Source of the DNA: a virus
Strand: one strand, 5' to 3'
Length of the DNA stretch: 42,975 bases
IMG/VR virus record: IMGVR_UViG_3300006880_000029
Coordinates: 1-42,975 of that record
The notes below the pieces were generated by a model. The model was not told the origin of the DNA. It ran no database searches and was given only the letters and a program-made list of their open reading frames with translations. The position numbers and the translations under genes were made by a program. Below, piece after piece: positions 1 to 42,975 of the stretch (positions within the stretch are counted from its first letter, which is position 1; every line of letters starts with the position of its first letter).

Positions 1-55
1 CCGGCACCTCGAGTGCGGCCAGTGCCTGGTCGAGCTGGTTCCGAGTGATTTCCAT
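1..55 (-). CDS. Hypothetical protein, 5' end only
   Basis: A start codon (ATG, at the high coordinate) follows a GGAAAG purine stretch and opens a frame that runs off the left edge of the window. The visible start reads MEITRNQLDQALAALEVP, a short helical segment without a recognisable motif. It continues the minus-strand gene series. Too little is visible to assign a function. Confidence 0.4.
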   Translation of the reverse strand, partial: MEITRNQLDQALAALEVP

Positions 56-118
56 ACTTTCCGGTTCTCCGATTCATGTTGTCTCTACGACCAACGGGCG
101 TTGGATCGTCTACACAGC

Positions 119-550
119 TCAATCACGTCGAGCTGAGAGTTTCTTGCGCATGAGTTGACGGCGACGTTGATGCGCACTTATGGTCATTTCACGGCAGCTT
201 TGACAGCCGCACACCACGGTGTAGCGGTTTCGTTCAGACAGAATCCTGCGGTCAACGTGTGACCGCACAACGCTAGCGTGGTCTGTACTTACCTCAGGTT
301 GAAGGAAGATCCCATGAATCTCACCGAGGTAGCGCACGGCGACGTCCGTCAGCACCGGAGACGAGTCGCTGTCGAGCGCCACGGCCTTCCAGTACGCGAT
401 GTCACTCTCGCGTTGCGTCTTCTGATCAACCTCACGCTTCATCGACTCACGCGTCCTGTTCTCGAGCGTGCCCTTGATGATGACTCCGATGACCGGACCG
501 GCCACTAGGAGAATGATAAGAATGATCGTAGCAACGTAGCCAGAACTCAC
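119..550 (-). CDS. Small membrane-anchored protein
   Basis: 143 residues from a GTG start preceded by GGGAGG at good spacing. Residues about 6-26 form one strong hydrophobic segment (ATIILIILLVAGPVIGVII), followed by a charged cytoplasmic-type region rich in Arg, Glu and Lys. The C-terminal part carries a CGCQSC cysteine pair cluster and a very basic tail. The topology suggests a single-pass membrane protein with an N-terminal anchor. I do not recognise the family. The cysteines could bind metal, but only one clear CxxC is present. Confidence 0.65.
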   Translation of the reverse strand: MSSGYVATIILIILLVAGPVIGVIIKGTLENRTRESMKREVDQKTQRESDIAYWKAVALDSDSSPVLTDVAVRYLGEIHGIFLQPEVSTDHASVVRSHVDRRILSERNRYTVVCGCQSCREMTISAHQRRRQLMRKKLSARRD

Positions 551-603
551 TGTGACCTCCCTTCATCGAAATCGTAGCCACCTTTCCGCGTAGTTAGGAC
601 AGA

Positions 604-1203
604 TCAGTCTTCCCTGAACGCCTTAAAGCACACCGGCCCGTAGGCCTGTTTCACCGACTTGGCCGCGCGCAGCGTTCGGCGACAGTTCAGGCACTTGCCG
701 TACCTGATGCCCAGTTCCTCGGCGCGCGCCAGTGTCATGCGGTGCTCTTCGCGCAGTTTGCGCACGACACCCGGCGAGTAGACGAGGTCGAAGTCCACGA
801 CCTCGCCGGCGTCGGTCAGCCGTCGTGCCGTGTTCAGCTCGACGAGCTTCTTCGCGTAGACGTTCGTCTTCGCCTTGTTCTGCTTCACGACGTAAACGTC
901 GCCGTTCAGCTCGTACACGCCGGGCTTCACGGGTGCCAGTGCATCCTGGTGCAACACGTTGATGAATCGCTCACACGCCCGCAGCTGATCGATCCAGCGC
1001 GAGACGTTCGCGCGCGTGACTTCGTTCGTGACGAACAGCTCGATCATGCGTTGAGTGCGCTCCTCGGGTGTGTCGCCAAGTTGCGGCAGCAGTCGGTCGC
1101 GCGCCAGGTCCATTACGTACTTGAACTGCGCTCGACTGACCTGGTTGGTTAACGCGGTCAGTTCGGCCTCCTCGCGGGTGGCGCTGATCACTGTGCTGGT
1201 CAT
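604..1203 (-). CDS. DUF6011-like zinc-motif protein
   Basis: About 199 residues. The ATG at 1203 is preferred to the TTG one codon upstream because GGAGAG lies five bases before it. The C-terminus carries the pattern GKCLNCRRTL followed by SV...YGPVC, which matches the DUF6011 type of small treble-clef-like zinc motif often found in actinophage proteins. The N-terminal ~90 residues (a helical module with DQYK/RAQFKYVMDLAR and a 'VTRANVSRWIDQLRAC' type ending) resemble the neighbouring protein at 1269-1676, so the two genes share a paralogous domain. A good promoter lies just upstream. Role unknown; nucleic-acid binding is a guess. Confidence 0.7.
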   Translation of the reverse strand: MTSTVISATREEAELTALTNQVSRAQFKYVMDLARDRLLPQLGDTPEERTQRMIELFVTNEVTRANVSRWIDQLRACERFINVLHQDALAPVKPGVYELNGDVYVVKQNKAKTNVYAKKLVELNTARRLTDAGEVVDFDLVYSPGVVRKLREEHRMTLARAEELGIRYGKCLNCRRTLRAAKSVKQAYGPVCFKAFRED

Positions 1204-1239
1204 CAATCTCTCCTAGGTTCCGTACTTCGCGTTGACGTT

Positions 1240-1268
1240 ATTATATCACGTCAATCACGCGTCGTCAA
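1240..1268 (-). promoter_or_regulatory. Sigma-70-type promoter
   Basis: On the minus strand, TTGACG (1268-1263) and TATAAT (1245-1240) are separated by exactly 17 bases. It lies about 35 bases upstream of the start of the 604-1203 gene, in the gap between it and the 1269 gene. The -10 is a perfect consensus and the layout matches the promoters at 41455, 42179 and 42698 on the other strand. Confidence 0.75.
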
Positions 1269-1676
1269 CTAGACGTCGTCGGCCAAGATCGCGGTAAGAT
1301 GTTGTGCCGCGAAGCTGAGATGATGCCGCTGCATCGTGTTGAGTTCGTTCTCACGCTCTCTGAGTCGATCGAGTACGTTCGTCATGACGGCGATGTGCGC
1401 GCGTACGTCAGCTGTTACCTGATGGTCCACGGCGCACGTGCGTAGATACCTAATGACCGCGTTGACGTTGTTGGCCGTGATCGAACTCTCGCGGAACTGC
1501 CGCTTCACGAACATGACGCGAGCTGCGGACCAGTCGCCGTAGCGCGGAGCGAACTGCGTCTTAACGAGGTCGAGCACGGTTCGGTACTGGTCACGCGTTA
1601 TCCCGTTGCTCAACGCCACGTCGATCGCGACTCGCCGTTGACCCACGCCGACGATGGCCGGTCGCGGTGGGCTCAT
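1269..1676 (-). CDS. Hypothetical protein, paralogue of 604-1203 N-domain
   Basis: 135 residues; ATG start with GGAG seven bases upstream. Residues about 25-90 (GITRDQYRTVLDLVKTQFAP ... NVNAVIRYLRTC) align with residues 20-85 of the product of 604-1203: same spacing of the QY/QF, DL, GD and the helix ending in R.C. This copy lacks the C-terminal zinc motif and ends in a helical, Arg-rich stretch. The module may be a protein- or DNA-interaction domain. No function can be assigned. Confidence 0.6.
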   Translation of the reverse strand: MSPPRPAIVGVGQRRVAIDVALSNGITRDQYRTVLDLVKTQFAPRYGDWSAARVMFVKRQFRESSITANNVNAVIRYLRTCAVDHQVTADVRAHIAVMTNVLDRLRERENELNTMQRHHLSFAAQHLTAILADDV

Positions 1677-1768
1677 TGGGTGCTCCGATTTGTTCTCGTG
1701 GTTCGCGCGTTCGCTGTAATCGTAGCAACCTCAGTGATCATCAGGTAACGTTGTGCAGAACGCAACGA

Positions 1769-1791
1769 CCCCCGACCTCATGAGTCGGGGG
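1769..1791 (-). terminator. Intrinsic terminator-like hairpin
   Basis: CCCCCGAC and GTCGGGGG form an 8-bp perfect stem around a 7-base loop, just beyond the stop codon of the 1802-2128 gene. On the minus strand it is followed by TCGTTGCGTT, a weak T-rich tail. It probably ends the minus-strand transcript that carries the methyltransferase and HTH genes. Confidence 0.6.
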
Positions 1792-1801
1792 CCGCTGCGT
1801 C

Positions 1802-2128
1802 TTACAGCACCTGCCAGGCGTGGCGCAGGCCGCCGTCACCGATCTTCTGCACCGCCGGTGGATCCTGATGAGAGAGACGCCACAGCGCGAGGTAGATCAA
1901 ACTGGTCGGCTCGTTCAGCAGCTCGGCCAGTCGTTCACGGGACATAGGACCGTTCTCACGCAGCGCGTGCAGCACCGCGTCGTCGCGGGCGATCGTCTCG
2001 CGGGTGCGAGGTCGACCGCGACCTCGTCGAGTGCCGTCACCCGAAGTCTCAGGGACTGCAATGTTCTCAACGTTCTCGACGTTCTCTTCGTTCACAGGTA
2101 GAGCGTCGGTGTTCGGTGGTTCGGTCAC
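1802..2128 (-). CDS. Winged-helix-like DNA-binding protein
   Basis: 108 residues from GTG at 2128, chosen because GGGAGG precedes it by four bases; an upstream in-frame TTG lacks this. The N-terminal ~35 residues are acidic and low complexity (VNEENVENVENI). A basic patch, RRGRGRPRTRE, similar to an AT-hook, precedes a compact helical domain (residues ~50-108) with a helix-turn-helix reading VLHALRENGPMSRERLAELL and a recognition helix with SLIYLALWRL, followed by a wing-like QKIGDGG.RHAWQVL. This is typical of small winged-helix regulators. Target unknown. Confidence 0.6.
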   Translation of the reverse strand: MTEPPNTDALPVNEENVENVENIAVPETSGDGTRRGRGRPRTRETIARDDAVLHALRENGPMSRERLAELLNEPTSLIYLALWRLSHQDPPAVQKIGDGGLRHAWQVL

Positions 2129-2188
2129 TCTGCCTCCCTTCGTAATCTCGTCGTTAGTCAATCATACCAGGTTAATGACGAAGGGTCG

Positions 2189-3376
2189 TCAACGATCGCG
2201 AATGAGCCACTCGCGTTCACCATCGGGTTTTCCGGTTCGCTCACCGAGGTTGCCATCCAGCGCGTTGCGCACCTGCGTGGCTATCCACCTGCCGCACTGG
2301 ACCGTGATACCCTTACCCCACGTCGCCTTCAGACTTCCCATGTGCCGCAGTGGCATGATGTTCCAGTTATCCGGAAATCCCATGACGCGTGCCGCCTCGC
2401 GATGTGTGATCGTGCGCGGTTCGTACGGATGGAGCACCGCGTCGAGAGCGGCACCCGTAATCACGCGTGCCGGCTTCTCTGGATCCCACCTAATAACGGT
2501 CGTGAAGCCCATGTGCCACTCGTTGGCCATGAGCTTGTCCTTCATACCGTTCCACGACGGCGGCAGGTAGCCAAACGTCTCGTAGCAGTGCTTCGCCATC
2601 TGTCCAATGTGCCAACCGGACGGCCAGCCACCGTCACGCTCGGCGAGTGCCATGAGGTCGAGCGCCCGACGAATCGGAACGCCGTCGCGCGACGCGTGGC
2701 CGTCGAACGTCGTGTTGACGCGCACGCCCTCGCGCTCTCCCCACCACGTCGCGGGTCGTCGGTAGGGCTGCTGCTGCCAGGTCAGCGCGTGTCCACGTAG
2801 ATCGTCCCAGATCTCACGCAGAATCGGCTTGCGCACACGCGGATACGTAACGCCGAACGGCACGCGCGACGCGACCCAGAAGTACCGTGGGCGACGAGCG
2901 GCGCCTCCCAGTTCGATCGCGTCCTGGAACACGTGGTACAGCTCGTACTTGAGGCCGGTGAGCTCCTCGAGCTTGGCGCGCAGCGCGGTCATCAACGAGC
3001 GGCCACCTGAGTACGCAAGACGCACAGATTCCATTACCACAATGGTTGGTCGAACGCGCGCCGCGTACTCCATCAGTGCCCACATGCACGCGTTGACCTT
3101 GGCGTCGATTCCTCGATGTCGCTGGTCGGTCATGGCAGAGAAGCCACTACACGGCGGGTTGGCTGCCACGAAGTCAATCTCACGCGGCGCGTGCCACGTG
3201 GTGTAGTCGCAGGCCTGCGACGTCCAGTTCTGGCCCAGTAGGTGTCGATTCACGAGGCAGTTTTTCATGCCGAACCCGCCCTGTTGCTCGACCTTGTGAA
3301 CGAGCTCGAAGCCGGCCTGCACCACTCCGAGGTCAAATCCACCGGCGAAGCTCTGACACGCGATGAATCGATACAC
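2189..3376 (-). CDS. DNA (cytosine-5-)methyltransferase
   Basis: 395 residues. It transfers a methyl group from S-adenosylmethionine to C5 of cytosine in DNA. Motif I is FAGGFDLG (residues 10-17), motif IV is NPPCSGFS with catalytic Cys76, motif VI is the variant VMESVRL (ESV rather than ENV), motif VIII is RRPRYFW, and the C-terminal HREAARVMGFP is the conserved motif IX/X region. The first half of the enzyme is complete and the target-recognition region follows. Start GTG has TAGGA upstream. No restriction endonuclease is adjacent, so it probably protects phage DNA or marks it. It sits downstream of the sugar and nucleotide cassette, which raises the question how it works with the possible modified cytosine proposed for this phage. 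Confidence 0.85.
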   Translation of the reverse strand: MYRFIACQSFAGGFDLGVVQAGFELVHKVEQQGGFGMKNCLVNRHLLGQNWTSQACDYTTWHAPREIDFVAANPPCSGFSAMTDQRHRGIDAKVNACMWALMEYAARVRPTIVVMESVRLAYSGGRSLMTALRAKLEELTGLKYELYHVFQDAIELGGAARRPRYFWVASRVPFGVTYPRVRKPILREIWDDLRGHALTWQQQPYRRPATWWGEREGVRVNTTFDGHASRDGVPIRRALDLMALAERDGGWPSGWHIGQMAKHCYETFGYLPPSWNGMKDKLMANEWHMGFTTVIRWDPEKPARVITGAALDAVLHPYEPRTITHREAARVMGFPDNWNIMPLRHMGSLKATWGKGITVQCGRWIATQVRNALDGNLGERTGKPDGEREWLIRDR

Positions 3377-3384
3377 CTAGAATC

Positions 3385-3570
3385 CTAAGAGTTGTCTGCG
3401 TCGCTGAACGACACCCGGAGTCGCTTGAACTGCTTAGTCATATAGGCGATGCGGTGCTTGTCGCACTCCACGCAGTAGTCAAGTGACTTGTGACCACCGG
3501 GCTCCTCCGTGCACGTAAATCCGTGTTCACATCCCTCGTACGTACCGTCGCACTGACAGGTAAGTTGCAC
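3385..3570 (-). CDS. Small cysteine-rich (zinc-binding?) protein
   Basis: 61 residues, GTG start with AGGAG at ideal distance. Cysteines occur in the pattern CQC..., CEHGFTC and YCVECDKHR, with His residues between, giving enough ligands for one or two zinc sites. It ends nine bases before the methyltransferase start and starts just after the dUTPase-like gene, so it is co-transcribed with both. Function unknown. Confidence 0.6.
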   Translation of the reverse strand: MQLTCQCDGTYEGCEHGFTCTEEPGGHKSLDYCVECDKHRIAYMTKQFKRLRVSFSDADNS

Positions 3571-3578
3571 GTAGACTC

Positions 3579-4172
3579 CTAGTACGCCTGACGCTTAACG
3601 GCGCACCACGCGCTGCGAACGATCTCGGTGACGGGTCCCACGGATGCATCAGACGCGCCGACCGAGACTCGCTGATCAACGCAGTCCACACCTGCGTCGT
3701 CGTACGCACGGCCACAACCTGGACACTTGCCGATTCGCGCGTCGTAGCCGTTTGCCTGACGTTTCCGGTTGACTTCCTGCTTATCTCGGTAACGCCGCTC
3801 CCACTCGTCGTCGGTGACGTCGAGTCGTACCAGGATGTTAGCGAGAAAGTGCGCCGCGTCAACCAGTTCACCTACCGCCGCGTCACGATTCACCCACCCA
3901 CGTGGGGTGGACCACGTCTTCCAACCGACCTCGCCTAGAAACTCACTGAGCTCAACGACGAGCGCGGTGTGATTCCAGACGATCGAGTCGGCGAGCGCGT
4001 CCGGATCACGCTTGTACTCATCAAAGTCAACGTGAAACGCCTGCTCTTGGAGCTCCCTGGTTGATCGCAGCCAGCGCCACGATGGATGCGACGCACTGAC
4101 CCTGGACGCCGTGCCTGGACCTCGCGTGGGCTCAACGGCGTCGGAGCGAGGATGCTTACCTCCGGTCGTCAC
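3579..4172 (-). CDS. dUTPase-like all-alpha NTP pyrophosphatase
   Basis: 197 residues from a GTG overlapping the preceding stop by four bases. The family hydrolyses dUTP (or a related nucleotide) to the monophosphate and PPi with Mg2+ held by acidic residues in paired helices. Visible signs of the dimeric dUTPase/MazG-like fold: ALVVELSEFLGEVGWKTW (two Glu and the WK turn), ELVDAAHFLANI (Glu/Asp pair) and the NRKRQANGYD tail. A small CPGC motif and a C-terminal extension follow. It is the last gene of the coupled glycosyltransferase-epimerase string and would keep uracil out of DNA or remove an unwanted pyrimidine triphosphate. Exact substrate uncertain. Confidence 0.7.
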   Translation of the reverse strand: MTTGGKHPRSDAVEPTRGPGTASRVSASHPSWRWLRSTRELQEQAFHVDFDEYKRDPDALADSIVWNHTALVVELSEFLGEVGWKTWSTPRGWVNRDAAVGELVDAAHFLANILVRLDVTDDEWERRYRDKQEVNRKRQANGYDARIGKCPGCGRAYDDAGVDCVDQRVSVGASDASVGPVTEIVRSAWCAVKRQAY

Positions 4173-5173
4173 GGCAACTCACTTCCCTGCGGTGATATTA
4201 GCTTAGCCTGGTCGTAGACCCAGCGGTACGTCCGCTCCAGTCCCACGCTCAGTGGTGTCATCGGTTCCCACTCTAGGTACCGCTTGATCAGCGTGTTGTC
4301 CGAGTTCCGGCCACGCACACCCTGCGGCGCACCGAGGTCGTAGTGCCGTTGCAGGGTGATGCCGGAGTACGTTTCAAGAAGATCAAGAACCTGGTTGATC
4401 GTAACCAGTTCACCGGATCCTACGTTCAAGGGAACACGCACGTCGCTGCGCATTAGGCGTAACGTGCCCTCGACGGCGTCATCAACGTACGTGAACGAGC
4501 GCGTCTGCTCGCCATCACCCCACACCGTAATGTTGTGATCTCCGGTAAGTTCCGCCTCCGCCATCTTTCGACTCAACGCGGCGGGAGCCTTCTCGCGCCC
4601 GCCGATCCAGTCGCCGTTCGGACCGTAGACGTTGTGATAACGCGCCACGCGCGTCTCAACTCCGTAGTCTTCAGTGAAGTGTCGATGCATGCGTTCACCG
4701 AACAACTTCTCCCAGCCGTAACCGTCTTCCGGGTCAGCCGGGTACGCGTCATCCTCACGCAGCGCGACGACGTTCGGATCACGCTGTCGATACACGGGAT
4801 AGATGCACGCGCTGGATGAGTAAAAGACGCGACCCCAGTTGTGCTTGAGTGCCGCGCGAAGTACACCCGTTGTGATGCGAATCGAGAGCATGCAACGTGC
4901 CTTGTGCGTCTCAATGAAGCCGATGCCACCCATGTCAGCCGCCAGGTGATACACCTCATCTACGCTGCCGGCGTACCTGTTGACATCATCGTTGTTGTCG
5001 TCCCAGCACGCGTCCAGCAGCGGCATTGACAGTGCGCCGGAGTGCACCTGATGCCAGTGATCACGAGGCTTCACGTCCACACCCACGACGCGTGTTCCCT
5101 CGTCGAGCAGGCGCTTCACGAGATGTCCACCAATGAAGCCGCCTGCGCCGACCACGATCGCCGTTCTTGTCAC
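4169..5173 (-). CDS. NAD-dependent sugar epimerase, GDP-mannose 3,5-epimerase-like
   Basis: 334 residues; extended short-chain dehydrogenase. The Rossmann NAD motif GAGGFIGGHL is at residues 9-18, the catalytic SSSACIYP at 119-126, and YGWEK (Tyr152, Lys156) is the YxxxK pair. LAADMGGIGFI at about 78-87 is close to the sequence that marks GDP-mannose 3,5-epimerase rather than UDP-glucose 4-epimerase. The family turns GDP-mannose into GDP-L-galactose or GDP-L-gulose. Start GTG overlaps the upstream glycosyltransferase stop (GTGA), so the two are translationally coupled. It probably makes the activated sugar used by the neighbouring transferases. NDP-sugar identity is inferred. Confidence 0.85.
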   Translation of the reverse strand: MTRTAIVVGAGGFIGGHLVKRLLDEGTRVVGVDVKPRDHWHQVHSGALSMPLLDACWDDNNDDVNRYAGSVDEVYHLAADMGGIGFIETHKARCMLSIRITTGVLRAALKHNWGRVFYSSSACIYPVYRQRDPNVVALREDDAYPADPEDGYGWEKLFGERMHRHFTEDYGVETRVARYHNVYGPNGDWIGGREKAPAALSRKMAEAELTGDHNITVWGDGEQTRSFTYVDDAVEGTLRLMRSDVRVPLNVGSGELVTINQVLDLLETYSGITLQRHYDLGAPQGVRGRNSDNTLIKRYLEWEPMTPLSVGLERTYRWVYDQAKLISPQGSELP

Positions 5174-6258
5174 GGTACATCCGTTCGTGCACGTGTGGCA
5201 CGTCGAGTGCTTCCCTCGTTGACCGCAACGCGCACGTCATTCAACCACGCGACGTTTGCCGACCTCGTGTCATACTCTAGGACGTTGTGAAGGTGATCGT
5301 AGACAAACTCGAGTGCATCGATGACCGTCACCTGGGAAGTTCGATCGATAGATACTTCACGTAGTCGTGTCACGAAGTTATCCGTGTTGACGTAGCCGCC
5401 GTACTCGTGTCGAAGATCGGTGACCAGGTTGTGATCGTTGCGATCCTGCACGGCGATCGGTAGACCGTAGCGTACGTGATAGCCAAGCGCGTCCATCACA
5501 CACCGTGCCACGTACGACATCCAGATGTCGTCGTAACGACCCACGCCGACGAGACACTGCATCAGCGGCGCGACGTCCCACGTGTACGCGGTGTTCTGCG
5601 TGTTGAACGGCGCCCACGTACCGCGATCAAGAACGACGCCGTGATCAACGTGAGAGCCGAGCGCAACGTCGGTAACGTGCGGTCGGTTAACGATTCGCTC
5701 GATCGCGTCAATGTCCGGGTCACCGATGCACAGACCAGCCACCACACCGACACGCGCATCGTTGTGCACGTCGTCCGTGTCGCTGATCGTGATATCCTGA
5801 TGCCGCTGGTTGATCGGGAATCCTCGATGTGTCACGGCCGGTTGAAGCAGTTGCCCCGGGTTGTACCAGCCGGTGCTCGTTGACGTCAGGTACTTGATGG
5901 GATCGGTGAGACCTCGGACGAAGTCGAACAGGTAACCACCGTCGAGTGGCACGTTGTCATCGTCGATTGTGACGACGACGTCGGGACCGAGCGTCAGCGC
6001 GTGAAGCAACGCGAGGTTGCGCCGCTGGATCGACCGCGTACCGATGTGATGCGCGCTGGACCAGCGATGCGCCGTCTCGTCGGTGACGCCGATGTACGTG
6101 CCTCCGAGATCCGAAACGAACGCGCGAGTCTCGATCGGTGTCTGCACGTCGCCTGCGACGATGATGTCAAGTTCGTGATCACCGGTGATGCTGCGCGCGT
6201 GTCGAGTCAGAACGTCCGGCACGTTGATCGTGGTGGTGATCAGTGCAATCTTTGTCAT
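5170..6258 (-). CDS. GT-A-type glycosyltransferase
   Basis: 362 residues; ATG overlapping the upstream stop as ATGA. The N-terminus ALITTTINVPDVL begins a nucleotide-binding fold, and VVTIDDDNVP (Asp99-Asp101) is the DxD metal/nucleotide-sugar motif. A HVDHG and a TYTWDVAPL region follow, as in proteins related to STELLO and reversibly glycosylated polypeptides. It would transfer or interconvert a nucleotide sugar. The gene lies between a GT-B-like enzyme and a GDP-sugar epimerase in one coupled string. Acceptor unknown: phage DNA, virion protein and host surface sugar are all possible. Confidence 0.7.
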   Translation of the reverse strand: MTKIALITTTINVPDVLTRHARSITGDHELDIIVAGDVQTPIETRAFVSDLGGTYIGVTDETAHRWSSAHHIGTRSIQRRNLALLHALTLGPDVVVTIDDDNVPLDGGYLFDFVRGLTDPIKYLTSTSTGWYNPGQLLQPAVTHRGFPINQRHQDITISDTDDVHNDARVGVVAGLCIGDPDIDAIERIVNRPHVTDVALGSHVDHGVVLDRGTWAPFNTQNTAYTWDVAPLMQCLVGVGRYDDIWMSYVARCVMDALGYHVRYGLPIAVQDRNDHNLVTDLRHEYGGYVNTDNFVTRLREVSIDRTSQVTVIDALEFVYDHLHNVLEYDTRSANVAWLNDVRVAVNEGSTRRATRARTDVP

Positions 6259-7610
6259 AGACCGAGTCTTCCTTCAATAAGTTGAACATGCAACAACTTC
6301 TCACACGCCTGGTCGTAAAGTGCACGCTGCGCGCGAATCAACCACAACCACGCGTCGCGATTCTCGTTAAGATACTTGACGCGCTTCTCAAGTTCGTTGG
6401 GGTCAGTGACGCGCAACCACCGCGCTAGGTTAGCGAGTTTCTCGTCGGCAACGGCGCCGGACAACGCCTGGCGCAACGTGGGAATGATGTGCCCCTGGGT
6501 GTCGTAGTCCGGATGAAAGAAGCACACCGTGCCCACGGCGAACGCCTGCCAAGGCTTGGTGGTCGCCCAGCCCGATCCTGAACTCGGCGTTGTGAGTGTG
6601 CAACGTACCGAACGCAACTTGTCGTAGTACACCTCAGCCGGCGCGGGTTCGACCGCGTAGCCAACGTTTTCAGGAAGCTCAAGCTGCGCCTTCGACTTGT
6701 CTGACCACTTGCCGTGTACGAACGCCGGACGCAGTGGAACCACGTACTCCATCATGGCGGCGAGACGATTACGCTTGACGTACGCGCGTGCCTCGTTGAT
6801 GAACAGTCCGAAGTGCTCGCGACGTTCCCAGTCGGTGCTGAACCGAGAGTCGATGTGCTCCGGCAGCACACCGCAGATCTCGAGTCCCGAGTACACGTAC
6901 CGCTGGGTGGCGTTCCACACGTGGCCGGTCTCGTCGACCTGCGCGTCAAACCCGCACTCGGCCGGTGTTCGCGGATCACGGTAACGCTCAAACTTCTCAT
7001 TCTTGGTGAACTCGTATTGCGCGAGAATTGGCAGACGCTGCGGCCACTTCAAGTCGCGCGGCTTCGGGTAGTTGCGCGGGTCTGGAACCAGCCAGATTTC
7101 CTCGTAGCGCAACGGATCCCGCTCGCGGAACGCGTTGATACCGCGAAGGATGTACGAGGCGTAGAGGGTGAACGACTTCTGCGGTTGAGTGTAGTCGTTG
7201 TCCTCATACGAGGTTCCGATCTTCGGCAGTGGTGAGTTGGACGTTCCGTGCTGACCGGCCCAGACGATCAGGCCATCAAGCTGTTCGAACAGTGGGCGCG
7301 TGTAATGGTCGTAGACCGCGATCACGTGTTGAAGATCGTCACCTGTGATGCGTTGTGGCTGATCACGTCCGGCCACGTCACGCTTCACAAGTGGCATCAA
7401 CTCGGTCCACGGATTGGTGACGTTCGCCGGCAACCCCACCTCGTGAGGCTGCTCCAGCGAGTTTCGACCTACGATGATCCACTCGTGCTCGGGGTGACGC
7501 GTGGCGAGCGTCTTCAGCAGCAGCGGCGGCTCGTCATCACCGCCCACGACTCCCCACTTCGCCGGACTGAGTGGCATGGCTCGACTGAGCTTGCAGTAAC
7601 CTATCTTCAC
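6255..7610 (-). CDS. Prob. GT-B-type glycosyltransferase
   Basis: 451 residues from GTG at 7610, chosen because TAGGAG lies four bases upstream; a longer frame exists but has no binding site. The N-terminus VKIGYCKLSRAMPLSP looks like the first strand and loop of a Rossmann domain. Near residue 335-375 the order SGSGWATTKPWQAFAVGTVC and FFHPDYDTQG is the kind of C-terminal donor-binding site seen in GT-B enzymes (Lys/Pro-Trp-Gln, 'G-T-V', then acidic residue). The family match is weak elsewhere. First gene of the string 6255-5170-4169-3579, which overlaps codon by codon. It is probably a glycosyltransferase. Confidence 0.5.
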   Translation of the reverse strand: MKIGYCKLSRAMPLSPAKWGVVGGDDEPPLLLKTLATRHPEHEWIIVGRNSLEQPHEVGLPANVTNPWTELMPLVKRDVAGRDQPQRITGDDLQHVIAVYDHYTRPLFEQLDGLIVWAGQHGTSNSPLPKIGTSYEDNDYTQPQKSFTLYASYILRGINAFRERDPLRYEEIWLVPDPRNYPKPRDLKWPQRLPILAQYEFTKNEKFERYRDPRTPAECGFDAQVDETGHVWNATQRYVYSGLEICGVLPEHIDSRFSTDWERREHFGLFINEARAYVKRNRLAAMMEYVVPLRPAFVHGKWSDKSKAQLELPENVGYAVEPAPAEVYYDKLRSVRCTLTTPSSGSGWATTKPWQAFAVGTVCFFHPDYDTQGHIIPTLRQALSGAVADEKLANLARWLRVTDPNELEKRVKYLNENRDAWLWLIRAQRALYDQACEKLLHVQLIEGRLGL

Positions 7611-7689
7611 GGTACTCCTAGCGATCAAATGATGGCGTGGGCCGCGTACCAAGACACCTGGCCACGGTACACGGCCCACGCGTGACGCG

Positions 7690-8478
7690 TTAGATCGGCA
7701 ATTCAGGCGCCGCCGGCGGCGCCGGCGGCGCCGGCGGCTGTGTCTGCGTCGGGGCCGGAATGTACGGAATCTCAGAGGAAGGCTGGATCTGGTACCCGGT
7801 GGACGACTGCTCTTCCGGGGTCGTAGAGCCAGCTTGCGTAGGGACCGCGACGGGCTTGAACTCGTCGAGTTCCGACTGGGCCGCCGCGACCGGTGCCGGT
7901 GTCGGCGCCGACTGGACGGGCTGCGGCTGCGGCTGCGGCTGCGGTGGCATCGGCGTTGGCTGCACCGGAGGCGGCATCGGCGGCGTCGGCGTCAGACATG
8001 GCGTCATCGCCCCGGTCACCGCCGTCTGGTTGCCGTAACCGCCGGTTGGTGCCAGCTGCGGCGCACCGGTGTACGGCTTGATCTGCGTGACCTCGTTGCG
8101 ATCCTCGCCGTTCCACTGCCGGATACCGAGTGTGACGCGAGCCCGACGGCCGTTCAGCGCACCGGCGACCGGTTCGAGCGAACCCGCCGCGCCGAGCGAA
8201 CCGAAGAACGCCTCATCCAGACCGAAGCACTTCATGTGCCGGAAGAAGATGGACAGCGCCATCGCGTTCTCAACCGAGAACACGAAGTTGTTGATGATCG
8301 ATCGGTTCTGGTACGGCCCGCTCAGCACCTTCAGGCGCACCTTGATCATTGGCTTGCCGTTGGACGATCGCGTGGCGTTGGCCTCGGTTACCTCCACGTC
8401 GTAGTCACCCGCCGGGAGTGCCTCAAAGGAGGCACTCTTTGCCTCCTGAATGGCACGGGAAAAGTCAATTGTGGTCAA
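7690..8478 (-). CDS. DUF669-family protein, single-strand-binding-like
   Basis: 262 residues; TTG start with AAGGA five bases upstream. Residues 1-130 match the phage DUF669 pattern: FEALPAGDYDVEVTEAN, KPMIKVRLKVLSGPYQNR (the OB-like strand), a helical middle, and RARVTLGIRQWNGEDRNEV. The rest is a low-complexity tail rich in Pro, Gln and Ala with a short PQ repeat near residue 185. DUF669 genes usually stand next to a phage recombinase ATPase, as here (8481-9299), and behave like ssDNA-binding partners. Acts in replication/recombination. Confidence 0.7.
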   Translation of the reverse strand: MTTIDFSRAIQEAKSASFEALPAGDYDVEVTEANATRSSNGKPMIKVRLKVLSGPYQNRSIINNFVFSVENAMALSIFFRHMKCFGLDEAFFGSLGAAGSLEPVAGALNGRRARVTLGIRQWNGEDRNEVTQIKPYTGAPQLAPTGGYGNQTAVTGAMTPCLTPTPPMPPPVQPTPMPPQPQPQPQPVQSAPTPAPVAAAQSELDEFKPVAVPTQAGSTTPEEQSSTGYQIQPSSEIPYIPAPTQTQPPAPPAPPAAPELPI

Positions 8479-8480
8479 TG

Positions 8481-9299
8481 TTATCCTTCCAACATCTCGT
8501 TAACGCCGTGATTTTCGACGCTAGCGACCGGCGTGGTGACGCCGAAAACGATCTTCATCCAATCCTCAACGTCGCCACCGGTGGACCCGTTCGTCGGACG
8601 ATCGATGGTGAGAACGTGCCCGAGACGACCCTGAACGCGCTCACCCGATTCCCACTGCTGATGCGGTCCGATCCACAGGCGGCGCACCTCCTGGGTCGGT
8701 TGACCGTTGGCGTCCGTGATCCAATCGGGATACAGGTAGCCGCAGATGTCAACCCAGTACGGCAGTGACGTCTGAATCTGTCCCTGCATGTACGGTACCC
8801 ACTTGCCACTGGCGTTCGACTGGCGACTCTCGGCGATGAAGAGAACGCAGCGCACCGCGAGTTCCGGTCGCAACGCCAGGTCGCGAAAACCGCGAATGAC
8901 GCCGTCCATGCGCGACAAAATCACACCCCAGTCGGCGATCTTCATGGCCTCGCTGCCGACCAGGTTCTGCCGACAGCGTCGCTGAATCTCCGTGATGGAG
9001 TCCACGACGATCGAGACGAACGGAGTCTGGTACTGCGTGATCCAACGGTACACCTGCTGCACCGTGTCCCACTCGCTGACCGTGACGATGCAGGCGTCCC
9101 ACGAGCCGTCCCACGTCGGCGGCGGACCGGTGTTGGGGTCCCAGTACGTCTTGCGCAGTCCAATGAAGCGCCAGCTTCCCTCGGCATCAAGAACGAGAAT
9201 TGGCTTCGGTGCCGTGGACGACAGCGTGGATTTCCCCACCTTAGACGCCGCGTGAATGAGGATCGAGAGACGCTGATGAGTGTCAAACGCGACGGTCAC
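8481..9299 (-). CDS. Sak4-like RecA-fold recombinase ATPase
   Basis: 272 residues from GTG with AGGAG upstream. Walker A is HAASKVGKST (residues ~16-25) and Walker B is FVSIVVDSIT (~93-102); ILVLDAEGSWRF follows the P-loop as in AAA_24/Sak4 proteins. QTSLPYWVDICGYLYPDW is the usual C-terminal sensor region. Sak4 proteins are phage single-strand annealing/strand exchange ATPases. It stands between the exonuclease gene and the DUF669 gene, giving the exonuclease, annealing and ssDNA-binding trio of a phage recombination module. Confidence 0.8.
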   Translation of the reverse strand: MTVAFDTHQRLSILIHAASKVGKSTLSSTAPKPILVLDAEGSWRFIGLRKTYWDPNTGPPPTWDGSWDACIVTVSEWDTVQQVYRWITQYQTPFVSIVVDSITEIQRRCRQNLVGSEAMKIADWGVILSRMDGVIRGFRDLALRPELAVRCVLFIAESRQSNASGKWVPYMQGQIQTSLPYWVDICGYLYPDWITDANGQPTQEVRRLWIGPHQQWESGERVQGRLGHVLTIDRPTNGSTGGDVEDWMKIVFGVTTPVASVENHGVNEMLEG

Positions 9300-9302
9300 G
9301 CG

Positions 9303-9719
9303 TCACTCCTGCACTCGAAAGTCGTACCGTGACGTCCGACCGCGACTCGAATCGAAGACGATCTCAATGATGCTCCCGTCGTTCCGCTGAATGAACTCGA
9401 TCATCTGCCGCTGCGTGCCGGTGGTCCACGCCAGGCCGTACGGCACCGTGTCCGGTGCCTGCAGTGCCTTCACCACGTTAATGAACATCGTCTCAACGCA
9501 CGGCAGGTGCCCAAAGTTGCTGGCGTACGTGCTGGCCACAACCAGACCCTGGTGATCGAGTTCTCGAATGCAGGCGTTGCGTCCCGTGAAGTTGTAGAGC
9601 TGCTCGTGACAGCCGGGGCAGCGGCCGCGCATCATTGGGTCGCGTCCCGACGACTCCGGTTCGAACAGTTCCAGGACGTGTCCATCCGCGAGCGTGTAGG
9701 TATGAGTGATAGGTGTCAT
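9303..9719 (-). CDS. Hypothetical protein with CxxC motif
   Basis: 138 residues; ATG overlapping the exonuclease stop (ATGA). A CPGC motif at about residue 34 and two further Cys (ACIREL, LPCVET) could hold a metal. The C-terminal half is a beta-rich stretch ending in RTSRYDFRVQE. Its place between exonuclease and Sak4-like ATPase suggests a role in the same recombination pathway. I do not recognise the family. Confidence 0.6.
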   Translation of the reverse strand: MTPITHTYTLADGHVLELFEPESSGRDPMMRGRCPGCHEQLYNFTGRNACIRELDHQGLVVASTYASNFGHLPCVETMFINVVKALQAPDTVPYGLAWTTGTQRQMIEFIQRNDGSIIEIVFDSSRGRTSRYDFRVQE

Positions 9720-11125
9720 TCTATCTTTCCATCCGTCTTCTCGTAGCGATCACGTGGATCGTGTCGCCGGTACAGCATGTTGATCAGGTCCTCGGATCCC
9801 GGTGAACCGTCGTCGATCGTGTTGCAGATCGCGAAGAAGTCACAGTCCCACGAGCACTCGGATCGTGGACTTGGGTAGCACACGTCGAAGTGCGACTCAC
9901 CTCGATTGAGAGCGTCGGTCGCGTTGATGACGTCGCGCGTCGCGGCCAGCATTCGAGTCTTGTAGTGCGATAGTTCAAGTTCGTTGTGATGCACCTCCAC
10001 GCGGCCGTAGAACGGTGGGTTGGCCCTCGCGCTGCGCTTCACTCGACGCAGCATGTTGTAGAGAGCGCCGTCGCAGCGCTTCTCACCATCCTCGGTGTTC
10101 AGAAACTCGAGCAGGTCGTAGTGCAGCATCTGCTCGTTCTGCGGCAACGTCACGGTAGGTGATGAGAGATCTCCCACCGTCTTATGATCTAGGAAGAGAC
10201 GTCGATCGTCGGTGACGCGTGTTACGCGGACGTCCAGCAGGCCGATGAGCTGGATCGGTCGGTCCTCGCCGTTGACGGCGACCTCGAGCTTAGCCGTGAT
10301 CGGGGTCTCGGACGCGATCACGCGCAGCTCGGCGTCCGCTCCGGTATCCTCGAGCCACTGCACGTAACCTTCGATCATGGCACGCTCGAGGTTGTTGGTG
10401 TTCGCGAACTGCCGTGCCAGTTCACCAAGCTGCTCATCGCTCAGTTCGCGATCGTGCGCGAGCTGCGTCACGTGCGTCCAGTCCTCCACGATGACGCGTT
10501 CCAACGCGTCGCGTGGGTCGACGCGCGCCTCCCCCTCGGGGACGTACCAGCGCTGCAACGCGCGATGAATGCGCGTGCCGATCGCGCGGACGTTGACGAA
10601 GTCCTCCGTTCGGAGCGTCAACTCGCGGTACCAGCCGAGCCACCACTTGCGGCGACAGCGCTTCCACGACTGGAGTTCACCGTTTGAGACGCGGTACGTC
10701 GTTGGGTCATCAACGGCGTCGGGAATCAGTTCAACGGTAGGTACATCGATGACGAGCGGAGGTGGCGTCGGCGGCGACGTGATTGGTTGAACGTTCAACT
10801 GCACACTGGAAAAGATGTCGTTCTCGTCATCAACGTCGACCGTGACGGTCACGGGTGTCGGTATCTCAGGCTCCGGCGTACCGGTTACCTGCGCGTGGTA
10901 ACGTGGATCAAACCGTCCACGCGTCAACTCGTTCAGGACGTTCGCGACGGCTTCGCGGTCGCCGGGCTTCCACGATTCCTTCAACTCGATGTTGCTGAGG
11001 CGTGCCGTGGAACGCCCCACGAAGCCAGCCATCTCGCTAAACGCCGCGCGACTCAACTTGTGACGCTGTCGCAACTCGAGAACGAGCGTTCCGGTGATAC
11101 TCTCAGGTGTAAAAATGAACGTCAC
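9716..11125 (-). CDS. PD-(D/E)XK (Cas4/RecB-like) exonuclease with N-terminal HTH
   Basis: 469 residues; starts just after the helicase stop (TAAGTG). Residues ~12-70 look like an XRE-type helix-turn-helix (LVLELRQRHKLSRAAFSEMAGF ... TARLSNIE), which is unusual for this family. After a Pro/Thr-rich linker comes the nuclease: a first Cys in SWKRCRRKWW, the catalytic LLDVRV...LFLDHKT (Asp, D-x-K) and QMLHYDLL (QxxxY), then ECSWDCDFFAIC, giving the four Cys of an Fe-S cluster as in Cas4 and AddB. It should be a 5'-3' or ssDNA exonuclease working with the Sak4-like ATPase. The HTH may target it or self-regulate. Confidence 0.8.
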   Translation of the reverse strand: MTFIFTPESITGTLVLELRQRHKLSRAAFSEMAGFVGRSTARLSNIELKESWKPGDREAVANVLNELTRGRFDPRYHAQVTGTPEPEIPTPVTVTVDVDDENDIFSSVQLNVQPITSPPTPPPLVIDVPTVELIPDAVDDPTTYRVSNGELQSWKRCRRKWWLGWYRELTLRTEDFVNVRAIGTRIHRALQRWYVPEGEARVDPRDALERVIVEDWTHVTQLAHDRELSDEQLGELARQFANTNNLERAMIEGYVQWLEDTGADAELRVIASETPITAKLEVAVNGEDRPIQLIGLLDVRVTRVTDDRRLFLDHKTVGDLSSPTVTLPQNEQMLHYDLLEFLNTEDGEKRCDGALYNMLRRVKRSARANPPFYGRVEVHHNELELSHYKTRMLAATRDVINATDALNRGESHFDVCYPSPRSECSWDCDFFAICNTIDDGSPGSEDLINMLYRRHDPRDRYEKTDGKIE

Positions 11126-12751
11126 TTAGTACTCCTCGGTGGGGTGACCAACGAACGATCCGATGATGAGTTGCTCCTCCGCGTCGATCGCCGACGTGTC
11201 CGCGTGGACGTTCGCCTTGAGCAGTGTGGCACGATCACGCGTCAGCTCGTCAAGTCGCTGAAGCTTCTCATGAAGACGCTCGATCACCTTCTCTTCCACC
11301 GTGTCACGCGTCACGATGTCGATGATAAGAATGCGCTTGTGCTTCTCTGCGCCCGGACGATGTGGTCGATCTTCCTTCTGCTTCTCGGACACCAGCGACC
11401 ACGACCGCTGAATGTTGATCAGCGTGTCCGAGGCCGACATGTCCAGACCCACGCCACCGGCCTGGTTAGTAAAGAGCAGCGCCCTGATGCGCCGAGCGTT
11501 GAGGTCATCAAGCGCGCGCTCACGATCGATCTCTCCCACCGCACCGGTTATGAGACCGTAGCGCACTCCCAGCTTACCGAGACGCGTCGCGGCGAGGTCG
11601 ATCAACTGGCGATGCTCGGCGGCGATTAAGACGGGTGGGCCGTCGTACCCCACCGTTAACACGCCTAGCTCGGCGAGCGTCTCTTCGAGGACGTCCAACT
11701 TCGGCGACGGTTCGCGCAACGTCCAGCGCCACGTGGTGACGTCATCGGGATTAATCTTCTCGATGTTGACCGACGCGGCGGCAAGCTGCATGAGGCGCGT
11801 CTGCGCGCTGAGATTGGTCTTGGCGACCAGCAGCTCTCCGTCCTCGGTCATCGCGATCAGGCTCTTCTCTAGTTCGCGGTATGTCTTAAGCTGCGCGGTG
11901 GGCAGCTCAGCGTACCGAATCTCACGTACCTTCGGCGGCAACTGCGGTAGCACCACGGCCTTCAGGACGCGGCGGAAGCGCGGGTCGAGCAGCTTAAACA
12001 GCTCGTCGCGGGTGTCCGGACGGATGCCGACGATGTCCGTGCCGCCGAACGCGTTCCACGAAATCAAGCAAAAGCGATCCACGAATTTACCACGAACAGG
12101 AAAGTCATCCGGTGCGACGGTGTGCATGATCGACCACAGGTCACCTGGATGATTTGCGATCGGCGTGCCTGTTAGCGCCCAGCGGTACCGTACTCCCTTG
12201 CTGTGCGCCACGTGCCAGATGGCGCGTGTCTGCAACGCCTTAGGATCCTTAATGCGGTGTGCCTCATCGAGAATGAACGTTTGGAACGTGAAGTCGTTTA
12301 GTGCCTTGTGATGCACGTCGCACCGCGCCGGAGTGAGATTCTCGTCACCGTGACGAGGATCACACTCGCGACAGCGCTTAAGACGTATCGAGCCGTACGG
12401 CGCGAGTCGACTGAACAGCCGAACGGCCTCGATGTTCATGATGACGAGCGCGGTAGGATCGCCTAACGCAGACTTGAGCACCTTGCGGCGTTGAACCGCG
12501 GTGCCTTCGATCACGTACGGCGTCGCCTCGGGCAACCAGCGCGCGGCCTCGCGACGCCAATGTCGCTTTACCGAGTTTGGGCAAATCACGACGGCCGGTA
12601 AGCCCTCACCTGAGATCTTTTGCGCAACGCGAATTACGCTCAACAATTGAGGAGTCTTGCCTCAACCGGAGCCCATCTCATCTCCAAGTAGACCACTCTT
12701 TACGGCTAGCATGAAGAGTACTCCGGCCTCCTGAAACGGATACAGGCTCAT
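11126..12751 (-). CDS. SNF2-type helicase, C-terminal part with in-frame TGA in Walker A
   Basis: An ATG at 12751 overlaps the HNH stop (ATGA) and opens MSLYPFQEAGVLFMLAVK, the start of the SF2/SNF2 core. The motif I region reads LLGDEMGSG, then TGA (12664-12662), then GKTPQLL. Without readthrough or bypass the core would be split; an internal TTG at 12646 could give only a P-loop-less 506-residue protein. Downstream motifs are intact: DEAHRIKD (II), TGTPIAN (III), QAGGVGLDMS (V) and QRSWSLVSEKQKEDRPHRPG (VI), plus a CREC...C...CDVHH zinc insert. It is the C-terminal part of a chromatin-remodeller-like phage helicase whose N-terminus lies at 13203-13568, beyond the HNH gene. Activity depends on how the TGA is handled. 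Confidence 0.75.
12647..12667 (-). other. Hairpin at the in-frame stop (candidate recoding site)
   Basis: On the minus strand GGT-TGA-GGC is followed by AAG ACT. TTGAGG (12665-12660) pairs perfectly with CCTCAA (12652-12647) around CAAGACT, so a 6-bp hairpin begins at the stop codon itself. The codons on either side of TGA are both Gly, and slipping from GGU to GGC would give exactly DEMGSGKT, the normal SNF2 P-loop. This resembles the layout of the T4 gene 60 bypass. It could also be a plain 6-base insertion. Confidence 0.45.
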
Positions 12752-13215
12752 TGGGCATCACCTCCAATCAGGTGCAGACGAACACAATCACACCGACAAG
12801 GTTCATTCTTAGTGATGCAACGGTAATGATGATACATATGTGCACCGTTGCTCGGGAACACAATGAGATTACTGATGTCGTTGTTCTTCTTATCTAGGTC
12901 TTCGTGGTGAACAACTTCACCTGATCGAAGTGGTCGACCGAGAACACGTTCGGCCACTACGCGATGTTGATGAACCTGATTTTCCTTAACATACGTGTAA
13001 GATTGATCACTCTTTGTCGTGCCACGCTTCCGTTTGTTGGCCTCCGCACCTCGTTGTGCACCCTTGAGCGTGTGCTCAACGTCTTCTTGGTTGTAACGGC
13101 GCATCCAACAGGTACGGTTACAGTGACGCTTAGCGTGATAGATACGACCGTTCTTACCGGGTCGAAGTTCGAACTCACTTCCACAACCTTCGCAGATGCG
13201 TGTCACGTGCGCCAC
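12748..13215 (-). CDS. HNH homing endonuclease
   Basis: 155 residues. The N-terminus has CEGCGSEFELRPG and CNRTCWMRRY (a Cys4 zinc finger), and the nuclease motif reads HQHRVVAERVLGR...GEVVHHEDLDKKNNDISNL, the His-His and Asn of an HNH/H-N-H site. Further Cys-His pairs follow. The gene occupies nearly all the DNA between the two parts of the helicase: its GTG start overlaps the end of the N-terminal part and its stop overlaps the ATG of the C-terminal part. No room remains for a ribozyme intron and it is in a different frame, so this is a free-standing homing gene inserted into the helicase, not an intein. Confidence 0.85.
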   Translation of the reverse strand: MAHVTRICEGCGSEFELRPGKNGRIYHAKRHCNRTCWMRRYNQEDVEHTLKGAQRGAEANKRKRGTTKSDQSYTYVKENQVHQHRVVAERVLGRPLRSGEVVHHEDLDKKNNDISNLIVFPSNGAHMYHHYRCITKNEPCRCDCVRLHLIGGDAQ

Positions 13216-13568
13216 GACTTCAACACTTCCAGTTCAGGAGAGTCACCATCATCAAGTGGTTCCAACGCGGTACGCAGCTCGACCGCTCGATCGACCCACT
13301 CGCGACGCAGTGCCCACGTCCACTCGATCAGGCGCTCGCTCAGCGTCAACTGCTCCTTGAACACGCCACGCAGTATGACGAGCGACGCCCACGACTTCGG
13401 CACCACCCAGTAGCGCCCGAGCGCGTCGTAGCGCGCGCCGGGAACCAGCGTAATGATGGCCTTCTCGTTCCACACCGTGTGAACGAGGATCCGATCCGAG
13501 GTGGGATCGTAGTCGGCGTGAGCCACGTGGAACTCCGAACGAACGCGTGAGTCGTGCAGTTGGCGCAA
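13203..13568 (-). CDS. SNF2-type helicase, N-terminal part
   Basis: 121 residues. ILVHTVWNEKAIITLVPGAR and YDALGRYWVVPKSWASLVIL are typical of the HARP-like N-terminal region that precedes the helicase core in phage SNF2 proteins. The frame stops at WRT-TGA where LYPFQ... would be expected; the rest of the protein is encoded at 11126-12751 after the HNH gene. Start overlaps nothing and follows the RuvC gene by 26 bases. The two parts might associate as separate chains. Confidence 0.65.
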   Translation of the reverse strand: MRQLHDSRVRSEFHVAHADYDPTSDRILVHTVWNEKAIITLVPGARYDALGRYWVVPKSWASLVILRGVFKEQLTLSERLIEWTWALRREWVDRAVELRTALEPLDDGDSPELEVLKSWRT

Positions 13569-13594
13569 CGAGGTAACACTACGAGGCAGCGCCG

Positions 13595-14068
13595 TTACGG
13601 CTGTGCGTTGAGACGCTTCTCTAGCACCGTGGCGTAACGCGTCATCAGCAAGAGTACGGCGTGTCGTGCCGCGTCGTTCACGTCGTTCGCGTCGGGTCGC
13701 TCGACCTCGCCGCGCATCACGTAGAAGCCTAAGCGCCGCAGCAACTCGTTCGGCGCGATGCGCTTCGCGTCCGCGGGACTCTGCATTGTCACCGGGTACC
13801 CGAGGTTAGTAGCGAGTACTGTCATAGCGCCAATGACCTGTTGTGGCACTGGCTGGTGCGTTCGTCCTGGCTGACTAGAGCTGACGTAACGCTCACACGC
13901 GACGTGCACGCGCTCTTTGTCTTCGTATAGCGTCCTGAACAGCGCGGTTAACGAGTCGAGCGCGGGCACCGGTTCACCCTGAAACACGGCGAACCTGAAC
14001 CCGTTACGCGCAACGAAGATGCCGGTGCTCGGACCGGGGTCGACTCCGATCACGTAGAGGTCGGTCAC
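13595..14068 (-). CDS. RuvC-like Holliday junction resolvase
   Basis: 157 residues of the RNase H-like fold. YVIGVDPGPSTGI holds the first catalytic Asp, VHVACERYV the Glu, and RPDANDVNDAARHAV the C-terminal Asp pair. Length is right for RuvC-like phage resolvases. It would cut branched DNA at the end of replication or before packaging. The GTG overlaps the DUF4406 stop (GTGA), so it is part of the polymerase operon. Confidence 0.75.
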   Translation of the reverse strand: MTDLYVIGVDPGPSTGIFVARNGFRFAVFQGEPVPALDSLTALFRTLYEDKERVHVACERYVSSSQPGRTHQPVPQQVIGAMTVLATNLGYPVTMQSPADAKRIAPNELLRRLGFYVMRGEVERPDANDVNDAARHAVLLLMTRYATVLEKRLNAQP

Positions 14069-14451
14069 AGCGCAACCGTGGCGGTCATGACCGGGAGCGA
14101 CGCAAAACCGTGTTGGTAGTAGATCTCGAGACCGCTGAGCGCCGCCACCTCGAACTTCGCACGTGCGCCGACGCTGCGCTCCCAGTTACGCAGGAGGTAG
14201 ATGCCGTCGCACGTTAGCAGCTCACGCAGGTCACCACGAATGAAGCACGCCGTGCTGTCGTGCTGCGGGTAATCACTGGCGAACGGCTTGGCGTACCCAC
14301 GGGGACACGCATCCTCGTGCTCATGTGGAGGGCAGTCGTGCGGAACGATCGCCTCGTGGCCGGCGCTTTCCACGTAGCGTGCGGCCGCACGAAACGCGCT
14401 GAGGTTGCCGTTCTGGTAGCCGTTGATCGGGCCACTGACGTAGATCTTCAC
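14065..14451 (-). CDS. DUF4406 / nucleoside deoxyribosyltransferase-like protein
   Basis: 128 residues. IYVSGPINGYQNGN at the start and LLTCDGIYLLRNWERSVGARAKFEVAAL near the end are the two signature regions of DUF4406, a family with the nucleoside 2-deoxyribosyltransferase fold. The loop between them is rich in His and Cys. Start GTG overlaps the polymerase stop. It may act on a nucleoside or nucleotide and could help make or clear modified bases; this part is inference. Confidence 0.7.
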   Translation of the reverse strand: MKIYVSGPINGYQNGNLSAFRAAARYVESAGHEAIVPHDCPPHEHEDACPRGYAKPFASDYPQHDSTACFIRGDLRELLTCDGIYLLRNWERSVGARAKFEVAALSGLEIYYQHGFASLPVMTATVAL

Positions 14452-17255
14452 GCTGACTCCTTCAGTTCAACCCACTCTTTAACGCTACCCCACCGCTGGC
14501 CGATCTCAACCGACGTCGTCACGGGTACGCGCAGCAGTTCATCATCATTCATGATGTCGTTGAGCGCCGCCACGACGTCGCTGAGTTCCTCATTGGGAAC
14601 GTCGAGGTCCAGCTCGTCGTGTACCGGCAGCGTCATGTACGGATCGAGACCGGCCTGGTCGCACTCGACGAGCTTCATCTTAAGAATCTCACCGGCCGTT
14701 CCCTGGATCAGGTAGTTCACCAGCGTGTACAGCCGTCCGGCGTCAGCGACGTGGCGACGACCGGTCAACGGCGACCGAACGTACGCCTCACCCTCGGCGT
14801 CGAGTCGAGAGAGACCGAGCTTCTCGACGTGCCTGATCCAGGTCGGAACACCCGGGTACAGCGCGTCGAAGCGTCGCATGAAGTCGGCGGCCTCCTGAAT
14901 CGGAGCGCCGGCGGTCTTGGCGAATTTGTCGATCCCGGCCCCGTAGATTTTCGCGTACCCTGAGTTACCTGTGATTAATGGCGTACGTCCCTGTCGCATG
15001 GTCCATGTACCGAGTTCGGTGGTAACGCACCACACGGGTTGCCGCGCGGTAGGTGTTGCTGTGGTTCGCTGGCCGGTCATTGTCGGTAGCTGGTAGTTAA
15101 TGACGTCAACTGCGTTGCGCTGCCAACCTCGACCGTTCGGCTGTCGAACATAGACACGCGAGAAATGTCCAGTTAGATAGCCAAGTGCAATGATGAGTTC
15201 AGAAACAGAAGATTGATGCGCTTGTGTAATGGAAACGTACCTGTACTTAGCGTGTCCGCCGTCACCGGCGTTTAGCGTTTCAATCATGGCGCGTCGCGCA
15301 CTCGGTGCTAGCGCAAGCGCTACCTGCCACGGGTCAAATGTGCGCTTGTCATGAATGCCAATGCGTTCAAGAACGGATCGTGCCCACGTTGGGTCAATCA
15401 GCCACGAAACGCCGATCTTATCATTGCGATGCGACTCGTAACGTCGATGAGGTATGTCAGCTAGCAGAGTATCGATCTCGGTAACACGGTGCTTCTTCAC
15501 TTGCCCGATGTTCATAGAGCAAGCGACCTTCGCACCGCCTGCCTGCGACGTCTTACCGGTAAATTTTCCGCGCGTAATCGAACCATCGCTGAGTACCCAT
15601 CCAAGAACGGCGGCTTCCTGATCGGTCACGTTGGCGGTGCCCTCGACGCACTCAGCCGCGAGGATCGCTCGGTAACCGGATCCCGAAAGTTCAGCGGTTG
15701 TTAAGAACTTAAGGTTATGAGTCTTCTCGTGCTCGGTGATCCAACGATGACCGTGTGTCGTCTCAAACGATCGATCACGATTGCCGAATCGCACGACGTC
15801 GGCGTCATCGTAGTGGTGAACAGCCGTTACTCGGGTCCAACGTGTTCGACGAGTGGCGAGATCGTATCCGAGTGTTTGATCACCGACCGCGATCTCGTCG
15901 TGCTTCAGCCAACCTCGCTGCGTAAGAATTTCGGTGTCGAGTGGAACACAGTTCTTAACGAACTGCCGGCGCGGGTCGGACTTCTGGAAGTTGGGATCGT
16001 TGAACAGGTCACGTGCCATGTTCACGAAGAAGTCACCCTCGCTCATGAACGCCTTGATCATACCCTGTTCACTCGTGAGGTGCGCTAATAATCTCATTTC
16101 GATCTGATCGAAATCCGCCTTCACCCACGTGTGGCCTTCGTTCGCGATGAAGCAGTTCCGAACCTTCTTACCCTCCTTGGTGCGCACCGGCACGTTCTGC
16201 AGGTTCGGGTTGTTCATCGACATGCGACCGGTGCGGACGCCGCTGGAGCCACCGGACTCGAAGGCGTTCTTGTTGGTGCCGCCCACGGTGTTGATCGACG
16301 GATGAATGCGCTCGTCGATCTCGGTCAACTCCAGGAAGTGATCGAGGTACGTCGACACGAGCTTGACGGCCTGGCGACGACCGAGCGTCGCCTGCGCCAG
16401 TGGATGCGCGAGCTCGGCGAGTACCTCCTTGTCGAGTGACCAGCCGGTCTTCGTGCGCTTGTAGAGGTCGACGCCGTCGTCGATCAGCGCCTGCGCGACG
16501 GCTCGGTTTGAACCGGGGTAGACGTTGTAGTGCTCCTGGCACCAGGTCTCGACGTCGGTCGAGTACTGAATGAGACTATCCCTGAACCTCGTCGTGTACG
16601 CGCGATCAACCCGGACGCCGTTGCGCTGCATCTTCGCCGCGACCCACGCGGTGGCCATCTCGAGGTCGTACGATCGGGGAGCCTCGGCCTGCACGCGTGG
16701 CCACAGATGATTCTTAACGCGGCTCGTGAGAATGGTGTCGATTCCCGCGTAGAACCAGTAGGGCTCGAAGTCGTACGGAATGGTGGCCCACGTCCAGCCG
16801 CCACGCTTCGAGAGCACGTCGTGAAGCTGCTCCTGGCCCAGAACGGCGTGAGGCCCAACGATCTTCTTGGCCGCGCTCTTCAACGCCAGTGAACCGGTCG
16901 ACTCCAGAACGTGCAGCATGAACCGCGTGTCGCGCACACGATGAATGGGAATGTTGACGTCGTGATTGGCGCACATGCCCACGTCGTACGGGGCGTTGTG
17001 CATGTCGTACCAGCCCTCGTACCGCCGCACGACGTCGTGTACGAGACCGGACCAGCGCTCGAACGGTATCACCCAGGCGCGCGTCTCGTCGCCGAACTGG
17101 ACCAGGCGCACGCGATCTCGCTGGAGATCGAGGCCGGTGGTCTCGGTGTCGAACGCGACCTCGGACTTGGTGGACAGCCAGCGGGTGAACTCCCAGGCCT
17201 CGTCGATCGAGTCGATGAGTGTGACCTGGACGTCGTCCAGGCTCATCTGGTGCAC
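14448..17255 (-). CDS. polA: DNA polymerase I family, with intein
   Basis: 935 residues encoded; 606 after removal of a 329-residue intein. The 3'-5' exonuclease has FDTET (Asp36, Glu38), NAPYD (87-91) and YAGID (169-173). The polymerase has RTGRMSMNNPNLQN, motif A VKADFDQIEMR (Asp381) and motif C PVHDELD (879-881). There is no 5' nuclease domain. The O-helix is split by the intein between N435 and S765; spliced it reads RRQFVKN+SGYAKIYG. Tyr767 stands at the place of E. coli Phe762, as in T7 polymerase. GTG at 17255 is given; ATG at 17246 is equally possible. Replicative polymerase of the phage. Confidence 0.9.
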   Translation of the reverse strand: MHQMSLDDVQVTLIDSIDEAWEFTRWLSTKSEVAFDTETTGLDLQRDRVRLVQFGDETRAWVIPFERWSGLVHDVVRRYEGWYDMHNAPYDVGMCANHDVNIPIHRVRDTRFMLHVLESTGSLALKSAAKKIVGPHAVLGQEQLHDVLSKRGGWTWATIPYDFEPYWFYAGIDTILTSRVKNHLWPRVQAEAPRSYDLEMATAWVAAKMQRNGVRVDRAYTTRFRDSLIQYSTDVETWCQEHYNVYPGSNRAVAQALIDDGVDLYKRTKTGWSLDKEVLAELAHPLAQATLGRRQAVKLVSTYLDHFLELTEIDERIHPSINTVGGTNKNAFESGGSSGVRTGRMSMNNPNLQNVPVRTKEGKKVRNCFIANEGHTWVKADFDQIEMRLLAHLTSEQGMIKAFMSEGDFFVNMARDLFNDPNFQKSDPRRQFVKNCVPLDTEILTQRGWLKHDEIAVGDQTLGYDLATRRTRWTRVTAVHHYDDADVVRFGNRDRSFETTHGHRWITEHEKTHNLKFLTTAELSGSGYRAILAAECVEGTANVTDQEAAVLGWVLSDGSITRGKFTGKTSQAGGAKVACSMNIGQVKKHRVTEIDTLLADIPHRRYESHRNDKIGVSWLIDPTWARSVLERIGIHDKRTFDPWQVALALAPSARRAMIETLNAGDGGHAKYRYVSITQAHQSSVSELIIALGYLTGHFSRVYVRQPNGRGWQRNAVDVINYQLPTMTGQRTTATPTARQPVWCVTTELGTWTMRQGRTPLITGNSGYAKIYGAGIDKFAKTAGAPIQEAADFMRRFDALYPGVPTWIRHVEKLGLSRLDAEGEAYVRSPLTGRRHVADAGRLYTLVNYLIQGTAGEILKMKLVECDQAGLDPYMTLPVHDELDLDVPNEELSDVVAALNDIMNDDELLRVPVTTSVEIGQRWGSVKEWVELKESA
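14964..15950 (-). mobile_element. Intein in DNA polymerase with LAGLIDADG endonuclease
   Basis: 329 residues starting at Cys436 (CVPLDTEILTQRGW, block A) and ending at Asn764 with Ser765 as +1 residue. Block B is FETTHGHRW; block F/G is QPVWCVTTELGTWTM and PLITGN. The penultimate residue is Gly, not the common His. The middle carries VLGWVLSDGSI and MIETLNAGDGG, the paired helices of a LAGLIDADG homing endonuclease, so the element looks able to spread. It interrupts the O-helix, the most conserved dNTP-binding segment. Confidence 0.9.
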
Positions 17256-17361
17256 TTCGCGGAAGGGAAAGGTGATCGCTGCATTGATGCAACGTAGCGA
17301 ACGACCGTCCCTTGATAGAGACCTAGGCGGCCAACTTACCCGCGCCTACGTTCGCGCTACG

Positions 17362-17832
17362 TCACAGGTTGCTGACGATCTCGTCAGCTTCAAGATCAAT
17401 GAATGACACCGGCACGTGCGCCTGGCGCAGCAGTGTGACGCCGTCAGCGAGACGGTACTCTCGCGCCGCGATGACCTCAAAGATGCCGGCGTTGATGATC
17501 AGTTGCGCGCACGCAAGGCACGGCGCGGTCGTCACGTACATCACGGCCTGATCGAGGGCGACACCGGATCGCGCGGCGAACGCCACGGCGTTGGCCTCAG
17601 CGTGCACCGAGAGTGGACAGCCGGTGCGCCGATTCGAGTCGTCGGTCTCGGATCGGTCACCCTCGTCGTGAACGCAGTGCGTCATGCCACGCGGCACGCC
17701 GTTGTAGCCAGACGAGAGAATGCGGCCCTCGCGCGCGATGATGGCACCGTTGTGCTGACGCGAGCACGTACTGCGCTCGGCCATCTCAAACGCGATGCGC
17801 GTGAGCGTCGTGTGAATGGACGGTCGCGTCAT
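17362..17832 (-). CDS. dCMP deaminase
   Basis: 156 residues from ATG at 17832, which overlaps the stop of the TS homologue (TGATG); a GTG lies one codon upstream. The zinc site is complete: SVHAEANA (His, catalytic Glu) and TAPCLACAQL (two Cys). NGVPRGMTHC and the long C-insert before HAE are typical of deoxycytidylate deaminases rather than cytidine deaminases. It converts dCMP to dUMP for dTTP synthesis. Its partner upstream seems to act on dCMP too, so the two would compete for or balance one pool. Confidence 0.85.
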   Translation of the reverse strand: MTRPSIHTTLTRIAFEMAERSTCSRQHNGAIIAREGRILSSGYNGVPRGMTHCVHDEGDRSETDDSNRRTGCPLSVHAEANAVAFAARSGVALDQAVMYVTTAPCLACAQLIINAGIFEVIAAREYRLADGVTLLRQAHVPVSFIDLEADEIVSNL

Positions 17833-18719
17833 CACAATCCCGTTGTTTGTCCGATCTTACCGAGCTGCGTGACGTACCACCGATTGCTCGCGCGCTCGGC
17901 GTCGTTTGCGGACGTGGTCGGTTCCGGCTCGGCGTCGTCCAGGAGGTAGCTCGCGACCTCAAACCCCGACTCGTCACCGGGTGAGACGACGCCGAGTGGT
18001 AGGTCGTTGTCGGGTTCACGCGCGTCGGCATCGTGCTGTGTGATGACGCGTCGTGCCAGTTCCACGTTGCTCTCGTAGAGGTGCAAGCTCGTCACGTTGT
18101 GCACGTAGCGGCCAGCGGGAAGTCTCAGTTCACGCGCCATCGTGTGCTGGAGCTGCGAGAACGTGAACACGTCGTACGGCACACCGAGCCACACGTCCTG
18201 ACTACGCATGTACGCGTACAGCTCGAGCGTTCGCTCGTCGTTCTCGTTCGCACGAATCATAAACTGCAGGAACACCGTGCAGGGCTTGTCGCCTCGATGC
18301 TCGAGATCTTCCGGACGCCAGACGGACGCGACGGCTTGACGGGTCTCAGGATCATCCCTCAGCAGTTCCAAACAGTCGCCAATCGCGTACGCCAGTCGCG
18401 GACCGTACGCGCCGTAGTCGAGGTCTGAGGGATCAACTAGTACGTTCGTAAACGTTGGCGCCGCGCGTCGAATCAGATCCGAACGCGACTCGCCGGCGAT
18501 GACTTGAAGCGCCTCCACGGCGGCGAGCTTGAGGTTGACTCCACGGCCCACGCCGATCGGCAGCATCGGCGCCAGTGGATCCACGAACTCGAGCTGCGCT
18601 CCGGTTACCTCGCGCGCGTCGAGACCACGTGATCGCATAGGTTGTCCCACCGCCAGCACCAGATCGAGCAGCGTCACGTAGCTTCGCCGCATGTCGGCGC
18701 AGCGCAGATGAAGTGGCAT
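17832..18719 (-). CDS. Thymidylate synthase homologue, dCMP-hydroxymethylase-like
   Basis: 295 residues from ATG at 18719 (overlapping TAATG with the kinase stop). TS landmarks: YGAYG (102-106), DKPC with the catalytic Cys147, MRSQDVWLGVPYD (RS at 172-173), and YVHNVTSLHLY (His/Tyr of the dNMP site). In TS the residue after G-x-P-[FY] is Asn, which reads the uracil ring; here it is Asp183, as in T4 dCMP hydroxymethylase. The double-Arg SRR is changed to TRQ. It therefore probably adds a one-carbon group to dCMP, giving 5-hydroxymethyl (or another modified) dCMP. Normal TS activity is less likely. Confidence 0.7.
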   Translation of the reverse strand: MPLHLRCADMRRSYVTLLDLVLAVGQPMRSRGLDAREVTGAQLEFVDPLAPMLPIGVGRGVNLKLAAVEALQVIAGESRSDLIRRAAPTFTNVLVDPSDLDYGAYGPRLAYAIGDCLELLRDDPETRQAVASVWRPEDLEHRGDKPCTVFLQFMIRANENDERTLELYAYMRSQDVWLGVPYDVFTFSQLQHTMARELRLPAGRYVHNVTSLHLYESNVELARRVITQHDADAREPDNDLPLGVVSPGDESGFEVASYLLDDAEPEPTTSANDAERASNRWYVTQLGKIGQTTGL

Positions 18720-19651
18720 TAAGACAACTCCCAGGGACGAACGCCCAGAATCGCGTCGCGGTACGGCTCGATCGAGTGGTGCTTGAAGCGCCGCACCCAC
18801 TGTGGGTGCGGAACGACGCGATCAGCCCACTGCACCGCGGCGCGCGCGTTGCGACCGAGCGCCACCGTCGTGGGTCGTCCGAGACTGTTCCACAACGCGT
18901 CAACGTCATCGACGTCGCACGCGTTGGCGACGCCGATGTTCACGCGTGCCGCGTCACCGAGCGTGGAAAAGAGGTAGTAACCCGACGTGGCGTGATACGG
19001 CATGAACGCCGGTCGCGGATCATCGGGATCGGCACCCGTGGCGCGGACGTCACCTAGCAGAAGAAGTTGTGGCCACGTCGGACCCACGTACGTCACAAAC
19101 TTGGTGAACTTCTGCGTGTGACGCGCGGCGTTCTCGGCCTCGTTGATCACCGCAGTAACGGTATCGCGCGTGGTGAGATGCTCAACGTCGAGGTCGATCC
19201 GGTGAAGTGACGTGCGCGCTGCGGCGTCGAGGTAGCCGCTGTGAATCGCATCCACGTGCTCAGCCGTGACGAGTTCATCACCGCGCTCGCGTACGCACGC
19301 GCGAATCTGATCGGGGTTTCCGGTGATCGTCACCATAAGCGCACCGCGCGCGACCAGCAGCAGCTCGATGTGGCGCAGCACCGCCTCGGTCATGACCGAC
19401 TCGCGTCCCAGAACGGCGGGGTACACGACCTCGCCGAGGTGCCATCGGTCGCACACGATGTGATGATCGTTGATCGAGGATCGGTAGTCCAGCAGCGGAA
19501 CCTCGTACTCATCGAGCGGGTGCGCCGCCGGCGGTCCTCGGTGAAGCAGTTCGATCTTGGCGTTCATGTAGTGCTGACTGAGGTAGCGCACCAGCGCCTG
19601 CGCGAGCGTCGACTTCCCCACGCAGTCTGGCCCCTCGATGATGATCAGCAC
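18719..19651 (-). CDS. dNMP kinase-like P-loop domain fused to UDG-like domain
   Basis: 310 residues. Residues 1-~180 are a thymidylate-kinase-type NMP kinase: EGPDCVGKST (7-15), HRGPP, and DRWHLGEVVYP in the LID/substrate region. Residues ~185-310 read VGPTWPQLLLLGDVRATGAD, ATSGYYLFSTL, VNIGVANACD, TVALGRNARAAVQ and HPQWVRRF, in the order of uracil-DNA-glycosylase-superfamily motifs, though the catalytic residues are not clear. A kinase for modified dCMP would fit with the gene downstream. The second domain might be a base-processing or lyase-type enzyme. The kinase half is sure; the second is a weak structural guess. Confidence 0.6.
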   Translation of the reverse strand: MLIIIEGPDCVGKSTLAQALVRYLSQHYMNAKIELLHRGPPAAHPLDEYEVPLLDYRSSINDHHIVCDRWHLGEVVYPAVLGRESVMTEAVLRHIELLLVARGALMVTITGNPDQIRACVRERGDELVTAEHVDAIHSGYLDAAARTSLHRIDLDVEHLTTRDTVTAVINEAENAARHTQKFTKFVTYVGPTWPQLLLLGDVRATGADPDDPRPAFMPYHATSGYYLFSTLGDAARVNIGVANACDVDDVDALWNSLGRPTTVALGRNARAAVQWADRVVPHPQWVRRFKHHSIEPYRDAILGVRPWELS

Positions 19652-19752
19652 GACGCGACGCTACCTCTCGACGTTGACGTGACGGCGTTTCGAGACACCG
19701 CAAGGTTTGGCGCACGGTCGGGGACCACGCCGTATCTCGAACTCTTGGTCAT
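19645..19752 (-). CDS. Possible small protein, 35 residues
   Basis: ATG at 19752 follows the purine-rich GAGGGGGAGAG, a strong if rather close ribosome-binding site. The frame ends with a TGA that overlaps the start of the kinase gene, as in most gene pairs here. The peptide (starting MTKSSRYGVVPDRAPN) is polar, Ser- and Arg-rich and has no known motif. The spacing and the overlap are the only support. Confidence 0.4.
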   Translation of the reverse strand: MTKSSRYGVVPDRAPNLAVSRNAVTSTSRGSVASC

Positions 19753-19777
19753 CTCTCCCCCTCGCGAAACCGTCACC

Positions 19778-20041
19778 TTATCGCTCGTTCTTCGTGTCGT
19801 CCACGATCGCGGTTGGGTCGTGGTTTACGCCGAAGATGATGTCATTCATCTCAAGAATGCGATCACCGAGTTCGTGAAGCTGCGTGCCGAGCACGTACAC
19901 AGCTCGCGACGTGTCCCTGACCTGGCCGCCAGGAACCATGGTGTCAGCCACCGCATCGAGTGCGCGTGCCGCGTCGCGCCACGTGCGTTGAATGACGGCG
20001 ATTCGTTCGTCACGATGACGTCGCGCGGCATTCTCGTTCAC
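19778..20041 (-). CDS. Small hypothetical protein
   Basis: 87 residues, GTG start inside the end of the TROVE gene. Almost entirely helical, with an Arg/Ala-rich first half (ARRHRDERIAVIQRTWRDAARAL) and an acidic second half. Coupled to the Ro60 gene by overlap, so it is probably made with it. No known family. Confidence 0.55.
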   Translation of the reverse strand: MNENAARRHRDERIAVIQRTWRDAARALDAVADTMVPGGQVRDTSRAVYVLGTQLHELGDRILEMNDIIFGVNHDPTAIVDDTKNER

Positions 20042-21711
20042 ACGTCACCGGCCACGAAGTCGCTGAGCATGTTCGGCGTCGCCGAGTCGAAGCCGACCAC
20101 GTCGAGCGTGCGCGCGTCGGTGACGTCGCCGATCCTCGACCGCGTCGCGGTCATACCCACGACGCCGAGCGCTGCTGGAATACCCATCGACTGACGGTAG
20201 CGCGTCAGCGCCTCGTGCGGGTGAATCGTACCGGCCCACGTCTCGTTGTCGGTGTAGATGAAGAACGCGTCAAACTCGGCGCGACTCTGGAGCGCGCTCG
20301 TCATCGGCAGCGCGCAGTCCGTGCCGCCCCAGGACACGCCGCGCATGACGCGCAGCACGTCGTCGAGCCGCTGTCGTGGCGAGATGTTCAACGTGATGAT
20401 GCCGCGACGTCGAGGATCGCCACCGAAACCGAGACCCGATCCGGACGCCGAGGCGAACGCCACAACCTCGTACTCCGTCTCGACGTTGGCCGTCACGAGC
20501 GCCAGCGCGGCCGACGCCTCCATGCAGGTGATCGGCAGACTCGACACCTTCGTGTTCATCGACGGTGAGACGTCCAGCGCGAGACGCAGCCGCTGGCCGG
20601 TCGATCGCACGGCGCCGAACGCCGCGTAGAACGCGGTATCGAGCGCGTCCACGATCCGGCGCGACGGGATCCAGCGCGTCTCGCCACGCTCGCTGTGGCC
20701 CTGCGCGTACGTGCGCTGTGCCACGAGGACGTTGATCGGGTGTACGCGTCCGTTACGCAGCCGCTCGGCGTCAGTGAGCTGGTGCACGACCTCGTTGGTC
20801 CAACCGCCGGTCGCCGGCAGTAGTCCCAAGTTGGTGAGACGCGGAAGCTGCCGCAGCAGCGCGGTCTGCGGCAGACCACCCTCGAGGAACGCCTCCCACA
20901 CCGCGACCTGGTTCAGCGCCTGCGTCGGCAGTGCCTCCCACGGCAGGCCGTACGTCTTGACACAGTCGACCCAGTGACGCGCACCGCCGGCGCCCTGCGC
21001 GCGCACGAAGCCCTCGACGACGCGCAGCTCATCGTAACCGCTCGTCATTGCCAGCTCGTCCTGAGCAGTCACCTTGGCGTGATGACAGATCCAGTCAAAG
21101 AGCGCTCGTCGAACCAGGTCGTCCGCGGCGGCCTTGGGCTTCGCCAGGCGCAGCAGGTCACGGTGCGTCCAACCCTCGCGCTGCCGGTACTTCACGACCT
21201 GGTAAGCGAGACGACCGACCGGCTGCTTGAGGTACCAGTTCTCGATCGCTCGGTCGAGCACCCGACCGCGTCCACGGAACTGCTTCACGTAGGCATTGAA
21301 CTGCATGAGATGCGTGCCGGTGCGCGCCACCTGCGGCAGCGCCTCGGCCGCCGCGCGTCGCGTATCCACGTCGCCGTGAGCGATGGCGATGGCCAGCGCG
21401 AACAGGGCCGGCTGGTTGCGCGGCGCGCGCCCACCCTGCGAGATCGCGACGATCTCGGTCACGAGTGCGTGGCCGTCGGTTCGCGCCAGCTCCAGCACGA
21501 CCTGGGCGTTGTCCTTGGCCAGGTCGGGAGCGGTCGCGTAGTACGTGCCACCGTCGACACCGAGCGTCAGGAAGCGCCGCAGCCGCTGAAGTGGAGTCAC
21601 CTCGAACGTGAAACCACCCGCCGCGTTGCGCGTTTGCCGTGGATCGGCCGCCTCGGACTGCGGCGTCACGCGCGTCTGCACGGCGCGCAGTGGATCCGTG
21701 AATCCCTTCAT
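20038..21711 (-). CDS. rsr: Ro60/TROVE-domain RNA-binding protein (Rsr)
   Basis: 557 residues; ATG with a GAAGGAG-GTAGGA purine region upstream. The N-terminus DPRQTRNAAGGFTFEVTPLQRLRRFL is the classic TROVE start; the HEAT-repeat ring follows (TYYAT...; ALPQVARTGTHLMQFNAYV; LKQPVGRLAYQVVKYRQREG). The C-terminal von Willebrand A domain has DVSPSM (MIDAS), GGTDCALPM and FIYTDNET. Ro60 binds Y RNAs and misfolded small RNAs, and in bacteria it directs PNPase or takes part in stress and rRNA processing. A phage copy directly downstream of tRNA-like RNAs that resemble Y RNAs is the key context. Confidence 0.9.
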   Translation of the reverse strand: MKGFTDPLRAVQTRVTPQSEAADPRQTRNAAGGFTFEVTPLQRLRRFLTLGVDGGTYYATAPDLAKDNAQVVLELARTDGHALVTEIVAISQGGRAPRNQPALFALAIAIAHGDVDTRRAAAEALPQVARTGTHLMQFNAYVKQFRGRGRVLDRAIENWYLKQPVGRLAYQVVKYRQREGWTHRDLLRLAKPKAAADDLVRRALFDWICHHAKVTAQDELAMTSGYDELRVVEGFVRAQGAGGARHWVDCVKTYGLPWEALPTQALNQVAVWEAFLEGGLPQTALLRQLPRLTNLGLLPATGGWTNEVVHQLTDAERLRNGRVHPINVLVAQRTYAQGHSERGETRWIPSRRIVDALDTAFYAAFGAVRSTGQRLRLALDVSPSMNTKVSSLPITCMEASAALALVTANVETEYEVVAFASASGSGLGFGGDPRRRGIITLNISPRQRLDDVLRVMRGVSWGGTDCALPMTSALQSRAEFDAFFIYTDNETWAGTIHPHEALTRYRQSMGIPAALGVVGMTATRSRIGDVTDARTLDVVGFDSATPNMLSDFVAGDV

Positions 21712-21828
21712 TCCTACATCTCCTTCGTTCCGAAACGTGGGCCGCGAACGTGGTATGTGCCGATCGGGTATGTGTTTTCACCAATTGAAAGATAACCGAC
21801 CAACGAGCAGTTCGCGACCCACGTCGTG

Positions 21829-21986
21829 AGCCTTACGATGAGCGTGTGTCCGTCGTCGAATCAAGCGGCGCGCTAACCAACTGCGCCATCACCCGAAGCG
21901 AATTGCACCCCGCCGGGCGAGTAGGACTCGAACCTACGACCTCCGCCAACCAAAGATAATCGATCGACTTCAGCTCATCTTTAGCT
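21829..21986 (-). ncRNA. Permuted tRNA-like RNA, Pro(UGG)-like
   Basis: Order on the minus strand: leader with GATGAGC (21979-21973), loop TTTGGTT with UGG at 21952-21950, T arm GTAGG-TTCGAGT-CCTAC, 3' acceptor TCGCCCG (21920-21914), 18-base linker, 5' acceptor CGGGTGA (21895-21889), D arm GCGC...GCGC, CCGCT, trailer GCTCATC (21843-21837). Acceptor strands pair 7/7 (one G-U). CCGCT pairs with GGCGG across the break to form the anticodon stem. Leader and trailer pair in a 7-bp helix. The D arm and C1-G72 are typical of tRNA-Pro. Confidence 0.75.
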
Positions 21987-21996
21987 GTGAACACTG

Positions 21997-22116
21997 GGTG
22001 CGTGAACGTGTGAACGCAACTCGGAGTGCCACCCCGCGTGTGGCGTCCGTCGCCGGTTGAGGCGCTGGACAGGAATCGAACCTGCGATAACCGAGTCATC
22101 TTCAGTTCACGACACC
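21997..22116 (-). ncRNA. Permuted tRNA-like RNA lacking an anticodon arm (YrlA-like)
   Basis: Leader GGTG-T-CGTGAAC (22116-22105) pairs with trailer GTTCACG-CACC (22007-21997), 11 bp with one bulged base. Inside, CTCGG pairs with CCGAG. T arm GCAGG-TTCGATT-CCTGT and CCAGCGCC are followed by TCAACC and GGCGACGG; this acceptor-like helix has two mismatches. The D arm is GCCA...TGGC. There is no room for an anticodon arm, so this unit looks more like a Y-RNA tRNA mimic than a tRNA. Confidence 0.6.
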
Positions 22117-22146
22117 TCGTGCTTCCCCTGCCTAGGGAATCTTACC

Positions 22147-22293
22147 GAGTGATCCGCTGAGCGTGCAAGTGCTTTCGGCGTTTAGGCGCTCTCGGCCGCT
22201 GAGCTACGAGCCTCGGAAGGCTCGGTGGGATTTGAACCCACGTCTCTCCATTTGCAGTGGATAACCGATCGCGGTCAGCTCCACGGATCACTC
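22147..22293 (-). ncRNA. Permuted tRNA-like RNA, Cys(GCA)-like
   Basis: Leader (from 22293) and trailer (to 22147) form a helix of about 16 bp with one G-U and one mismatch, incl. GAGTGATCC/GGATCACTC. Next come TCGG/CCGA, an anticodon hairpin CCA-CTGCAAA-TGG (GCA at 22255-22253), T arm GTGGG-TTCAAAT-CCCAC, 3' acceptor CGAGCCT (22224-22218), tetraloop TCCG, 5' acceptor AGGCTCG (22213-22207) and D arm GCTC...GAGC. Acceptor strands pair 7/7. The linker is a UNCG-type tetraloop, which suggests a stable capped stem. Confidence 0.8.
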
Positions 22294-22307
22294 TTAAGTT
22301 GTTACGC

Positions 22308-22452
22308 GTAAGACGCTGAGCGTGTGAGTGCTTTCGGGTTTTAGCGCTCTGCCAGTTGAGCTACGGGCCCAGGTGGTGGACCCGACAGGACTCGAACCTG
22401 CAACCTCTCCATTAGAAGTGGATAACCGATCGCGTTCAGCTCAGCTTCTCAC
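22308..22452 (-). ncRNA. Permuted tRNA-like RNA, Arg(UCU)-like
   Basis: Leader GTGAGAAGCTGAGC (22452-22439) pairs with trailer GCTCAGCGTCTTAC (22321-22308), 13 of 14 including a G-U. Then TCGG/CCGA, anticodon hairpin TCCA-CTTCTAA-TGGA (UCU at 22416-22414), T arm GCAGG-TTCGAGT-CCTGT, 3' acceptor CGGGTCC with ACCA encoded after it, 5' acceptor GGGCCCG (22370-22364) and D arm GCTC...GAGC. Acceptor strands pair 7/7 (one G-U). An encoded CCA inside the linker hints at a tRNA origin. Confidence 0.8.
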
Positions 22453-22624
22453 TCTTCAGTTGTGGCGACGAACGTGGTACGTGCGACGTCCGTCGGACTT
22501 CAGGTGCTCCCCTCCGGGAAGTTCCTAAAGATAAACGTCGTACATCAGTTCGCCGTTGTCGTTGTCGTCGCCAACGCTACGACGTCACCGCGCTGCGGCG
22601 ACGTCCGATGACGTCGATCTGACG

Positions 22625-22699
22625 CATCCTCCCAGGGATTCGAACCCCGAACCTTCACGTTCGTAGCGTGACGCTCTGTCCTGGTTGAGCTAGGAGGAT
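22625..22699 (-). tRNA. tRNA-Arg(ACG)
   Basis: Ordinary cloverleaf order, 75 bases without CCA. Acceptor ATCCTCC/GGAGGAT (7/7), D stem GCTC/GAGC, anticodon arm TCACG-CTACGAA-CGTGA, T arm CGGGG-TTCGAAT-CCCTG, discriminator G. It is not permuted and lies between permuted units, so both kinds are mixed in one cluster. Confidence 0.9.
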
Positions 22700-22703
22700 C
22701 AGC

Positions 22704-22734
22704 GGGAACCGGCGCTTAACCTGCGCCGGCTCCC
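22704..22734 (-). terminator. Strong GC-rich hairpin
   Basis: GGGAGCCGGCGC and GCGCCGGTTCCC form a 12-bp stem (one G-U) with a 7-base loop between a permuted unit and tRNA-Arg(ACG). No T tract follows, so it may be a processing or spacer element rather than a terminator. Confidence 0.45.
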
Positions 22735-22789
22735 CTAATAGGAGTGTTTGCATCTTGCGAGGATGCACATGTTTCCTCATCGTGATCCA

Positions 22790-23109
22790 GGTCGCGTGCA
22801 CCTTTAAGGATACCACCGAGCTTGAGGTAAGCGTTGTGCCTTGCCTTTAGGCCACACCGGCGTGGTAGCGGAGACCGGATTCGAACCGGTGACCTTCGGA
22901 TTATGAGCCCGACGCGCTGCCGAACTGCGCTACTCCGCGTTGGTGGGAGCCGAGCACCCGGATGGTATGCTCGGTTCCCGAGGTTCCTAACTCGTGATAA
23001 CCCACGCCAGTAGGCAACCAGAGTCGAGGGTGAAGGAACCCGTGCCGGTGGCTGGACTTGAACCAGCATCTCAACGTTCTAGGTGGTGTATCCCGTAGAT
23101 CACACGACC
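22790..23109 (-). ncRNA. Permuted tRNA-like RNA with a tRNA-Met inside its linker
   Basis: Leader GGTCGTGTG (23109-23101) pairs 9/9 with trailer CACGCGACC (22798-22790); GGATAC and CACC pair with GTATCC and GGTG further in. T arm GCTGG-TTCAAGT-CCAGC; 3' acceptor CACCGGC (23050-23044) pairs 7/7 with GCCGGTG (22861-22855), about 180 bases away. CGTTG (3' part) pairs with CAACG (22836-22832) as an anticodon stem. The anticodon itself cannot be called. The linker holds the complete tRNA-Met(CAT), ending one base before the 5' acceptor. Confidence 0.65.
22863..22939 (-). tRNA. tRNA-Met(CAT)
   Basis: 77 bases including encoded CCA. Acceptor GCGGAG/CTCCGC pairs from position 2; position 1-72 is C and T, an unpaired end. 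Anticodon arm TCGGG-CTCATAA-TCCGA, T arm ACCGG-TTCGAAT-CCGGT, D stem GCGC/GCGC. The open 1-72 pair is a feature of initiator tRNA, but three G-C pairs in the anticodon stem are missing, so I call it Met without stating elongator or initiator. Confidence 0.85.
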
Positions 23110-23128
23110 GCACGGTCTGGTTGAGCCT

Positions 23129-23335
23129 GTAGCGGATCAACGTAACCGTGATTCCGTCTGGTCTTGCCTCTGCCGATTGGGCTACCTCGACGTCGCGAGG
23201 AGGAAGGACCAACTTCCTCCCCGCTGGCCACAGCAACCAACGTCACGGTGTGACGTCGTGCCGAGGGTAGGACTCGAACCTACACCGGAGATCAGACGTA
23301 TGAACTTGTCAAGGATCAACTTCAGCTTGCGCTAC
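23129..23335 (-). ncRNA. Permuted tRNA-like RNA, first of the cluster
   Basis: The leader carries GCTGAAGTTGATC, nearly identical to that of the Pro-like unit. T arm GTAGG-TTCGAGT-CCTAC; 3' acceptor CCTCGGC (23266-23260) pairs 7/7 (one G-U) with GTCGAGG (23191-23185) after a ~70-base linker that forms two hairpins. The D arm GCC...GGC follows. CGTCTG (23298-23293) pairs with CAGACG (23160-23155), and GTAGCG with CGCTAC at the outside. No clear anticodon arm is seen; a CAT could lie in the loop. Confidence 0.6.
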
Positions 23336-23386
23336 GTTACGTAGTCTAGTCGATCACGTCGCTGGTGAGTGACGCTAGGCGGCGCG

Positions 23387-24124
23387 CTAAGATCGTCCGA
23401 GAACGTAGTCCAGCAGGATCGACGCGGGCTTGGCCGGCACGACGTCGAGTAGGTTCGCCCGCTCGCGCGCCGTCTTCACGGCGTCGCGCAATTCCACGAC
23501 GCGCAGCAGAACGGCGCGCTTCTCGTCCGCCGGCAGCGCACCAGACAACTTCGTCGTGGTCCAGTAGCCACGCACCTCGCTGTCCTCGTAGCGTTCGACC
23601 TGCGCGGGGTGCTTGTCGGTCGCGGGGTACAGCACCAGCGCCTTCGGGACGCGCTTCTCGCGCGCGGTCTCGACCGGCGTCGACACGTACGTACCTCGGT
23701 TGCCGTCCCACGCCCACGTCTCGGCCGGGTCGAGCGACGGCATCTTGGTGACGAACGTGTACAGGTCCTCGAGAGCCTTCTCAAGGAACAGCAGGTAGGT
23801 CGACGGTACCTCCGATAGCAGCGTGACACCGTTCACGACGACGTCAGCCCGCGCCTCGGTGTTGGCGTACGTGACGGTCGCCTCGGTGTTCCAGCGCTCG
23901 AGCAGCAGTCGGTTCAGCTCGTCAAGAACGTCGGTCGCGCTCGTTCGCACCGAACGCGACTCGTCGGGAAACCTCTCGTCGTCGTCGCCGATCGGTCGGT
24001 ACGTGCGCGTGATGCCCACGTACAGGTCGATCTTCTGACTCTCACGGTGCAGCGCGGTCAGTGCGCCGTGCACCCGGGTCTTCGCGGCGCGCGCCAGCGC
24101 GACCGCCTCGCTCAATTTCGTCAC
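23387..24124 (-). CDS. Conserved hypothetical protein, helical
   Basis: 245 residues; GTG overlapping the preceding small gene stop (GTGA). Helical N-terminus (MTKLSEAVALARAAKTRVHG), a tract with IDLYVGITRTYRP, and a Thr-rich middle; the C-terminal ~60 residues look like a coiled coil (DEKRAVLLRVVELRDAVKTARERANLLD). It is the last protein gene before the RNA cluster and Ro60. I cannot name the family with confidence. A role in RNA handling is only suggested by position. Confidence 0.6.
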   Translation of the reverse strand: MTKLSEAVALARAAKTRVHGALTALHRESQKIDLYVGITRTYRPIGDDDERFPDESRSVRTSATDVLDELNRLLLERWNTEATVTYANTEARADVVVNGVTLLSEVPSTYLLFLEKALEDLYTFVTKMPSLDPAETWAWDGNRGTYVSTPVETAREKRVPKALVLYPATDKHPAQVERYEDSEVRGYWTTTKLSGALPADEKRAVLLRVVELRDAVKTARERANLLDVVPAKPASILLDYVLGRS

Positions 24125-24225
24125 TTTAAGCGTTCCCTTCGCAAGATCTCGTTGGTCCAGCAGAGTCGAAAGATGCCCACCAGAAGTAGTGCGCAGATGG
24201 AGAGGTCAAACACGATCTTCCACAC
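24121..24225 (-). CDS. Small single-pass membrane protein, 34 residues
   Basis: GTG start after a GGAGG nine bases away, stop overlapping the next gene as GTGA. The peptide VWKIVFDLSICALLLVGIFR is one transmembrane helix followed by CWTNEILRRERLK, a positive tail. It fills the space between two real genes in step with the overlaps used here, so it is likely real though very short. Function unknown. Confidence 0.55.
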   Translation of the reverse strand: MWKIVFDLSICALLLVGIFRLCWTNEILRRERLK

Positions 24226-24281
24226 CGTCGTTCACCTCCGTGAAGTTGTGACGAGTGGTCCCAGCGTAGCGCCAGCCGACG

Positions 24282-24527
24282 TCACAGCAGTCGAAGACGC
24301 TCCACTTCACCCTCGACCGTGTCACGGACGTACAGCGCGCCACCGCTGGCCTGCGTCTGGATGAAGAAGTTGTACAGCAGCAGCGCGCGGTTGATCGCGT
24401 CGGTCTTCGATTCTGAGGTGACGTTTATGATGTCGCGAATCGCGTCCTGCGCGCGCACCGTGAGGTTGAGTGTGACGCGCTTCAGACCGTCCGTGACGTC
24501 GTCACTTTCCTCGTTACCTACCGACAC
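24282..24527 (-). CDS. Ribbon-helix-helix DNA-binding protein
   Basis: 81 residues. KRVTLNLTVRAQDAIRDII (strand then helix A) and SKTDAINRALLLYNFFIQ (turn and helix B) fit the RHH/CopG fold, with the N-terminal strand 'RVTLNLTV' as DNA contact. Start lies inside the end of the lipoprotein gene. It may repress this accessory block or the RNA cluster. No operator is seen. Confidence 0.7.
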   Translation of the reverse strand: MSVGNEESDDVTDGLKRVTLNLTVRAQDAIRDIINVTSESKTDAINRALLLYNFFIQTQASGGALYVRDTVEGEVERLRLL

Positions 24528-24805
24528 GTCTCGTCCTTTGCCACCACCGAGAGCGAGCCGTACGGCTGGTCACCCTTAAAGATGACGTACACTCGGTTCC
24601 CGTGATCGCACTTGGTGCCGACGTTTGAGAAGCCGTCGGACATCTCGATCACGTCCATCGGCGCCGAGTTAGTGCCGCCGCGCTGCGCGTCCCGAAACGG
24701 CTCACTAACCTTACCCACGCCGCAGCTCGCCAGCAGCAGTGTTAGGTCCAGCGCCAGAAGGCTCACGAGTCCCGCACGTACCGCGCCACGCTTGAATGTG
24801 TTCAC
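24518..24805 (-). CDS. Small lipoprotein
   Basis: 95 residues from GTG at 24805, preceded by AAGGGA at six bases. A positively charged start, hydrophobic core AGLVSLLALDLTLLL and lipobox LASC make a type II signal peptide; the mature part begins CGVGKVSEPFRDAQRG. The exported domain has a second Cys pair (KCDHG, DETC). Phage lipoproteins often act as superinfection-exclusion factors; that role is inference. Confidence 0.7.
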   Translation of the reverse strand: MNTFKRGAVRAGLVSLLALDLTLLLASCGVGKVSEPFRDAQRGGTNSAPMDVIEMSDGFSNVGTKCDHGNRVYVIFKGDQPYGSLSVVAKDETCR

Positions 24806-24838
24806 GTTCGTTCCCTTCATCTTTTCCTGTCTTACGCT

Positions 24839-25051
24839 CTATCGATCACTCTCATCACGCACGAAGCGCACCTTGCCGTTCGGCAGCAGCACCATGGTGA
24901 CGAGTGGTTGCGACGCACGGATCTCGGCCTTGACGCGCTCGTTGGTGATCTTTCGTCGTGCGGCGCCACGTCGCGTGCCGTCGTTGTGCTTCGACTTGTA
25001 CTTGCCGTTCTGCTTACCTCGCAGGTACTTGGCCTTCACCCAGGTGTGCAC
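24839..25051 (-). CDS. Small basic protein
   Basis: 70 residues from GTG at 25051; GAAGG lies four bases upstream, directly at the stop of the previous gene. Very basic (KAKYLRGKQNGKYKSKHNDG), with a VLLPNGKVRFVRDE end. Longer in-frame starts overlap the previous gene and lack a binding site. Could bind nucleic acid; no family recognised. Confidence 0.55.
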   Translation of the reverse strand: MHTWVKAKYLRGKQNGKYKSKHNDGTRRGAARRKITNERVKAEIRASQPLVTMVLLPNGKVRFVRDESDR

Positions 25052-25052
25052 G

Positions 25053-25304
25053 TTACCTTCTGTCTTTCCAGGGGTCATAGCACGCGGCCCAACCCTCAAA
25101 GTCCCTGGCGTCTTCACGAGCGACGTAAAATTTCTCGATCTCGTCGAAGACCACGACGTGCAGGCGCCCACGCGCGTCACAGTACACGATGAACGGCTCA
25201 CGGTCGTCGCGCGGCAGTTGACGCTGCTCACGGATCAGCCGCTGCAGGCGAAAACACACCCGGAGCAGTCGCCACGCCGCGCGGGCATCACTCAGCAGTG
25301 TCAC
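25053..25304 (-). CDS. Small hypothetical protein
   Basis: 83 residues. An Arg/Leu-rich helical start (ARAAWRLLRVCFRLQRLIREQRQL) precedes a beta-type part (PFIVYCDARGRLHVVVFDEI) ending in WAACYDPWKDRR. Overlaps the end of the preceding gene by 17 bases. No known motif; function unknown. Confidence 0.55.
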   Translation of the reverse strand: MTLLSDARAAWRLLRVCFRLQRLIREQRQLPRDDREPFIVYCDARGRLHVVVFDEIEKFYVAREDARDFEGWAACYDPWKDRR

Positions 25305-25677
25305 GCGTCGTCCGCTTCGAGTCGAGTTCGGCGCGACGACGCAGGATCTCGCGTCGCCACGCGTCGGTCAGTTCTTGATACGTCCACATGATGCGTTGGA
25401 ACTGATCCCACGAGTAGAGCTTGTTGAGACTGAAACCTAGGTGATCCGAGCGTAGACCCCGAGGCAGCAGTCGCAGCCAGCCTCGCTTGACGACACTCTC
25501 GCAGTGACGGTGGTAGTGACCGTAGAGCTGACCGATCACGCAGCGCCTCGGCAGCTGGATGTCCAGATGATCGAGGTCGATCTGCTCGATCCAGTCGTCG
25601 GGGCCCACCCGGTCGAGGTGCCGCGCGCCGCGACGCGCGCGGCGTTCCAGGGTTGACGTTCGAACGAGCGTTGACAT
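25288..25677 (-). CDS. Hypothetical protein
   Basis: 129 residues; ATG with AAGGAG five bases away. Basic N-terminus, a His-rich middle (QLYGHYHRHCESVVKRGWLRLL), and a helical C-terminus (QFQRIMWTYQELTDAWRREILRRRAEL). It follows the small 31-residue gene by two bases. Not recognised. Confidence 0.6.
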   Translation of the reverse strand: MSTLVRTSTLERRARRGARHLDRVGPDDWIEQIDLDHLDIQLPRRCVIGQLYGHYHRHCESVVKRGWLRLLPRGLRSDHLGFSLNKLYSWDQFQRIMWTYQELTDAWRREILRRRAELDSKRTTRDTAE

Positions 25678-25679
25678 CG

Positions 25680-25775
25680 TTACTCCTTCACGTCGTAGAC
25701 GTTGCCGAGGTGGGCGGCGGTCGGCACGAAGACCGCTGACTTGGTTATCCGGGTGTCCGGACCGCCCACGTTCAC
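25680..25775 (-). CDS. Possible small protein, 31 residues
   Basis: GTG overlaps the SPFH-gene stop (TAGTG) and the frame ends two bases before the next ATG, with that gene's binding site inside its last codons. The peptide ends TAAHLGNVYDVKE and contains RITKSAVFVP, beta-type. It fits the coupled gene order, but there is no other proof. Confidence 0.45.
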   Translation of the reverse strand: MNVGGPDTRITKSAVFVPTAAHLGNVYDVKE

Positions 25776-26881
25776 TATCGGCGACCGACGGTCAGACCGG
25801 CGCCACCCGAACCGTCGATGATCACGGTGCAGTTCGGGTTGGCGCGGCAGGCCTCGGCGGCCTTGAGCTGCGCGTCGATGCGCTGAAGCTCGACGTACGC
25901 CGCGCTGTTGCCGACCTTCTCGAGCTTCGCGGCCACGTCCGCCTTCGACTGCGCGTCGATCAGCGCGGCCTTGGCGTTCTGCTCGGCCGTGTACACGTTG
26001 GCGCGCGCCTTGGCCACGTCACCGTTGGCGAACGCGACGTCGGTGATCGTGATGCGCACCGGTGGGCACTTGCCGCGCTTCTTCTCCTCCCTGAACTTCG
26101 GTAGTCCGTTGTCATCGACACCGTCGGCCACGTACTCGATCCAGTCCACGTCCTGACCACGCACGAAGCCCGGACCGCAGAAGTAGTCACCGCCGACCTT
26201 GTCGCGCAGCTGCCGATTGAACTCGGCGCCGAGCTGCCGCGACAGGATCGTCCACACGTCGTTCACGTTGGCGTCGAGGTCGTCCGCGGAGTACAGCCGC
26301 GTCTGCTGACGGATCGCCGCCTCCTCGGCCGGCGCGAGCGTGTTCTTCAGCATGTTCACGAACCTATCCAGCTTGAAGCCGTCCTCGCCGTCCTCCGAGA
26401 TGCCGTAGCGGCGACCGGTCTTCTGCCAGAACTGCACGATGGGCGACGACTCGCCGCCGGCGCAGTCGGTGTTCAGGTAGAAGTCGGCCGTCGGCCAGAT
26501 GCTCACCTCGGGACCGGCCTGCGTGACACCGGTGGGCTTGCCGTCCGGTCCGAGCTGCTGACCGGGCTTGCTTCCTGAGTTGATCGGCACGTTGGTGTCG
26601 CCGCCGTCGGGTCGGATGTTCCAGGTCCGCAGCGACGTCGGCAGCGCGAAGATCTCATCGTCCACGGGGTACTTACCGGACGTGCCCGGCTCGATGCACT
26701 CCACGAACTTCTTGTCCTCGCCGGCGCCCGACGCGTAGTACAAGATGATGCTGTCAGACTGCGCTCGCGTGGCGCACGCGGTCATCCCCGCGACCAGCGC
26801 GGCCACGGCGAGGATCACCGCGAGCGCGCGCCGGGCGCGTCGAGAGCCGAGAGGACGCGCCTGGCGCTTCTCCTTGTTCAC
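25775..26881 (-). CDS. SPFH/band-7-like lipoprotein
   Basis: 368 residues. A basic N-terminus and ALAVILAVAALVAGMTAC give a type II signal peptide with lipobox (GMTAC). Then comes an SPFH-like domain (LYYASGAGEDKKFVECIEPG ... VRITITDVAF) and a long Ala/Lys helix (VYTAEQNAKAALIDAQSKADVAAKLEKV), as in prohibitin/stomatin homologues, with a CRANPNC pair and a glycine-rich tail. It should sit on the outer face of the membrane. Large phages sometimes carry such proteins; the role is unknown. Confidence 0.75.
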   Translation of the reverse strand: MNKEKRQARPLGSRRARRALAVILAVAALVAGMTACATRAQSDSIILYYASGAGEDKKFVECIEPGTSGKYPVDDEIFALPTSLRTWNIRPDGGDTNVPINSGSKPGQQLGPDGKPTGVTQAGPEVSIWPTADFYLNTDCAGGESSPIVQFWQKTGRRYGISEDGEDGFKLDRFVNMLKNTLAPAEEAAIRQQTRLYSADDLDANVNDVWTILSRQLGAEFNRQLRDKVGGDYFCGPGFVRGQDVDWIEYVADGVDDNGLPKFREEKKRGKCPPVRITITDVAFANGDVAKARANVYTAEQNAKAALIDAQSKADVAAKLEKVGNSAAYVELQRIDAQLKAAEACRANPNCTVIIDGSGGAGLTVGRR

Positions 26882-27156
26882 GTGTTCTTCTCCATCTTCC
26901 GTAGCTCCAATGTGTACTCATCGTGAAGACGTCTGACCTCACCGGCCAGCACCGAGTCGATATCGTGCCAGTTGTCGGCGGCCGCCTTCATCTTGAAGAT
27001 CGCGTCCTTGGCCGCGCTCAGCTCTTCCCTCGTTCGCTTCAAGTCGCGACGTCGCACGACGGGTCCCATCGAGCTGCGGTGCGCGATCAGCAGCGCGACG
27101 ATGACGACAAGCGCCGCGGCCAGAATGATCGCGACGACGACGAGCGTCTTACCCAC
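26878..27156 (-). CDS. Small membrane protein with coiled coil
   Basis: 92 residues. One transmembrane helix (residues ~4-25, LVVVAIILAAALVVIVALLI), then a charged helix with heptad-like repeats (DLKRTREELSAAKDAIFKMK ... VRRLHDEYTLELRKMEKN). Stop overlaps the SPFH-like gene start, so both are co-translated and may work together at the membrane. Confidence 0.65.
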   Translation of the reverse strand: MGKTLVVVAIILAAALVVIVALLIAHRSSMGPVVRRRDLKRTREELSAAKDAIFKMKAAADNWHDIDSVLAGEVRRLHDEYTLELRKMEKNT

Positions 27157-27252
27157 GTTAACCTCCTTCGTTCACGTTACTCCGACGATTCTCGATCGAT
27201 CACGTACGTAGCGTAGTCGATCACGTTCACGTGACGACGCGACGTGACGAGG

Positions 27253-27630
27253 TCAGCCGAACCAGCCAACCTTCTTCAGGTCCGACTTCTTGACCTCCTC
27301 GGTGTAGCCGTTGGTGAACGCAACGGTGACGTACGACGTGAAGATGCCGTCGCGCGTCGACACGACGCGTCCCTCGGTGCCACTCGGCACCTTGGCGGTA
27401 AACACGCCGTTGACGTCACAAGTGATCTTTACGCGGTCGCCCGCCTGGTACCGTGGCACCTGCTCTTCACTCCATCCTCGTTGATCGGCGCGTTGCGACT
27501 CCGTGTCGTCTCGCTCTCGCGACACGGCGCCTCGATCGTCAAACGCAAACCACGTGCCGCGCTCGCGGTCGCCGTAGTCGTTCCACTCATCCGGAAAACC
27601 GGCTCCGCCGCCCGCCTCGGGACGTGTCAT
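27253..27630 (-). CDS. KOW/SH3-like beta-barrel protein
   Basis: 125 residues from ATG at 27630, with TAGGA seven bases upstream; an earlier ATG lacks a site. Acidic, Arg- and Gly-rich first half, then YQAGDRVKITCDVNGVFTAKV and GTEGRVVSTRDG, which read as an SH3/KOW-like barrel with the G-x-V-x-S turn. Such domains bind proteins or RNA. Function unknown. Confidence 0.6.
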   Translation of the reverse strand: MTRPEAGGGAGFPDEWNDYGDRERGTWFAFDDRGAVSRERDDTESQRADQRGWSEEQVPRYQAGDRVKITCDVNGVFTAKVPSGTEGRVVSTRDGIFTSYVTVAFTNGYTEEVKKSDLKKVGWFG

Positions 27631-27691
27631 TTCGTATCCTACCAATCGTGAGTGCACAGTGGACAGCGGTGAAACGTCCTCGACGCGCCTC

Positions 27692-27883
27692 CTACCGGTT
27701 CGCGTACCACGCGCCGATGTGCTCGAACGCGCCCTGCGCCTCGAGCTGCTCGCGCACCTCGTTGCACATCGCGTACACGGACGTGCTGTTCGGCGGCGCC
27801 GCGTCGCGTCGATCGCTCAGCGCCACCAGTAGCTCAATGACGTGGTGAATCGGCAGGTCCAGACGGTACAACTCACGCGTCAC
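27692..27883 (-). CDS. Small hypothetical protein
   Basis: 63 residues, GTG overlapping the next upstream stop (GTGA). Mostly helical (YRLDLPIHHVIELLVALSDRR ... EQLEAQGAFEHIGAWYANR). No recognisable motif; retained because it fits the overlap pattern and has the composition of its neighbours. Confidence 0.5.
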   Translation of the reverse strand: MTRELYRLDLPIHHVIELLVALSDRRDAAPPNSTSVYAMCNEVREQLEAQGAFEHIGAWYANR

Positions 27884-28038
27884 CGGCCACTCTCGCAGTC
27901 CATCTTATGCCTCGGCTTGCGCGCGGCGCAGCACGACTGGAGACGAGGATTCAACGTCACCATCAGTGCGTCCCACCACGGATCGACGTAGTACTCCCAC
28001 CGTGAGATGTGATACGGCGGTCTACGAAGCCACGACAT
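27880..28038 (-). CDS. Small hypothetical protein
   Basis: 52 residues from ATG at 28038, with GAGGAGA five bases upstream, overlapping the end of the zinc-type gene at 28022. Trp- and Tyr-rich (WLRRPPYHISRWEYYVDPWW), with a CCAARKPRHKMDC tail that could hold zinc. Unknown. Confidence 0.5.
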   Translation of the reverse strand: MSWLRRPPYHISRWEYYVDPWWDALMVTLNPRLQSCCAARKPRHKMDCESGR

Positions 28039-28297
28039 CTGACTCTCCTCTCCCTCGATCACGCGTCTGACCCTTGTAGGCGCGCTGCGCCTCAGAGCAC
28101 GCGACGCAGCGACAACCGTACGACACGTAGATCGTCTTCGTGCCGTGCTTGGGTGCGCTGATGGACACCCAGCGACCGTCGACCTGGACGCGCTGCGCGT
28201 AGCGGCGACGGCGAAGACGCATCCCGTACGTCATTGATCTCTGATGGCACAGCTCGCAGCCACCGGCGTAGTCGGTCCTATGACCGTGTCGACCCAC
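28022..28297 (-). CDS. Small zinc-type protein, YGC-C family
   Basis: 91 residues. GGCELCHQR near the start and HGTKTIYVSYGCRCVACSEA form two Cys pairs, likely one zinc site. The same frame of motif (RRRRYAQRV...DGRWVS...HGT...YGCRC..C) appears in three other genes here: 28298, 31322 (twice) and 31826. Starts right at the stop of the 28298 gene. Role unknown; the family is widespread in actinophages and may be related to HNH zinc scaffolds. Confidence 0.65.
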   Translation of the reverse strand: MGRHGHRTDYAGGCELCHQRSMTYGMRLRRRRYAQRVQVDGRWVSISAPKHGTKTIYVSYGCRCVACSEAQRAYKGQTRDRGRGESDVVAS

Positions 28298-28576
28298 CTA
28301 GTCCTCCACGTTACCTCGTGTCGCCGCGCGCCGTCGCGCGCGTCGCTCTCGCATGGCAAGTTTCCACACGTCGGTGCACTCACGGCATCGACACCCGTAG
28401 TTGTTGTACGAGTTGGGCGTTCCGTGCCCGGGACTCGTGGGTGAGATCAGTCGTCCGTTAACGGGCACACGCTCGGCGTAGCGCCGCGCACGCAGCCGCT
28501 GGGTAATGACCCGCGTGGTTTGCGTGCAGAATCGGCACCCACGTAGGTAGTTAACCCGGTGCCCGTGTCGTCCCAC
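28298..28576 (-). CDS. Small zinc-type protein, YGC-C family
   Basis: 92 residues, GTG with GTAGGAGAA upstream. Near-copy of its neighbour: MGRHGHRVNYLRGCRFCTQ, RRYAERVPVNGRLIS, HGTPNSYNNYGCRCRECTD. The first six residues are identical to those of 28022-28297, so this is a recent tandem duplication. The rest is basic (RERRARRRAATRG). Function unknown. Confidence 0.65.
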   Translation of the reverse strand: MGRHGHRVNYLRGCRFCTQTTRVITQRLRARRYAERVPVNGRLISPTSPGHGTPNSYNNYGCRCRECTDVWKLAMRERRARRRAATRGNVED

Positions 28577-28585
28577 GTGTTTCTC

Positions 28586-28942
28586 CTACCGTCGTCCACA
28601 GCCGGCGTGCCCGCAGCCACCGCAGAAGCCACCGGTGGCGCACGCACAGCCACACGACCGCACCGTCTCACGCATCGCCACAGCAGCCAGCGCGGCCAGC
28701 GCCGTTACCGCGCGCAGCACTCGTCTCTCGCGTCGCACGTCACGCGCGTGTCGGTAGCCGATCAGTAGCAGGCAGTAGGCTTCGAAGCCGGTGAAGCCAA
28801 GAGCCATGAAAAAGATCGTCTTAAGTAGATCGTCGTCGCTCAACTGCCACAGCACGTAGGCGACCGCGCACACGATCGCGCCACTGACTCCCATCTTAAG
28901 ATACGTACGGACGTCCGCTCGTTGCGCCGTTGTCATCTTCAT
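28586..28942 (-). CDS. Membrane protein with Cys-rich tail
   Basis: 118 residues from ATG at 28942, AGGAGG five bases upstream. Two or three hydrophobic segments (MGVSGAIVCAVAYVLWQL; TIFFMALGFTGFEAYCLLLIG; LRAVTALAALAAVAM) and a C-terminal CGCACATGGFCGGCGHAGC, seven Cys in ~20 residues. The tail looks like a metal-binding knuckle. Topology and role are open. Confidence 0.65.
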   Translation of the reverse strand: MKMTTAQRADVRTYLKMGVSGAIVCAVAYVLWQLSDDDLLKTIFFMALGFTGFEAYCLLLIGYRHARDVRRERRVLRAVTALAALAAVAMRETVRSCGCACATGGFCGGCGHAGCGRR

Positions 28943-28951
28943 AGGCACCTC

Positions 28952-29158
28952 CTAGAGGTCGGGACGCTGCGCGAGGATCGAGCCAGCCAGCGTTCCCAGT
29001 AGGTACACCGGCAGCACGAGAACGAGCGCGATCAGAAGGTGCACGCCCGCGAACAAAAGAATGACGCACACCAGCAGCACAACTCCGGGGCCGAGCACTC
29101 GCACCAGCAACTTCTCAGCTCGTTGAAGTTCGTAGTTGCGTTCACCCATCGTCTTCAC
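28952..29158 (-). CDS. Small two-helix membrane protein
   Basis: 68 residues (GTG 29158; an ATG lies three codons in). A charged start then LGPGVVLLVCVILLFAGVH and LLIALVLVLPVYLLGTLAG, two closely spaced membrane helices. It precedes the 28586 membrane gene by nine bases. Size and shape resemble holins or small accessory membrane proteins, but nothing else points to lysis. Confidence 0.55.
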   Translation of the reverse strand: MKTMGERNYELQRAEKLLVRVLGPGVVLLVCVILLFAGVHLLIALVLVLPVYLLGTLAGSILAQRPDL

Positions 29159-29342
29159 CGAGGTACCTCAGCAGTTCATGGACGTCGTCTTGGTGAACGC
29201 GCAGCGCGCGCATCACCTGCTGCTCCCACGTCACGGTGTTGGCCTCGTCGTGGGGGTGCACCACCCGGGACACGACGAAGTCGCGCGTCTCGCCGCGACG
29301 ATCGTCGGTGACGCGCAGCACGACGTCGATCCTACTGATCAT
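29142..29342 (-). CDS. Small hypothetical protein
   Basis: 66 residues, ATG inside the end of the 29332 gene. RIDVVLRVTDDRRGETRDFVVSRVV is a beta hairpin-like start; the rest is helical and acidic. Not recognised. Confidence 0.5.
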   Translation of the reverse strand: MISRIDVVLRVTDDRRGETRDFVVSRVVHPHDEANTVTWEQQVMRALRVHQDDVHELLRYLGEDDG

Positions 29343-29625
29343 CGCGATGATGACGACCGAGCGAGGGTTCGAAATTCACCGGCGCGCCGGACGCGTCCAG
29401 CCACACGCGGTGCGCCTCGCGCACGTCGGCCGCGACCTGCTCCAGCGCGGCCGCCGTCACCTCCGAGACCTCGTCCGCGACGCAGCGAAACGTGCCCACC
29501 GGGTACTCGGTCGGCGGCGCGGCGTCGTCGCCACCGTTGCCGATGCGAATCACGATCTCGCCGTACTTCAGCTGCGGTTGCGGTGGCGCGGTCAGCGCGT
29601 CACTCGGGTCGTTGAGAGTCGTCAT
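29332..29625 (-). CDS. Hypothetical protein
   Basis: 97 residues from ATG at 29625, preceded by GGAGG six bases away; an ATG two codons upstream is too near the site. KYGEIVIRIGNGGDDA starts a beta-rich part and the middle is helical and Ala-rich (EVTAAALEQVAADVREAHRV). Overlaps the nucleotidyltransferase-like gene by 26 bases. Unknown. Confidence 0.5.
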   Translation of the reverse strand: MTTLNDPSDALTAPPQPQLKYGEIVIRIGNGGDDAAPPTEYPVGTFRCVADEVSEVTAAALEQVAADVREAHRVWLDASGAPVNFEPSLGRHHRDDQ

Positions 29626-30439
29626 AATCATCCTCCGTAAAGAAACCGGTCGTCCACATGTACTCGTGTGCGTCGATCAGAAACGCACTCACGGCCGCGT
29701 GATCAGGTCGATCCGGGAGCGGCGAGCGACCGTTCGGACCAAGTAGTGCCTCGAGTTGAACCTCAAGATCGCGAGCGACGTCGAGAGCCTCCTTCATCGA
29801 GTGCTGACCTACCCGCAGTTCGCGCAGCCACTCGGCGTCCGACTCCCTCATTGGTAGCGTGAAGCGACCGGTGCGCAACAGCTCCACGCCCTGGAGGCCG
29901 AGACGCACCATGTGATGCGCAAACTTCGTGTCGAAGCCGTAGCGCTCGATCAGCTCCGGTCGGTTGGTCGCGCCGCCACGCTGACCGAGCAGCTTCTCGC
30001 GCTGCGACCGCATGTAGCCCAGAAACCGATGACCCGCCCGACGCGACAGCAGAAACTCCGGGGTGCGCCGCAGGCTCGCGCCGACGTCGTTCAGGTACAC
30101 GAGCTGCTCGCGCGCCACGAACAGCGGCACCAGGATCGACGGGTTGCCCTGGATCGCCAGGTGCGTCCACTTGCGCAGCGCGTACACCGTCAGGTCAACG
30201 TCACCCGGACCGGACCGGACGCCGGTCGGCTGCGTGCGCCACTCGTACTGGTCGAAGCGCTCCAGGCCGATCACGCAGTCCCGTGGTGGGACGCAGAGAC
30301 CCATCTCATCGCGGTCGTCCTGGTCGTCGATCGCGCAGCCGGTGACGGTCGAGCCGACGCGCGTGAGCAGCACCATGCCGCGTCGTGCCACGTCACGCGC
30401 GTGATTCGGTTCTTCACCCTGAAACGCGGGGTGTCTCAC
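29600..30439 (-). CDS. RlaP-like nucleotidyltransferase
   Basis: 279 residues. LLTRVGSTVTGCAIDDQDDRDEMGL holds the G-S motif and the Asp cluster of a DNA polymerase beta-type nucleotidyltransferase, and GDVDLTVYALRKWTHLAIQGNP is the third acidic strand and following helix, as in the RlaP family common in phages. A C-terminal helical domain follows. It would transfer a nucleotide to RNA or protein; the target is unknown. The start overlaps the previous stop (GTGA). Confidence 0.65.
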   Translation of the reverse strand: MRHPAFQGEEPNHARDVARRGMVLLTRVGSTVTGCAIDDQDDRDEMGLCVPPRDCVIGLERFDQYEWRTQPTGVRSGPGDVDLTVYALRKWTHLAIQGNPSILVPLFVAREQLVYLNDVGASLRRTPEFLLSRRAGHRFLGYMRSQREKLLGQRGGATNRPELIERYGFDTKFAHHMVRLGLQGVELLRTGRFTLPMRESDAEWLRELRVGQHSMKEALDVARDLEVQLEALLGPNGRSPLPDRPDHAAVSAFLIDAHEYMWTTGFFTEDDYDDSQRPE

Positions 30440-30852
30440 GTGTGATCACCCTCCTTGGCGACCTGCTCGTCCCAGGCCGGAGTCCTCGGCGTCACGCCGA
30501 TTACCGGCCACTCCTCGACGTCGTCGTGAGTGCGCTCCTCACCGGTCATGACGTTCCACCAGATGCCGCCGACGGCGTCGTCCGTGGAGTGGCCGCCGTA
30601 CCTGTCGACCTTGATCCACACGTCCGCGTTCGCACCGCGCACCGTGCCAACCAGGTCGCGCGACGGGTGATCGAACGACCGCGTCACCGTGACGCGCACA
30701 CCCCTCGTCTTCAACCAGGTCGGGTCGAATCGGTAGTCCAGGTCGGTGGGCTTGATCACCCCAGTGGGCGTGACAACGCCAGGAAGGACCACCTCGACCT
30801 CGTCACCGGGACGCAGCGTCGGCCACTCGTTGTCATCTTCGGTACGCGTCAT
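30436..30852 (-). CDS. Hypothetical protein
   Basis: 138 residues from ATG at 30852 with GGAG seven bases upstream. Beta-rich: WPTLRPGDEVEVVLPGVVTP is a barrel-like start, then GVRVTVTRSFDHP, ANADVWIKVDRYGG and a Trp-rich centre. Could be a small binding barrel. Not recognised. Confidence 0.55.
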   Translation of the reverse strand: MTRTEDDNEWPTLRPGDEVEVVLPGVVTPTGVIKPTDLDYRFDPTWLKTRGVRVTVTRSFDHPSRDLVGTVRGANADVWIKVDRYGGHSTDDAVGGIWWNVMTGEERTHDDVEEWPVIGVTPRTPAWDEQVAKEGDHT

Positions 30853-30888
30853 TGGTCTACTCCGTTCGTTCACGTTCACTCCGATCGA

Positions 30889-31278
30889 TCAGTGGCGCGC
30901 GTCGAGCAGGCCCGCCAACAGCTCCTCGGACGCACCCGCGCGTACCAGTCGACGATACGCGCTCGGGTTGACGCCGAGACGGCGTCGGAACGCGGCGTTG
31001 AACGTCGCCGTGGAGCGGTAGCCGACGATCTCGCCGACGTCGCGAATGCGGCCCGGCTCGCGCAGCAACCTGCACGCGAGCTCGACGCGCAGGCGCTCAA
31101 CGTACCGCCACGGCGACTCGCCGTACGTGATGCTGAAGCACTCCTGAACGTAGCGGGCGTTGAACCAGACCTCGCAGCTGAGGCGCTTAATCGTGAGCGT
31201 CGGCTCGAACGCCCGCTCGGTCAGTCGGTCGCGCAGCGTCCGCACGGCGTCATCCAGCGTGGGAACATGCGGTGTCAC
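30889..31278 (-). CDS. AraC-type HTH regulator
   Basis: 129 residues from GTG at 31278, GGAGAG six bases upstream. It consists of the AraC/XylS DNA-binding domain only: first HTH LTIKRLSCEVWFNARYVQECF, linker SPWRYVERLRVELACRLL, second HTH IRDVGEIVGYRSTATFNAAF, then RRRLGVNPSAYRR. No ligand domain. Probably a transcription activator of phage or host genes. Confidence 0.85.
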   Translation of the reverse strand: MTPHVPTLDDAVRTLRDRLTERAFEPTLTIKRLSCEVWFNARYVQECFSITYGESPWRYVERLRVELACRLLREPGRIRDVGEIVGYRSTATFNAAFRRRLGVNPSAYRRLVRAGASEELLAGLLDARH

Positions 31279-31321
31279 GACGTGCTCTCCTACTCTCTCC
31301 GTCTTCACGTCGGCACGCGTC

Positions 31322-31642
31322 CTACAGTCTACCCGAGTGCGCCGCCGTACACGGCGGACATCGGCAGCCGTACGTCACGTAGCCGCTGTGCGAGCCGTGC
31401 GGCGCACGAGGATGATACCAGCGGTTGCGCCGCATGACGCGCTCGGCGCGCAGTCGGGTGCGCATTCCCTGAATGTACACCCTGGACGCCTCGCGGCAGG
31501 GATCACAGCCGCAGCCGTAGTGCCCGTACCCCACGCACGTGCCGTGCTGCGCGGTCGGAGGCAGCTCGATCGGCACTCGGCTACGTGCCCGCTTCCTGGT
31601 GATCGATCTCACCTCCTTGATACAGCGTGCGGGTAAACTCAC
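31322..31642 (-). CDS. Zinc-type protein with two YGC-C repeats
   Basis: 106 residues; GTG at 31642 with GAGGAT upstream, overlapping the 31581 gene by 62 bases. Two copies of the motif HGT/S...GY..YGCxCxxC: HGTCVGYGHYGCGCDPCREA and HGSHSGYVTYGCRCPPCTAA. A double form of the family at 28022, 28298 and 31826. The linker between repeats is basic (RTRLRAERVMRRNRW). Unknown role. Confidence 0.6.
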   Translation of the reverse strand: MSLPARCIKEVRSITRKRARSRVPIELPPTAQHGTCVGYGHYGCGCDPCREASRVYIQGMRTRLRAERVMRRNRWYHPRAPHGSHSGYVTYGCRCPPCTAAHSGRL

Positions 31643-31829
31643 GATCCTCGTACCGGGTGAAGCGCGTGTGATCCACCAGCGCGCCGATCAGCGCCACGAG
31701 CGCGCAGCCGAGCAGCGTCGCGCGCAGCGCGGACCAGCCGTCGGCGACGATCGAGCCGAGCGCGCCGCCGATACCCACGGCGCCGATCACGATGATCGTC
31801 GCGTCGATCGCGCGCACGACGCGCGTCAC
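31581..31829 (-). CDS. Small membrane protein
   Basis: 82 residues from GTG at 31829, which overlaps the stop of the upstream gene as GTGA. Hydrophobic segments AIDATIIVIGAVGIGGALGS and ALRATLLGCALVALIGAL suggest two membrane helices, followed by a charged tail. Its last 62 bases lie under the 31322 gene. Function unknown. Confidence 0.6.
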   Translation of the reverse strand: MTRVVRAIDATIIVIGAVGIGGALGSIVADGWSALRATLLGCALVALIGALVDHTRFTRYEDREFTRTLYQGGEIDHQEAGT

Positions 31830-32095
31830 GACGAGGCGGTCAGCTGGCCGGCGATGCGCCGCCGCTCGCGGTTCAGCGCGTTGCGCACCCGCCGAGCGCG
31901 CTGACCCCGCTGGTACAGCCGCACCGCCTCGGTGCAGAGCACGCAGCGACAACCGTAGTTTGTGTACGTTGCGTCCGTCCCGTGTCGTCCGTGTGGTGAC
32001 ACCAGGCGGCCGTCGATCAGCACGCGCGCGGCGTAGCGCCGCTGCCGCAGGTCGCGCATCTGCTGCGCCGACATTCCCACTCTCATCGTCTCCAT
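31826..32095 (-). CDS. Small zinc-type protein, YGC-C family
   Basis: 89 residues at most; ATG at 32095, or the ATG at 32074 which is nearer to a purine stretch. RRYAARVLIDGRLVSPHGRH and GTDATYTNYGCRCVLCTEA match 28022 and 28298 over the whole central part. The N-terminal Cys pair is missing. C-terminus basic. Stop overlaps the following membrane gene. Confidence 0.6.
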   Translation of the reverse strand: METMRVGMSAQQMRDLRQRRYAARVLIDGRLVSPHGRHGTDATYTNYGCRCVLCTEAVRLYQRGQRARRVRNALNRERRRIAGQLTASS

Positions 32096-32124
32096 CTGTG
32101 CGATCGGTGGCGCTCATCACTCTC

Positions 32125-32598
32125 CTACAGCACGGCTCGGTTCTCGTACGCGTCACGCAGGTCGTCGTCGTGCCCCACGGCCTGCGCGAGCGCGCGCGCC
32201 GCCGGGCGCGTGAGAAACGGATCGCGATCGCGGTTGCGAATCGTGTACAGCTCGATCACCTCCGTCGGTGAGAACGCGCGATCGTGACGAACGTAGTTCG
32301 ACTCACCCGGGACGATCGTGCGTCCCGCGTGATGCAGCACGTACTCGTTGCGCTGAATCCGAAAGATGCGCGTCTCGAACCAGCGGCACACGCCGCAGCG
32401 CTCCTCGGTGGTGGCGTACACGCCCGCGTGATTGATGTGATGCAGGCGCCTCGAACTTCCCATGCCGAGGAAGCGCGCGTCCAGCACGAGCACGCCGTCC
32501 CGCACCTGCCGGTCCTCGACGCTCGACGTCGGCAGACGCCAGGTGGCGTCCTCGCCGCTGCGGTCGCCGTTCGGCAGTTCCAGGGTAAGATCGTTCAC
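32125..32598 (-). CDS. Hypothetical protein
   Basis: 157 residues from GTG; leader has GGAACGAAGGGAAC, the same unit seen before several other genes. RRLHHINHAGVYATTEERCGVCRWFETRIFRI contains His residues and a CGVC pair that could bind metal; NEYVLHHAGRTIVPGE and FLTRPAARALAQAVG follow. Not recognised. Lies at the head of a small operon after a 400-base gap. Confidence 0.6.
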   Translation of the reverse strand: MNDLTLELPNGDRSGEDATWRLPTSSVEDRQVRDGVLVLDARFLGMGSSRRLHHINHAGVYATTEERCGVCRWFETRIFRIQRNEYVLHHAGRTIVPGESNYVRHDRAFSPTEVIELYTIRNRDRDPFLTRPAARALAQAVGHDDDLRDAYENRAVL

Positions 32599-33001
32599 GG
32601 TTAGTTCCCTTCGTTCCCGCGGTTCCCTCGCCTCGATCGTAGTCGACGCCGTCGCAACGGCGCGGACTCACGCGCGGCGCGTGCCTCGACGCGCACGTCA
32701 GCTCGATGCGCTGACGTCACGACGCCGGAACCTGAGGCGTAGGCGCTGAACTCACCTCCCATCGGTCGCGACGAGCGGACCCGAGCGCGCGGCGCGTCCC
32801 GGCCGGCTGATGGTTGCCGTAACGCGCCGCGCGTCGAGTGAAACGCGTGCGGTAGCTGACCCACATCGTCCCGCTGTTAGGTCACACGCGTCTCAGGTCC
32901 TCGTCGTTCGCTGGTTGACTCGTCGTTGATCGCCGGTCGTTCGTCGCGTTTCAACGTAGCGCGCCGCGTCAACGTCACGCGACGCGCGGCGGGTCGCCAG
33001 G
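32599..33001. other. Gene-poor gap with possible small ORF
   Basis: About 400 bases with many CG-rich inverted repeats (e.g. gcgccgcgcg, acgccgtcgcaacggcg). On the minus strand an ATG at 32866 opens a 49-residue frame ending at 32717 (start MWVSYRTRFTRRAARYG), basic, with no clear binding site. I see no recognisable promoter consensus. Probably regulatory or decaying DNA. Confidence 0.35.
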
Positions 33002-33232
33002 TCAGCCGCGCGCGAACGTCAGCAGGCCGGTGAACGTCGCCGTGGGCAGCGCGATGCGCGGACCCTCGCGATCCTTGCTGTCGCGCACCTGCACGCCGCT
33101 GCACACGACGTCGTGCGCGGCCTCAACGCACGCGCCCGACGACGCCGAGCGGGTTGACTTGCGCCAGCGCAGCTCAACGCACTCGTCCTCCTGCGTGAAC
33201 GACGACTTTCGCCACGGTGAGAAGTGCTCCAC
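33002..33232 (-). CDS. DUF397 family protein
   Basis: 76 residues from GTG at 33232, AGGAGG six bases upstream. PWRKSSFTQ and RWRKSTRSASSGACVEAA, then GVQVRDSKDREGPRIALP and FTGLLTFARG follow the DUF397 pattern (W-x-K-S-S, CVEV, VRDSK, L-x-F). The W-R-K-S unit is present twice. In Streptomyces these proteins stand beside XRE-type regulators and affect development; BldB is a distant relative. In a phage it may interfere with or mimic that host system. Confidence 0.75.
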   Translation of the reverse strand: MEHFSPWRKSSFTQEDECVELRWRKSTRSASSGACVEAAHDVVCSGVQVRDSKDREGPRIALPTATFTGLLTFARG

Positions 33233-33297
33233 GTACTTCCTCCTAGGGGTGAGATGAATCCGCGCGGCGCGCGAGACGTCCCTCGTGGTAGTAGTAC

Positions 33298-33462
33298 CTA
33301 CTTGGTGGGGTAGTCGCACTGGCCGGGGGTCTGCGAGCACGAGCCGTTTGGCGACTCGGGGCCACGTGGCTTGCAGGCGCTGAGCGCGCCGGAGCCGACC
33401 AGCACCAGACCGGACAGCAGCACCGCGACCACGCGGGTGGTGCGACGAACGCGAGGTAACAC
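33298..33462 (-). CDS. Small lipoprotein
   Basis: 54 residues from GTG at 33462 with GGAGAG five bases upstream. RRTTRVVAVLLSGLVLVG and lipobox ALSAC form a type II signal; the mature part is only about 25 residues with CSQTPGQC. The second short lipoprotein of the region. Surface-exposed; role unknown. Confidence 0.6.
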   Translation of the reverse strand: MLPRVRRTTRVVAVLLSGLVLVGSGALSACKPRGPESPNGSCSQTPGQCDYPTK

Positions 33463-33540
33463 GACATCTCTCCAGTGATCCGTAGGTTCTCGAGCGGGGT
33501 GACCACGACGGTCACACATGAGCATTACGTCTACCTCACG

Positions 33541-33843
33541 TTACCGTGCCTGGGGGTAGTCGCGTGACCGGCCGGCGGGCGAGTGCTGGATGGCGTCGGA
33601 GTCGCCGGCCGGTCGCGCGTCGTCAACGCTACGCGTCGGCGTCGTTGCGGCGTCACGCGCCCGCGCACGTGCCGCGTGCACCTCGGCCCAGAGCTCGCGC
33701 GTCCGCTCGCCGGCGCGACGCGTGGACTCGGCCCAGAACTCGGTGCCGCGACCGTGCTCCGGACACGCCGAGCTGAGGTTGCGGACGCCGGTGGCGTGCG
33801 TCCCCGCGTACAGCTCGGGACAGCGGCAGGTCGCGTCACTCAC
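33541..33843 (-). CDS. Hypothetical protein
   Basis: 100 residues from GTG at 33843, overlapping the previous stop (GTGA). ATCRCPELYAGTHATGVRN and SACPEHGRGTEFW hold two Cys pairs with His, as in small zinc proteins, then a long Arg/Ala helix (RRAGERTRELWAEVHAARAR). Otherwise unknown. Confidence 0.55.
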   Translation of the reverse strand: MSDATCRCPELYAGTHATGVRNLSSACPEHGRGTEFWAESTRRAGERTRELWAEVHAARARARDAATTPTRSVDDARPAGDSDAIQHSPAGRSRDYPQAR

Positions 33844-34025
33844 GGCGTCAACGACCGCCACGGACCGGCGCCGTGCGGTGGCCACTCGCAGAGAGACGGA
33901 CGCACGCCGTGGTTCTCTCGGGGGTCGTACCAGCCGTGACCGGTCCAGACCACTCGAAGCCCCGTTGGATCGACGAGGTTCAGCCGCCGTCTCGGCGGCG
34001 GCTCGCCCCGGGTGTAGATCCTCAC
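33840..34025 (-). CDS. Small hypothetical protein
   Basis: 61 residues from GTG, beginning two bases after the tRNA-like element. LNLVDPTGLRVVWTGHGWYD is a beta-turn-rich stretch; the rest is Pro- and Trp-rich. No family. Confidence 0.45.
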   Translation of the reverse strand: MRIYTRGEPPPRRRLNLVDPTGLRVVWTGHGWYDPRENHGVRPSLCEWPPHGAGPWRSLTP

Positions 34026-34026
34026 G

Positions 34027-34093
34027 AGCCCCGGCTGGGACTCGAACCCAGCCTCGTCGACCTGATCGGGATCGACGCGCGACCTCGCGGGGC
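34027..34093 (-). tRNA. tRNA-like element with a shrunken anticodon arm
   Basis: 67 bases in normal (not permuted) order: acceptor GCCCCG/CGGGGC (six pairs), D stem GGTC/GATC, T arm CTGGG-TTCGAGT-CCCAG. Between D and T arms only a small hairpin CGA-TCAGG-TCG fits; no 5-bp, 7-loop anticodon arm. Either a degenerate tRNA or a tRNA mimic. No anticodon is assigned. Confidence 0.4.
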
Positions 34094-34097
34094 GCGG

Positions 34098-34451
34098 CTA
34101 GCGCACGCCGCGCAGCGCGGCGTACAGCGCGACGGCCGCCACCAGTAGGCTAAGAATGACGGCGACGCGCTGCACCGGCGTCCAGCGGCGGTCCGACTCG
34201 CGCAGTCGCGACTCGCCGTCGGCGTGCAGCGCCGCGGCGGTCGACGCCGCCGAGGCTGCCTGACTGACCGCCTGATCGGCCAGCCGCTGCAGGTCCAGCT
34301 CCACCTGGGTCAGCGTCTGCGCGATGTCCGCGAGGTGCCCGTTGATCGCCGAGAAGTGCCGGTCGTGATCGGCGAGACGCGTCTCGATCGCACCGGCGGT
34401 GACGCCGCGCTCGTACTCGCCACGCACGCCGCTCTGGGCATCGCTGGACAC
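34098..34451 (-). CDS. Coiled-coil protein with C-terminal membrane anchor
   Basis: 117 residues from GTG at 34451. ETRLADHDRHFSAINGHLADIAQTLTQVELDLQRLADQ is a heptad-type helix, then Ala-rich AASAASTAAALHADGES and a final hydrophobic segment (VAVILSLLVAAVALYAAL). The shape resembles phage tail-anchored or hemolysin-XhlA-like proteins (helix plus C-terminal TM). Lysis function is a guess. Confidence 0.55.
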   Translation of the reverse strand: MSSDAQSGVRGEYERGVTAGAIETRLADHDRHFSAINGHLADIAQTLTQVELDLQRLADQAVSQAASAASTAAALHADGESRLRESDRRWTPVQRVAVILSLLVAAVALYAALRGVR

Positions 34452-34477
34452 GCGACCAGCGTAGCAACGGGATCGGC

Positions 34478-34582
34478 CTAGGGGCGGCGACGCAGCTCTC
34501 GCCACAGCGCCCACGCCGCGACGCCCAGCGTGATCGGGACCAGCGCCAGCCTAACCAGACCCACGAGCAGGTCGGGAGTCAC
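34478..34582 (-). CDS. Small membrane protein, 34 residues
   Basis: GTG at 34582 overlaps the preceding stop (GTGA). The peptide is one hydrophobic helix (LLVGLVRLALVPITLGVAAW) with a basic end LWRELRRRP. Together with the next gene's C-terminal anchor it makes a pair of tiny membrane proteins. Function unknown. Confidence 0.55.
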   Translation of the reverse strand: MTPDLLVGLVRLALVPITLGVAAWALWRELRRRP

Positions 34583-34896
34583 GCGCACGGTTCGGGCTCG
34601 ACCGGGACGTGCGCACGCTCCGGCCAGTGCCACGTTCCGCCGGGGTAGCTCAACGCGAGGATCGTCGAGCGGTCCGCCGCGACCCCGACGTCGCCGTCGT
34701 GACGCTCGCAGCCGCCGTTGGCCAGGTCCCGGAAGAACAGCCCGGTCGGGTTCAGCACCGCGAGACCGACGACGCCTGGGTCGTGCTCGAACACCTCGGT
34801 GACGATCGCCGCGCGGCACAGTGAGTGATACTCACCGCCGGGCGTGCCGAACGAGACGTAGTGCACGATCCGCCCGACGGTGGGTAGCTGACTCAC
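34579..34896 (-). CDS. Conserved actinophage hypothetical protein
   Basis: 105 residues. PTVGRIVHYVSFGTPGGEYHSLCRAAIVTEV, GLAVLNPTGLFF and GGTWHWPERA are a sequence pattern I know from many Streptomyces phages and actinobacterial genomes, of unknown function. Beta-rich and probably a small barrel. Its presence supports the actinobacterial host. Confidence 0.75.
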   Translation of the reverse strand: MSQLPTVGRIVHYVSFGTPGGEYHSLCRAAIVTEVFEHDPGVVGLAVLNPTGLFFRDLANGGCERHDGDVGVAADRSTILALSYPGGTWHWPERAHVPVEPEPCA

Positions 34897-34909
34897 GACG
34901 TCCGCGCGC

Positions 34910-35056
34910 CTAGTTGTGCGTCATGTCGACGCCGTTGTGGGTCATGTCGTGCGTCATACCCGGGTCGTCGCCGGCGCTCGCCGGCGAGGCGGCCAGCGCG
35001 GCGATCGCCACGACGCCCGCGAGCAGCGCGACCAGTCGAGCTACGGTGATCTTCAC
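34910..35056 (-). CDS. Small secreted Met/His-rich peptide
   Basis: 48 residues from GTG with a purine leader GAGGGAGAACGAAC. VARLVALLAGVVAIAALAAS is a Sec signal with cleavage after ASA; the mature peptide of about 20 residues is DDPGMTHDMTHNGVDMTHN, three Met-Thr-His units. Met and His in this rhythm can bind copper, but this is inference. Not recognised from any known family. Confidence 0.6.
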   Translation of the reverse strand: MKITVARLVALLAGVVAIAALAASPASAGDDPGMTHDMTHNGVDMTHN

Positions 35057-35192
35057 GTTCGTTCTCCCTCGATCGTCGGTGCGGATGAGGCGCGCGACCC
35101 GGGTGCCGAGCCGCGCGGCTCACCGCGTGCCCCCTAGCCAGGAGACGAGAACGACGCTAGTTGACGACGTCAACGCCGTGACGCGACGGGCG

Positions 35193-35720
35193 TCACGCGT
35201 CCGGGGTGACCTCCTCGGGCGGACCGGCGGTGATCTCCAGCCGCTGCGCGTCGCCGGAGACCACGACGATCAGCAGGTCGCCGGTGACGGTCGGCATCCC
35301 GGTCGCGATCGCCTCCGCGTGCACGGTCGCCTGCCCCAGGGTGCCGGTCGCGGCCGCCACGGCGGTGCCGTCCGAGTTGTCGGTCAGGTTGATCACGGTC
35401 GCGTCGTCGACCGTGAACGTCACGGTCGCGCCGGTCGGCGCGGTGGTCGGGTTGCCCACCTCGTCCGTCCAGGACACGGACAGCGTAACCTTCTTATCGG
35501 CCTGCAGGTCCACGATGACGTCTACCTCCGGTCGTCGCGTTGCGTCGTTCACGTTGTGAGTCATGTGCGTGGGCGCGTGGCGCAGCTGATCACGCGCCGC
35601 ACCGGTGATCGGTCGGGGCGGCGCGACGCGCCACACCAACCGCAGGTGACGGCCCTTGAGCAGCCAGCGCTCCTCGTGAACGAGGTCGCCGTAGTCGGTG
35701 ATCTTGCCACGCGGCAGCAC
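35193..35720 (-). CDS. Ig-like domain protein
   Basis: 175 residues. From about residue 60: EVDVIVDLQADKKVTLSVSW, PTGATVTFTVDDATVINLTDN, DGTAVAAATG and GQATVHAEAIATGM make the repeated strands of a bacterial Ig-like (Big-2-type) domain. The first ~52 residues (LVHEERWLLKGRHLRLVWRV) are different; an ATG at 35564 could be the true start. Such domains decorate virions; here the gene is at the edge of the minus-strand block. Confidence 0.6.
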   Translation of the reverse strand: MLPRGKITDYGDLVHEERWLLKGRHLRLVWRVAPPRPITGAARDQLRHAPTHMTHNVNDATRRPEVDVIVDLQADKKVTLSVSWTDEVGNPTTAPTGATVTFTVDDATVINLTDNSDGTAVAAATGTLGQATVHAEAIATGMPTVTGDLLIVVVSGDAQRLEITAGPPEEVTPDA

Positions 35721-35964
35721 GCTGCGAGCCTACCAGAGGCGAGGTCGTGAGGCCGACGAGGGGCCCCGGGAGTGGCCGGACCGGGGGTCGCGCGACCGGT
35801 GACGCGGCGCGTCCCGCTTCGTAGATTGGACCAACGCGTCCCGCTCGCCGGACGCCTGACCTCGGCTCGTGGAGGGGGAACCAGGTACGTCGAGGCGACG
35901 CCCGGCGAGCGGAGTTGCACCGATCGAACCGCAGCGGTGTCACACCTTGAACGGAGATCCGATC
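35721..35964. other. Divergent intergenic region
   Basis: About 240 bases between the last minus-strand gene and the plus-strand primase. It should hold promoters for both directions. I see only weak candidates (GTAGATT near 35822). No repeat or tRNA is visible. Confidence 0.4.
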
Positions 35965-38385
35965 TTGTCCAACGATACCACGCCCACGACGGAGCCGAAC
36001 CAGACGCACGCGCCGAGCGGGCCGTACGCCGCGTCCGTCGCGGAGTACCGCCGCCGGGGGTGGCTCGGGGTGCTGCCGGTCGTCGGCAAGGACGTCAACC
36101 TACCAGCGGGTTACACGGGCTACGACGGTCGTTGGCCCTCGGCGAACCAGGTTGACCGCTGGAGGGAGGAGCGAGGGCACGACAACGTGGCGCTGCGGGT
36201 GCCGGCGGACGTGCTGGGGCTGGACGTGGACGCGTACGACGGCCGCGCGGGGTTGACGACGCTCGGGCACGCCGAGGAGGAGTACGGCGCGCTGCCGGCC
36301 ACGTGGACCAGCACCAGCCGAGACGACGGCTCGGGCATCCGGTGGTACCGCGTGCCACCGGAACCGGAGTGGGTCAGTGACCTGGGTCGCGGCAGCGGCA
36401 TCGAGGTCATTCGCACGCACCACCGATACGCGGTGGTGTGGCCCAGCGTGCACCCGATCACGGGGCGGGAGTACCGGTGGTACGGCCCGGACGGCCTGGT
36501 GGCCGGTCGTGCGCCCAGCCCCACGGAGCTGGTCCCGCTGCCGCCGCGGTGGGTGGCGGCACTGCGCAAGGACGGCGACGCCGCGCGCACGCGTCGAGCC
36601 ACAGGCGGTCATCACGGTGACCGAGTGCACGTCGTGGACATGGACGGCAACCAGGTCGACCCACACGCCATTCTTACGAAGGGCCTACCGCCGGGAAGCC
36701 AGCAGGTGGAGCTCTTTCGCTGGGCATGCTCCATGCGTGAACGCCGGGTGCACCTCGAGGAGGCCAAGTCGCTGGGCATGCTGGCGCTCCAGCGGCTGGT
36801 CAACGAAAATGAGGCGGACCCGTGGACCGCGCAGCACATTCACGAGCTCATCGACCGGGTCTGGGATCGCTACCCGCCGGGGACGCCACTGACGCTCCCG
36901 ATCGAGGTGCGCCAACTCGCCGAGCGACTGGCGCGGCAGAATCGTGACGGCGTCTCGATGGTCGAGGTCGTCGAGGACGAGCCACGCGCCATCAACGCCA
37001 CGGACCTCGGCAACACGTTAAGATTTGTCGCGCTGCACCGCGACACGGTCCGCTACGCCGTGGACCAGAAGCGGTGGTACGTCTGGGACGGTCGTCGCTG
37101 GGCGCACGACGCCACCAACCGGGTCATGGACTTCACGAAGAACGTCATCGATGCCATTCGCGCGGAGGCGGTAGGCGGCGAGGGCGGTCGTGAGGACGTG
37201 GATCGGTGGTTGGCGTGGGCGCGCACCAGCGAGGCGCTGGCGCGTCGGCGCGCCGTCGTGGAGGGAGCGCAGTCCGAGCCGGCACTGGCGCTGGTCGCGA
37301 ACGACCTGGATCGAGATCCGTACCTGCTGGTCGTCCGCAACGGCACGGTGGACCTGCGGACCGGCGAGCTGAGGGAGAGTCGAGCGGAGGACCTCTGCTC
37401 GCAGCTCGCCGACGTGGACTTTGACCCGGACGCCGAGGCGCCGCGGTGGGAGGCGCACGTCGCGTTCATGTGCAACGGAGACCCGCGGCTGGTCGCGTAC
37501 GTGCAGCGGTCGGTGGGGTACACGCTGACCGGGGACGTCGGCGAGCGGAACTTCTTCTTCCTAGAGGGAAGTGGGTCGAACGGAAAGAACGCGTTCGTGG
37601 AGCCGCTACTCCAGCTCATGGGTTCGTACGCGCAGACCGCGTCGACGGCGCTGCTGACCGGCGGAGACGACCAGCACCCAACCATCCTGGCGGACCTCCT
37701 CGGTGCGCGCATGGTCTTCGTGGACGAGACGCGCGCCAACCGGCAGCTCAACGTGGAGCGGGTCAAGGCGCTCACCGGAAGCAAGTGGATCCACGCCCGG
37801 CACATGAAGCAGGACTTCTTCGACTTCCAGGCCCGGTTCAAGTTGTGGATCGCCGGCAACGCGCAGCCGCCGGTCAAGGACCCGTCGGACGGGGTGTGGT
37901 CGCGCATGCACCGGGTGGTGTGCCTCGGCAAGGTGGATGAGCAGCGGCTTATTAAGAACTACGGGGAGCTGCTGTACGCGGAGGAGGCGAGTGGGATCTT
38001 GAACTGGGCGCTGCGCGGACTGCGGGACTACGCGCAGCTGGGAAGCCTAGGGGTGCCGGCGTCGGTGCGCGACGACGTGGAGGAGTACCGAGACGAGGAG
38101 GACTACGAGCGGCAGTTCGTGGACGAGTGCCTGATCGTCACGGGCAACGAGGCGGACTTCGTCGTCAACGACGGGGTCTTCCAGGGGTACCGGCGGTGGG
38201 CCGAGCACGTGGGACTTAAGCGCGACGAGATCAAGAACCGAACGCACCTGGGTCGCGCGTTGATGCGTCTTGGCTGCGGTGAGCGAACCGTGATCAAGGT
38301 GGACGGTCGCTCGACGCGCGTGCTGCGCGGGGTGCGGTGGGCCGACGGTTCCAGCCTGTTCACGTACGGCCTGGACACGCTGTGA
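35965..38385 (+). CDS. Bifunctional primase-polymerase / SF3 helicase
   Basis: 806 residues from TTG at 35965, preceded by CGGAGAT; a longer frame exists without such a site. N-terminal Prim-Pol: RGWLGVLPVVGKD, VLGLDVDAYDGR (catalytic Asp pair), DGSGIRWYRVP, YRWYGP. Middle D5-type region: LVVRNGTVDLRTGEL. SF3 helicase: LEGSGSNGKNAF (Walker A), LADLLGARMVFVDETR (Walker B) and FKLWIAGNAQPPVK (motif C). It primes and unwinds DNA, probably at the array just downstream. A C-terminal winged-helix-type region follows. Confidence 0.9.
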   Translation: MSNDTTPTTEPNQTHAPSGPYAASVAEYRRRGWLGVLPVVGKDVNLPAGYTGYDGRWPSANQVDRWREERGHDNVALRVPADVLGLDVDAYDGRAGLTTLGHAEEEYGALPATWTSTSRDDGSGIRWYRVPPEPEWVSDLGRGSGIEVIRTHHRYAVVWPSVHPITGREYRWYGPDGLVAGRAPSPTELVPLPPRWVAALRKDGDAARTRRATGGHHGDRVHVVDMDGNQVDPHAILTKGLPPGSQQVELFRWACSMRERRVHLEEAKSLGMLALQRLVNENEADPWTAQHIHELIDRVWDRYPPGTPLTLPIEVRQLAERLARQNRDGVSMVEVVEDEPRAINATDLGNTLRFVALHRDTVRYAVDQKRWYVWDGRRWAHDATNRVMDFTKNVIDAIRAEAVGGEGGREDVDRWLAWARTSEALARRRAVVEGAQSEPALALVANDLDRDPYLLVVRNGTVDLRTGELRESRAEDLCSQLADVDFDPDAEAPRWEAHVAFMCNGDPRLVAYVQRSVGYTLTGDVGERNFFFLEGSGSNGKNAFVEPLLQLMGSYAQTASTALLTGGDDQHPTILADLLGARMVFVDETRANRQLNVERVKALTGSKWIHARHMKQDFFDFQARFKLWIAGNAQPPVKDPSDGVWSRMHRVVCLGKVDEQRLIKNYGELLYAEEASGILNWALRGLRDYAQLGSLGVPASVRDDVEEYRDEEDYERQFVDECLIVTGNEADFVVNDGVFQGYRRWAEHVGLKRDEIKNRTHLGRALMRLGCGERTVIKVDGRSTRVLRGVRWADGSSLFTYGLDTL

Positions 38386-38401
38386 TCGAGGGCGCCTGGC
38401 T

Positions 38402-38433
38402 GGGTTACACAAGTTGCGGAACTTGTGTAACCC
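38402..38433. repeat. Perfect inverted repeat
   Basis: Two 14-base arms, GGGTTACACAAGTT and AACTTGTGTAACCC, around GCGG, 17 bases after the primase stop. It could fold into a hairpin (terminator without T tract) or bind a dimer. Its arms carry the same GTGTAACCC unit as the following tandem array. Confidence 0.8.
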
Positions 38434-38612
38434 GTAGTGTAACCCGTAGTGTAACCCGTAGTGTAACCCACAATATGGCTAACTGGGTTACACAAGCGGT
38501 TACACAAGGAATATTAGTTAGTGTAACCACAAAATCATGATGAATATAGCCGTTGACCAGTAGGTTTATAGTAGTAGTAGTAGTGGGTTACACTAGTTAC
38601 ACTAGTTACACT
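38402..38612. repeat. Iteron-like GTGTAACCC array (candidate origin)
   Basis: At least ten copies of GTGTAACC or its reverse complement. Four are tandem at a 12-base period (38425, 38437, 38449, 38461; unit GTGTAACCCGTA). Others are at 38402, 38494, 38508, 38521, 38585, 38596 and 38606. The second half is AT-rich (aatattagttag, atgaatatag) and has a TAG triplet run. Location after the primase-helicase fits a replication origin or a binding array for a regulator. Confidence 0.6.
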
Positions 38613-38791
38613 AAATCTAACCAGTTAGCAACGTATGCGCGCACCTAAAGCACAATCATGCCCGCGAATAGTCCTGAATAGCGCTCTGCGCGATATCTGG
38701 CTAACCGGGGGAAAGTTAGTGTTACCGTAACCCGAGCCCGCTGACGACCGCGAAACACGACGAAAGACGACCCGTAGGTTAGGCTGTAGAC

Positions 38792-39343
38792 GTGGCGCGA
38801 ATCAGCCGGTACGTCATCCAGTGTCGGGCGCCCGTCGCGCGGCGCGGAGGTAAGCCGTGTCGGATGCCGGCCGGCTGGAAGACGACCCACGCGGGTTACG
38901 GCCCCTGCTCGGTGCACCAGGGACGACGAGGACGAGAGGCGTGGGAGATGGCGATGGAGGTCGCGCACGAACTGCAGGTCAGTCCGTGGGACGCGCTGCT
39001 GCTCGCGGTGCGCCGCGCGGGCGGACGTGCCATCTGGGTCGACCAGCAGCTCACGCAGGCGGTGCACGAGAACGACGGCGATACCAGCCATCCAGCGGTC
39101 GCGAGGTGGCTCAGCGAGAGCAGAAAGGAGCGAACGCTGCTGGCTCGCACGGCGAAGGCCGCGATCGACGCCGGAGTCGCCGAGCGCTTCGTGCGGCAGG
39201 TGGAGATGGAGGGACGCCTCGTGGCGGAGGTTCTTGGAAGAGTGATCGATCGCCTGGGTCTGGAACCCGACGCGCGTGTGCAGGCGTTCGCGCTGGCGCA
39301 GGAGGAGCTGCTCGTCCTGGAACCGGGAGGCTTGGAAGACTGA
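38792..39343 (+). CDS. Zinc-motif protein, possible terminase small subunit
   Basis: 183 residues from GTG. The N-terminus IQCRAPVARRGGKPCRMPAG...GPCSVHQG is the C-x(n)-C...C-x2-H motif found before the helical domain of many actinophage proteins called terminase small subunit. Residues ~50-130 are helical (ELQVSPWDALLLAVRRAGGR), then an oligomerising-type helix (EVLGRVIDRLGLEPDARVQAFALAQEELL). No large subunit is in view, so the terminase call is uncertain; it could be another DNA-binding protein. Confidence 0.45.
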   Translation: MARISRYVIQCRAPVARRGGKPCRMPAGWKTTHAGYGPCSVHQGRRGREAWEMAMEVAHELQVSPWDALLLAVRRAGGRAIWVDQQLTQAVHENDGDTSHPAVARWLSESRKERTLLARTAKAAIDAGVAERFVRQVEMEGRLVAEVLGRVIDRLGLEPDARVQAFALAQEELLVLEPGGLED

Positions 39344-39430
39344 TCGCGACGTCAGCGACATCTTTCAACGTGATGCGACGGTGGGTTGGTACGGTTGTCT
39401 GGCGTCAAACGAGCCGTCAGGAGGTGTCAG

Positions 39431-39580
39431 ATGCAACGATGGAGGCGATCATCGCGCTGCAACTGGGAGAAGCCACAGTGCGTGGAGCTGAGTCATGATC
39501 ATCGTGCGGTGCGCGACTCGAAGTCACGAGAGCAGCTCACGCTGGATATCACGACACTGCTGCGGTACGTGAAACGATGA
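39431..39580 (+). CDS. DUF397 family protein
   Basis: 49 residues from ATG with GGAGG six bases upstream. MQRWRRSSRCNW, QCVELSHD, RAVRDSKS and LTLDITTLLRYVKR follow the DUF397 pattern closely. It is a second member of the family in this window, short and complete. No XRE-type partner is next to it. Possibly a factor that acts on host developmental regulators. Confidence 0.75.
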   Translation: MQRWRRSSRCNWEKPQCVELSHDHRAVRDSKSREQLTLDITTLLRYVKR

Positions 39581-39674
39581 GACTCACGCGGATTCTGGCG
39601 CTTCGCGCGCGACGCGACTCCACATACCGCGCGTGAAGCTGCACCGCGTGACGCGGGTCGTCGTAACCCGCATC

Positions 39675-39714
39675 GGAGAGCCGGTCGCTTTCACCCCCTG
39701 GCGGCCGGCTCTCC
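39675..39714 (+). terminator. Strong hairpin after the DUF397 gene
   Basis: GGAGAGCCGG and CCGGCTCTCC form a perfect 10-bp stem with a 20-base loop, 95 bases beyond the DUF397 stop. No T tract follows, so it may be a terminator or part of an RNA leader. Confidence 0.5.
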
Positions 39715-39822
39715 ACCTCACATGGTGAAAGTTGAGGATCTTAGAATCACGTGAAATTCGTGAAAACCCCTGGTAAATGATTCACGTGACTTTTCAGTGA
39801 GGCGCAAGGAGGCCATTTCGAC

Positions 39823-39881
39823 AAAAAATCATCGGGCCAAATTGAGGGAGCCAGAAAAAATCATCGGGCCAAATTGAGGGA
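39823..39881 (+). repeat. Two direct copies of a 27-base repeat
   Basis: AAAAAATCATCGGGCCAAAT followed by TGAGGGA at 39823 and again at 39855, period 32, identical. A GC palindrome (gtcgcgcgcgac) and then GATCTTCGC and CAAGATCAAC come next. The same module occurs at 40125 and, diverged, at 41356. Confidence 0.85.
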
Positions 39882-39909
39882 GTCGCGCGCGACGCACGAT
39901 CTTCGCTTC

Positions 39910-40263
39910 AAGATCAACTTCACGCGTTGATCTTAAACACGGTTGCACGTGCAAATTGATCTTGAGAAGACGGTTGCATCCGCAAACACTCACGTTCGTG
40001 TACATCACCTTGATCTTTCATCACCTCCTGGTACTCACAAGATCAACTTTTGTGAAAAACCGTGAAAATCAAGAAGATCATCTGGCATCATTTTCACGTG
40101 AGTGTGCGACTCACGTGTCCGACGAAAAAATCATCGGGCCAAATTGAGGGACCTCGCGCGAGCCCGTGGATCTTCGCGCCTCAAGATCAACTTCACGTGA
40201 AGATCAACTCTCCTAAGATCAACTTCTCCAAGATCAACTGCACAAGATCGACTCCTAAGATCG
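39910..40263 (+). repeat. AAGATCAAC repeat cluster
   Basis: About a dozen copies of AAGATCAAC or GTTGATCTT in both directions within 350 bases (e.g. 39910, 40038, 40183, 40199, 40214, 40229), mixed with TTCACGTGA palindromes. No coding signal is seen in the 1-kb stretch 39581-40602. It looks like a multi-site binding region or origin/regulatory array. Confidence 0.7.
40125..40151 (+). repeat. Third copy of the 27-base repeat
   Basis: Identical to the copies at 39823 and 39855, again followed by a GC palindrome (cctcgcgcgagc) and then GGATCTTCGC and CAAGATCAACTTCACG. The composite order is kept. Confidence 0.85.
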
Positions 40264-40317
40264 TTTGTTCGCGAACGCTGATCAACCAATTGTATCAAAA
40301 AATCTTGTGCTTGTATA

Positions 40318-40346
40318 TTGACAGCGTTTCACGCACGTGGTATATA
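40318..40346 (+). promoter_or_regulatory. Sigma-70-type promoter
   Basis: TTGACA at 40318-40323, 17-base spacer, TATATA at 40341-40346, with CACGTGG just before the -10 as in the other promoters here. It should drive the 40603 gene over a ~250-base leader. Confidence 0.75.
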
Positions 40347-40367
40347 CGCGCGCACGGGCGCGCGCTC

Positions 40368-40389
40368 GTTGACTGGATAGACTGTCAAC
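40368..40389 (+). promoter_or_regulatory. Operator-like inverted repeat
   Basis: GTTGAC and GTCAAC are separated by 10 bases, about 20-40 bases beyond the -10 of the 40318 promoter. The position suits a repressor site. No matching regulator is known. Confidence 0.4.
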
Positions 40390-40602
40390 GTCGCGCGCTG
40401 GCAGCCCTCGACCAGCAAACGTGAAATGATCTTCACGTATCCCCTGGTCAACGCACTGTTAAAAATCTTACCCAAAACTGTTGCTCGTTGGTCACGCGTC
40501 GGCTAACGTACTGGTTGTCAGGAACGAACGGGAACGAAAAACCAGAGGCGCGACTGGCGCCAAATGGATCGACAGATTCCACGATACAGAGGAGAGATCT
40601 AC

Positions 40603-41229
40603 ATGAACGACACCATCACCGCCGACGTCCAGACCGAAGAGATCGTCGCGAACGTCGCGCCCGAGGCGCCCGTCGAGGGCGACCAGCAGACCGGCGACGA
40701 GACCAGCAACGCGCCCGACGAGGGTGGCGCCGAGGAGACCGCAAACGTCGCGAAGAGCGAAGATCGCTACCCGGAGAAGCCCATCCGGAAGCTCCTCGCG
40801 GAGCGCCTGGCGGCCGCTCACGACGCTGGCTGGACGCGGCCCCGCCTCACGGAGTTGATCAAGCAGGTGAACGGCGACGCGCCGGCCGAGCCGAGCGACG
40901 AGCCCGACGGCTTCTACATGGGCGGCAGCGCGCTGTTCCGCACCCGCAACGGCAACGTGCACGCCGGTGAGGTCAAGTACCTGACCGCCGTGCTCGATTG
41001 GATCGACGCCGGCGTGGTCCAGTTGCCGGAGAAGGTGACCAAGAACCCGGCCAAGCTGCAGGAGCGGCTGGCGGCGTTCGAGGCGCAGGTGGCCTCCCTG
41101 CAGGCGGCGCTGGACGGCGTTCGGCAGGCGGCCGAGGCTTCCAGCGACGTCAAGGGCGTCGGCGCGCTGCGGGAGGTTCTGGCGGACATCGCCAAGATCG
41201 CCAGCGGCGACGAGGGCGACCAGGCCTGA
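40603..41229 (+). CDS. Hypothetical acidic protein with helical C-terminus
   Basis: 208 residues from ATG at 40603 with GGAGAG six bases away. The first ~60 residues are acidic and disordered (EGDQQTGDETSNAPDEGG). Then RKLLAERLAAAHDAGWTRPRLTELI looks like an HTH-type helix pair, FYMGGSALFRTRNGNVHAGEV a small beta unit, and KLQERLAAFEAQVASLQAAL a coiled coil. Possibly a DNA-binding or nucleoid-type protein. It has its own strong promoter. Confidence 0.65.
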   Translation: MNDTITADVQTEEIVANVAPEAPVEGDQQTGDETSNAPDEGGAEETANVAKSEDRYPEKPIRKLLAERLAAAHDAGWTRPRLTELIKQVNGDAPAEPSDEPDGFYMGGSALFRTRNGNVHAGEVKYLTAVLDWIDAGVVQLPEKVTKNPAKLQERLAAFEAQVASLQAALDGVRQAAEASSDVKGVGALREVLADIAKIASGDEGDQA

Positions 41230-41355
41230 CTGGACGGGGCACGACGCGCGGCGCCAGCCGCGCGTCGCTCCCCCGCTCAGCTCACGTTTTCACGTGATTG
41301 CAGTCAACCGCTCGGCGGGTGCTGCGCTCACGCGAGCGCGTGAATCAGGGCGCGT

Positions 41356-41381
41356 AAAAAATCATCGAGGCAAATTAAGGG
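41356..41381 (+). repeat. Fourth, diverged copy of the 27-base repeat
   Basis: AAAAAATCATCGAGGCAAAT then TAAGGG, changed at a few positions from the other three. It is followed by cgcgtagtcgcgc and by AGATCCAC/AAGATCTTG, so the composite module is kept. It lies upstream of the 41455 promoter. Confidence 0.75.
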
Positions 41382-41454
41382 CGCGTAGTCGCGCTCGGAG
41401 GGAGGAAGATCCACTTCACAAGATCCACGGTGTAAAAGATCTTGGGCGAAACGG

Positions 41455-41484
41455 TTGACCGTTCGTCCCGTCATGTGGTATAAT
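41455..41484 (+). promoter_or_regulatory. Sigma-70-type promoter
   Basis: TTGACC (41455-41460), 18-base spacer and TATAAT (41479-41484), preceded by TGTGG. The RNA would begin close to GAAACCAGACGGGAACGAAC, the leader shared with the next promoters. Confidence 0.85.
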
Positions 41485-41523
41485 GAAACCAGACGGGAAC
41501 GAACGGGAACCAAGGAGCCAGAG

Positions 41524-41712
41524 ATGTCGTACTACGCGCAGACCGAGCGGGACTTCACCTTCCGGCGCAGCGGCGCCTACACGAACGCCGCCCCGCTGCC
41601 GCGACCGCGACGCGTCGCCAGCGTGCGGCGCGACGCCGGGTGGGGCTCGACGTGCGGCGGCTGCGGGCTGGCGCGCAGCCGGTCCAACGCGTGCGACTGC
41701 AACCAGGGATAG
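41524..41712 (+). CDS. Small zinc-type protein
   Basis: 62 residues, ATG with AAGGAG six bases upstream. Basic (PRPRRVASVRRD) with STCGGCGLARSRSNACDC at the end, four to five Cys for one zinc site. First small gene of the series with own promoters. Function unknown. Confidence 0.6.
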   Translation: MSYYAQTERDFTFRRSGAYTNAAPLPRPRRVASVRRDAGWGSTCGGCGLARSRSNACDCNQG

Positions 41713-41768
41713 GGCGCCTCGCCCCTCGGGGCGGGTGCATGCACCCAGTCTACCAGGAAAGGACAACG

Positions 41769-42182
41769 ATGAAGAACGAGGTTACGGAGCTGCGCGCCGC
41801 ACTGGCGCGCGTGCACGCCGAGCTGGACGTGTTGCTACCGAACGTCCATCATCGCGTGGGCGACGTCACGTTGCCGAGCGCGTCTGCGCTGCGCGACGCG
41901 CCGACGGCGTACGCCAGGCAGGCGGCTCGACTGGAGGCCGTGGCAGCCGCGCTGCATGAGCTCACGCCGATGGATGTCGATTTCATTCTGGGTGAAGCAC
42001 CCAGCGAGCCCGCATCGGCGTGCGAGGAGGCGGCCAAGGCGGCCTACGAGCACTTCCGCGCCAACAACGGCGAGGAGTACCGCCCGCGACTGCGCTGGGA
42101 GCACCTCAGCGACGAGGCGCAGTCGCTGTGGCGCGCACTGGCGACGCGCGTCCACGACACGTGGGAGGCCGCTGGACGTTGA
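41769..42182 (+). CDS. Hypothetical protein
   Basis: 137 residues from ATG with AAAGGA upstream. N-terminus is a coiled-coil-like helix (EVTELRAALARVHAELDVLL); the C-terminal half has the RPRLRWEHLSDEAQSLWRAL type sequence seen in small phage proteins of unknown role. Ends next to the following promoter, whose -35 overlaps its stop. Confidence 0.6.
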   Translation: MKNEVTELRAALARVHAELDVLLPNVHHRVGDVTLPSASALRDAPTAYARQAARLEAVAAALHELTPMDVDFILGEAPSEPASACEEAAKAAYEHFRANNGEEYRPRLRWEHLSDEAQSLWRALATRVHDTWEAAGR

Positions 42183-42207
42183 CGCGCGATCACGTGTGTG
42201 GTATAAT
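42179..42207 (+). promoter_or_regulatory. Sigma-70-type promoter
   Basis: TTGACG (42179-42184) overlapping the preceding stop, 17-base spacer, TATAAT (42202-42207), then GAACGTAGATCGGAACGAAC. Same design as 41455 and 42698. Confidence 0.85.
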
Positions 42208-42246
42208 GAACGTAGATCGGAACGAACGCGAACCGAAGGAGCGATC

Positions 42247-42399
42247 ATGAGTGACGACCACGGCGGCGTCTGCGACCAGTGCGGCGAGGAGGGCACCCTC
42301 AACGACCCGGTGGCGCACTTCAAGGACCCCAAGCGGTTCGGGGAGTACGTGATGGCGCACGGCCAGTGCGGCGAGGACTTCGGGTTGGAGCTGGCGTGA
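42247..42399 (+). CDS. Small zinc-ribbon-like protein
   Basis: 50 residues from ATG, GAAGGAG six bases upstream. GGVCDQCGEEGTLND is a CxxC knuckle and MAHGQCGEDFGL supplies a further His and Cys. Unknown role. Stop overlaps the next GTG. Confidence 0.6.
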   Translation: MSDDHGGVCDQCGEEGTLNDPVAHFKDPKRFGEYVMAHGQCGEDFGLELA

Positions 42400-42659
42400 G
42401 TCTACTGGATGACGTCGCGTTGGCACGACTGGACTGGGACCAGGACGACCCAGACGCGATGGCGCTGTCGCCGCGCGCGGCGGCAAGATCGATTCGCGGC
42501 AGTCTGCACCTGCCGCAGTACGACGGCGACGAGCGCGCGTGGGCGTGGGTTGACTACGGCAACGAGCAGTCGGCCGCCTACCGTCGGATCCTCGAGGCGA
42601 GTGAGGAGGAGATCAACCAGCTGCCTGACGTTCTAACGGGAGATGAGGTGGGGAATTAA
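42396..42659 (+). CDS. Small hypothetical protein
   Basis: 87 residues from GTG overlapping the preceding stop (GTGA). Acidic; DVALARLDWDQDDPDAMAL and WAWVDYGNEQSAAYRRILEA are the only notable stretches. No motif. Confidence 0.55.
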   Translation: MSLLDDVALARLDWDQDDPDAMALSPRAAARSIRGSLHLPQYDGDERAWAWVDYGNEQSAAYRRILEASEEEINQLPDVLTGDEVGN

Positions 42660-42697
42660 CCAACCACGTGAGTTGGCGTCGCGCGTCTGCGTGTGCT

Positions 42698-42726
42698 TGC
42701 GCGCGACGTCGATGTGTGGTATAATG
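42698..42726 (+). promoter_or_regulatory. Sigma-70-type promoter
   Basis: TTGCGC (42698-42703), 17-base spacer, TATAAT (42721-42726) preceded by TGTGTGG, then GAACGTAGATCG as at 42202. The -35 is weaker than in the others. Confidence 0.75.
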
Positions 42727-42761
42727 AACGTAGATCGAACGCGAACGAACGGAGAGACAGA

Positions 42762-42975
42762 TGGTGGCGATCGGTGGAATCCCGGGCGGACTGCCCGAAC
42801 TACCTAGGCGGCGGATGGAGATCGGCTACGACGTCGGTCACCAGCAGACCCAAGACTGGATGAACGAGCTGCACGCCAACCGTAAGTTCTACGTCACCGC
42901 CGACGCGCTGGAGGACATGGACGACTACGTTCAGGCGATCGGCGAGGATGACCCCGACCGCGCGCGTGACGTCGC
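42762..42975 (+). CDS. Hypothetical protein, 5' part
   Basis: ATG at 42762 with GGAGAG four bases upstream; the frame runs off the right edge after 71 codons. Visible residues begin MVAIGGIPGGLPELPRR and contain QTQDWMNELHANRKFYVTAD. Helical, polar, no known motif. Confidence 0.6.

Follow-up and report, generated by a model that had tools for sequence, protein, structure and literature searches.

The window analyzed here is the IMG/VR virus record IMGVR_UViG_3300006880_000029, positions 1 to 42,975, a virus contig of 42975 bases. Its minus strand encodes an SNF2 helicase in a frame that runs from an ATG at 12751 to a TAA at 11126 and is broken, on direct reading, by an in-frame TGA within the P-loop (GDEMGSG-TGA-GKTPQ, that is, GDEMGSG|GKT). 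The head of the helicase core (12665–12751) consists of the ATG and 28 further codons, GDEMGSG being complete after 29 codons with GGT (12667–12665), the putative take-off codon. A 6-nt insert (12659–12664) follows, made up of the stop TGA (12664–12662) and the putative landing codon GGC (12661–12659). The tail (11126–12658) begins with AAG (12658–12656) and reads KTPQ... through 510 open codons to the TAA, with Pfam matches to SNF2-rel_dom (4e-28) and Helicase_C (7e-10). The initial annotation had described both the TGA between GGT and GGC, as a 6-nt interruption of the P-loop, and the intact helicase downstream of it, and direct reading and the Pfam matches confirm them.

A Shine-Dalgarno-like GGAGG (12761–12765, minus strand, direct reading) lies 9 nt before the ATG of the core. 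An intact HNH endonuclease gene (12748–13206, minus strand; GTG start at 13206 or 13215; HNH_3 domain, PF13392, 6e-10) is located 92 nt upstream of the P-loop interruption and divides the helicase gene in two. Its stop overlaps the core ATG (ATGA), and one of its GTG starts is overlapped (GTGA) by the TGA stop of a 121-residue ORF (13203–13568 as listed, minus strand, start provisional), identified by tblastn as the detached N-terminal domain of the helicase. In a first scan, the region preceding LYPFQ was matched by tblastn in 53 of 60 relatives, where the N-terminal domain is fused to the helicase; an HNH gene at the helicase was seen in none of the 60.

In L063, the relative closest in gene order, whose DNA polymerase is 56% identical, the protein is continuous, GDDPELYPFQ...GDQLGTGKT, and the N-terminal domain and the core are contiguous. 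L063 lacks a 487-nt segment containing the HNH gene (12743–13229, minus strand), which in the window is found between two CTG codons (...DDPEL|YPFQ... in the relative). Since the gene is unbroken in L063, the helicase gene of the window is in pieces, split by this 487-nt insertion. The inserted segment has a G+C content of 0.50, against 0.63 for the window as a whole. Low G+C and odd codon use extend about 150 nt beyond the insertion and include the TGA, and a codon score as low as this occurs in 56 of 2066 native windows. Such a composition run is what homing co-conversion would leave, and is suggestive only.

Two other explanations of the locus were rejected. For a group I intron carrying the HNH ORF, no intron RNA core was found, and an Rfam gathering search of the window returned only tRNAs. 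Reassignment of TGA to sense was set aside because TGA is an ordinary stop here, ending 19 of the 31 selected ORFs longer than 150 residues.

Several other features of the window were recorded. One Rfam tRNA match (22217–22370, minus strand; 154 nt, full model, 38 bits) carries about 80 extra internal bases and was not called by ARAGORN. The family A DNA polymerase gene (14448–17255, minus strand) contains about 325 extra residues (approximately 437–763) between VKN and SGYAKIYGAG that are absent from four relatives and look like an intein. A Ro60-like protein with TROVE and Ro60 vWA matches is also encoded on this virus contig (20038–21711, minus strand).

Interrupted P-loops downstream of HNH genes

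The initial annotation had proposed that relatives without the six extra bases would count against a functional insert. The insert is indeed missing in all 53 first-scan relatives with a visible P-loop; however, this comparison does not discriminate, because relatives without the HNH gene lack an insert and relatives bearing one usually have an insert. Named phages with the best HNH matches likewise have a helicase gene shortly downstream of the HNH. Three such regions were read and gave two more broken P-loops, in Ruminococcus phage NatCom_23091 (GGT|TGAC|AAA) and Glutamicibacter phage Montesquieu (L068; ATG|TAGCTAATC|GGA), and one intact P-loop, in Corynebacterium phage StAB (GLGMGKT). Seven further regions, some of them chosen for split-looking annotation, contained three more interruptions (L081, L082 and L084), with the HNH gene not directly upstream.

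A survey was then based on an alignment of four HNH sequences, and the selection of loci was blind to the P-loop, except that the window itself was included. It yielded 42 loci in bacterial genomes and, from IMG/VR, 80 kept of 191; a single-sequence HNH query had returned only one weak locus in IMG/VR. Frame-aware alignment and direct reading identified a helicase P-loop at 98 loci, which form 76 clusters. In 87 of these loci, grouped in 67 clusters, the HNH match ends 65–214 nt before the P-loop lysine codon of a downstream SNF2 helicase. The HNH ORF reaches at least 100 residues in 86 of the 87. At L070, the Ruminococcus phage locus, the HNH ORF (2998–3246) is frameshifted and the interrupted helicase is still open.

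The P-loop is interrupted in 55 of the 67 HNH-linked clusters. An in-frame stop directly follows a P-loop codon in 52 of them, as in the GGT-TGA of the window, another three are interrupted without a stop, and 12 are uninterrupted; these counts come from an automatic table corrected by reading the DNA by hand. The three without a stop (L142, L177 and L180) have gaps of 1, 17 and 7 nt, with CGG, CCA and CTA as the next codon. The interruption is placed after the methionine, after either glycine or between the glycines, and affects helicases of the DMGLG, EMGTG, MGCG and DEMGSG types. The weakest case is L116 (GGT|TG|AAA), whose head has another in-frame stop eight codons upstream.

All 12 uninterrupted HNH-linked P-loops, of which L083 and L102 were scored intact by reading, are non-canonical, having KS or a replacement of the methionine by C, P, F or L: GLGMGKT, DMGLGKS, SFGLGKT, ACGLGKT (twice), GMGMGKS, ECGLGKT, GLGMGKS, NEMGLGKS, DEMGLGKS, DPGLGKS and DCGLGKS. 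Lys-Thr is present in 55 of 55 interrupted clusters versus 5 of 12 uninterrupted ones (p 9e-7). Thus an uninterrupted canonical MGxGKT occurs in none of the 67 HNH-linked clusters, and 47 such P-loops occur among relatives without an HNH gene (L002–L061 and L330–L359). This pattern would be expected if the nuclease recognized MGxGKT DNA and carriers escaped either by a residue change or by an insert of a few bases. Where an HNH locus has no SNF2 match, another P-loop-like sequence (TSGAGKT, STGGGKT, ATGLGKT or PPGGGKT; L088, L090, L131, L138, L140, L185, L192, L193, L201 and others) frequently begins the following gene, and Walker A DNA in general may be the target of the HNH group.

As a control, 299 genomes of one bacterial family were surveyed with an intact helicase as query, giving 39 matches, of which 30 loci were retained. 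P-loops were intact in 28 of the 30 and interrupted in two (L348 and L358). The sole HNH-linked locus of this set, L337, is intact and reads DCGLGKT. Interruption is found in 55 of 67 HNH-linked clusters and 2 of 29 unlinked loci (Fisher p 2e-12), a comparison that sets clusters against loci and so joins unlike units. The control motif matched 21 of the 28 intact loci, and 14 of the 21 scored were canonical.

IMG/VR was also scanned for the motif [FL][FL]DMGLG with GGT followed by TRR. Among the matches listed, at least 115 stop-interrupted helicases were recognized in 120 loci, the stop being TAG in 58, TGA in 51 and TAA in 6. An HNH gene was detectable upstream in 21 of the 115 listed loci, or in 19 of the 107 listed with at least 600 nt of upstream sequence, and was not detected within 1200 nt upstream in the other 94 of the 115. 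Inserts thus persist either without an HNH gene or with one missed by the four queries. Protection from a neighboring nuclease fails to explain these 94 listed loci unless the HNH gene has been lost, has diverged or acts from other phages. A DEMG-type pattern with a stop had no match, and a general gapped P-loop pattern was rejected, all 10 of its matches proving on reading to be chance.

The recurrence of similar stop-headed P-loop inserts in the 107 clusters assembled from these sources (see below) is beyond chance. A tree of 146 helicase tails requires at least 27 changes between the interrupted and the intact state and at least 83 changes in the insert sequence. Among 25 independent pairs that contrast in HNH status, interruption follows the HNH gene in an average of 7.5 pairs and runs against it in 0.5 (median p 0.02).

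Insert structure and constraint on the downstream frame

The stop-type inserts comprise 130 records in 107 clusters, a set that takes in 76 of the 115 listed motif-scan loci and leaves out L116, L142, L177 and L180. Lengths of 4, 5 and 6 nt account for 22, 41 and 20 clusters respectively; the others measure 2 nt (two clusters), 7 (nine), 8 (one), 9 (seven), 10 (three), 11 (one) and 44 nt (one). Among the 6-nt inserts, the form found in the window, GGT|TGAGGC|AAG, is the most frequent (6 of 20 clusters). The 44-nt interruption (L194; GGT|TGA...GGT|TGC GGG AAA ACA) is near the T4 gene 60 gap in size. In 80 of the 107 clusters the length is not a multiple of three, and all three residues are represented. 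Lys-Thr directly follows the insert in 107 of 107, and the P-loop is always made whole when reading resumes at its next codon.

In 97 clusters the take-off codon encodes glycine. Of these, 62 have GGN as the triplet preceding the resume codon, as with GGT to GGC in the window. In the other 35 this triplet is AGC, GAC, AGT, CGC or GAT, an imperfect fit to the tRNA, with C or T as the third base in all 35 (p 9e-13). One tRNA-Gly has the anticodon GCC, and a third base of C or T is what re-pairing by this tRNA would require. The take-off codon is GGT in 37 of 44 HNH-selected glycine cases, compared with 9.6 expected, and the codons before it are unusually uniform, the first glycine being GGC in 74 of 79 and leucine never CTT. 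Both features may owe something to nuclease recognition or to position effects of the insert. GGT at take-off and GGN at landing can also follow in part from where a short insert falls within GGN. Directly 3' of the stop, 98 of 107 clusters have a G or C, versus 37 of 96 at the real ends of the same genes.

The initial annotation had further assigned a role to a hairpin at the stop. The 6-bp inverted repeat TTGAGG-CAAGACT-CCTCAA (12647–12665, minus strand; TTGAGG at 12665–12660, CCTCAA at 12652–12647) is real, but a functional part for it is not supported: the folding of the 101 nt around it is no better than that of shuffled sequences (z −0.71), and a perfect 6-bp hairpin begins near the stop in 6 of 107 interrupted clusters versus 2.8% of random positions in the same genes. 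A search for an RNA structure around the stop common to the 107 clusters found none. The hairpin was therefore dropped as a shared functional signal, and in the window it is probably incidental. As TTGAGG is the reverse complement of the downstream CCTCAA, quasi-palindromic template switching was considered as the origin of TTGAGG; it was set aside in view of the rarity of perfect hairpins at the stop among the other interrupted clusters.

Tails behind the interruption are of full length in 122 of 123 complete cases, the exception being L214. In 91 pairs of interrupted genes, the median dN/dS is 0.072 and the maximum 0.285. By region, in 230 pairs that are not mutually independent, dN/dS is 0.157 in the head, 0.060 in codons 1–12 after the stop, 0.046 in the next 48 codons and 0.062 in the rest. 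Synonymous divergence is 0.88 in the 28 codons before the stop versus 2.0–3.2 after it, a difference that may reflect co-conversion or a signal in the head, at the mRNA or DNA level. Most likely, ribosomes pass through or across the insert and make one functional protein from the interrupted gene, since Lys-Thr and the codons after the stop are constrained and a re-initiated downstream fragment would not need them.

Proposed translation across the insert and its possible role

The likely explanation of the locus, to judge from these comparisons, is that ribosomes skip the insert by a stop-hop and that the insert shields the P-loop DNA from the neighboring HNH homing endonuclease. In the window, peptidyl-tRNA-Gly would leave GGU while UGA occupies the A site, re-pair with GGC six nucleotides on and allow translation to resume at AAG, so that the product would be an uninterrupted GDEMGSGKT. 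The HNH gene would encode a homing endonuclease targeting helicase P-loop DNA; the insert would destroy the target and the bypass would preserve the protein. Gene and insert probably arrived together by homing and co-conversion, leaving the N-terminal domain, the HNH gene and the core as separate pieces. A short GGT to GGC bypass had already been proposed in the initial annotation, and is now the best supported reading from the recurrence of inserts, the restoration of P-loops at every length and purifying selection; the HNH neighbor, the split gene and a probable reason for the insert had been missing from it. For the window itself, this reading draws on the family, through the form of the insert, the intact HNH gene and the open 510-codon tail. 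Near-identical phage records were not found, the exact two-sided pattern at its site had no match in IMG/VR, and selection on its own tail is unmeasurable because the best relative reaches only about 53% amino acid identity.

We infer the hop from take-off to landing codon because readthrough and a single frameshift fail where resumption at the next P-loop codon always restores the protein. The stop contexts TGAC and TAGC do look like those of leaky or shifty stops, and the one extra base of L142 could be a +1 shift. Readthrough, however, fails for the 80 of 107 inserts that are not multiples of three, no single shift serves lengths that span all three residues, and both processes leave residues between the glycine and the lysine. 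Recoding by readthrough or by +1 or −1 frameshifting is accordingly improbable. A slightly poorer prospect still is re-initiation behind the stop, which would yield the tail as a protein of its own, a helicase fragment with an incomplete P-loop. Several database records (L070, L082 and L084) do place the gene start farther downstream, and NTG codons lie a median of 11 codons past the lysine codon; the first ATG, however, lies a median of 74 codons in, and neither the invariant Lys-Thr nor a dN/dS just after the stop that is as low as in the rest of the tail fits this explanation.

The helicase could instead be dead, with the insert an inactivating scar, for example from the faulty repair of an HNH cut, and with a young pseudogene as the core. 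The stop does fall within an essential motif, and in the window the lack of close relatives puts constraint on the tail beyond test. Across the family, however, the complete tails are open in all but one case and constrained with the insert present, and a random scar would rarely be headed by a stop, as 52 of the 55 HNH-linked interruptions are; a dead helicase is thus unlikely. An assembly or sequencing error is hardly credible: the window is a single viral contig for which a near copy was not found, but the same kind of insert is present in the closed chromosome of Geosporobacter ferrireducens (L099) and in the named phages Erysipelothrix phi1605 (L084) and Glutamicibacter Montesquieu.

The preferred reading, a stop-hop across a protective insert, has its main precedent in phage T4, where mobA and the bypass are reportedly the subject of a 2011 PNAS paper. 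The mobile HNH gene of T4 genes 39-mobA-60 split a topoisomerase gene, and the 50-nt bypassed insert of gene 60 is thought to protect against the nuclease (PMC5009743 and PMC2988022). As in the window, an HNH gene splits the gene for a DNA-handling ATPase, and the downstream piece has a stop after a glycine codon and then a matched glycine landing codon (same sources). The likeness to gene 60 drawn in the initial annotation thus extends to the stop after take-off and the glycine landing, but not to the take-off stem-loop, which the P-loop inserts do not share, or to the gap of about 50 nt, which is 6 nt in the window and 2–11 nt, once 44 nt, in its relatives. The P-loop site and the recurrence across many phages are found here and not in gene 60, and T4 mobA is annotated as defective in the T4 record, unlike nearly all of the HNH ORFs surveyed.

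The codon form of the synthetic stop-hops of Weiss et al. (1987) is reportedly one that GGT-TGA-GGC in the window and CTT-TAG-CTT in L184 fit. Those were E. coli constructs, in which nine nucleotides encode one amino acid by way of matched codons (PMC5009743, in part); the P-loop inserts are in natural genes. According to the same 2016 review, no in-frame stop-hop is known to occur in nature. The review also describes the byps of Magnusiomyces capitatus, which are likewise many short frame-blocking inserts skipped in translation, but are mitochondrial, context-independent and spread over many genes, whereas here a single phage helicase motif is affected and the A-site codon is mostly a stop. 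In Aeh1, the HNH gene mobE similarly splits nrdA into separately started pieces, although excerpts of PMC2988022 describe no bypass. For mycobacteriophage Corndog, the authors consider ribosome bypass in a tape-measure gene beside an HNH gene; that case (PMC4351075) involves another gene, for which ACG initiation is equally possible, and no stop-headed P-loop insert. Search listings of the open PMC literature revealed no report of a P-loop or helicase bypass.

The tiny stop-bearing inserts at the same spot in well over 100 further phages and prophages, often next to a homing endonuclease gene, suggest ribosome hopping and hiding of the helicase gene from that nuclease. It is fairly likely, on comparative grounds, that a large family of phage HNH homing endonucleases aims at Walker A DNA and that phages escape through ultrashort silent inserts of many origins, crossed by stop-hops of 2–11 nt and occasionally 44 nt. 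To our knowledge, efficient bacterial bypass is known essentially from T4 gene 60. If the present reading is true, programmed bypass would be a widespread phage strategy and no longer the curiosity of one phage, and these would be the first natural stop-hops. More than 100 short sites with many insert lengths would provide a comparative data set on how ribosomes release and re-find mRNA. Bypass would become a general answer to homing endonucleases, and many phage helicases in the databases would prove to be annotated as truncated or as hypothetical fragments.

Follow-up and report, generated by a model that had tools for sequence, protein, structure and literature searches.

A virus genome encodes a thymidylate synthase (TS) homologue that has Asp183 where TS has Asn. 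The original prediction was that the phage uses it, with a P-loop kinase and a dCMP deaminase, to make 5-hydroxymethyl- or other C5-modified dCMP and to phosphorylate it for incorporation. The questions are which modification these genes would make, and whether the pathway ends at incorporation.

Gene layout of the locus

The window analysed is the whole IMG/VR virus record IMGVR_UViG_3300006880_000029 (42,975 bases, GC 63%). Its bases 10,000–25,000 had no close DNA-level relative among 50,697 phage records. The genes considered are the following:

18719..19651, minus strand, (hm)dCMP kinase candidate, 310 aa, with a P-loop thymidylate-kinase-like domain (residues 1–183) and a conserved C-terminal domain (residues ~186–310)
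17832..18719, minus strand, TS-superfamily dCMP hydroxymethylase candidate, 295 aa, ATG start, with Cys147 nucleophile, Thr148, Asp144, Asp175 and Asp183
17362..17835, minus strand, dCMP deaminase with the zinc motif His-Ala-Glu ... Cys-x-x-Cys (PF00383, E 2.6e-21; PHROG 174, E 9e-45)
14448..17255, minus strand, family A DNA polymerase (PF00476 and 3'-5' exonuclease) with an in-frame insertion at residues ~435–760
6255..7607, minus strand, GT-B glycosyltransferase, candidate DNA hydroxymethylcytosine glycosyltransferase, 450 aa, GTG start behind AGGAG
5170..6258, minus strand, GT75-family NDP-pyranose mutase, MtdL-like
4169..5173, minus strand, GDP-mannose 3,5-epimerase (PDB 8sg0, E 1.5e-85; next family E 1e-25)
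3579..4172, minus strand, all-alpha NTP pyrophosphatase (dUTPase_2), candidate dCTPase/dUTPase of the T4 gp56 kind (PF08761, E 9.9e-12)
2189..3376, minus strand, C5-cytosine DNA methyltransferase homologue (PF00145, E 7.8e-22), nearly always present in the operon

The region 17832–19651, to which the prediction was assigned, contains two real genes, those of the TS homologue and the kinase. The order on the minus strand is kinase, TS homologue, deaminase and polymerase, and the first three genes overlap end to start. The glycosyltransferase, mutase and epimerase genes touch one another, with the dUTPase_2 gene beside them. The sugar and glycosyltransferase genes are located 10–14 kb downstream of the kinase and TS homologue genes, on the same strand.

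Active site of the TS homologue

The TS homologue matched PF00303 (E 1.5e-24), and its best PDB sequence match was MilA (E 2.5e-22), ahead of all TSs. It scored below every NCBIfam TS equivalog cut-off (best 74 bits vs 327; TIGR03284 71.5 vs 108). The protein was aligned with E. coli TS, T4 gp42, SPO1 gp29, RB69 ORF048c and MilA. The predicted catalytic Cys and Asp183 were exact: Cys147 and Asp183 aligned with Cys146 and Asn177 of E. coli TS, Cys148 and Asp179 of T4 gp42, and the Cys and Asp of MilA. Thr148 occupied the E. coli His147 column, and an Asp three residues ahead of the catalytic Cys occupied the T4 Asp145 column. Ser173 and Arg127 were found where MilA has Ala176 and Lys133. The folate-contacting residues Asp169, Gly173 and Tyr209 (E. 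coli numbering) were all kept, whereas in RB69 ORF048c they are changed to Asn, Val and Phe, respectively. The TS-type C-terminal tail was missing, as in T4 dCMP hydroxymethylase.

No relatives were found when viral contigs were scanned with a single TS sequence; they were therefore reached via the glycosyltransferase and mutase. All 41 homologues, which were drawn from contigs carrying the linked glycosyltransferase, had the Cys, Thr at E. coli position 147 and Asp at 177, and in every one the columns of T4 Asp145 and MilA Ala176 held Asp and Ser, respectively. Asp169 and Tyr209 were also kept in 41 of 41, and the catalytic residues Cys147 and Glu69 were invariant.

The functions of these positions have been described. 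Enzymes acting on cytosine are marked by Asp at the E. coli 177 site, and the preference for ribose or deoxyribose is set by Ala176/Lys133 or Ser/Arg, respectively (PMC5175136). In the T4 enzyme, which has no TS C-terminal tail, N3 is protonated by Asp179, and Asp145 is next to a water positioned for the hydroxymethylation step (PMC6400193). Positions 177 and 147 were the top two separating TSs of modified-cytosine from those of unmodified environmental DNA (PMC8670742). Both E. coli TS and the SPO1 dUMP hydroxymethylase (gp29) have Asn in the 177 column.

As judged from the alignment, the active site matches those of the T4 and MilA cytidylate hydroxymethylases. Its residues argue against an ordinary TS, a ribonucleotide enzyme such as MilA, a dUMP hydroxymethylase as in SPO1 and a 5-hydroxy-dCMP synthase of the RB69 type. 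Because Asp169, Gly173 and Tyr209 are kept, unlike in RB69 ORF048c (presumably the 5-hydroxy-dCMP synthase described for Mosigviruses), folate-dependent hydroxymethylation appears to be favoured.

T4 gp42 and the window protein have the Cys, Thr, Asp145, Asp179, Ser and Arg pattern in common, both are without the TS tail, and the phage of each also has genes for a glycosyltransferase and a dCTPase. They differ in that the window protein was nearer to MilA overall in the PDB search and in that its C-terminal part is longer and of another kind. MilA, the CMP hydroxymethylase of mildiomycin, has the same Asp, Thr and Cys, but its Ala176/Lys133 pair goes with ribose (CMP) and the Ser/Arg pair of the window protein with deoxyribose.

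Kinase and deaminase

The kinase matched PHROG 761 'thymidylate kinase' (E 4.5e-16). The mean pLDDT of its AF2 model was 85.5, and the closest fold, in a VIA list for residues 1–183 only, was YorR of B. subtilis/phage SPbeta (3kb2, Z 18.1). The second domain that had been predicted for this kinase was kept in 10 of 11 aligned relatives. It was absent from one, and is therefore dispensable for the pathway. This domain had no match among Pfam and PDB sequences; its four-strand alpha/beta pattern and HPQ/RRF motif are loosely reminiscent of uracil-DNA glycosylases. The neighbouring deaminase was identified as predicted, and its zinc ligands were invariant among homologues.

Sugar nucleotide genes

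There is little doubt, from its sequence, that 4169–5173 encodes a GDP-mannose 3,5-epimerase. It retains the SSACIYP, EKL, GGREKAPAA and RGRNSDN segments.

For 5170–6258, the first Pfam name was UDP-arabinose mutase (plant RGP). This identity was set aside because MtdL was a far better fit (PDB MtdL E 1.8e-30 vs plant UDP-arabinopyranose mutase E 0.07). MtdL is the GDP-L-galactose mutase of A201A biosynthesis, and it also takes GDP-L-fucose (PMC9937993). The window mutase keeps the DDD motif (Asp99–101), Arg145, Asp182, Gln221, Arg241 and Asp244 of the MtdL-type site. MtdL and its GDP-mannose 3,5-epimerase are the same enzyme pair as in the window, with the same GT75 fold family, DDD motif and catalytic Arg and Asp. 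The window pair differs in being located in a phage replication operon, and its mutase departs from MtdL at two important residues, Asp87 (Ile77 in the window) and the metal-binding His287 (Gln271), which counts against the pathway proposed below.

T4 gp56 matched the same Pfam family as the dUTPase_2 protein (E 2e-5).

The glycosyltransferase

The glycosyltransferase had no match among Pfam, PHROG and PDB sequences. It was modelled using AF2 (pLDDT 83). In a Foldseek search with the model, T4 DNA beta-glucosyltransferase (BGT) came first and filled the six top rows (E 4e-9). VIA-align 2 against all PDB chains also placed BGT first (Z 21.9, rmsd 4.0 over 316 residues), ahead of the next family (Z 18.8), and its list included T4 DNA alpha-glucosyltransferase (Z 16.9). 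Profile comparison with BGT was weak (E 0.002, probability 12%), and RB69 ORF003c gave no significant match. A search of 84,980 cellular species genomes with two peptide patterns did not find the protein.

BGT was the best fold match, and the donor-site segment in the C-terminal half aligned. The structural alignment gave ~14% identity; the window protein is ~100 residues longer and has Gln at BGT Glu272. BGT uses UDP-glucose, whereas the expected donor in the window would be a GDP-furanose. A modelled fold closest to BGT together with a predicted dCMP hydroxymethylase in one operon makes a pointed coincidence, although the fold alone is no proof of function.

Operon relatives and exchange of sugar cassettes

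The glycosyltransferase was encoded at 68 viral loci. The operon order, kinase-TS-deaminase-polymerase-RuvC-SNF2-exonuclease-Sak4-SSB-glycosyltransferase-[sugar cassette]-dUTPase_2-C5 methyltransferase, recurred in about 60 metagenomic phages. The TS gene was present in 39 of the 40 glycosyltransferase contigs of at least 23 kb, and the one exception starts at the polymerase gene. Most of this co-occurrence is not independent because the relatives share one phage backbone.

The cassette varied among 66 loci. The mutase was found with the GDP-mannose epimerase at 6 (and in the window), with another epimerase-family protein at 18, and alone at 14. Homologues of RB69 arabinose genes were found at 8 and a separate kinase/nucleotidyltransferase pair at 10; one locus had no cassette, and nine were truncated. 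Tested directly, RB69 ORF053c, ORF052c and ORF055c matched cassette homologues at E 1.5e-8, 3e-9 and 6e-16, respectively. On the glycosyltransferase tree, the cassette changed 10 times, vs 32.4 in shuffles. The donor type is inherited with the transferase yet exchangeable.

Actinomycetia phage DSL-LC01 has the same kinase-TS-deaminase-polymerase order. Where the window has its sugar genes, this phage encodes another glycosyltransferase together with a flavin UDP-galactopyranose mutase (PF03275, E 5e-30), a gene set that, from these sequences, gives a different route to a furanose donor.

Pseudoalteromonas phage vB_Psh_XG4, which has a different backbone, encodes a homologue of the glycosyltransferase (23% identity, E 4e-19) that has weak similarity to T4 BGT (E 0.002). 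Its gene lies 2.2 kb from that of a T4 gp42 orthologue (50% identity, E 1e-70, same active-site residues). These two genes share an 8-kb stretch with those of an RB69-type nucleotidyltransferase-kinase, a dUTPase_2-like protein and a C5-methyltransferase homologue. Among the cases of hydroxymethylase/glycosyltransferase linkage, XG4 is the main independent one.

Proposed pathway

We consider it rather probable, from the sequences and the models, that hmdCMP is made, phosphorylated and incorporated, and that the DNA is then glycosylated, probably with L-galactofuranose. Gene identities, residues, the fold match and linkage were computed; from this sequence, fold and synteny evidence we infer the reaction at every step. 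First, the dUTPase_2 protein would hydrolyse dCTP/dUTP to dCMP/dUMP. Methylene-tetrahydrofolate would then supply the one-carbon unit that the TS homologue attaches to C5 of dCMP, and quenching by water would give 5-hydroxymethyl-dCMP. The phage kinase, followed by host NDP kinase, would convert this to hm-dCTP, which the phage polymerase would incorporate. Meanwhile, the epimerase would convert host GDP-mannose to GDP-L-galactose (possibly L-gulose), and the GT75 mutase would contract the ring to give GDP-L-galactofuranose. Finally, the BGT-like glycosyltransferase would move the sugar onto the hydroxymethyl group in DNA, as a shield against nucleases.

Confidence differs among the parts. The route from dCTP/dUTP hydrolysis through hm-dCTP incorporation is highly likely, and glycosylation of the DNA is very probable. 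A furanose as the sugar is a good expectation, and L-galactofuranose specifically is an even call. Sugar identity is the weakest step because the epimerase can also give L-gulose and host GDP-fucose could feed the mutase.

The claim that C5-modified dCMP is phosphorylated and incorporated was supported by the sequence evidence. Discriminating residues narrowed it to hydroxymethyl, cytosine and deoxyribose. It was incomplete in that it missed the linked phage genes, whose products very probably glycosylate the base in a later step.

Alternative explanations

Hydroxymethylcytosine might be incorporated and the DNA left unglycosylated, with the epimerase, mutase and glycosyltransferase decorating virion proteins or the host surface. 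We regard this as unlikely. It draws on cyanophage S-T4, in which GDP-mannose 3,5-epimerase and a GT75 mutase occur together in a cluster with several glycosyltransferases. That cluster looks like a polysaccharide cluster, seemingly apart from DNA; because the pair is found there too, the epimerase and mutase alone are no proof of a DNA target. In about 60 genomes, however, the sugar genes form part of the replication operon, with recombination genes on one side and the dCTPase-family gene on the other. The BGT-like fold and the XG4 homologue near a gp42 orthologue also argue for DNA as the target.

In 8 relatives, RB69-type arabinose cassettes accompany this glycosyltransferase family. They raise another reading, in which 5-hydroxy-dCMP is the product of the TS homologue, as has been inferred for phages of the RB69 type (Mosigvirus), and the sugar is carried directly on the C5-OH. 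Mosigvirus arabinose sits on 5-hydroxycytosine (PMC13390438), so an arabinose cassette by itself is no proof of hydroxymethyl. The three folate-site residues lost in RB69 ORF048c but kept in the window protein make this reading quite improbable.

Methylation of dCMP, giving 5-methylcytosine DNA as in XP12, is very improbable. The literature cited in PMC8670742 is described there as showing that Asn to Asp alone makes TS a dCMP methylase. Like hydroxymethylases, the window protein additionally has Thr for His147 and an Asp in the T4 Asp145 column and lacks the C-terminal tail of TS, and methylation would leave the linked DNA-glycosyltransferase-like protein without a hydroxyl acceptor.

A divergent thymidylate synthase acting on dUMP in ordinary nucleotide metabolism, as the database names suggest, can be practically dismissed, given the failed NCBIfam cut-offs, Asp177 and Thr147 in 41 of 41 linked homologues, and the Asn kept even by the SPO1 dUMP hydroxymethylase.

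Relation to known DNA modifications

Phage T4 puts glucose on its DNA, hiding the DNA from bacterial defences. To our knowledge, only a handful of sugars have been described on phage-DNA cytosine, namely glucose, gentiobiose, arabinose and, in phage Thanatos, a pentose. Phage DNA with glycosylated cytosine is thus already known, and the window system would be a variation on that theme.

With the arabinosylated cytosine of RB69/Mosigviruses it has a common logic, that is, a modified dCMP, a phage-made sugar nucleotide and a DNA glycosyltransferase. The nucleotidyltransferase-kinase and isomerase of RB69 have homologues in the 8 relatives of the window operon mentioned above. The sugar cassette of the window itself differs, and the RB69 base is 5-hydroxy. 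In the 5-carbamoyloxymethylcytosine phages found by MetaGPA, a TS with Asp177, a dCMP deaminase and an all-alpha pyrophosphohydrolase co-occur as in the window, but the second step there is a carbamoyltransferase, where the window has a glycosyltransferase (PMC8670742).

Within the open-access literature searched, we found no DNA modification pathway that uses a GT75 mutase or a GDP-mannose 3,5-epimerase, no report of the window glycosyltransferase family, and no galactofuranose joined with hydroxymethylcytosine in phage DNA. We tentatively propose, with confidence just short of even, that 5-(L-galactofuranosyloxymethyl)cytosine, or a base with a closely related L-hexofuranose, is present in the phage DNA, and that the glycosyltransferase represents a new phage-restricted family in which an exchangeable cassette determines the donor. 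In dozens of uncultured phages, this one family is paired at a single genomic slot with at least four different cassettes for donor synthesis, which would predict a range of DNA sugars, including L-hexose furanoses. The DNA sugars of such phages matter for escape from restriction and CRISPR and for defences that recognise modified DNA. The genes are ready for expression, and the sugars could serve as tools for hydroxymethylcytosine tagging.

Other features of the operon

The C5-methyltransferase homologue kept in the operon has an intact catalytic Cys. Pro-Pro-Cys76 and Glu116 were conserved in 19 sequences, and the ENV motif reads ESV. Fully substituted DNA would offer this protein no substrate, an observation that runs against the pathway proposed above.

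Relatives of the polymerase matched its two outer parts only and not the insertion, which, from its sequence, looks like an intein.

Modification operon and related clusters in other phages

2189-3376, minus strand, C5-cytosine DNA methyltransferase homologue (Pro-Pro-Cys and ESV motifs)
18722-19099, minus strand, C-terminal domain of the kinase (YVGP...LLLGD...TSG...NACD...LGR...HPQ...RRF)
L159:100-7552, compact predicted hydroxymethylcytosine-glycosylation cluster of Pseudoalteromonas phage vB_Psh_XG4

In the window and its relatives, the modification operon almost always ended with a C5-cytosine DNA methyltransferase homologue, in which Pro-Pro-Cys was invariant and ESV replaced the ENV motif. 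Such a gene is odd in this operon if every cytosine C5 is already modified. Phage XG4 also has a looser homologue of it. XG4 is an isolated phage with an unannotated genome, and it offers a practical organism for testing the predicted hydroxymethylcytosine glycosylation. A cluster of Synechococcus phage S-T4 (L161) contains GDP-mannose 3,5-epimerase, a GT75 mutase, several glycosyltransferases, and heptose genes; there these sugar enzymes, shared with the window, appear to serve another use.

The C-terminal domain of the kinase had no match in Pfam or PDB sequences. It was kept in most relatives and missing in some.

DNA polymerase and RNA-related genes

14448-17255, minus strand, DNA polymerase with an in-frame insertion (protein residues ~435-760)
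20038-21711, minus strand, Ro60/Rsr TROVE RNA-binding protein, adjoining tRNA genes
22217-22370, minus strand, tRNA spanning 154 bases (Rfam)
29600-30439, minus strand, RlaP RNA-repair nucleotidyltransferase

The polymerase insertion starts with NCVPLDTEIL, ends at ITGN/SGYAK, and is absent from the DNA polymerases of relatives. It looks like an intein. The 154-base tRNA was detected by Rfam and not by ARAGORN, and its length would fit a gene that contains an insertion or an intron. The TROVE protein located beside tRNA genes, together with the RlaP nucleotidyltransferase, suggests phage RNA quality control.

What the first reader, a model, noticed from the sequence alone, without database searches (positions are those of the whole stretch)
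21829..23335. Cluster of six circularly permuted tRNA-like genes beside a phage Ro60
Seen: six units have T arm and 3' acceptor strand first and the matching 5' acceptor strand plus D arm afterwards. In the permuted reading five acceptor pairs match 7/7: CGGGTCC/GGGCCCG, CGAGCCT/AGGCTCG, TCGCCCG/CGGGTGA, CCTCGGC/GTCGAGG and CACCGGC/GCCGGTG; the sixth has two mismatches. In the linear reading they do not match, and the first 3' half and last 5' half would be left without partners. Known: permuted tRNA genes occur in some algae and archaea, and bacterial YrlA Y RNAs carry a tRNA-like module between paired ends. Inference: these are Y-RNA-type tRNA mimics for the Ro60 gene that follows, or phage permuted tRNAs. 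I know of no such array in a phage.
Basis: partly seen in the sequence, partly recalled or inferred. Interest (0 to 1): 0.95.

Follow-up and report, generated by a model that had tools for sequence, protein, structure and literature searches.

The report
Phage array of tRNA-mimicking Y RNAs
Just ahead of a bacterial virus's Ro60 gene lie about eight small RNA genes, six of them folded like transfer RNAs written in the wrong order; they are Y RNAs, the usual partners of Ro60, and some carry a complete tRNA cloverleaf including an anticodon loop, which suggests that the virus makes tRNA look-alikes during infection.

Summary
On the minus strand, upstream of a phage Ro60 gene (20038-21711), six units run T arm, 3' acceptor, loop, 5' acceptor, D arm; five acceptor pairs match 7/7 (1000 shuffles: at most three, mean 0.28). 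They are Ro60-partner Y RNAs, not genes for decoding tRNAs. A covariance model built from related Ro60 loci finds four units at E 9e-8 or better (one is a training sequence), a fifth and one short Y RNA without a tRNA module more weakly; a second short one is suggested. All seven helices of the model are supported.

The layout is YrlA-like, but the window scores far below Rfam's YrlA threshold. Two units here, and most relatives in phages and actinobacteria, hold all four tRNA arms, opened between D and anticodon stems. Rotated to normal order, 70 of 77 modules are called tRNAs. Their anticodon loops follow tRNA rules (U33; G36 with G37), yet the tRNA bodies do not match the anticodons and many acceptor ends are sealed by tetraloops, so decoding is unlikely.

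Such arrays are common beside actinophage Ro60 genes. Likely role: tethering Ro60 to a tRNA-binding partner; decoying tRNA-cleaving host nucleases is an attractive, untested alternative. New variant of a known kind.

The parts
20038..21711 (-). Ro60 (Rsr) protein gene, 557 aa, with TROVE and Ro60 vWA domains
   Evidence: Pfam TROVE E 2.5e-43, vWA_Ro60 E 1.4e-51; 340 phage records with relatives
21736..21823 (-). Y8: short Y RNA without tRNA module, directly upstream of Ro60; paired ends CGUGGGUCGCGAAC/GUUCGCGGCCCACG, GGUUAUC motif
   Evidence: R1 20.2 bits, E 9.6e-6 with filters off; fold z -3.1
21836..21982 (-). U6: Y RNA with permuted tRNA module; acceptor TCGCCCG/CGGGTGA 7/7, 18-nt acceptor loop, anticodon stem formed between the two strands (GGCGG/CCGCT)
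   Evidence: R1 55.7 bits, E 2.2e-15; Rfam YrlA 29.2 bits sub-threshold
22000..22114 (-). U5: Y RNA with reduced tRNA module, T arm directly after GGUUAUC, degenerate acceptor and D parts
   Evidence: R1 31.3 bits, E 8.5e-8; fold z -2.4
22147..22293 (-). U4: Y RNA with complete permuted tRNA cloverleaf; outer stem GAGUGAUCCGUGGAGC/GCUCAGCGGAUCACUC; acceptor CGAGCCU/AGGCUCG closed by UCCG tetraloop
   Evidence: R1 79.6 bits, E 8.3e-23, not in the training set; inverted repeat I2; fold z -4.1
22246..22262 (-). U4 anticodon arm, loop CUGCAAA (anticodon GCA)
22306..22454 (-). U3: Y RNA with complete permuted tRNA cloverleaf; outer stem GAGUGAGAAGCUGAGC/GCUCAGCGUCUUACGC; acceptor CGGGUCC/GGGCCCG 7/7
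   Evidence: R1 121.7 bits (training member); Rfam YrlA 36.2 bits, E 8.7e-6, sub-threshold; fold z -3.0
22407..22423 (-). U3 anticodon arm, loop CUUCUAA (anticodon UCU)
22371..22377 (-). U3 acceptor loop ACCACCU, which begins with discriminator A and CCA
   Evidence: sequence; NCCA starts the loop in 8 of 42 viral and 0 of 29 bacterial units
22464..22554 (-). Y7: probable short Y RNA without tRNA module (GGCGAAC.../...GUUCGUCGCC)
   Evidence: motif by inspection; fold z -3.25; R1 only 7.3 bits, E 0.1
22624..22699 (-). ordinary tRNA-Arg (ACG)
22808..22861 (-). U2 5' half: acceptor GCCGGUG, D arm, anticodon-stem strand CAACG, outer strand GGUGGUAUCC
   Evidence: 7/7 acceptor pair with 23044-23050 and 5/5 anticodon stem; no GGUUAUC motif; tentative
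22863..22939 (-). ordinary tRNA-Met (CAU), lying inside the acceptor loop of U2
23044..23094 (-). U2 3' half: outer strand GGGAUACACCACC, anticodon-stem strand CGUUG, T arm, acceptor CACCGGC
   Evidence: tentative
23166..23317 (-). U1: permuted unit, acceptor CCTCGGC/GTCGAGG 7/7 with a 68-nt loop
   Evidence: R1 15.6 bits, E 2.6e-4 in 1.7 kb
29600..30439 (-). RlaP-family RNA-repair nucleotidyltransferase (context, not part of the array)
   Evidence: Pfam PF10127 E 7.3e-24

Best explanation
The array encodes a set of Y RNAs, the noncoding partners of the phage Ro60 protein. Each is a linear RNA whose 5' and 3' ends pair into a stem bearing a conserved, presumed Ro60-binding motif (seen in U3-U6 and Y8; not in U1 and U2). 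Six carry at the far end a tRNA-like module in YrlA order (T arm, closed acceptor stem, D arm). In U3 and U4 the module is a complete four-arm cloverleaf with the Ro stem leaving between the D and anticodon stems. The modules imitate tRNA but are probably not meant to decode: in many units of the family the acceptor end is sealed by a stable loop, and the body does not match the anticodon. Most likely the Ro stem binds the phage Ro60 ring and the tRNA-like end recruits a tRNA-recognising partner (PNPase-type nuclease, tRNA enzyme or anticodon nuclease), so the phage has several Ro60 RNPs with different tRNA faces. Shown by sequence: structure, covariation, linkage to Ro60. Inferred: transcription, Ro60 binding, partner.
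For: R1 model hits for U4, U6 and U5 (E 8e-23 to 9e-8) and for U1 and Y8. Structure on 17 units: 95.1% of cells paired against 76% shuffled and 33-46% slid; 24 of 34 pairs with two-sided changes; the outer stem changes on both sides at all 6 pairs. Units lie just upstream and on the strand of Ro60 in most viral Ro60 loci and nearly all bacterial Ro60 loci searched. Rfam YrlA aligns to U3, U4 and U6 in the same order, E 9e-6 to 9e-4. Non-decoding: UNCG/GNRA acceptor loops in 14/42 viral and 9/29 bacterial units; nearest-body isotype equals anticodon isotype in 4/67, expected 3.0, whereas real tRNAs recover 50/98. YrlA: basal stem binds Rsr and the tRNA-like domain is reported to bind PNPase (PMC8394870).
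Against: No RNA or binding data. Viral units start their acceptor loop with NCCA far more often than chance (8/42, bacterial 0/29), and their anticodon triplets are all real bacterial ones (0/39 exceptions, expected 5.6), which would also fit tRNAs able to mature. U1 and U2 lack the GGUUAUC motif. U6's own minimum-energy fold does not show the cloverleaf.
Confidence: 0.82

Rival explanations
1. Decoys: the Y RNAs present anticodon arms to host tRNA-cleaving defence or toxin nucleases (VapC, PrrC-like) on a Ro60-protected scaffold, absorbing or blocking them. This is a sub-hypothesis about the partner, compatible with the Y RNA identity.
For: Anticodon loops obey tRNA rules: U33 in 44/45, G36 goes with G37 in 11/12 against 1/27 (P 8e-8), all viral triplets are genuine anticodons, with 24 different anticodons and no match to the body. 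The phage also carries RlaP, predicted to restore nucleotides lost from cleaved tRNAs (PMC7824862). Phage tRNAs are argued to counter anticodon nucleases in mycobacteria (PMC10264068), and competitive inhibition of an anticodon nuclease by YrlA has been suggested (PMC7790460).
Against: Bacterial chromosomal Y RNAs have the same arm, so it is not phage-specific. Salmonella YrlA was not cleaved by the nuclease tested (PMC7790460), though a decoy need not be. No host nuclease is known for this phage. U5, U6, Y7 and Y8 lack an in-line anticodon arm.
Confidence: 0.25
2. True permuted tRNA genes: the acceptor loop is cut by RNase P and a 3' nuclease and the ends at position 26/27 are joined, giving charged tRNAs.
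For: 70 of 77 rotated modules are called tRNAs by ARAGORN, 0 of 385 shuffles; NCCA starts the acceptor loop in 8/42 viral units, U3 included.
Against: Many acceptor ends are short tetraloops with no room for CCA; bodies do not match anticodons; Ser and Leu anticodons sit on bodies with short variable loops; two bacterial units have a UCA (stop) anticodon. No bulge-helix-bulge is apparent and no ligase was found in the ORFs scanned.
Confidence: 0.06
3. Decayed or recombined ordinary tRNA genes: adjacent tRNAs truncated and rearranged, with permuted pairing a by-product.
For: Two ordinary tRNAs sit in the array; U5 and U2 look degenerate.
Against: Covarying seven-helix structure across many lineages, including the outer stem that no tRNA has; same layout at viral and bacterial Ro60 loci.
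Confidence: 0.02
4. Linear tRNA genes with introns, as Rfam's hit 22370-22217 implies.
For: Rfam tRNA 38.2 bits.
Against: Joins halves of two units across a long insertion; acceptor pairs only 6/7 against 7/7 in the permuted reading; the first 3' half and last 5' half are left without partners; U3 and U4 are separate units under R1.
Confidence: 0.01

Closest known systems
YrlA Y RNA (Rfam RF02553; Salmonella, read through PMC8394870 and PMC7790460)
   Same: Permuted order T arm, closed acceptor stem, D arm; paired ends forming a Ro-binding stem; encoded beside Ro60/Rsr
   Different: Window units score 29-36 bits against a gathering score of 69, and none of 14 related Ro60 loci reaches it. U3, U4 and most relatives add a complete anticodon arm in line, which the Rfam consensus lacks. 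Six tRNA-like units and two short Y RNAs at one locus.
Classical short Y RNAs (metazoan and Deinococcus type; comparison from memory)
   Same: Y8 and probably Y7: terminal stem plus GGUUAUC-containing loop, no tRNA module
   Different: Interspersed with tRNA-mimicking Y RNAs in a phage array; sequence similarity to metazoan Y RNAs not tested
Permuted tRNA genes of algae and archaea (from memory)
   Same: 3' half encoded before 5' half; full set of tRNA arms
   Different: Outer Ro-type stem, acceptor often sealed by tetraloops, no evident bulge-helix-bulge, body and anticodon identity do not agree
Permuted tmRNA (Rfam RF04321)
   Same: T arm and 3' acceptor precede the 5' acceptor; weak local match, 21.7 bits, below threshold
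   Different: No tag reading frame considered or seen; unit structure is that of a Y RNA

Membership tests
YrlA / tRNA-mimicking bacterial Y RNA | Order T arm - closed acceptor stem - D arm | tested here: met
YrlA / tRNA-mimicking bacterial Y RNA | 5' and 3' ends paired in a basal stem with a conserved Ro-side motif | tested here: met
   covariation at all 6 outer pairs in the family; U3, U4, U5, U6 and Y8 in the window; not seen for U1 and U2
YrlA / tRNA-mimicking bacterial Y RNA | Gene next to Ro60/Rsr | tested here: met
Rfam RF02553 as a model | Score at or above gathering (69 bits) | tested here: not met
   36.2, 29.9 and 29.2 bits; no hit in 14 related loci
Rfam RF02553 as a model | Stem leading to the Ro module stands where the anticodon stem would be; no anticodon arm | tested here: not met
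   U3 and U4 have a complete in-line anticodon arm; U6 and U2 do follow the YrlA layout
Y RNA (functional definition) | Bound by Ro60 | not testable with these tools
   needs pull-down or gel shift
YrlA | D and pseudouridine in the D and T loops; partner exoribonuclease | not testable with these tools
   needs RNA from infected cells
Permuted tRNA gene | Body identity consistent with anticodon | tested here: not met
   4/67 matches, expected 3.0; real tRNAs 50/98; the reference set was small and included some Y RNAs miscalled as tRNA
Permuted tRNA gene | Acceptor end can be opened and carry CCA | tested here: inconclusive
   tetraloop-sealed in 14/42 viral units, but NCCA encoded in 8/42 including U3
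Permuted tRNA gene | Mature tRNA product | not testable with these tools
   needs RNA sequencing

The most novel reading that the evidence does not exclude
Actinobacterial phages carry banks of Ro60-bound Y RNAs, each displaying a different complete anticodon arm on a permuted, non-chargeable tRNA body, as decoys or tethers against host tRNA-cleaving nucleases: a multi-target RNA counter-defence working with RNA repair (RlaP).
Probability: 0.22. Interest if true: 0.88.

Novelty: new variant of a known kind. Interest (0 to 1): 0.62.

Why it matters
Phage Ro60 genes are common (340 records) but I found no described function for them. The arrays show that viral Ro60 usually comes with several Y RNAs, and that the actinobacterial kind mimics a whole tRNA, anticodon loop included, rather than three arms. 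This gives a concrete, testable route to what phage Ro60 does, and warns that standard annotation misreads these genes: a Y RNA in the M. abscessus prophage prophiGD43A-5 is annotated as tRNA-Thr, and none of the Y RNAs in the 14 Ro60 loci tested reaches Rfam's YrlA threshold. Caveat: the primary YrlA papers (Chen 2014, Wang 2018, Sim and Wolin 2018) were not readable here, so an earlier description of the anticodon arm or of arrays cannot be excluded.

Tried and rejected
Linear tRNAs with introns (Rfam hit 22370-22217): rejected, joins halves of two units. Decoding tRNAs: I first thought bodies matched anticodons (U3 resembles tRNA-Arg, U4 tRNA-Cys), but the family-wide test gave 4/67 against 3.0 expected. 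Rfam evalue-mode hits to HPnc0260, group II intron, Plastid-ycf2 and others: below threshold, chance. A MAFFT alignment of 56 units (A2) put anticodon gaps out of register and was not used for the model. Single-protein search of viral contigs gave one relative; the alignment search gave 80. Promoter scan: none found (sigma-70 consensus only). Papers on YrlA (PMC4201824, PMC6047535, PMC6281776, PMC3646564) and NAR gkw722 are not held. R1 also joined tRNA-Met to the 5' half of U2 (39 bits); read as cross-match to a real tRNA, not as a unit. The A3 units were chosen for having at least 3 anticodon-stem pairs, so helix 4 is partly selected; the unselected register test covers that.

Full report
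What is there. The array is on the minus strand between a DUF7873 gene (23387-24124) and a Ro60 gene (20038-21711; Pfam TROVE 2.5e-43, vWA_Ro60 1.4e-51). The window is a 42975-base virus record held as such. In transcription order: U1, U2 (with a tRNA-Met gene inside its acceptor loop), tRNA-Arg, Y7, U3, U4, U5, U6, Y8, Ro60. In the array ARAGORN sees only the two ordinary tRNAs; Rfam adds one spurious linear join.

The permuted reading is real. Five of eight T arms have a 7/7 acceptor partner downstream followed by a D arm. Shuffling the downstream sequence gave none in 747 of 1000 trials and never more than three. Units 1 and 2 depend on long linkers and are weaker; U1 is also found by an independent model and U2 has a 5/5 anticodon stem. 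U2 lacks the GGUUAUC motif and stays tentative.

Related loci. The Ro60 protein matches 340 annotated phage records. An alignment search fetched 80 viral loci and 80 bacterial ones. A plain scanner found permuted units mostly in the last 1.1 kb before Ro60 and on its strand, with 0.013 per locus in shuffled sequence. Their flanks share GGGCCGGA...UCGGUUAUC on the 5' side and AACCCGG...ACACGCCC on the 3' side.

Structure. Seventeen units with near-identical spacing were aligned and a structure of 34 pairs in seven helices tested: 95.1% of cells pair (shuffled 76%, slid 33-46%), 24 pairs change on both sides, covariation score 0.565 against 0.207. The outer (Ro) stem and the acceptor stem change on both sides at every pair. 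The resulting model R1 finds U3 (training member), U4 (E 8e-23), U6 (2e-15) and U5 (9e-8) in the window and, without filters, Y8 (1e-5), U1 (3e-4) and weakly Y7 (0.1). Among loci with a top-150 match, 56 of 61 viral ones hold one to six units in the 1.6 kb before Ro60, and bacterial ones mostly one or two, up to four. L039, a viral locus, is the richest; the full hit list puts seven units there.

The anticodon arm. Between GGUUAUC and the T arm most units have a 3-5 bp hairpin with a 7-nt loop. Of 63 viral units with room for it, 45 form at least three contiguous pairs (shuffled 19%); 44 of 45 have U33, 39 A38, 40 a purine at 37; 24 anticodons occur. At fixed spacing without selection, the expected register stands out (12 of 21 with all four pairs against at most 3 elsewhere). 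Rotated into normal order, 70 of 77 modules are called tRNAs and 0 of 385 shuffles are. In viral units G36 goes with G37 in 11/12 against 1/27 elsewhere (P 8e-8), and no triplet is outside the bacterial set (expected 5.6, P 0.002). So these loops follow the grammar of real anticodon loops. Rfam's YrlA consensus has no such arm, and a review describes YrlA as similar to D, T and acceptor arms (PMC8394870). U6, U2 and several relatives instead split the anticodon stem between the two strands, as in YrlA.

Not decoding tRNAs. About a third of units close the acceptor with UNCG or GNRA loops. Body isotype matches anticodon no more than by chance, while real tRNAs recover their isotype half the time (the reference set was small and contained some miscalled Y RNAs). 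Several units carry Ser or Leu anticodons without the long variable arm. Against this, 8 of 42 viral units, U3 among them, begin the acceptor loop with NCCA, and no bacterial unit does. This may be a trace of recent origin from tRNA genes, or a sign that some can be opened.

Function. For YrlA the basal stem binds Rsr and the tRNA-like part is reported to bind PNPase (PMC8394870). By analogy each RNA here gives phage Ro60 one tRNA-like face; this step is inferred. A more specific idea is that the faces are read by anticodon nucleases. The phage encodes RlaP, predicted to restore nucleotides lost from cleaved tRNAs (PMC7824862), and the same family occurs in 486 phage records, among them several Ro60 phages such as Myrna and Sebata-like mycobacteriophages. 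Phage tRNAs in mycobacteria are argued to counter VapC-type nucleases (PMC10264068), and inhibition of an anticodon nuclease by YrlA has been proposed (PMC7790460). Against a phage-specific role, bacterial chromosomal Y RNAs carry the same arm.

Verdict. A real array of Y RNAs, ordinary in kind for actinophage Ro60 loci but little annotated; a variant of the tRNA-mimicking Y RNA with a complete cloverleaf. The Y RNA identity is well supported; what the tRNA faces bind is open.

Noticed in passing
window 29600-30439 (-): RlaP-family RNA-repair nucleotidyltransferase (PF10127, E 7.3e-24); relatives in 486 phage records, some of which also carry Ro60.
   Followed up: partly
window 22863-22939 within U2: An ordinary tRNA-Met gene lies inside the acceptor loop of permuted unit U2; its processing would cut the Y RNA open.
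   Followed up: no
L002:3247-3325: Annotated tRNA-Thr(tgt) of Mycobacterium phage prophiGD43A-5 is part of a Y RNA (R1 hit 3252-3383, 117 bits).
   Followed up: yes
L039:2874-3895: Viral locus with about seven consecutive Y RNA matches before Ro60, the longest array seen here.
   Followed up: partly
L008:6190-6528: Gordonia phage Sixama has Y RNA matches downstream of Ro60 inside a long tRNA array (110.9 and 59.9 bits).
   Followed up: no
L160-L172: Y RNA model matches occur beside Ro60 in non-actinobacterial genomes too (Chloroflexi, Armatimonadota, Rhodospirillaceae, Kofleriaceae).
   Followed up: no
window 34026-34121 (-): ARAGORN tRNA-Arg(gcg) call, 96 nt, not supported by Rfam; probably spurious.
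   Followed up: no
window 23387-24124 (-): DUF7873 protein directly upstream of the array (E 2.5e-80); whether it accompanies other Y RNA arrays was not checked.
   Followed up: no

What the first reader, a model, noticed from the sequence alone, without database searches (positions are those of the whole stretch)
21829..22452. Covarying leader/trailer helix with a shared CTGAA...TCGGTTAT motif
Seen: each unit is enclosed by pairing of its leader with its trailer. The inner end covaries: GAGC/GCTC in three units, GAAC/GTTC in the unit without anticodon arm. Outer parts differ in sequence but pair: GATGAGC/GCTCATC, GCTGAGC/GCTCAGC, CGTGAAC/GTTCACG, GAGTGATCC/GGATCACTC. Between lies a shared asymmetric loop (TGAA on one side, CAC on the other) and a 4-5-bp helix TCGG/CCGA, TCGA/TCGA or CTCGG/CCGAG, then TTAT. 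Inference: one protein, plausibly Ro60, reads this element in all units.
Basis: seen in the sequence. Interest (0 to 1): 0.82.

Follow-up and report, generated by a model that had tools for sequence, protein, structure and literature searches.

The report
Phage Ro60-linked tRNA-mimic RNA array
Next to its Ro60 gene this phage carries a row of small non-coding RNAs whose paired ends form the probable docking stem for the Ro60 ring protein and whose other end is a tRNA written in rearranged order, some with a complete anticodon arm that the known bacterial relatives appear to lack.

Summary
On the minus strand upstream of a Ro60 gene (20038-21711) lie four units (21831-22452). Each is enclosed by a leader/trailer helix with a conserved asymmetric loop, a short inner helix and TTAT. 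Homologous units sit beside Ro60 in actinophages and bacteria; all seven outer-helix pairs covary (26 units; 124 phage units). In 98 Nocardia-group genomes the RNA and a TROVE protein co-occur almost perfectly (38 both, 1 RNA only, 2 protein only, 57 neither). The stem is therefore very probably the Ro60-binding stem of Y RNAs of the YrlA kind. Two stem-only units flank the array, giving six.

Units 1 and 2 also have an anticodon arm, absent from Rfam's YrlA model. Its stem is completed across the Ro60 stem by covarying pairs, and U33 and purine 37 are kept. The triplet drifts faster than the rest of the RNA, does not match the tRNA body, and the acceptor end is often a closed short loop. So these look like mimics, not decoding tRNAs: a new variant of a known kind.

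Side lead: DUF7873, also here, is followed by a second family of permuted tRNA-like genes.

The parts
20038..21711 (-). Ro60 (TROVE + vWA_Ro60) protein gene, 557 aa
   Evidence: Pfam PF05731 E 2.5e-43, PF25045 E 1.4e-51; PDB 2nvo/1yvp matches; NCBIfam Rsr 486 bits, below its equivalog cut-off of 900
21737..21823 (-). Y-RNA-like unit without tRNA domain (Ro60-type stem only)
   Evidence: model R1 28.1 bits E 3.6e-6; fold z -5.2
21831..21986 (-). unit 4: permuted tRNA-like Y RNA; body like tRNA-Pro, loop with TGG; outer helix GATGAGC/GCTCATC, inner TCGA/TCGA
   Evidence: R1 65.0 bits; with anticodon masked the four nearest of 285 tRNAs are all tRNA-Pro
21995..22118 (-). unit 3: Y RNA with T arm but no anticodon arm; outer helix CGTGAAC/GTTCACG
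   Evidence: R1 36.8 bits; fold z -3.05
22150..22291 (-). unit 2: permuted tRNA-like Y RNA with anticodon arm GCA
   Evidence: R1 102.7 bits; halves rejoined read as tRNA-Cys(gca) by ARAGORN
22309..22452 (-). unit 1: permuted tRNA-like Y RNA with anticodon arm TCT; acceptor loop ACCACCT
   Evidence: R1 127.9 bits E 5e-33; halves rejoined read as tRNA-Arg(tct)
22439..22445 (-). unit 1 leader strand of outer helix, GCTGAGC
   Evidence: covariation
22315..22321 (-). unit 1 trailer strand of outer helix, GCTCAGC
   Evidence: covariation
22422..22429 (-). unit 1 inner helix strand TCGG and TTAT
   Evidence: columns 33-38 CGGTTA invariant or nearly so
22409..22421 (-). unit 1 anticodon hairpin CCA-CTTCTAA-TGG
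   Evidence: helix 3 of A2: all 3 pairs with changes on both sides, 94.9% paired
22343..22344 (-). CT after the D arm that completes the anticodon stem by pairing with AG 22407-22408
   Evidence: helix 4 of A2: pair 53-122 is AU 13, GC 7, CG 3, GU 2
22466..22555 (-). further Y-RNA-like stem unit upstream of unit 1
   Evidence: fold z -3.1; motif by eye GGCGAACTGA..GTTTATC / CACGTTCGTC

Best explanation
The units are a tandem array of phage Y RNAs of the YrlA kind. The leader/trailer helix with its asymmetric loop is the docking stem for the phage Ro60 encoded just downstream. The rest folds as a tRNA in circularly permuted order: anticodon arm, T arm, acceptor 3' strand, closed loop, acceptor 5' strand, D arm. 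The Ro60 stem enters through the anticodon stem. In units 1 and 2 the anticodon arm is present and its stem is completed across the junction. Shown here: the helices, their covariation, the permuted order, and the association with TROVE proteins. Inferred: Ro60 binds the stem, and the tRNA-shaped end holds a tRNA-binding host or phage factor against the Ro60 ring, either as the tether for an RNA-processing enzyme (as PNPase in Deinococcus) or as bait that competes with tRNA. What seems to be read is the shape of the anticodon loop (U33, purine 37), not its triplet. The stated confidence is for the Ro60 docking stem and tRNA mimicry, not for the choice between tether and bait.
For: Covariation of the helices. 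Four window hits to the model. Homologues beside Ro60 in phages and bacteria. Co-occurrence 38/1/2/57 in 98 genomes, with 53 of 60 hits within 4 kb on the same strand. Genomes that seemed to lack Ro60 turned out to carry a divergent TROVE protein next to the RNA. Ro60 domains and solved homologues. Rfam YrlA matches three units, sub-threshold. Anticodon loops: U33 in 68/69 phage and 62/65 bacterial 7-nt loops, purine 37 in 64/69 and 57/65, with 24 different phage triplets.
Against: Scores for Rfam YrlA are below its gathering threshold (29-36 against 69 bits). No binding or expression data. Seven full-length hits in the Nocardia group lie away from any TROVE match, six of them in genomes that have one elsewhere, so some RNAs would act in trans. 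What the tRNA-like end does is not shown.
Confidence: 0.87

Rival explanations
1. The anticodon-armed units are circularly permuted tRNA genes: the leader/trailer helix is spliced out, the acceptor loop is cut, and working Arg, Cys and Pro tRNAs result. Ro60 would chaperone the precursors.
For: Rejoined units 1, 2 and 4 read as tRNA-Arg(tct), tRNA-Cys(gca) and tRNA-Pro(tgg). Unit 1 has A73-CCA, unit 2 has U73. Unit 4 has a tRNA-Pro body.
Against: The triplet changes faster than the rest between close relatives (phage 0.19 against 0.06, p 0.004; bacteria 0.33 against 0.095, p 1e-4). Anticodon and tRNA body do not match beyond chance (4 of 47 against 3.1 expected). Acceptor loops are 5 nt or shorter in 35 of 75 phage units, and only 6 of 75 encode N73-CCA. 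No RtcB ligase in the window.
Confidence: 0.05
2. Bait: the anticodon-armed Y RNAs divert tRNA anticodon nucleases of host toxin systems, with Ro60 stabilising the bait; triplets vary because toxins vary. This is a reading of the last step of the best explanation, not an alternative to the Ro60 stem.
For: A YrlA tRNA-like domain acting as competitive inhibitor of an anticodon nuclease has been proposed for Salmonella (PMC7790460). Triplets vary while U33, purine 37 and stem are kept.
Against: No nuclease partner identified. In bacteria the triplet varies no faster than other loops (p 0.17), so free drift suffices there. The proposal for Salmonella is untested.
Confidence: 0.25
3. The array is really a run of intron-bearing tRNAs read across units: the 5' half of one unit with the 3' half of the next.
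For: Rfam calls such a tRNA at 22217-22370 (38.2 bits), joining unit 1's 5' half to unit 2's 3' half over a 95-nt insert.
Against: Acceptor strands pair on average 6.6 of 7 within a unit and 3.7 of 7 between neighbours; leader/trailer helices also favour the within-unit reading. The within-unit acceptor figure is partly a selection effect. The within-unit helices covary.
Confidence: 0.02

Closest known systems
YrlA / bacterial Y RNAs (Rfam RF02553; Chen 2014 and Wang 2018, cited in PMC8394870, PMC7790460 and PMC11472068)
   Same: Next to Ro60/Rsr, ends paired into a Ro60-binding stem, D, T and acceptor arms in circularly permuted order. Y RNAs in mycobacteriophages were already reported (cited in PMC12282133).
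   Different: A 7-nt anticodon arm inserted between the inner helix and the T arm, with its stem completed across the junction. The RF02553 consensus has none and scores the units 29-36 bits against a threshold of 69. Several units per genome.
Vertebrate Y RNAs
   Same: Ro60 site of a 7-bp helix with a 3-nt bulge on the opposite strand (PMC4726728).
   Different: No tRNA-like domain in vertebrate Y RNAs; RNA homology is not claimed.
Circularly permuted tRNA genes (algae, archaea; from own knowledge and PMC10085705)
   Same: 3' half precedes 5' half; flanks pair.
   Different: Closed, often very short acceptor loop; triplet not conserved; no sign of splicing.
Permuted tmRNA (Rfam RF04321)
   Same: Permuted tRNA-like part; faint match at 22362-22401, 21.7 bits against threshold 47.
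   Different: Far below threshold; no tag-reading frame was looked for.

Membership tests
Y RNA (YrlA kind) | encoded next to a Ro60/TROVE gene | tested here: met
   Ro60 at 20038-21711; 53 of 60 Nocardia-group hits within 4 kb of TROVE on the same strand
Y RNA (YrlA kind) | 5' and 3' ends pair into a stem with asymmetric bulges | tested here: met
   helix 1 of A2, 7 of 7 pairs with double changes; A3
Y RNA (YrlA kind) | permuted tRNA-like domain with T, acceptor and D arms | tested here: met
   helices 5-7, 97-100% paired and covarying; met in units 1, 2, 4; unit 3 clearly keeps only the T arm
Y RNA (YrlA kind) | bound by Ro60 | not testable with these tools
   needs a binding assay
Rfam RF02553 YrlA as curated | score above gathering threshold (69 bits) | tested here: not met
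   36.2, 29.9 and 29.2 bits; none over threshold in 16 further loci
NCBIfam Rsr equivalog NF041674 (protein) | score above curated cut-off 900 | tested here: not met
   486 bits, E 1e-145, nearly full length: a Ro60 homologue, not filed as that equivalog
circularly permuted tRNA gene | two halves in reversed order forming a full cloverleaf | tested here: met
   ARAGORN on rejoined units
circularly permuted tRNA gene | conserved anticodon matching the tRNA body | tested here: not met
   unit 4 is an exception
circularly permuted tRNA gene | acceptor interval that can release an N73-CCA end | tested here: not met
   6 of 75 phage units with N-CCA, 35 of 75 loops of 5 nt or less; unit 1 itself does have ACCA
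circularly permuted tRNA gene | spliced or circular RNA product | not testable with these tools
   needs RNA sequencing

The most novel reading that the evidence does not exclude
Permuted tRNA mimicry is a recurrent device in phages with at least two unrelated protein partners. Ro60 holds closed mimics whose anticodon loop keeps its fold but not its triplet. DUF7873, an uncharacterised protein encoded in the same window, is partnered with its own permuted tRNA-like RNAs, about half of which (16 of 29) encode N73-CCA and may be processed into genuine two-piece or rejoined tRNAs.
Probability: 0.35. Interest if true: 0.9.

Novelty: new variant of a known kind. Interest (0 to 1): 0.62.

Why it matters
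Y RNAs are a poorly understood part of Ro60 particles. A phage array with four tRNA-like designs and two stem-only ones beside a single Ro60 gene is a natural comparison set for what the stem and the tRNA-like end each do. The anticodon arm, with conserved fold and free triplet, predicts that the partner reads tRNA shape and so makes that partner findable. Annotation pipelines miss or misname these RNAs: Rfam calls no YrlA in 16 loci, and GenBank lists two of them as tRNA-Thr and tRNA-Asn.

Tried and rejected
Intron-bearing tRNAs across units: rejected by pairing, with the caveat that units were chosen partly by within-unit acceptor pairing. Working permuted tRNAs: disfavoured by triplet drift, no body match and closed acceptor loops. 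Units in genomes without Ro60: the medium-scoring Nocardia-group hits first looked like exceptions; eight of the ten ORFs picked near them, and the family search, gave a TROVE protein beside the RNA. One exception, G090, remains (49 bits). RtcB in the window: none; the record may be a fragment. DUF7873 fold: confident model (pLDDT 89.8) but no convincing PDB match (best Foldseek E 2.4e-3 with TM 0.1; VIA-align Z under 7). Papers: the primary YrlA articles (Chen 2014, Wang 2018, Sim and Wolin 2018) are not held, so whether they already mention an anticodon arm could not be checked. A set of near-identical GenBank phages for substitution rates was not available (one record).

Full report
What is there. 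The window is a 42,975-base IMG/VR virus record. Everything in the finding lies on the minus strand, directly upstream of a 557-aa ORF (20038-21711) with TROVE and vWA_Ro60 domains. That ORF aligns end to end with solved Deinococcus Rsr (2nvo) and 60-kDa Ro (1yvp). The four units are 22309-22452, 22150-22291, 21995-22118 and 21831-21986.

What the units are. Read along the minus strand, units 1, 2 and 4 run: leader, [anticodon region, variable region, T arm, acceptor 3' strand], short loop, [acceptor 5' strand, D arm], trailer. That is a tRNA in circularly permuted order, with the leader/trailer helix entering through the anticodon stem. In unit 1 the stem CTCCA/TGGAG is made of CT after the D arm plus CCA after the leader, so the helix is inserted between positions 28 and 29. 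Cutting after TTAT in the leader and 5 nt before the inner helix in the trailer, ARAGORN reads the rejoined units as tRNA-Arg(tct), tRNA-Cys(gca) and tRNA-Pro(tgg). Unit 3 keeps the stem and T arm but no anticodon arm. Two further units with the same stem but no tRNA part flank the array (21737-21823; about 22466-22555).

Is it more than chance. Ro60 loci were collected from IMG/VR, GenBank phages and GTDB genomes. Units were found by T arm, acceptor and D arm, then by a motif near TTA. An alignment of 26 diverse phage units gave 95% standard pairs, 23 of 31 pairs with changes on both sides and a covariation score of 0.578 against 0.191 in shuffles (0/500) and at most 0.138 when slid. The outer helix has double changes at 7 of 7 pairs. 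The split anticodon-stem pair is AU 13, GC 7, CG 3 and GU 2. Shuffles do not remove relatedness, so these are not formal probabilities. A covariance model from this alignment finds window units 1, 2, 4 and 3 at 127.9, 102.7, 65.0 and 36.8 bits, 247 hits in 93 phage loci and 203 in 80 bacterial loci; weaker and partial hits include ordinary tRNAs. On 124 distinct phage hits the score is 0.538 against 0.171; that alignment is fitted to the structure and leans towards it.

Does Ro60 read it. In 98 genomes of the Nocardia group, 39 have a full-length hit and 40 a TROVE match: 38 both, 1 RNA only, 2 protein only, 57 neither (Fisher p 1e-23); 53 of 60 hits lie within 4 kb of a TROVE match, all on its strand. 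Many of those genomes lacked the vWA_Ro60 domain and first looked like exceptions, but a divergent TROVE protein lies beside the RNA there, with a different leader sequence. [quoted passage not shown] Binding itself is inferred.

Mimic or tRNA. Evidence for shape: 7-nt loops have U33 in 68/69 phage and 62/65 bacterial units and a purine at 37 in 64/69 and 57/65. Evidence against decoding: 24 different triplets in phages, changing faster than the rest between close relatives (8/42 against 0.060, p 0.004; bacteria 12/36 against 0.095, p 1e-4). Two near-identical pairs of prophage units differ in TCT against TGT. The phage comparison rests on 14 pairs, and in bacteria the triplet is not faster than other loops (p 0.17). 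With the anticodon masked, the nearest ordinary tRNA has the isotype of the anticodon in 4 of 47 phage units (3.1 expected). Acceptor loops are 5 nt or less in 35 of 75 units, UUCG and GAAA among them, and N73-CCA is rare (6 of 75). Unit 4 is an exception: its four nearest tRNAs are all tRNA-Pro, which suggests capture of a tRNA-Pro sequence, but its loop has T at position 37.

Known and new. YrlA RNAs, their D, T and acceptor mimicry, their circular permutation and their presence in mycobacteriophages are published (PMC8394870, PMC11472068, PMC12282133). I therefore call this a new variant of a known kind.

How it probably works. Ro60 binds the stem on its outer surface (inferred from homology). 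The tRNA-like end then presents a full tRNA silhouette, in units 1 and 2 including the anticodon loop, to a tRNA-binding partner. In Deinococcus the Y RNA tethers Rsr to PNPase (PMC8394870, PMC7790460), and bait for an anticodon nuclease has been proposed in Salmonella (PMC7790460). I cannot choose between tether and bait from sequence.

A second family. The neighbouring ORF DUF7873 (23387-24124) has relatives in 46 IMG/VR loci. In most, another permuted tRNA-like gene follows within a few hundred bases: 29 distinct units in 36 loci examined have acceptor 7/7 plus D arm. The anticodon stem is 5/5 in 18 of 29 (2.8 expected on shuffling, maximum 9), leader and trailer pair better than shuffled (7.3 against 5.6), and 16 of 29 begin the acceptor loop with N-CCA. 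No Ro60 was found in those stretches. The window's own candidates are at 23128-23345 and 22772-23112; the latter has its halves 182 nt apart with a complete tRNA-Met gene between them. DUF7873 has no solved relative that I could find.

Noticed in passing
window 23387-24124 and loci L202-L247: DUF7873 (PF25283), a protein of unknown function, is in most loci followed by a second family of circularly permuted tRNA-like genes with their own leader/trailer helix; 16 of 29 encode N73-CCA in the acceptor loop. Rfam does not call those examined. Possibly genuine permuted or two-piece tRNAs.
   Followed up: partly
window 22772-23112 (-): Permuted tRNA-like pair with anticodon TAG: 3' half (near 23044-23085) 182 nt upstream of its 5' half (near 22828-22861), acceptor 7/7, anticodon stem 5/5, flanks complementary, with a complete tRNA-Met gene (22863-22939) lying between the halves.
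   Followed up: partly
window 23128-23345 (-): Second permuted tRNA-like element directly after DUF7873: acceptor CCTCGGC/GTCGAGG 7/7 over 68 nt, apparent CAT triplet and an unusually long anticodon stem.
   Followed up: partly
MW584167.1 26001-26079; PQ655446.1 26711-26777: Genes annotated in GenBank as tRNA-Thr(tgt) and tRNA-Asn coincide with these permuted Y RNAs and are probably not tRNAs.
   Followed up: yes
L176-L191 (Nocardia group): A divergent TROVE protein without the vWA_Ro60 model match has its own permuted tRNA-like RNA with a different leader (ACCCGGTGCGCAGGCAACGGTTACTT) and often triplets TCT, CCT or CTT.
   Followed up: partly
L195-L199: Full-length Y RNA hits in Nocardia-group genomes far from the TROVE gene that the genome carries elsewhere, i.e. 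possible trans-acting copies.
   Followed up: partly
window 29600-30439 (-): RlaP-like nucleotidyltransferase (PF10127, RNA repair pathway) in the same phage.
   Followed up: no
window 34026-34121 (-): tRNA-Arg(gcg) gene far from the other RNA genes.
   Followed up: no

What the first reader, a model, noticed from the sequence alone, without database searches (positions are those of the whole stretch)
21997..22116. A unit without anticodon arm points to the Y-RNA reading
Seen: between the TCGG-type helix and the T arm there are only five bases, and the D arm leads straight into the trailer helix. So no anticodon arm can form, while T loop, D arm and a capped acceptor-like stem remain. Known: YrlA RNAs keep D- and T-like arms but replace the anticodon arm by the Ro-binding stem. 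Inference: this unit is a plain YrlA-like RNA; the Arg-, Cys- and Pro-like units look intermediate between tRNA and Y RNA.
Basis: partly seen in the sequence, partly recalled or inferred. Interest (0 to 1): 0.7.

Follow-up and report, generated by a model that had tools for sequence, protein, structure and literature searches.

The report
Y RNA beside hidden permuted tRNAs
A phage RNA that looks like a tRNA with its anticodon arm missing is most likely a plain Y RNA made next to the phage's own Ro60 gene, and its neighbours, with many relatives in other phages and bacteria, are Y RNAs that hide a complete circularly permuted tRNA, anticodon included, whose job is unknown but testable.

Summary
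On the minus strand at 22116-21997 a T arm, a capped acceptor-like stem and a D-like arm sit inside a long stem. Only UUAUC separates the stem from the T arm, so no anticodon arm fits. The next gene (20038-21711) encodes a Ro60 homologue, and 11 similar units without an anticodon arm occur beside Ro60 in other viral contigs. A plain YrlA-like Y RNA is therefore the best reading, although Rfam YrlA scores it at only 17.1 bits (cut-off 69). The Arg and Cys units, less cleanly the Pro unit, and 60 non-redundant relatives in phages and bacteria fold as complete circularly permuted tRNAs. Their anticodon stem is closed by bases lying after the D arm, with compensatory changes. They carry 30 different anticodons, and 65 of 66 are called tRNAs by ARAGORN once the halves are put in normal order. 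Rfam reports no YrlA in 15 such loci. Most lack CCA, anticodon and body are uncoupled, and the phages lack RtcB. I therefore favour a tRNA-mimicking Ro60 RNP over a tRNA precursor. Papers that may already describe such YrlAs were not held.

The parts
21997..22116 (-). The finding's unit: Y RNA without anticodon arm (Y helix ACUCGG/CCGAGU, T arm, acceptor-like hairpin, D-like arm, outer stem GUGAAC/GUUCAC)
   Evidence: Sequence, fold, full-length but weak YrlA hit 17.1 bits, 11 similar viral units
22086..22090 (-). UUAUC, the only bases between Y helix and T arm; no room for an anticodon arm
   Evidence: Sequence
22069..22085 (-). T arm GCAGG-UUCGAUU-CCUGU
   Evidence: Sequence, fold
22047..22068 (-). 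Capped acceptor-like stem CCAGCGCC-UCAACC-GGCGACGG
   Evidence: Sequence, fold
22028..22044 (-). D-like arm GCCAC-ACGCGGG-GUGGC
   Evidence: Sequence, fold
20038..21711 (-). Ro60 homologue (TROVE + vWA_Ro60), 557 aa, downstream of the RNA array on the same strand
   Evidence: Pfam; 340 phage records carry a relative, up to 58% identity
21725..21830 (-). Stem-loop just upstream of the Ro60 start with the GGUCGGUUAUC...CCGAUCGGCACAUACCACG signature but no T or D arm; probably a further Y RNA or Ro60 site
   Evidence: Fold z -4.2, motif
21845..21975 (-). Permuted unit, anticodon loop UUUGGUU (UGG, Pro-like), 18-nt link between acceptor halves; parse less clean (U37)
   Evidence: Model R2 54.6 bits, E 1.3e-13
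22164..22280 (-). Permuted unit, anticodon GCA (Cys), acceptor halves joined by UCCG
   Evidence: 81.3 bits; in the training set
22322..22441 (-). Permuted unit, anticodon UCU (Arg), link ACCACCU containing ACCA
   Evidence: 100.8 bits; in the training set
23044..23081 (-). 3' half of a permuted tRNA-Leu(UAG), split in the anticodon loop
   Evidence: acceptor 7/7, D arm, anticodon stem 5/5; 1 of 3000 shuffles; ARAGORN calls the reordered sequence tRNA-Leu(tag)
22830..22861 (-). 5' half of the permuted tRNA-Leu(UAG), beyond the ordinary tRNA-Met
23165..23290 (-). Further permuted unit (T loop 23278, acceptor 5' strand from 23191, 68-nt link), anticodon arm unclear
22866..22939 (-). Ordinary tRNA-Met (CAU)
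22625..22699 (-). Ordinary tRNA-Arg (ACG)

Best explanation
The unit is a Ro60-partner Y RNA of plain YrlA plan, one of five to seven Y-type RNAs encoded in tandem upstream of the phage's Ro60 gene. Its long stem is the presumed Ro60 site and its T/acceptor/D module is a partial tRNA mimic. Sister units carry the same stem on a complete, circularly permuted tRNA fold: the Y stem leaves the anticodon stem between positions 28 and 29, the acceptor end is closed by a short loop, and a 7-nt anticodon loop with U33 and R37 is displayed. Shown by sequence: architecture, covariation, Ro60 linkage, recurrence in phages and bacteria. Inferred: Ro60 binds the stem, and the RNP uses the tRNA-like module to hold tRNA-handling proteins. 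A likely use of the units with anticodon arms is as stable tRNA mimics that engage or sequester enzymes reading the anticodon loop, such as anticodon nucleases, rather than as tRNAs for translation. Sub-confidences: plain Ro60-linked Y RNA 0.85; permuted tRNA fold of the sisters 0.95; mimic rather than tRNA precursor about 0.65; anticodon-nuclease decoy in particular about 0.35.
For: Ro60 next door. Unit fold and 11 relatives of the same plan. Sisters: of 60 non-redundant units left after removing possible ordinary tRNAs, 28:42 is Watson-Crick in 49 (U-A 21, C-G 19, G-C 8; shuffle 20.5), 27:43 in 53 (36.0), and the Levitt pair 15:48 in 49 of 53 (29.7), all p<=1e-4; taking base 28 from the contiguous strand gives only 19 of 60. 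On an alignment not fitted to the structure, helix 27-28/42-43 is 95.5% paired and the whole structure scores 0.617 against 0.184 for shuffles and 0.127 or less when slid. 65 of 66 are called tRNA with the expected anticodon after reordering, 0 of 66 in native order. In 149 actinobacterial genomes full-length model hits above 54 bits fall in 5 of 5 genomes with TROVE, each with one near the TROVE gene, and in none of the others (one of the five is in the training set). Mimic rather than tRNA: UUCG/GAAA caps, CCA in 4-5 of about 60, Ser/Leu/Tyr anticodons on short-V bodies, no G3:U70 in Ala-anticodon units, discriminator not coupled to anticodon; anticodon UGU to UCU with 0 of 100 other changes; RtcB in 0 of 32 Ro phages.
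Against: Rfam YrlA does not pass its cut-off for the finding's unit. Ro60 binding was not tested. Four or five units do have NCCA exactly where a tRNA needs it, above the 1.3 expected, and U33/R37/A38 are kept as in working tRNAs. Lack of CCA is weak evidence, since many actinobacterial tRNA genes also lack it (own knowledge). The decoy idea rests on analogy: PMC7790460 only suggests that the YrlA tRNA-like domain might inhibit an anticodon nuclease competitively. Of the four bacterial genomes with model hits that are new to the model, two gave a clean anticodon arm and the rest did not.
Confidence: 0.72

Rival explanations
1. The units with anticodon arms are precursors of real tRNAs: the Y stem is cut out at 28/29, the ends are ligated, the acceptor loop is opened (RNase P, CCA addition), and Ro60 is a maturation chaperone. 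The plain unit is then a regulatory sibling.
For: Full tRNA fold with U33, R37 and Levitt pair, 30 anticodons; reordered sequences pass ARAGORN; NCCA in place in several units; RtcB in 13 of 17 bacterial genomes with such loci; the window's split Leu(UAG) unit looks like a classical permuted tRNA gene.
Against: Most acceptor ends are 3-8 nt loops, often UUCG or GAAA; Ser/Leu/Tyr anticodons on bodies without long variable arm; discriminator uncoupled (p 0.088); no RtcB in 32 Ro phages nor in M. wolinskyi and two Cellulomonas genomes with such loci; T4-type Rnl1 in only 2 of 26 phages.
Confidence: 0.15
2. The finding's unit is a decayed copy of a unit with an anticodon arm, deleted between GGUUAUC and the T stem, without function of its own.
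For: It shares the CGGUUAUC signature with its neighbours and scores low with both YrlA and model R2 (17.1 and 17.3 bits).
Against: Eleven other viral loci have the same plan, at least five of them next to units with anticodon arms, with covarying Y helices; the fold is stable.
Confidence: 0.08
3. The permuted arrays are an artefact of ordinary tRNA genes in tandem, where the 3' part of one and the 5' part of the next look permuted.
For: Model R2 does pick up tandem tRNAs at about 40-50 bits and ARAGORN of the 66 units ordinary tRNAs.
Against: Removing those six changes nothing; acceptor halves 3-8 nt apart pair with each other with covariation in all seven pairs; one dinucleotide shuffle of 1.7 Mb gives 1 unit against 174.
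Confidence: 0.02

Closest known systems
YrlA (Rfam RF02553), bacterial Y RNA; S. Typhimurium structure PDB 6CU1
   Same: Order Y stem, T arm, capped acceptor stem, D arm, Y stem; gene next to Ro60; circular permutation relative to tRNA (PMC11472068, PMC8394870). The finding's unit matches this plan.
   Different: The unit is far below the Rfam cut-off; sister units add a full anticodon arm, which the Rfam YrlA consensus (4 nt between stem and T arm) does not have; none of 15 Ro loci with such units gets an Rfam YrlA call.
Circularly permuted tRNA genes of algae and Thermofilum pendens (PMC3978253)
   Same: 3' half precedes 5' half, acceptor halves joined by a linker, full tRNA fold after reordering.
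   Different: Known in algae and one archaeon as of that 2014 review; junctions there form a bulge-helix-bulge motif and are spliced. Here the break is at 28/29 in the anticodon stem (in the loop for the window's Leu unit), it carries a Y stem, and Ro60 is adjacent.
rsr-yrlBA-rtcBA RNA repair operon (PMC7790460)
   Same: Ro60 with tRNA-like Y RNAs.
   Different: No RtcB in the window or in 32 Ro phages.
Permuted tmRNA
   Same: Permuted order of tRNA-like halves (weak Rfam hit of 21.7 bits over the Arg unit).
   Different: No mRNA-like part or tag; ARAGORN finds no tmRNA here.

Membership tests
YrlA Y RNA (finding's unit) | Encoded close to a Ro60 gene | tested here: met
   Ro60 ORF 20038-21711, same strand, about 0.3 kb downstream
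YrlA Y RNA (finding's unit) | T arm, capped acceptor stem and D arm in this order, enclosed by a long stem of the 5' and 3' ends, no anticodon arm | tested here: met
YrlA Y RNA (finding's unit) | Score above the Rfam RF02553 gathering cut-off | tested here: not met
   17.1 bits against 69, E 0.37. So it is described as YrlA-like, not filed as a member of RF02553
YrlA Y RNA (finding's unit) | Length 90-150 nt | tested here: met
   About 120 nt (range from PMC8394870)
YrlA Y RNA (finding's unit) | Binds Ro60/Rsr and an effector such as PNPase; carries D and pseudouridine | not testable with these tools
   Needs biochemistry
Circularly permuted tRNA gene (sister units) | 3' half before 5' half, halves complete a cloverleaf | tested here: met
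Circularly permuted tRNA gene (sister units) | Junction forms a bulge-helix-bulge splice site | tested here: inconclusive
   A short GGUU/AACC-type helix lies next to the break (helix 1, 82.8% paired), but it was not scored as a bulge-helix-bulge motif
Circularly permuted tRNA gene (sister units) | Yields a mature, charged tRNA | not testable with these tools
   Needs RNA sequencing and acylation assay; sequence signs point against it for most
tRNA (finding's unit) | Anticodon arm | tested here: not met
   Five bases only between helix and T arm

The most novel reading that the evidence does not exclude
The Ro60-linked units with anticodon arms are matured into working tRNAs, with Ro60 as chaperone, making them the first circularly permuted tRNA genes in bacteria and phages and tying the origin of Y RNAs to tRNA permutation.
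Probability: 0.15. Interest if true: 0.95.

Novelty: new variant of a known kind. Interest (0 to 1): 0.68.

Why it matters
Bacterial Y RNAs have been described as mimics of three tRNA arms. Here a large Ro60-linked group, which Rfam does not report, carries the fourth arm with a real anticodon loop and dozens of anticodons, in bacteria and in many actinobacteriophages. That makes two open questions directly testable: what Ro60/Y RNA particles do to tRNA biology, and why phages carry them. The finding's plain unit is the control that lacks only the anticodon arm.

Tried and rejected
Intron reading: Rfam first reports the Cys/Arg pair as one tRNA with a 95-nt insert (22217-22370); rejected because the acceptor halves 4-7 nt apart pair perfectly with each other and not with that partner. 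Phage-encoded tRNA ligation: RtcB absent in the window and 32 Ro phages, RNA_ligase PF09414 not found and Rnl1 PF09511 not found (uninformative control) in the window. tRNA-Sec hit on the unit (21.1 bits) rejected as below its cut-off of 47. Promoter/terminator scan uninformative. The first covariance model, with automatic structure, missed the anticodon stem and was replaced. As a detector model R2 is not specific below about 54 bits because tandem tRNAs match it. Literature searches for phage permuted tRNAs or Y RNAs with anticodon arms found none, but Chen 2014, Wang 2018 and the Wolin reviews were not held. From memory, Wang 2018 reports that a highly tRNA-like YrlA can be turned into an amino-acid-accepting tRNA, so part of this may be known.

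Full report
The window is a 42,975-base virus record. The RNA array lies on the minus strand between 23,380 and 21,720 and ends at an ORF (20038-21711) that is a Ro60 homologue: vWA_Ro60 1.4e-51 and TROVE 2.5e-43. ARAGORN sees only two ordinary tRNAs in the array, Met and Arg(ACG). Relatives of this Ro60 are found in 340 phage records, mostly of Mycobacterium, Streptomyces, Gordonia and Microbacterium.

The finding's unit is as described. Between the helix strand ACUCGG and the T stem there are only the five bases UUAUC. T arm, capped acceptor-like stem and D-like arm follow, then ACU and the partner strand CCGAGU. The unconstrained minimum-energy fold contains exactly this arrangement and an outer stem. 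The Rfam YrlA model aligns over its whole length (21997-22112) but with 17.1 bits against a cut-off of 69. Eleven other viral Ro60 loci hold a unit of the same plan, [Y helix]-GUUA(UC)-[T arm]-[acceptor hairpin]-[D arm]-[Y helix], and their Y helices covary (64 of 72 pairs, shuffle 52.9). Several lie beside units that do have an anticodon arm (L048, L049, L051, L052, L082).

The surprising part is the neighbours. In the Arg and Cys units a hairpin with a 7-nt loop precedes the T arm: UCCA-CUUCUAA-UGGAG and UCCA-CUGCAAA-UGGAG. The two lowest base pairs of the anticodon stem, 27:43 and 28:42, are supplied by the bases right after the D arm, so the Y stem grows out of the anticodon stem between 28 and 29. 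I collected Ro60 loci from the phage collection, IMG/VR and bacterial genomes and searched them for T arm, acceptor strand, short link, acceptor strand, D arm. There are 174 such units in 1.7 Mb, 106 with an anticodon hairpin; a dinucleotide shuffle of all of it gives 1 and 0.

Among non-redundant units I tested pairs that were not used for selection. After removing six that ARAGORN could read as ordinary tRNAs, 60 remain: 34 viral and 26 bacterial. 28:42 is Watson-Crick in 49 (U-A 21, C-G 19, G-C 8; shuffle mean 20.5), 27:43 in 53 (shuffle 36.0) and the tertiary Levitt pair 15:48 in 49 of 53 (G-C 35, A-U 14; shuffle 29.7). Taking base 28 from the contiguous strand gives only 19 of 60. On a plain MAFFT alignment of 44 units, the tool's pair count gives 95.5% pairing for helix 27-28/42-43 with AU 17, GC 13, CG 9, GU 4 and UA 1 at one pair, and a whole-structure covariation score of 0.617 against 0.184 for shuffles. 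Put into normal order, 65 of 66 are recognised as tRNAs with the parsed anticodon; none is in native order, and 509 of 1302 chimeras of halves are. Position 37 is a purine in 55 of 60 and 30 different anticodons occur.

Link to Ro60 beyond the sampling: among 149 Actinomycetota genomes, TROVE is found in five. Full-length hits of the model above 54 bits occur in these same five, each with one near the TROVE gene, and in none of the other 144. One of the five is a training genome. Of the other four, two gave a clean anticodon arm, one of these in a second unit on another contig. Below about 50 bits the model is fooled by tandem tRNAs. Rfam reports no YrlA, and nothing else covering these units, in 15 Ro loci examined.

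What are the units with anticodon arms for? Evidence that they are not simply tRNA genes: the acceptor ends are closed by 3-8 nt, with UUCG in seven and GAAA in two. NCCA sits at the right place in 5 of 61 non-redundant units against 1.3 expected, four after cleaning. Ten units have Ser, Leu or Tyr anticodons on bodies with a 3-5 nt variable region. The three Ala-anticodon units lack G3:U70. The discriminator does not follow the anticodon (25 of 64, shuffle 20.3, p 0.088). In prophage-like viral contigs the anticodon changes from UGU to UCU with no other change in 100 bases, and again in a second lineage with two. RtcB is absent from 32 Ro phages and from 4 of 17 bacterial genomes examined, three of which (M. 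wolinskyi and two Cellulomonas) have units with a clean anticodon arm. I therefore favour a tRNA-mimicking module presented by a Ro60 particle. Sequestering or engaging enzymes that read the anticodon loop is the most economical role; a related idea was raised for YrlA in PMC7790460. This step is inference. Maturation into tRNA is not excluded: a few units keep ACCA, and the window also holds a split Leu(UAG) whose 3' half (23081-23044) and 5' half (22861-22830) flank the ordinary tRNA-Met and complete a perfect cloverleaf (1 of 3000 shuffles).

Relation to what is known. Circular permutation between tRNA and YrlA is established from the Salmonella structure (PMC11472068), and YrlA is described with T, D and acceptor arms (PMC8394870). 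Permuted tRNA genes were known, in the 2014 review, from six algae and one archaeon (PMC3978253). The anticodon arm in Ro60-linked Y RNAs is not in the Rfam model and not in any paper I could read, but the key Wolin-group papers were not held, so priority cannot be claimed. I rate it a new variant of a known kind, interest 0.68.

Noticed in passing
window 21725-21830 (-): Stable stem-loop directly upstream of the Ro60 start with the Y-stem signature but no T or D arm (z -4.2); maybe a second Y RNA type or a Ro60 autoregulatory site.
   Followed up: partly
window 23081-22830 (-): Permuted tRNA-Leu(UAG) split in the anticodon loop, with an ordinary tRNA-Met between its two halves.
   Followed up: partly
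L012 (Gordonia phage GMA2) 6485-6541: Pistol ribozyme above the Rfam cut-off (56.8 bits) between tRNA genes, just downstream of the permuted unit.
   Followed up: no
L010 (prophiGD43A-5) 3247-3325: Annotated tRNA-Thr is really the 3' half of a permuted unit (anticodon UGU).
   Followed up: no
L024, L047, L025, L036: Anticodon UGU/UCU switches with 0 and 2 other differences in 100 bases, in two lineages.
   Followed up: partly
window 34026-34121 (-): ARAGORN calls a tRNA-Arg(gcg) far from the cluster; Rfam does not confirm it.
   Followed up: no
L013 1240 and L016 3835: In these units GCUG/UCUG follows the D arm and would supply position 29 as well, so the break seems to be at 29/30.
   Followed up: no
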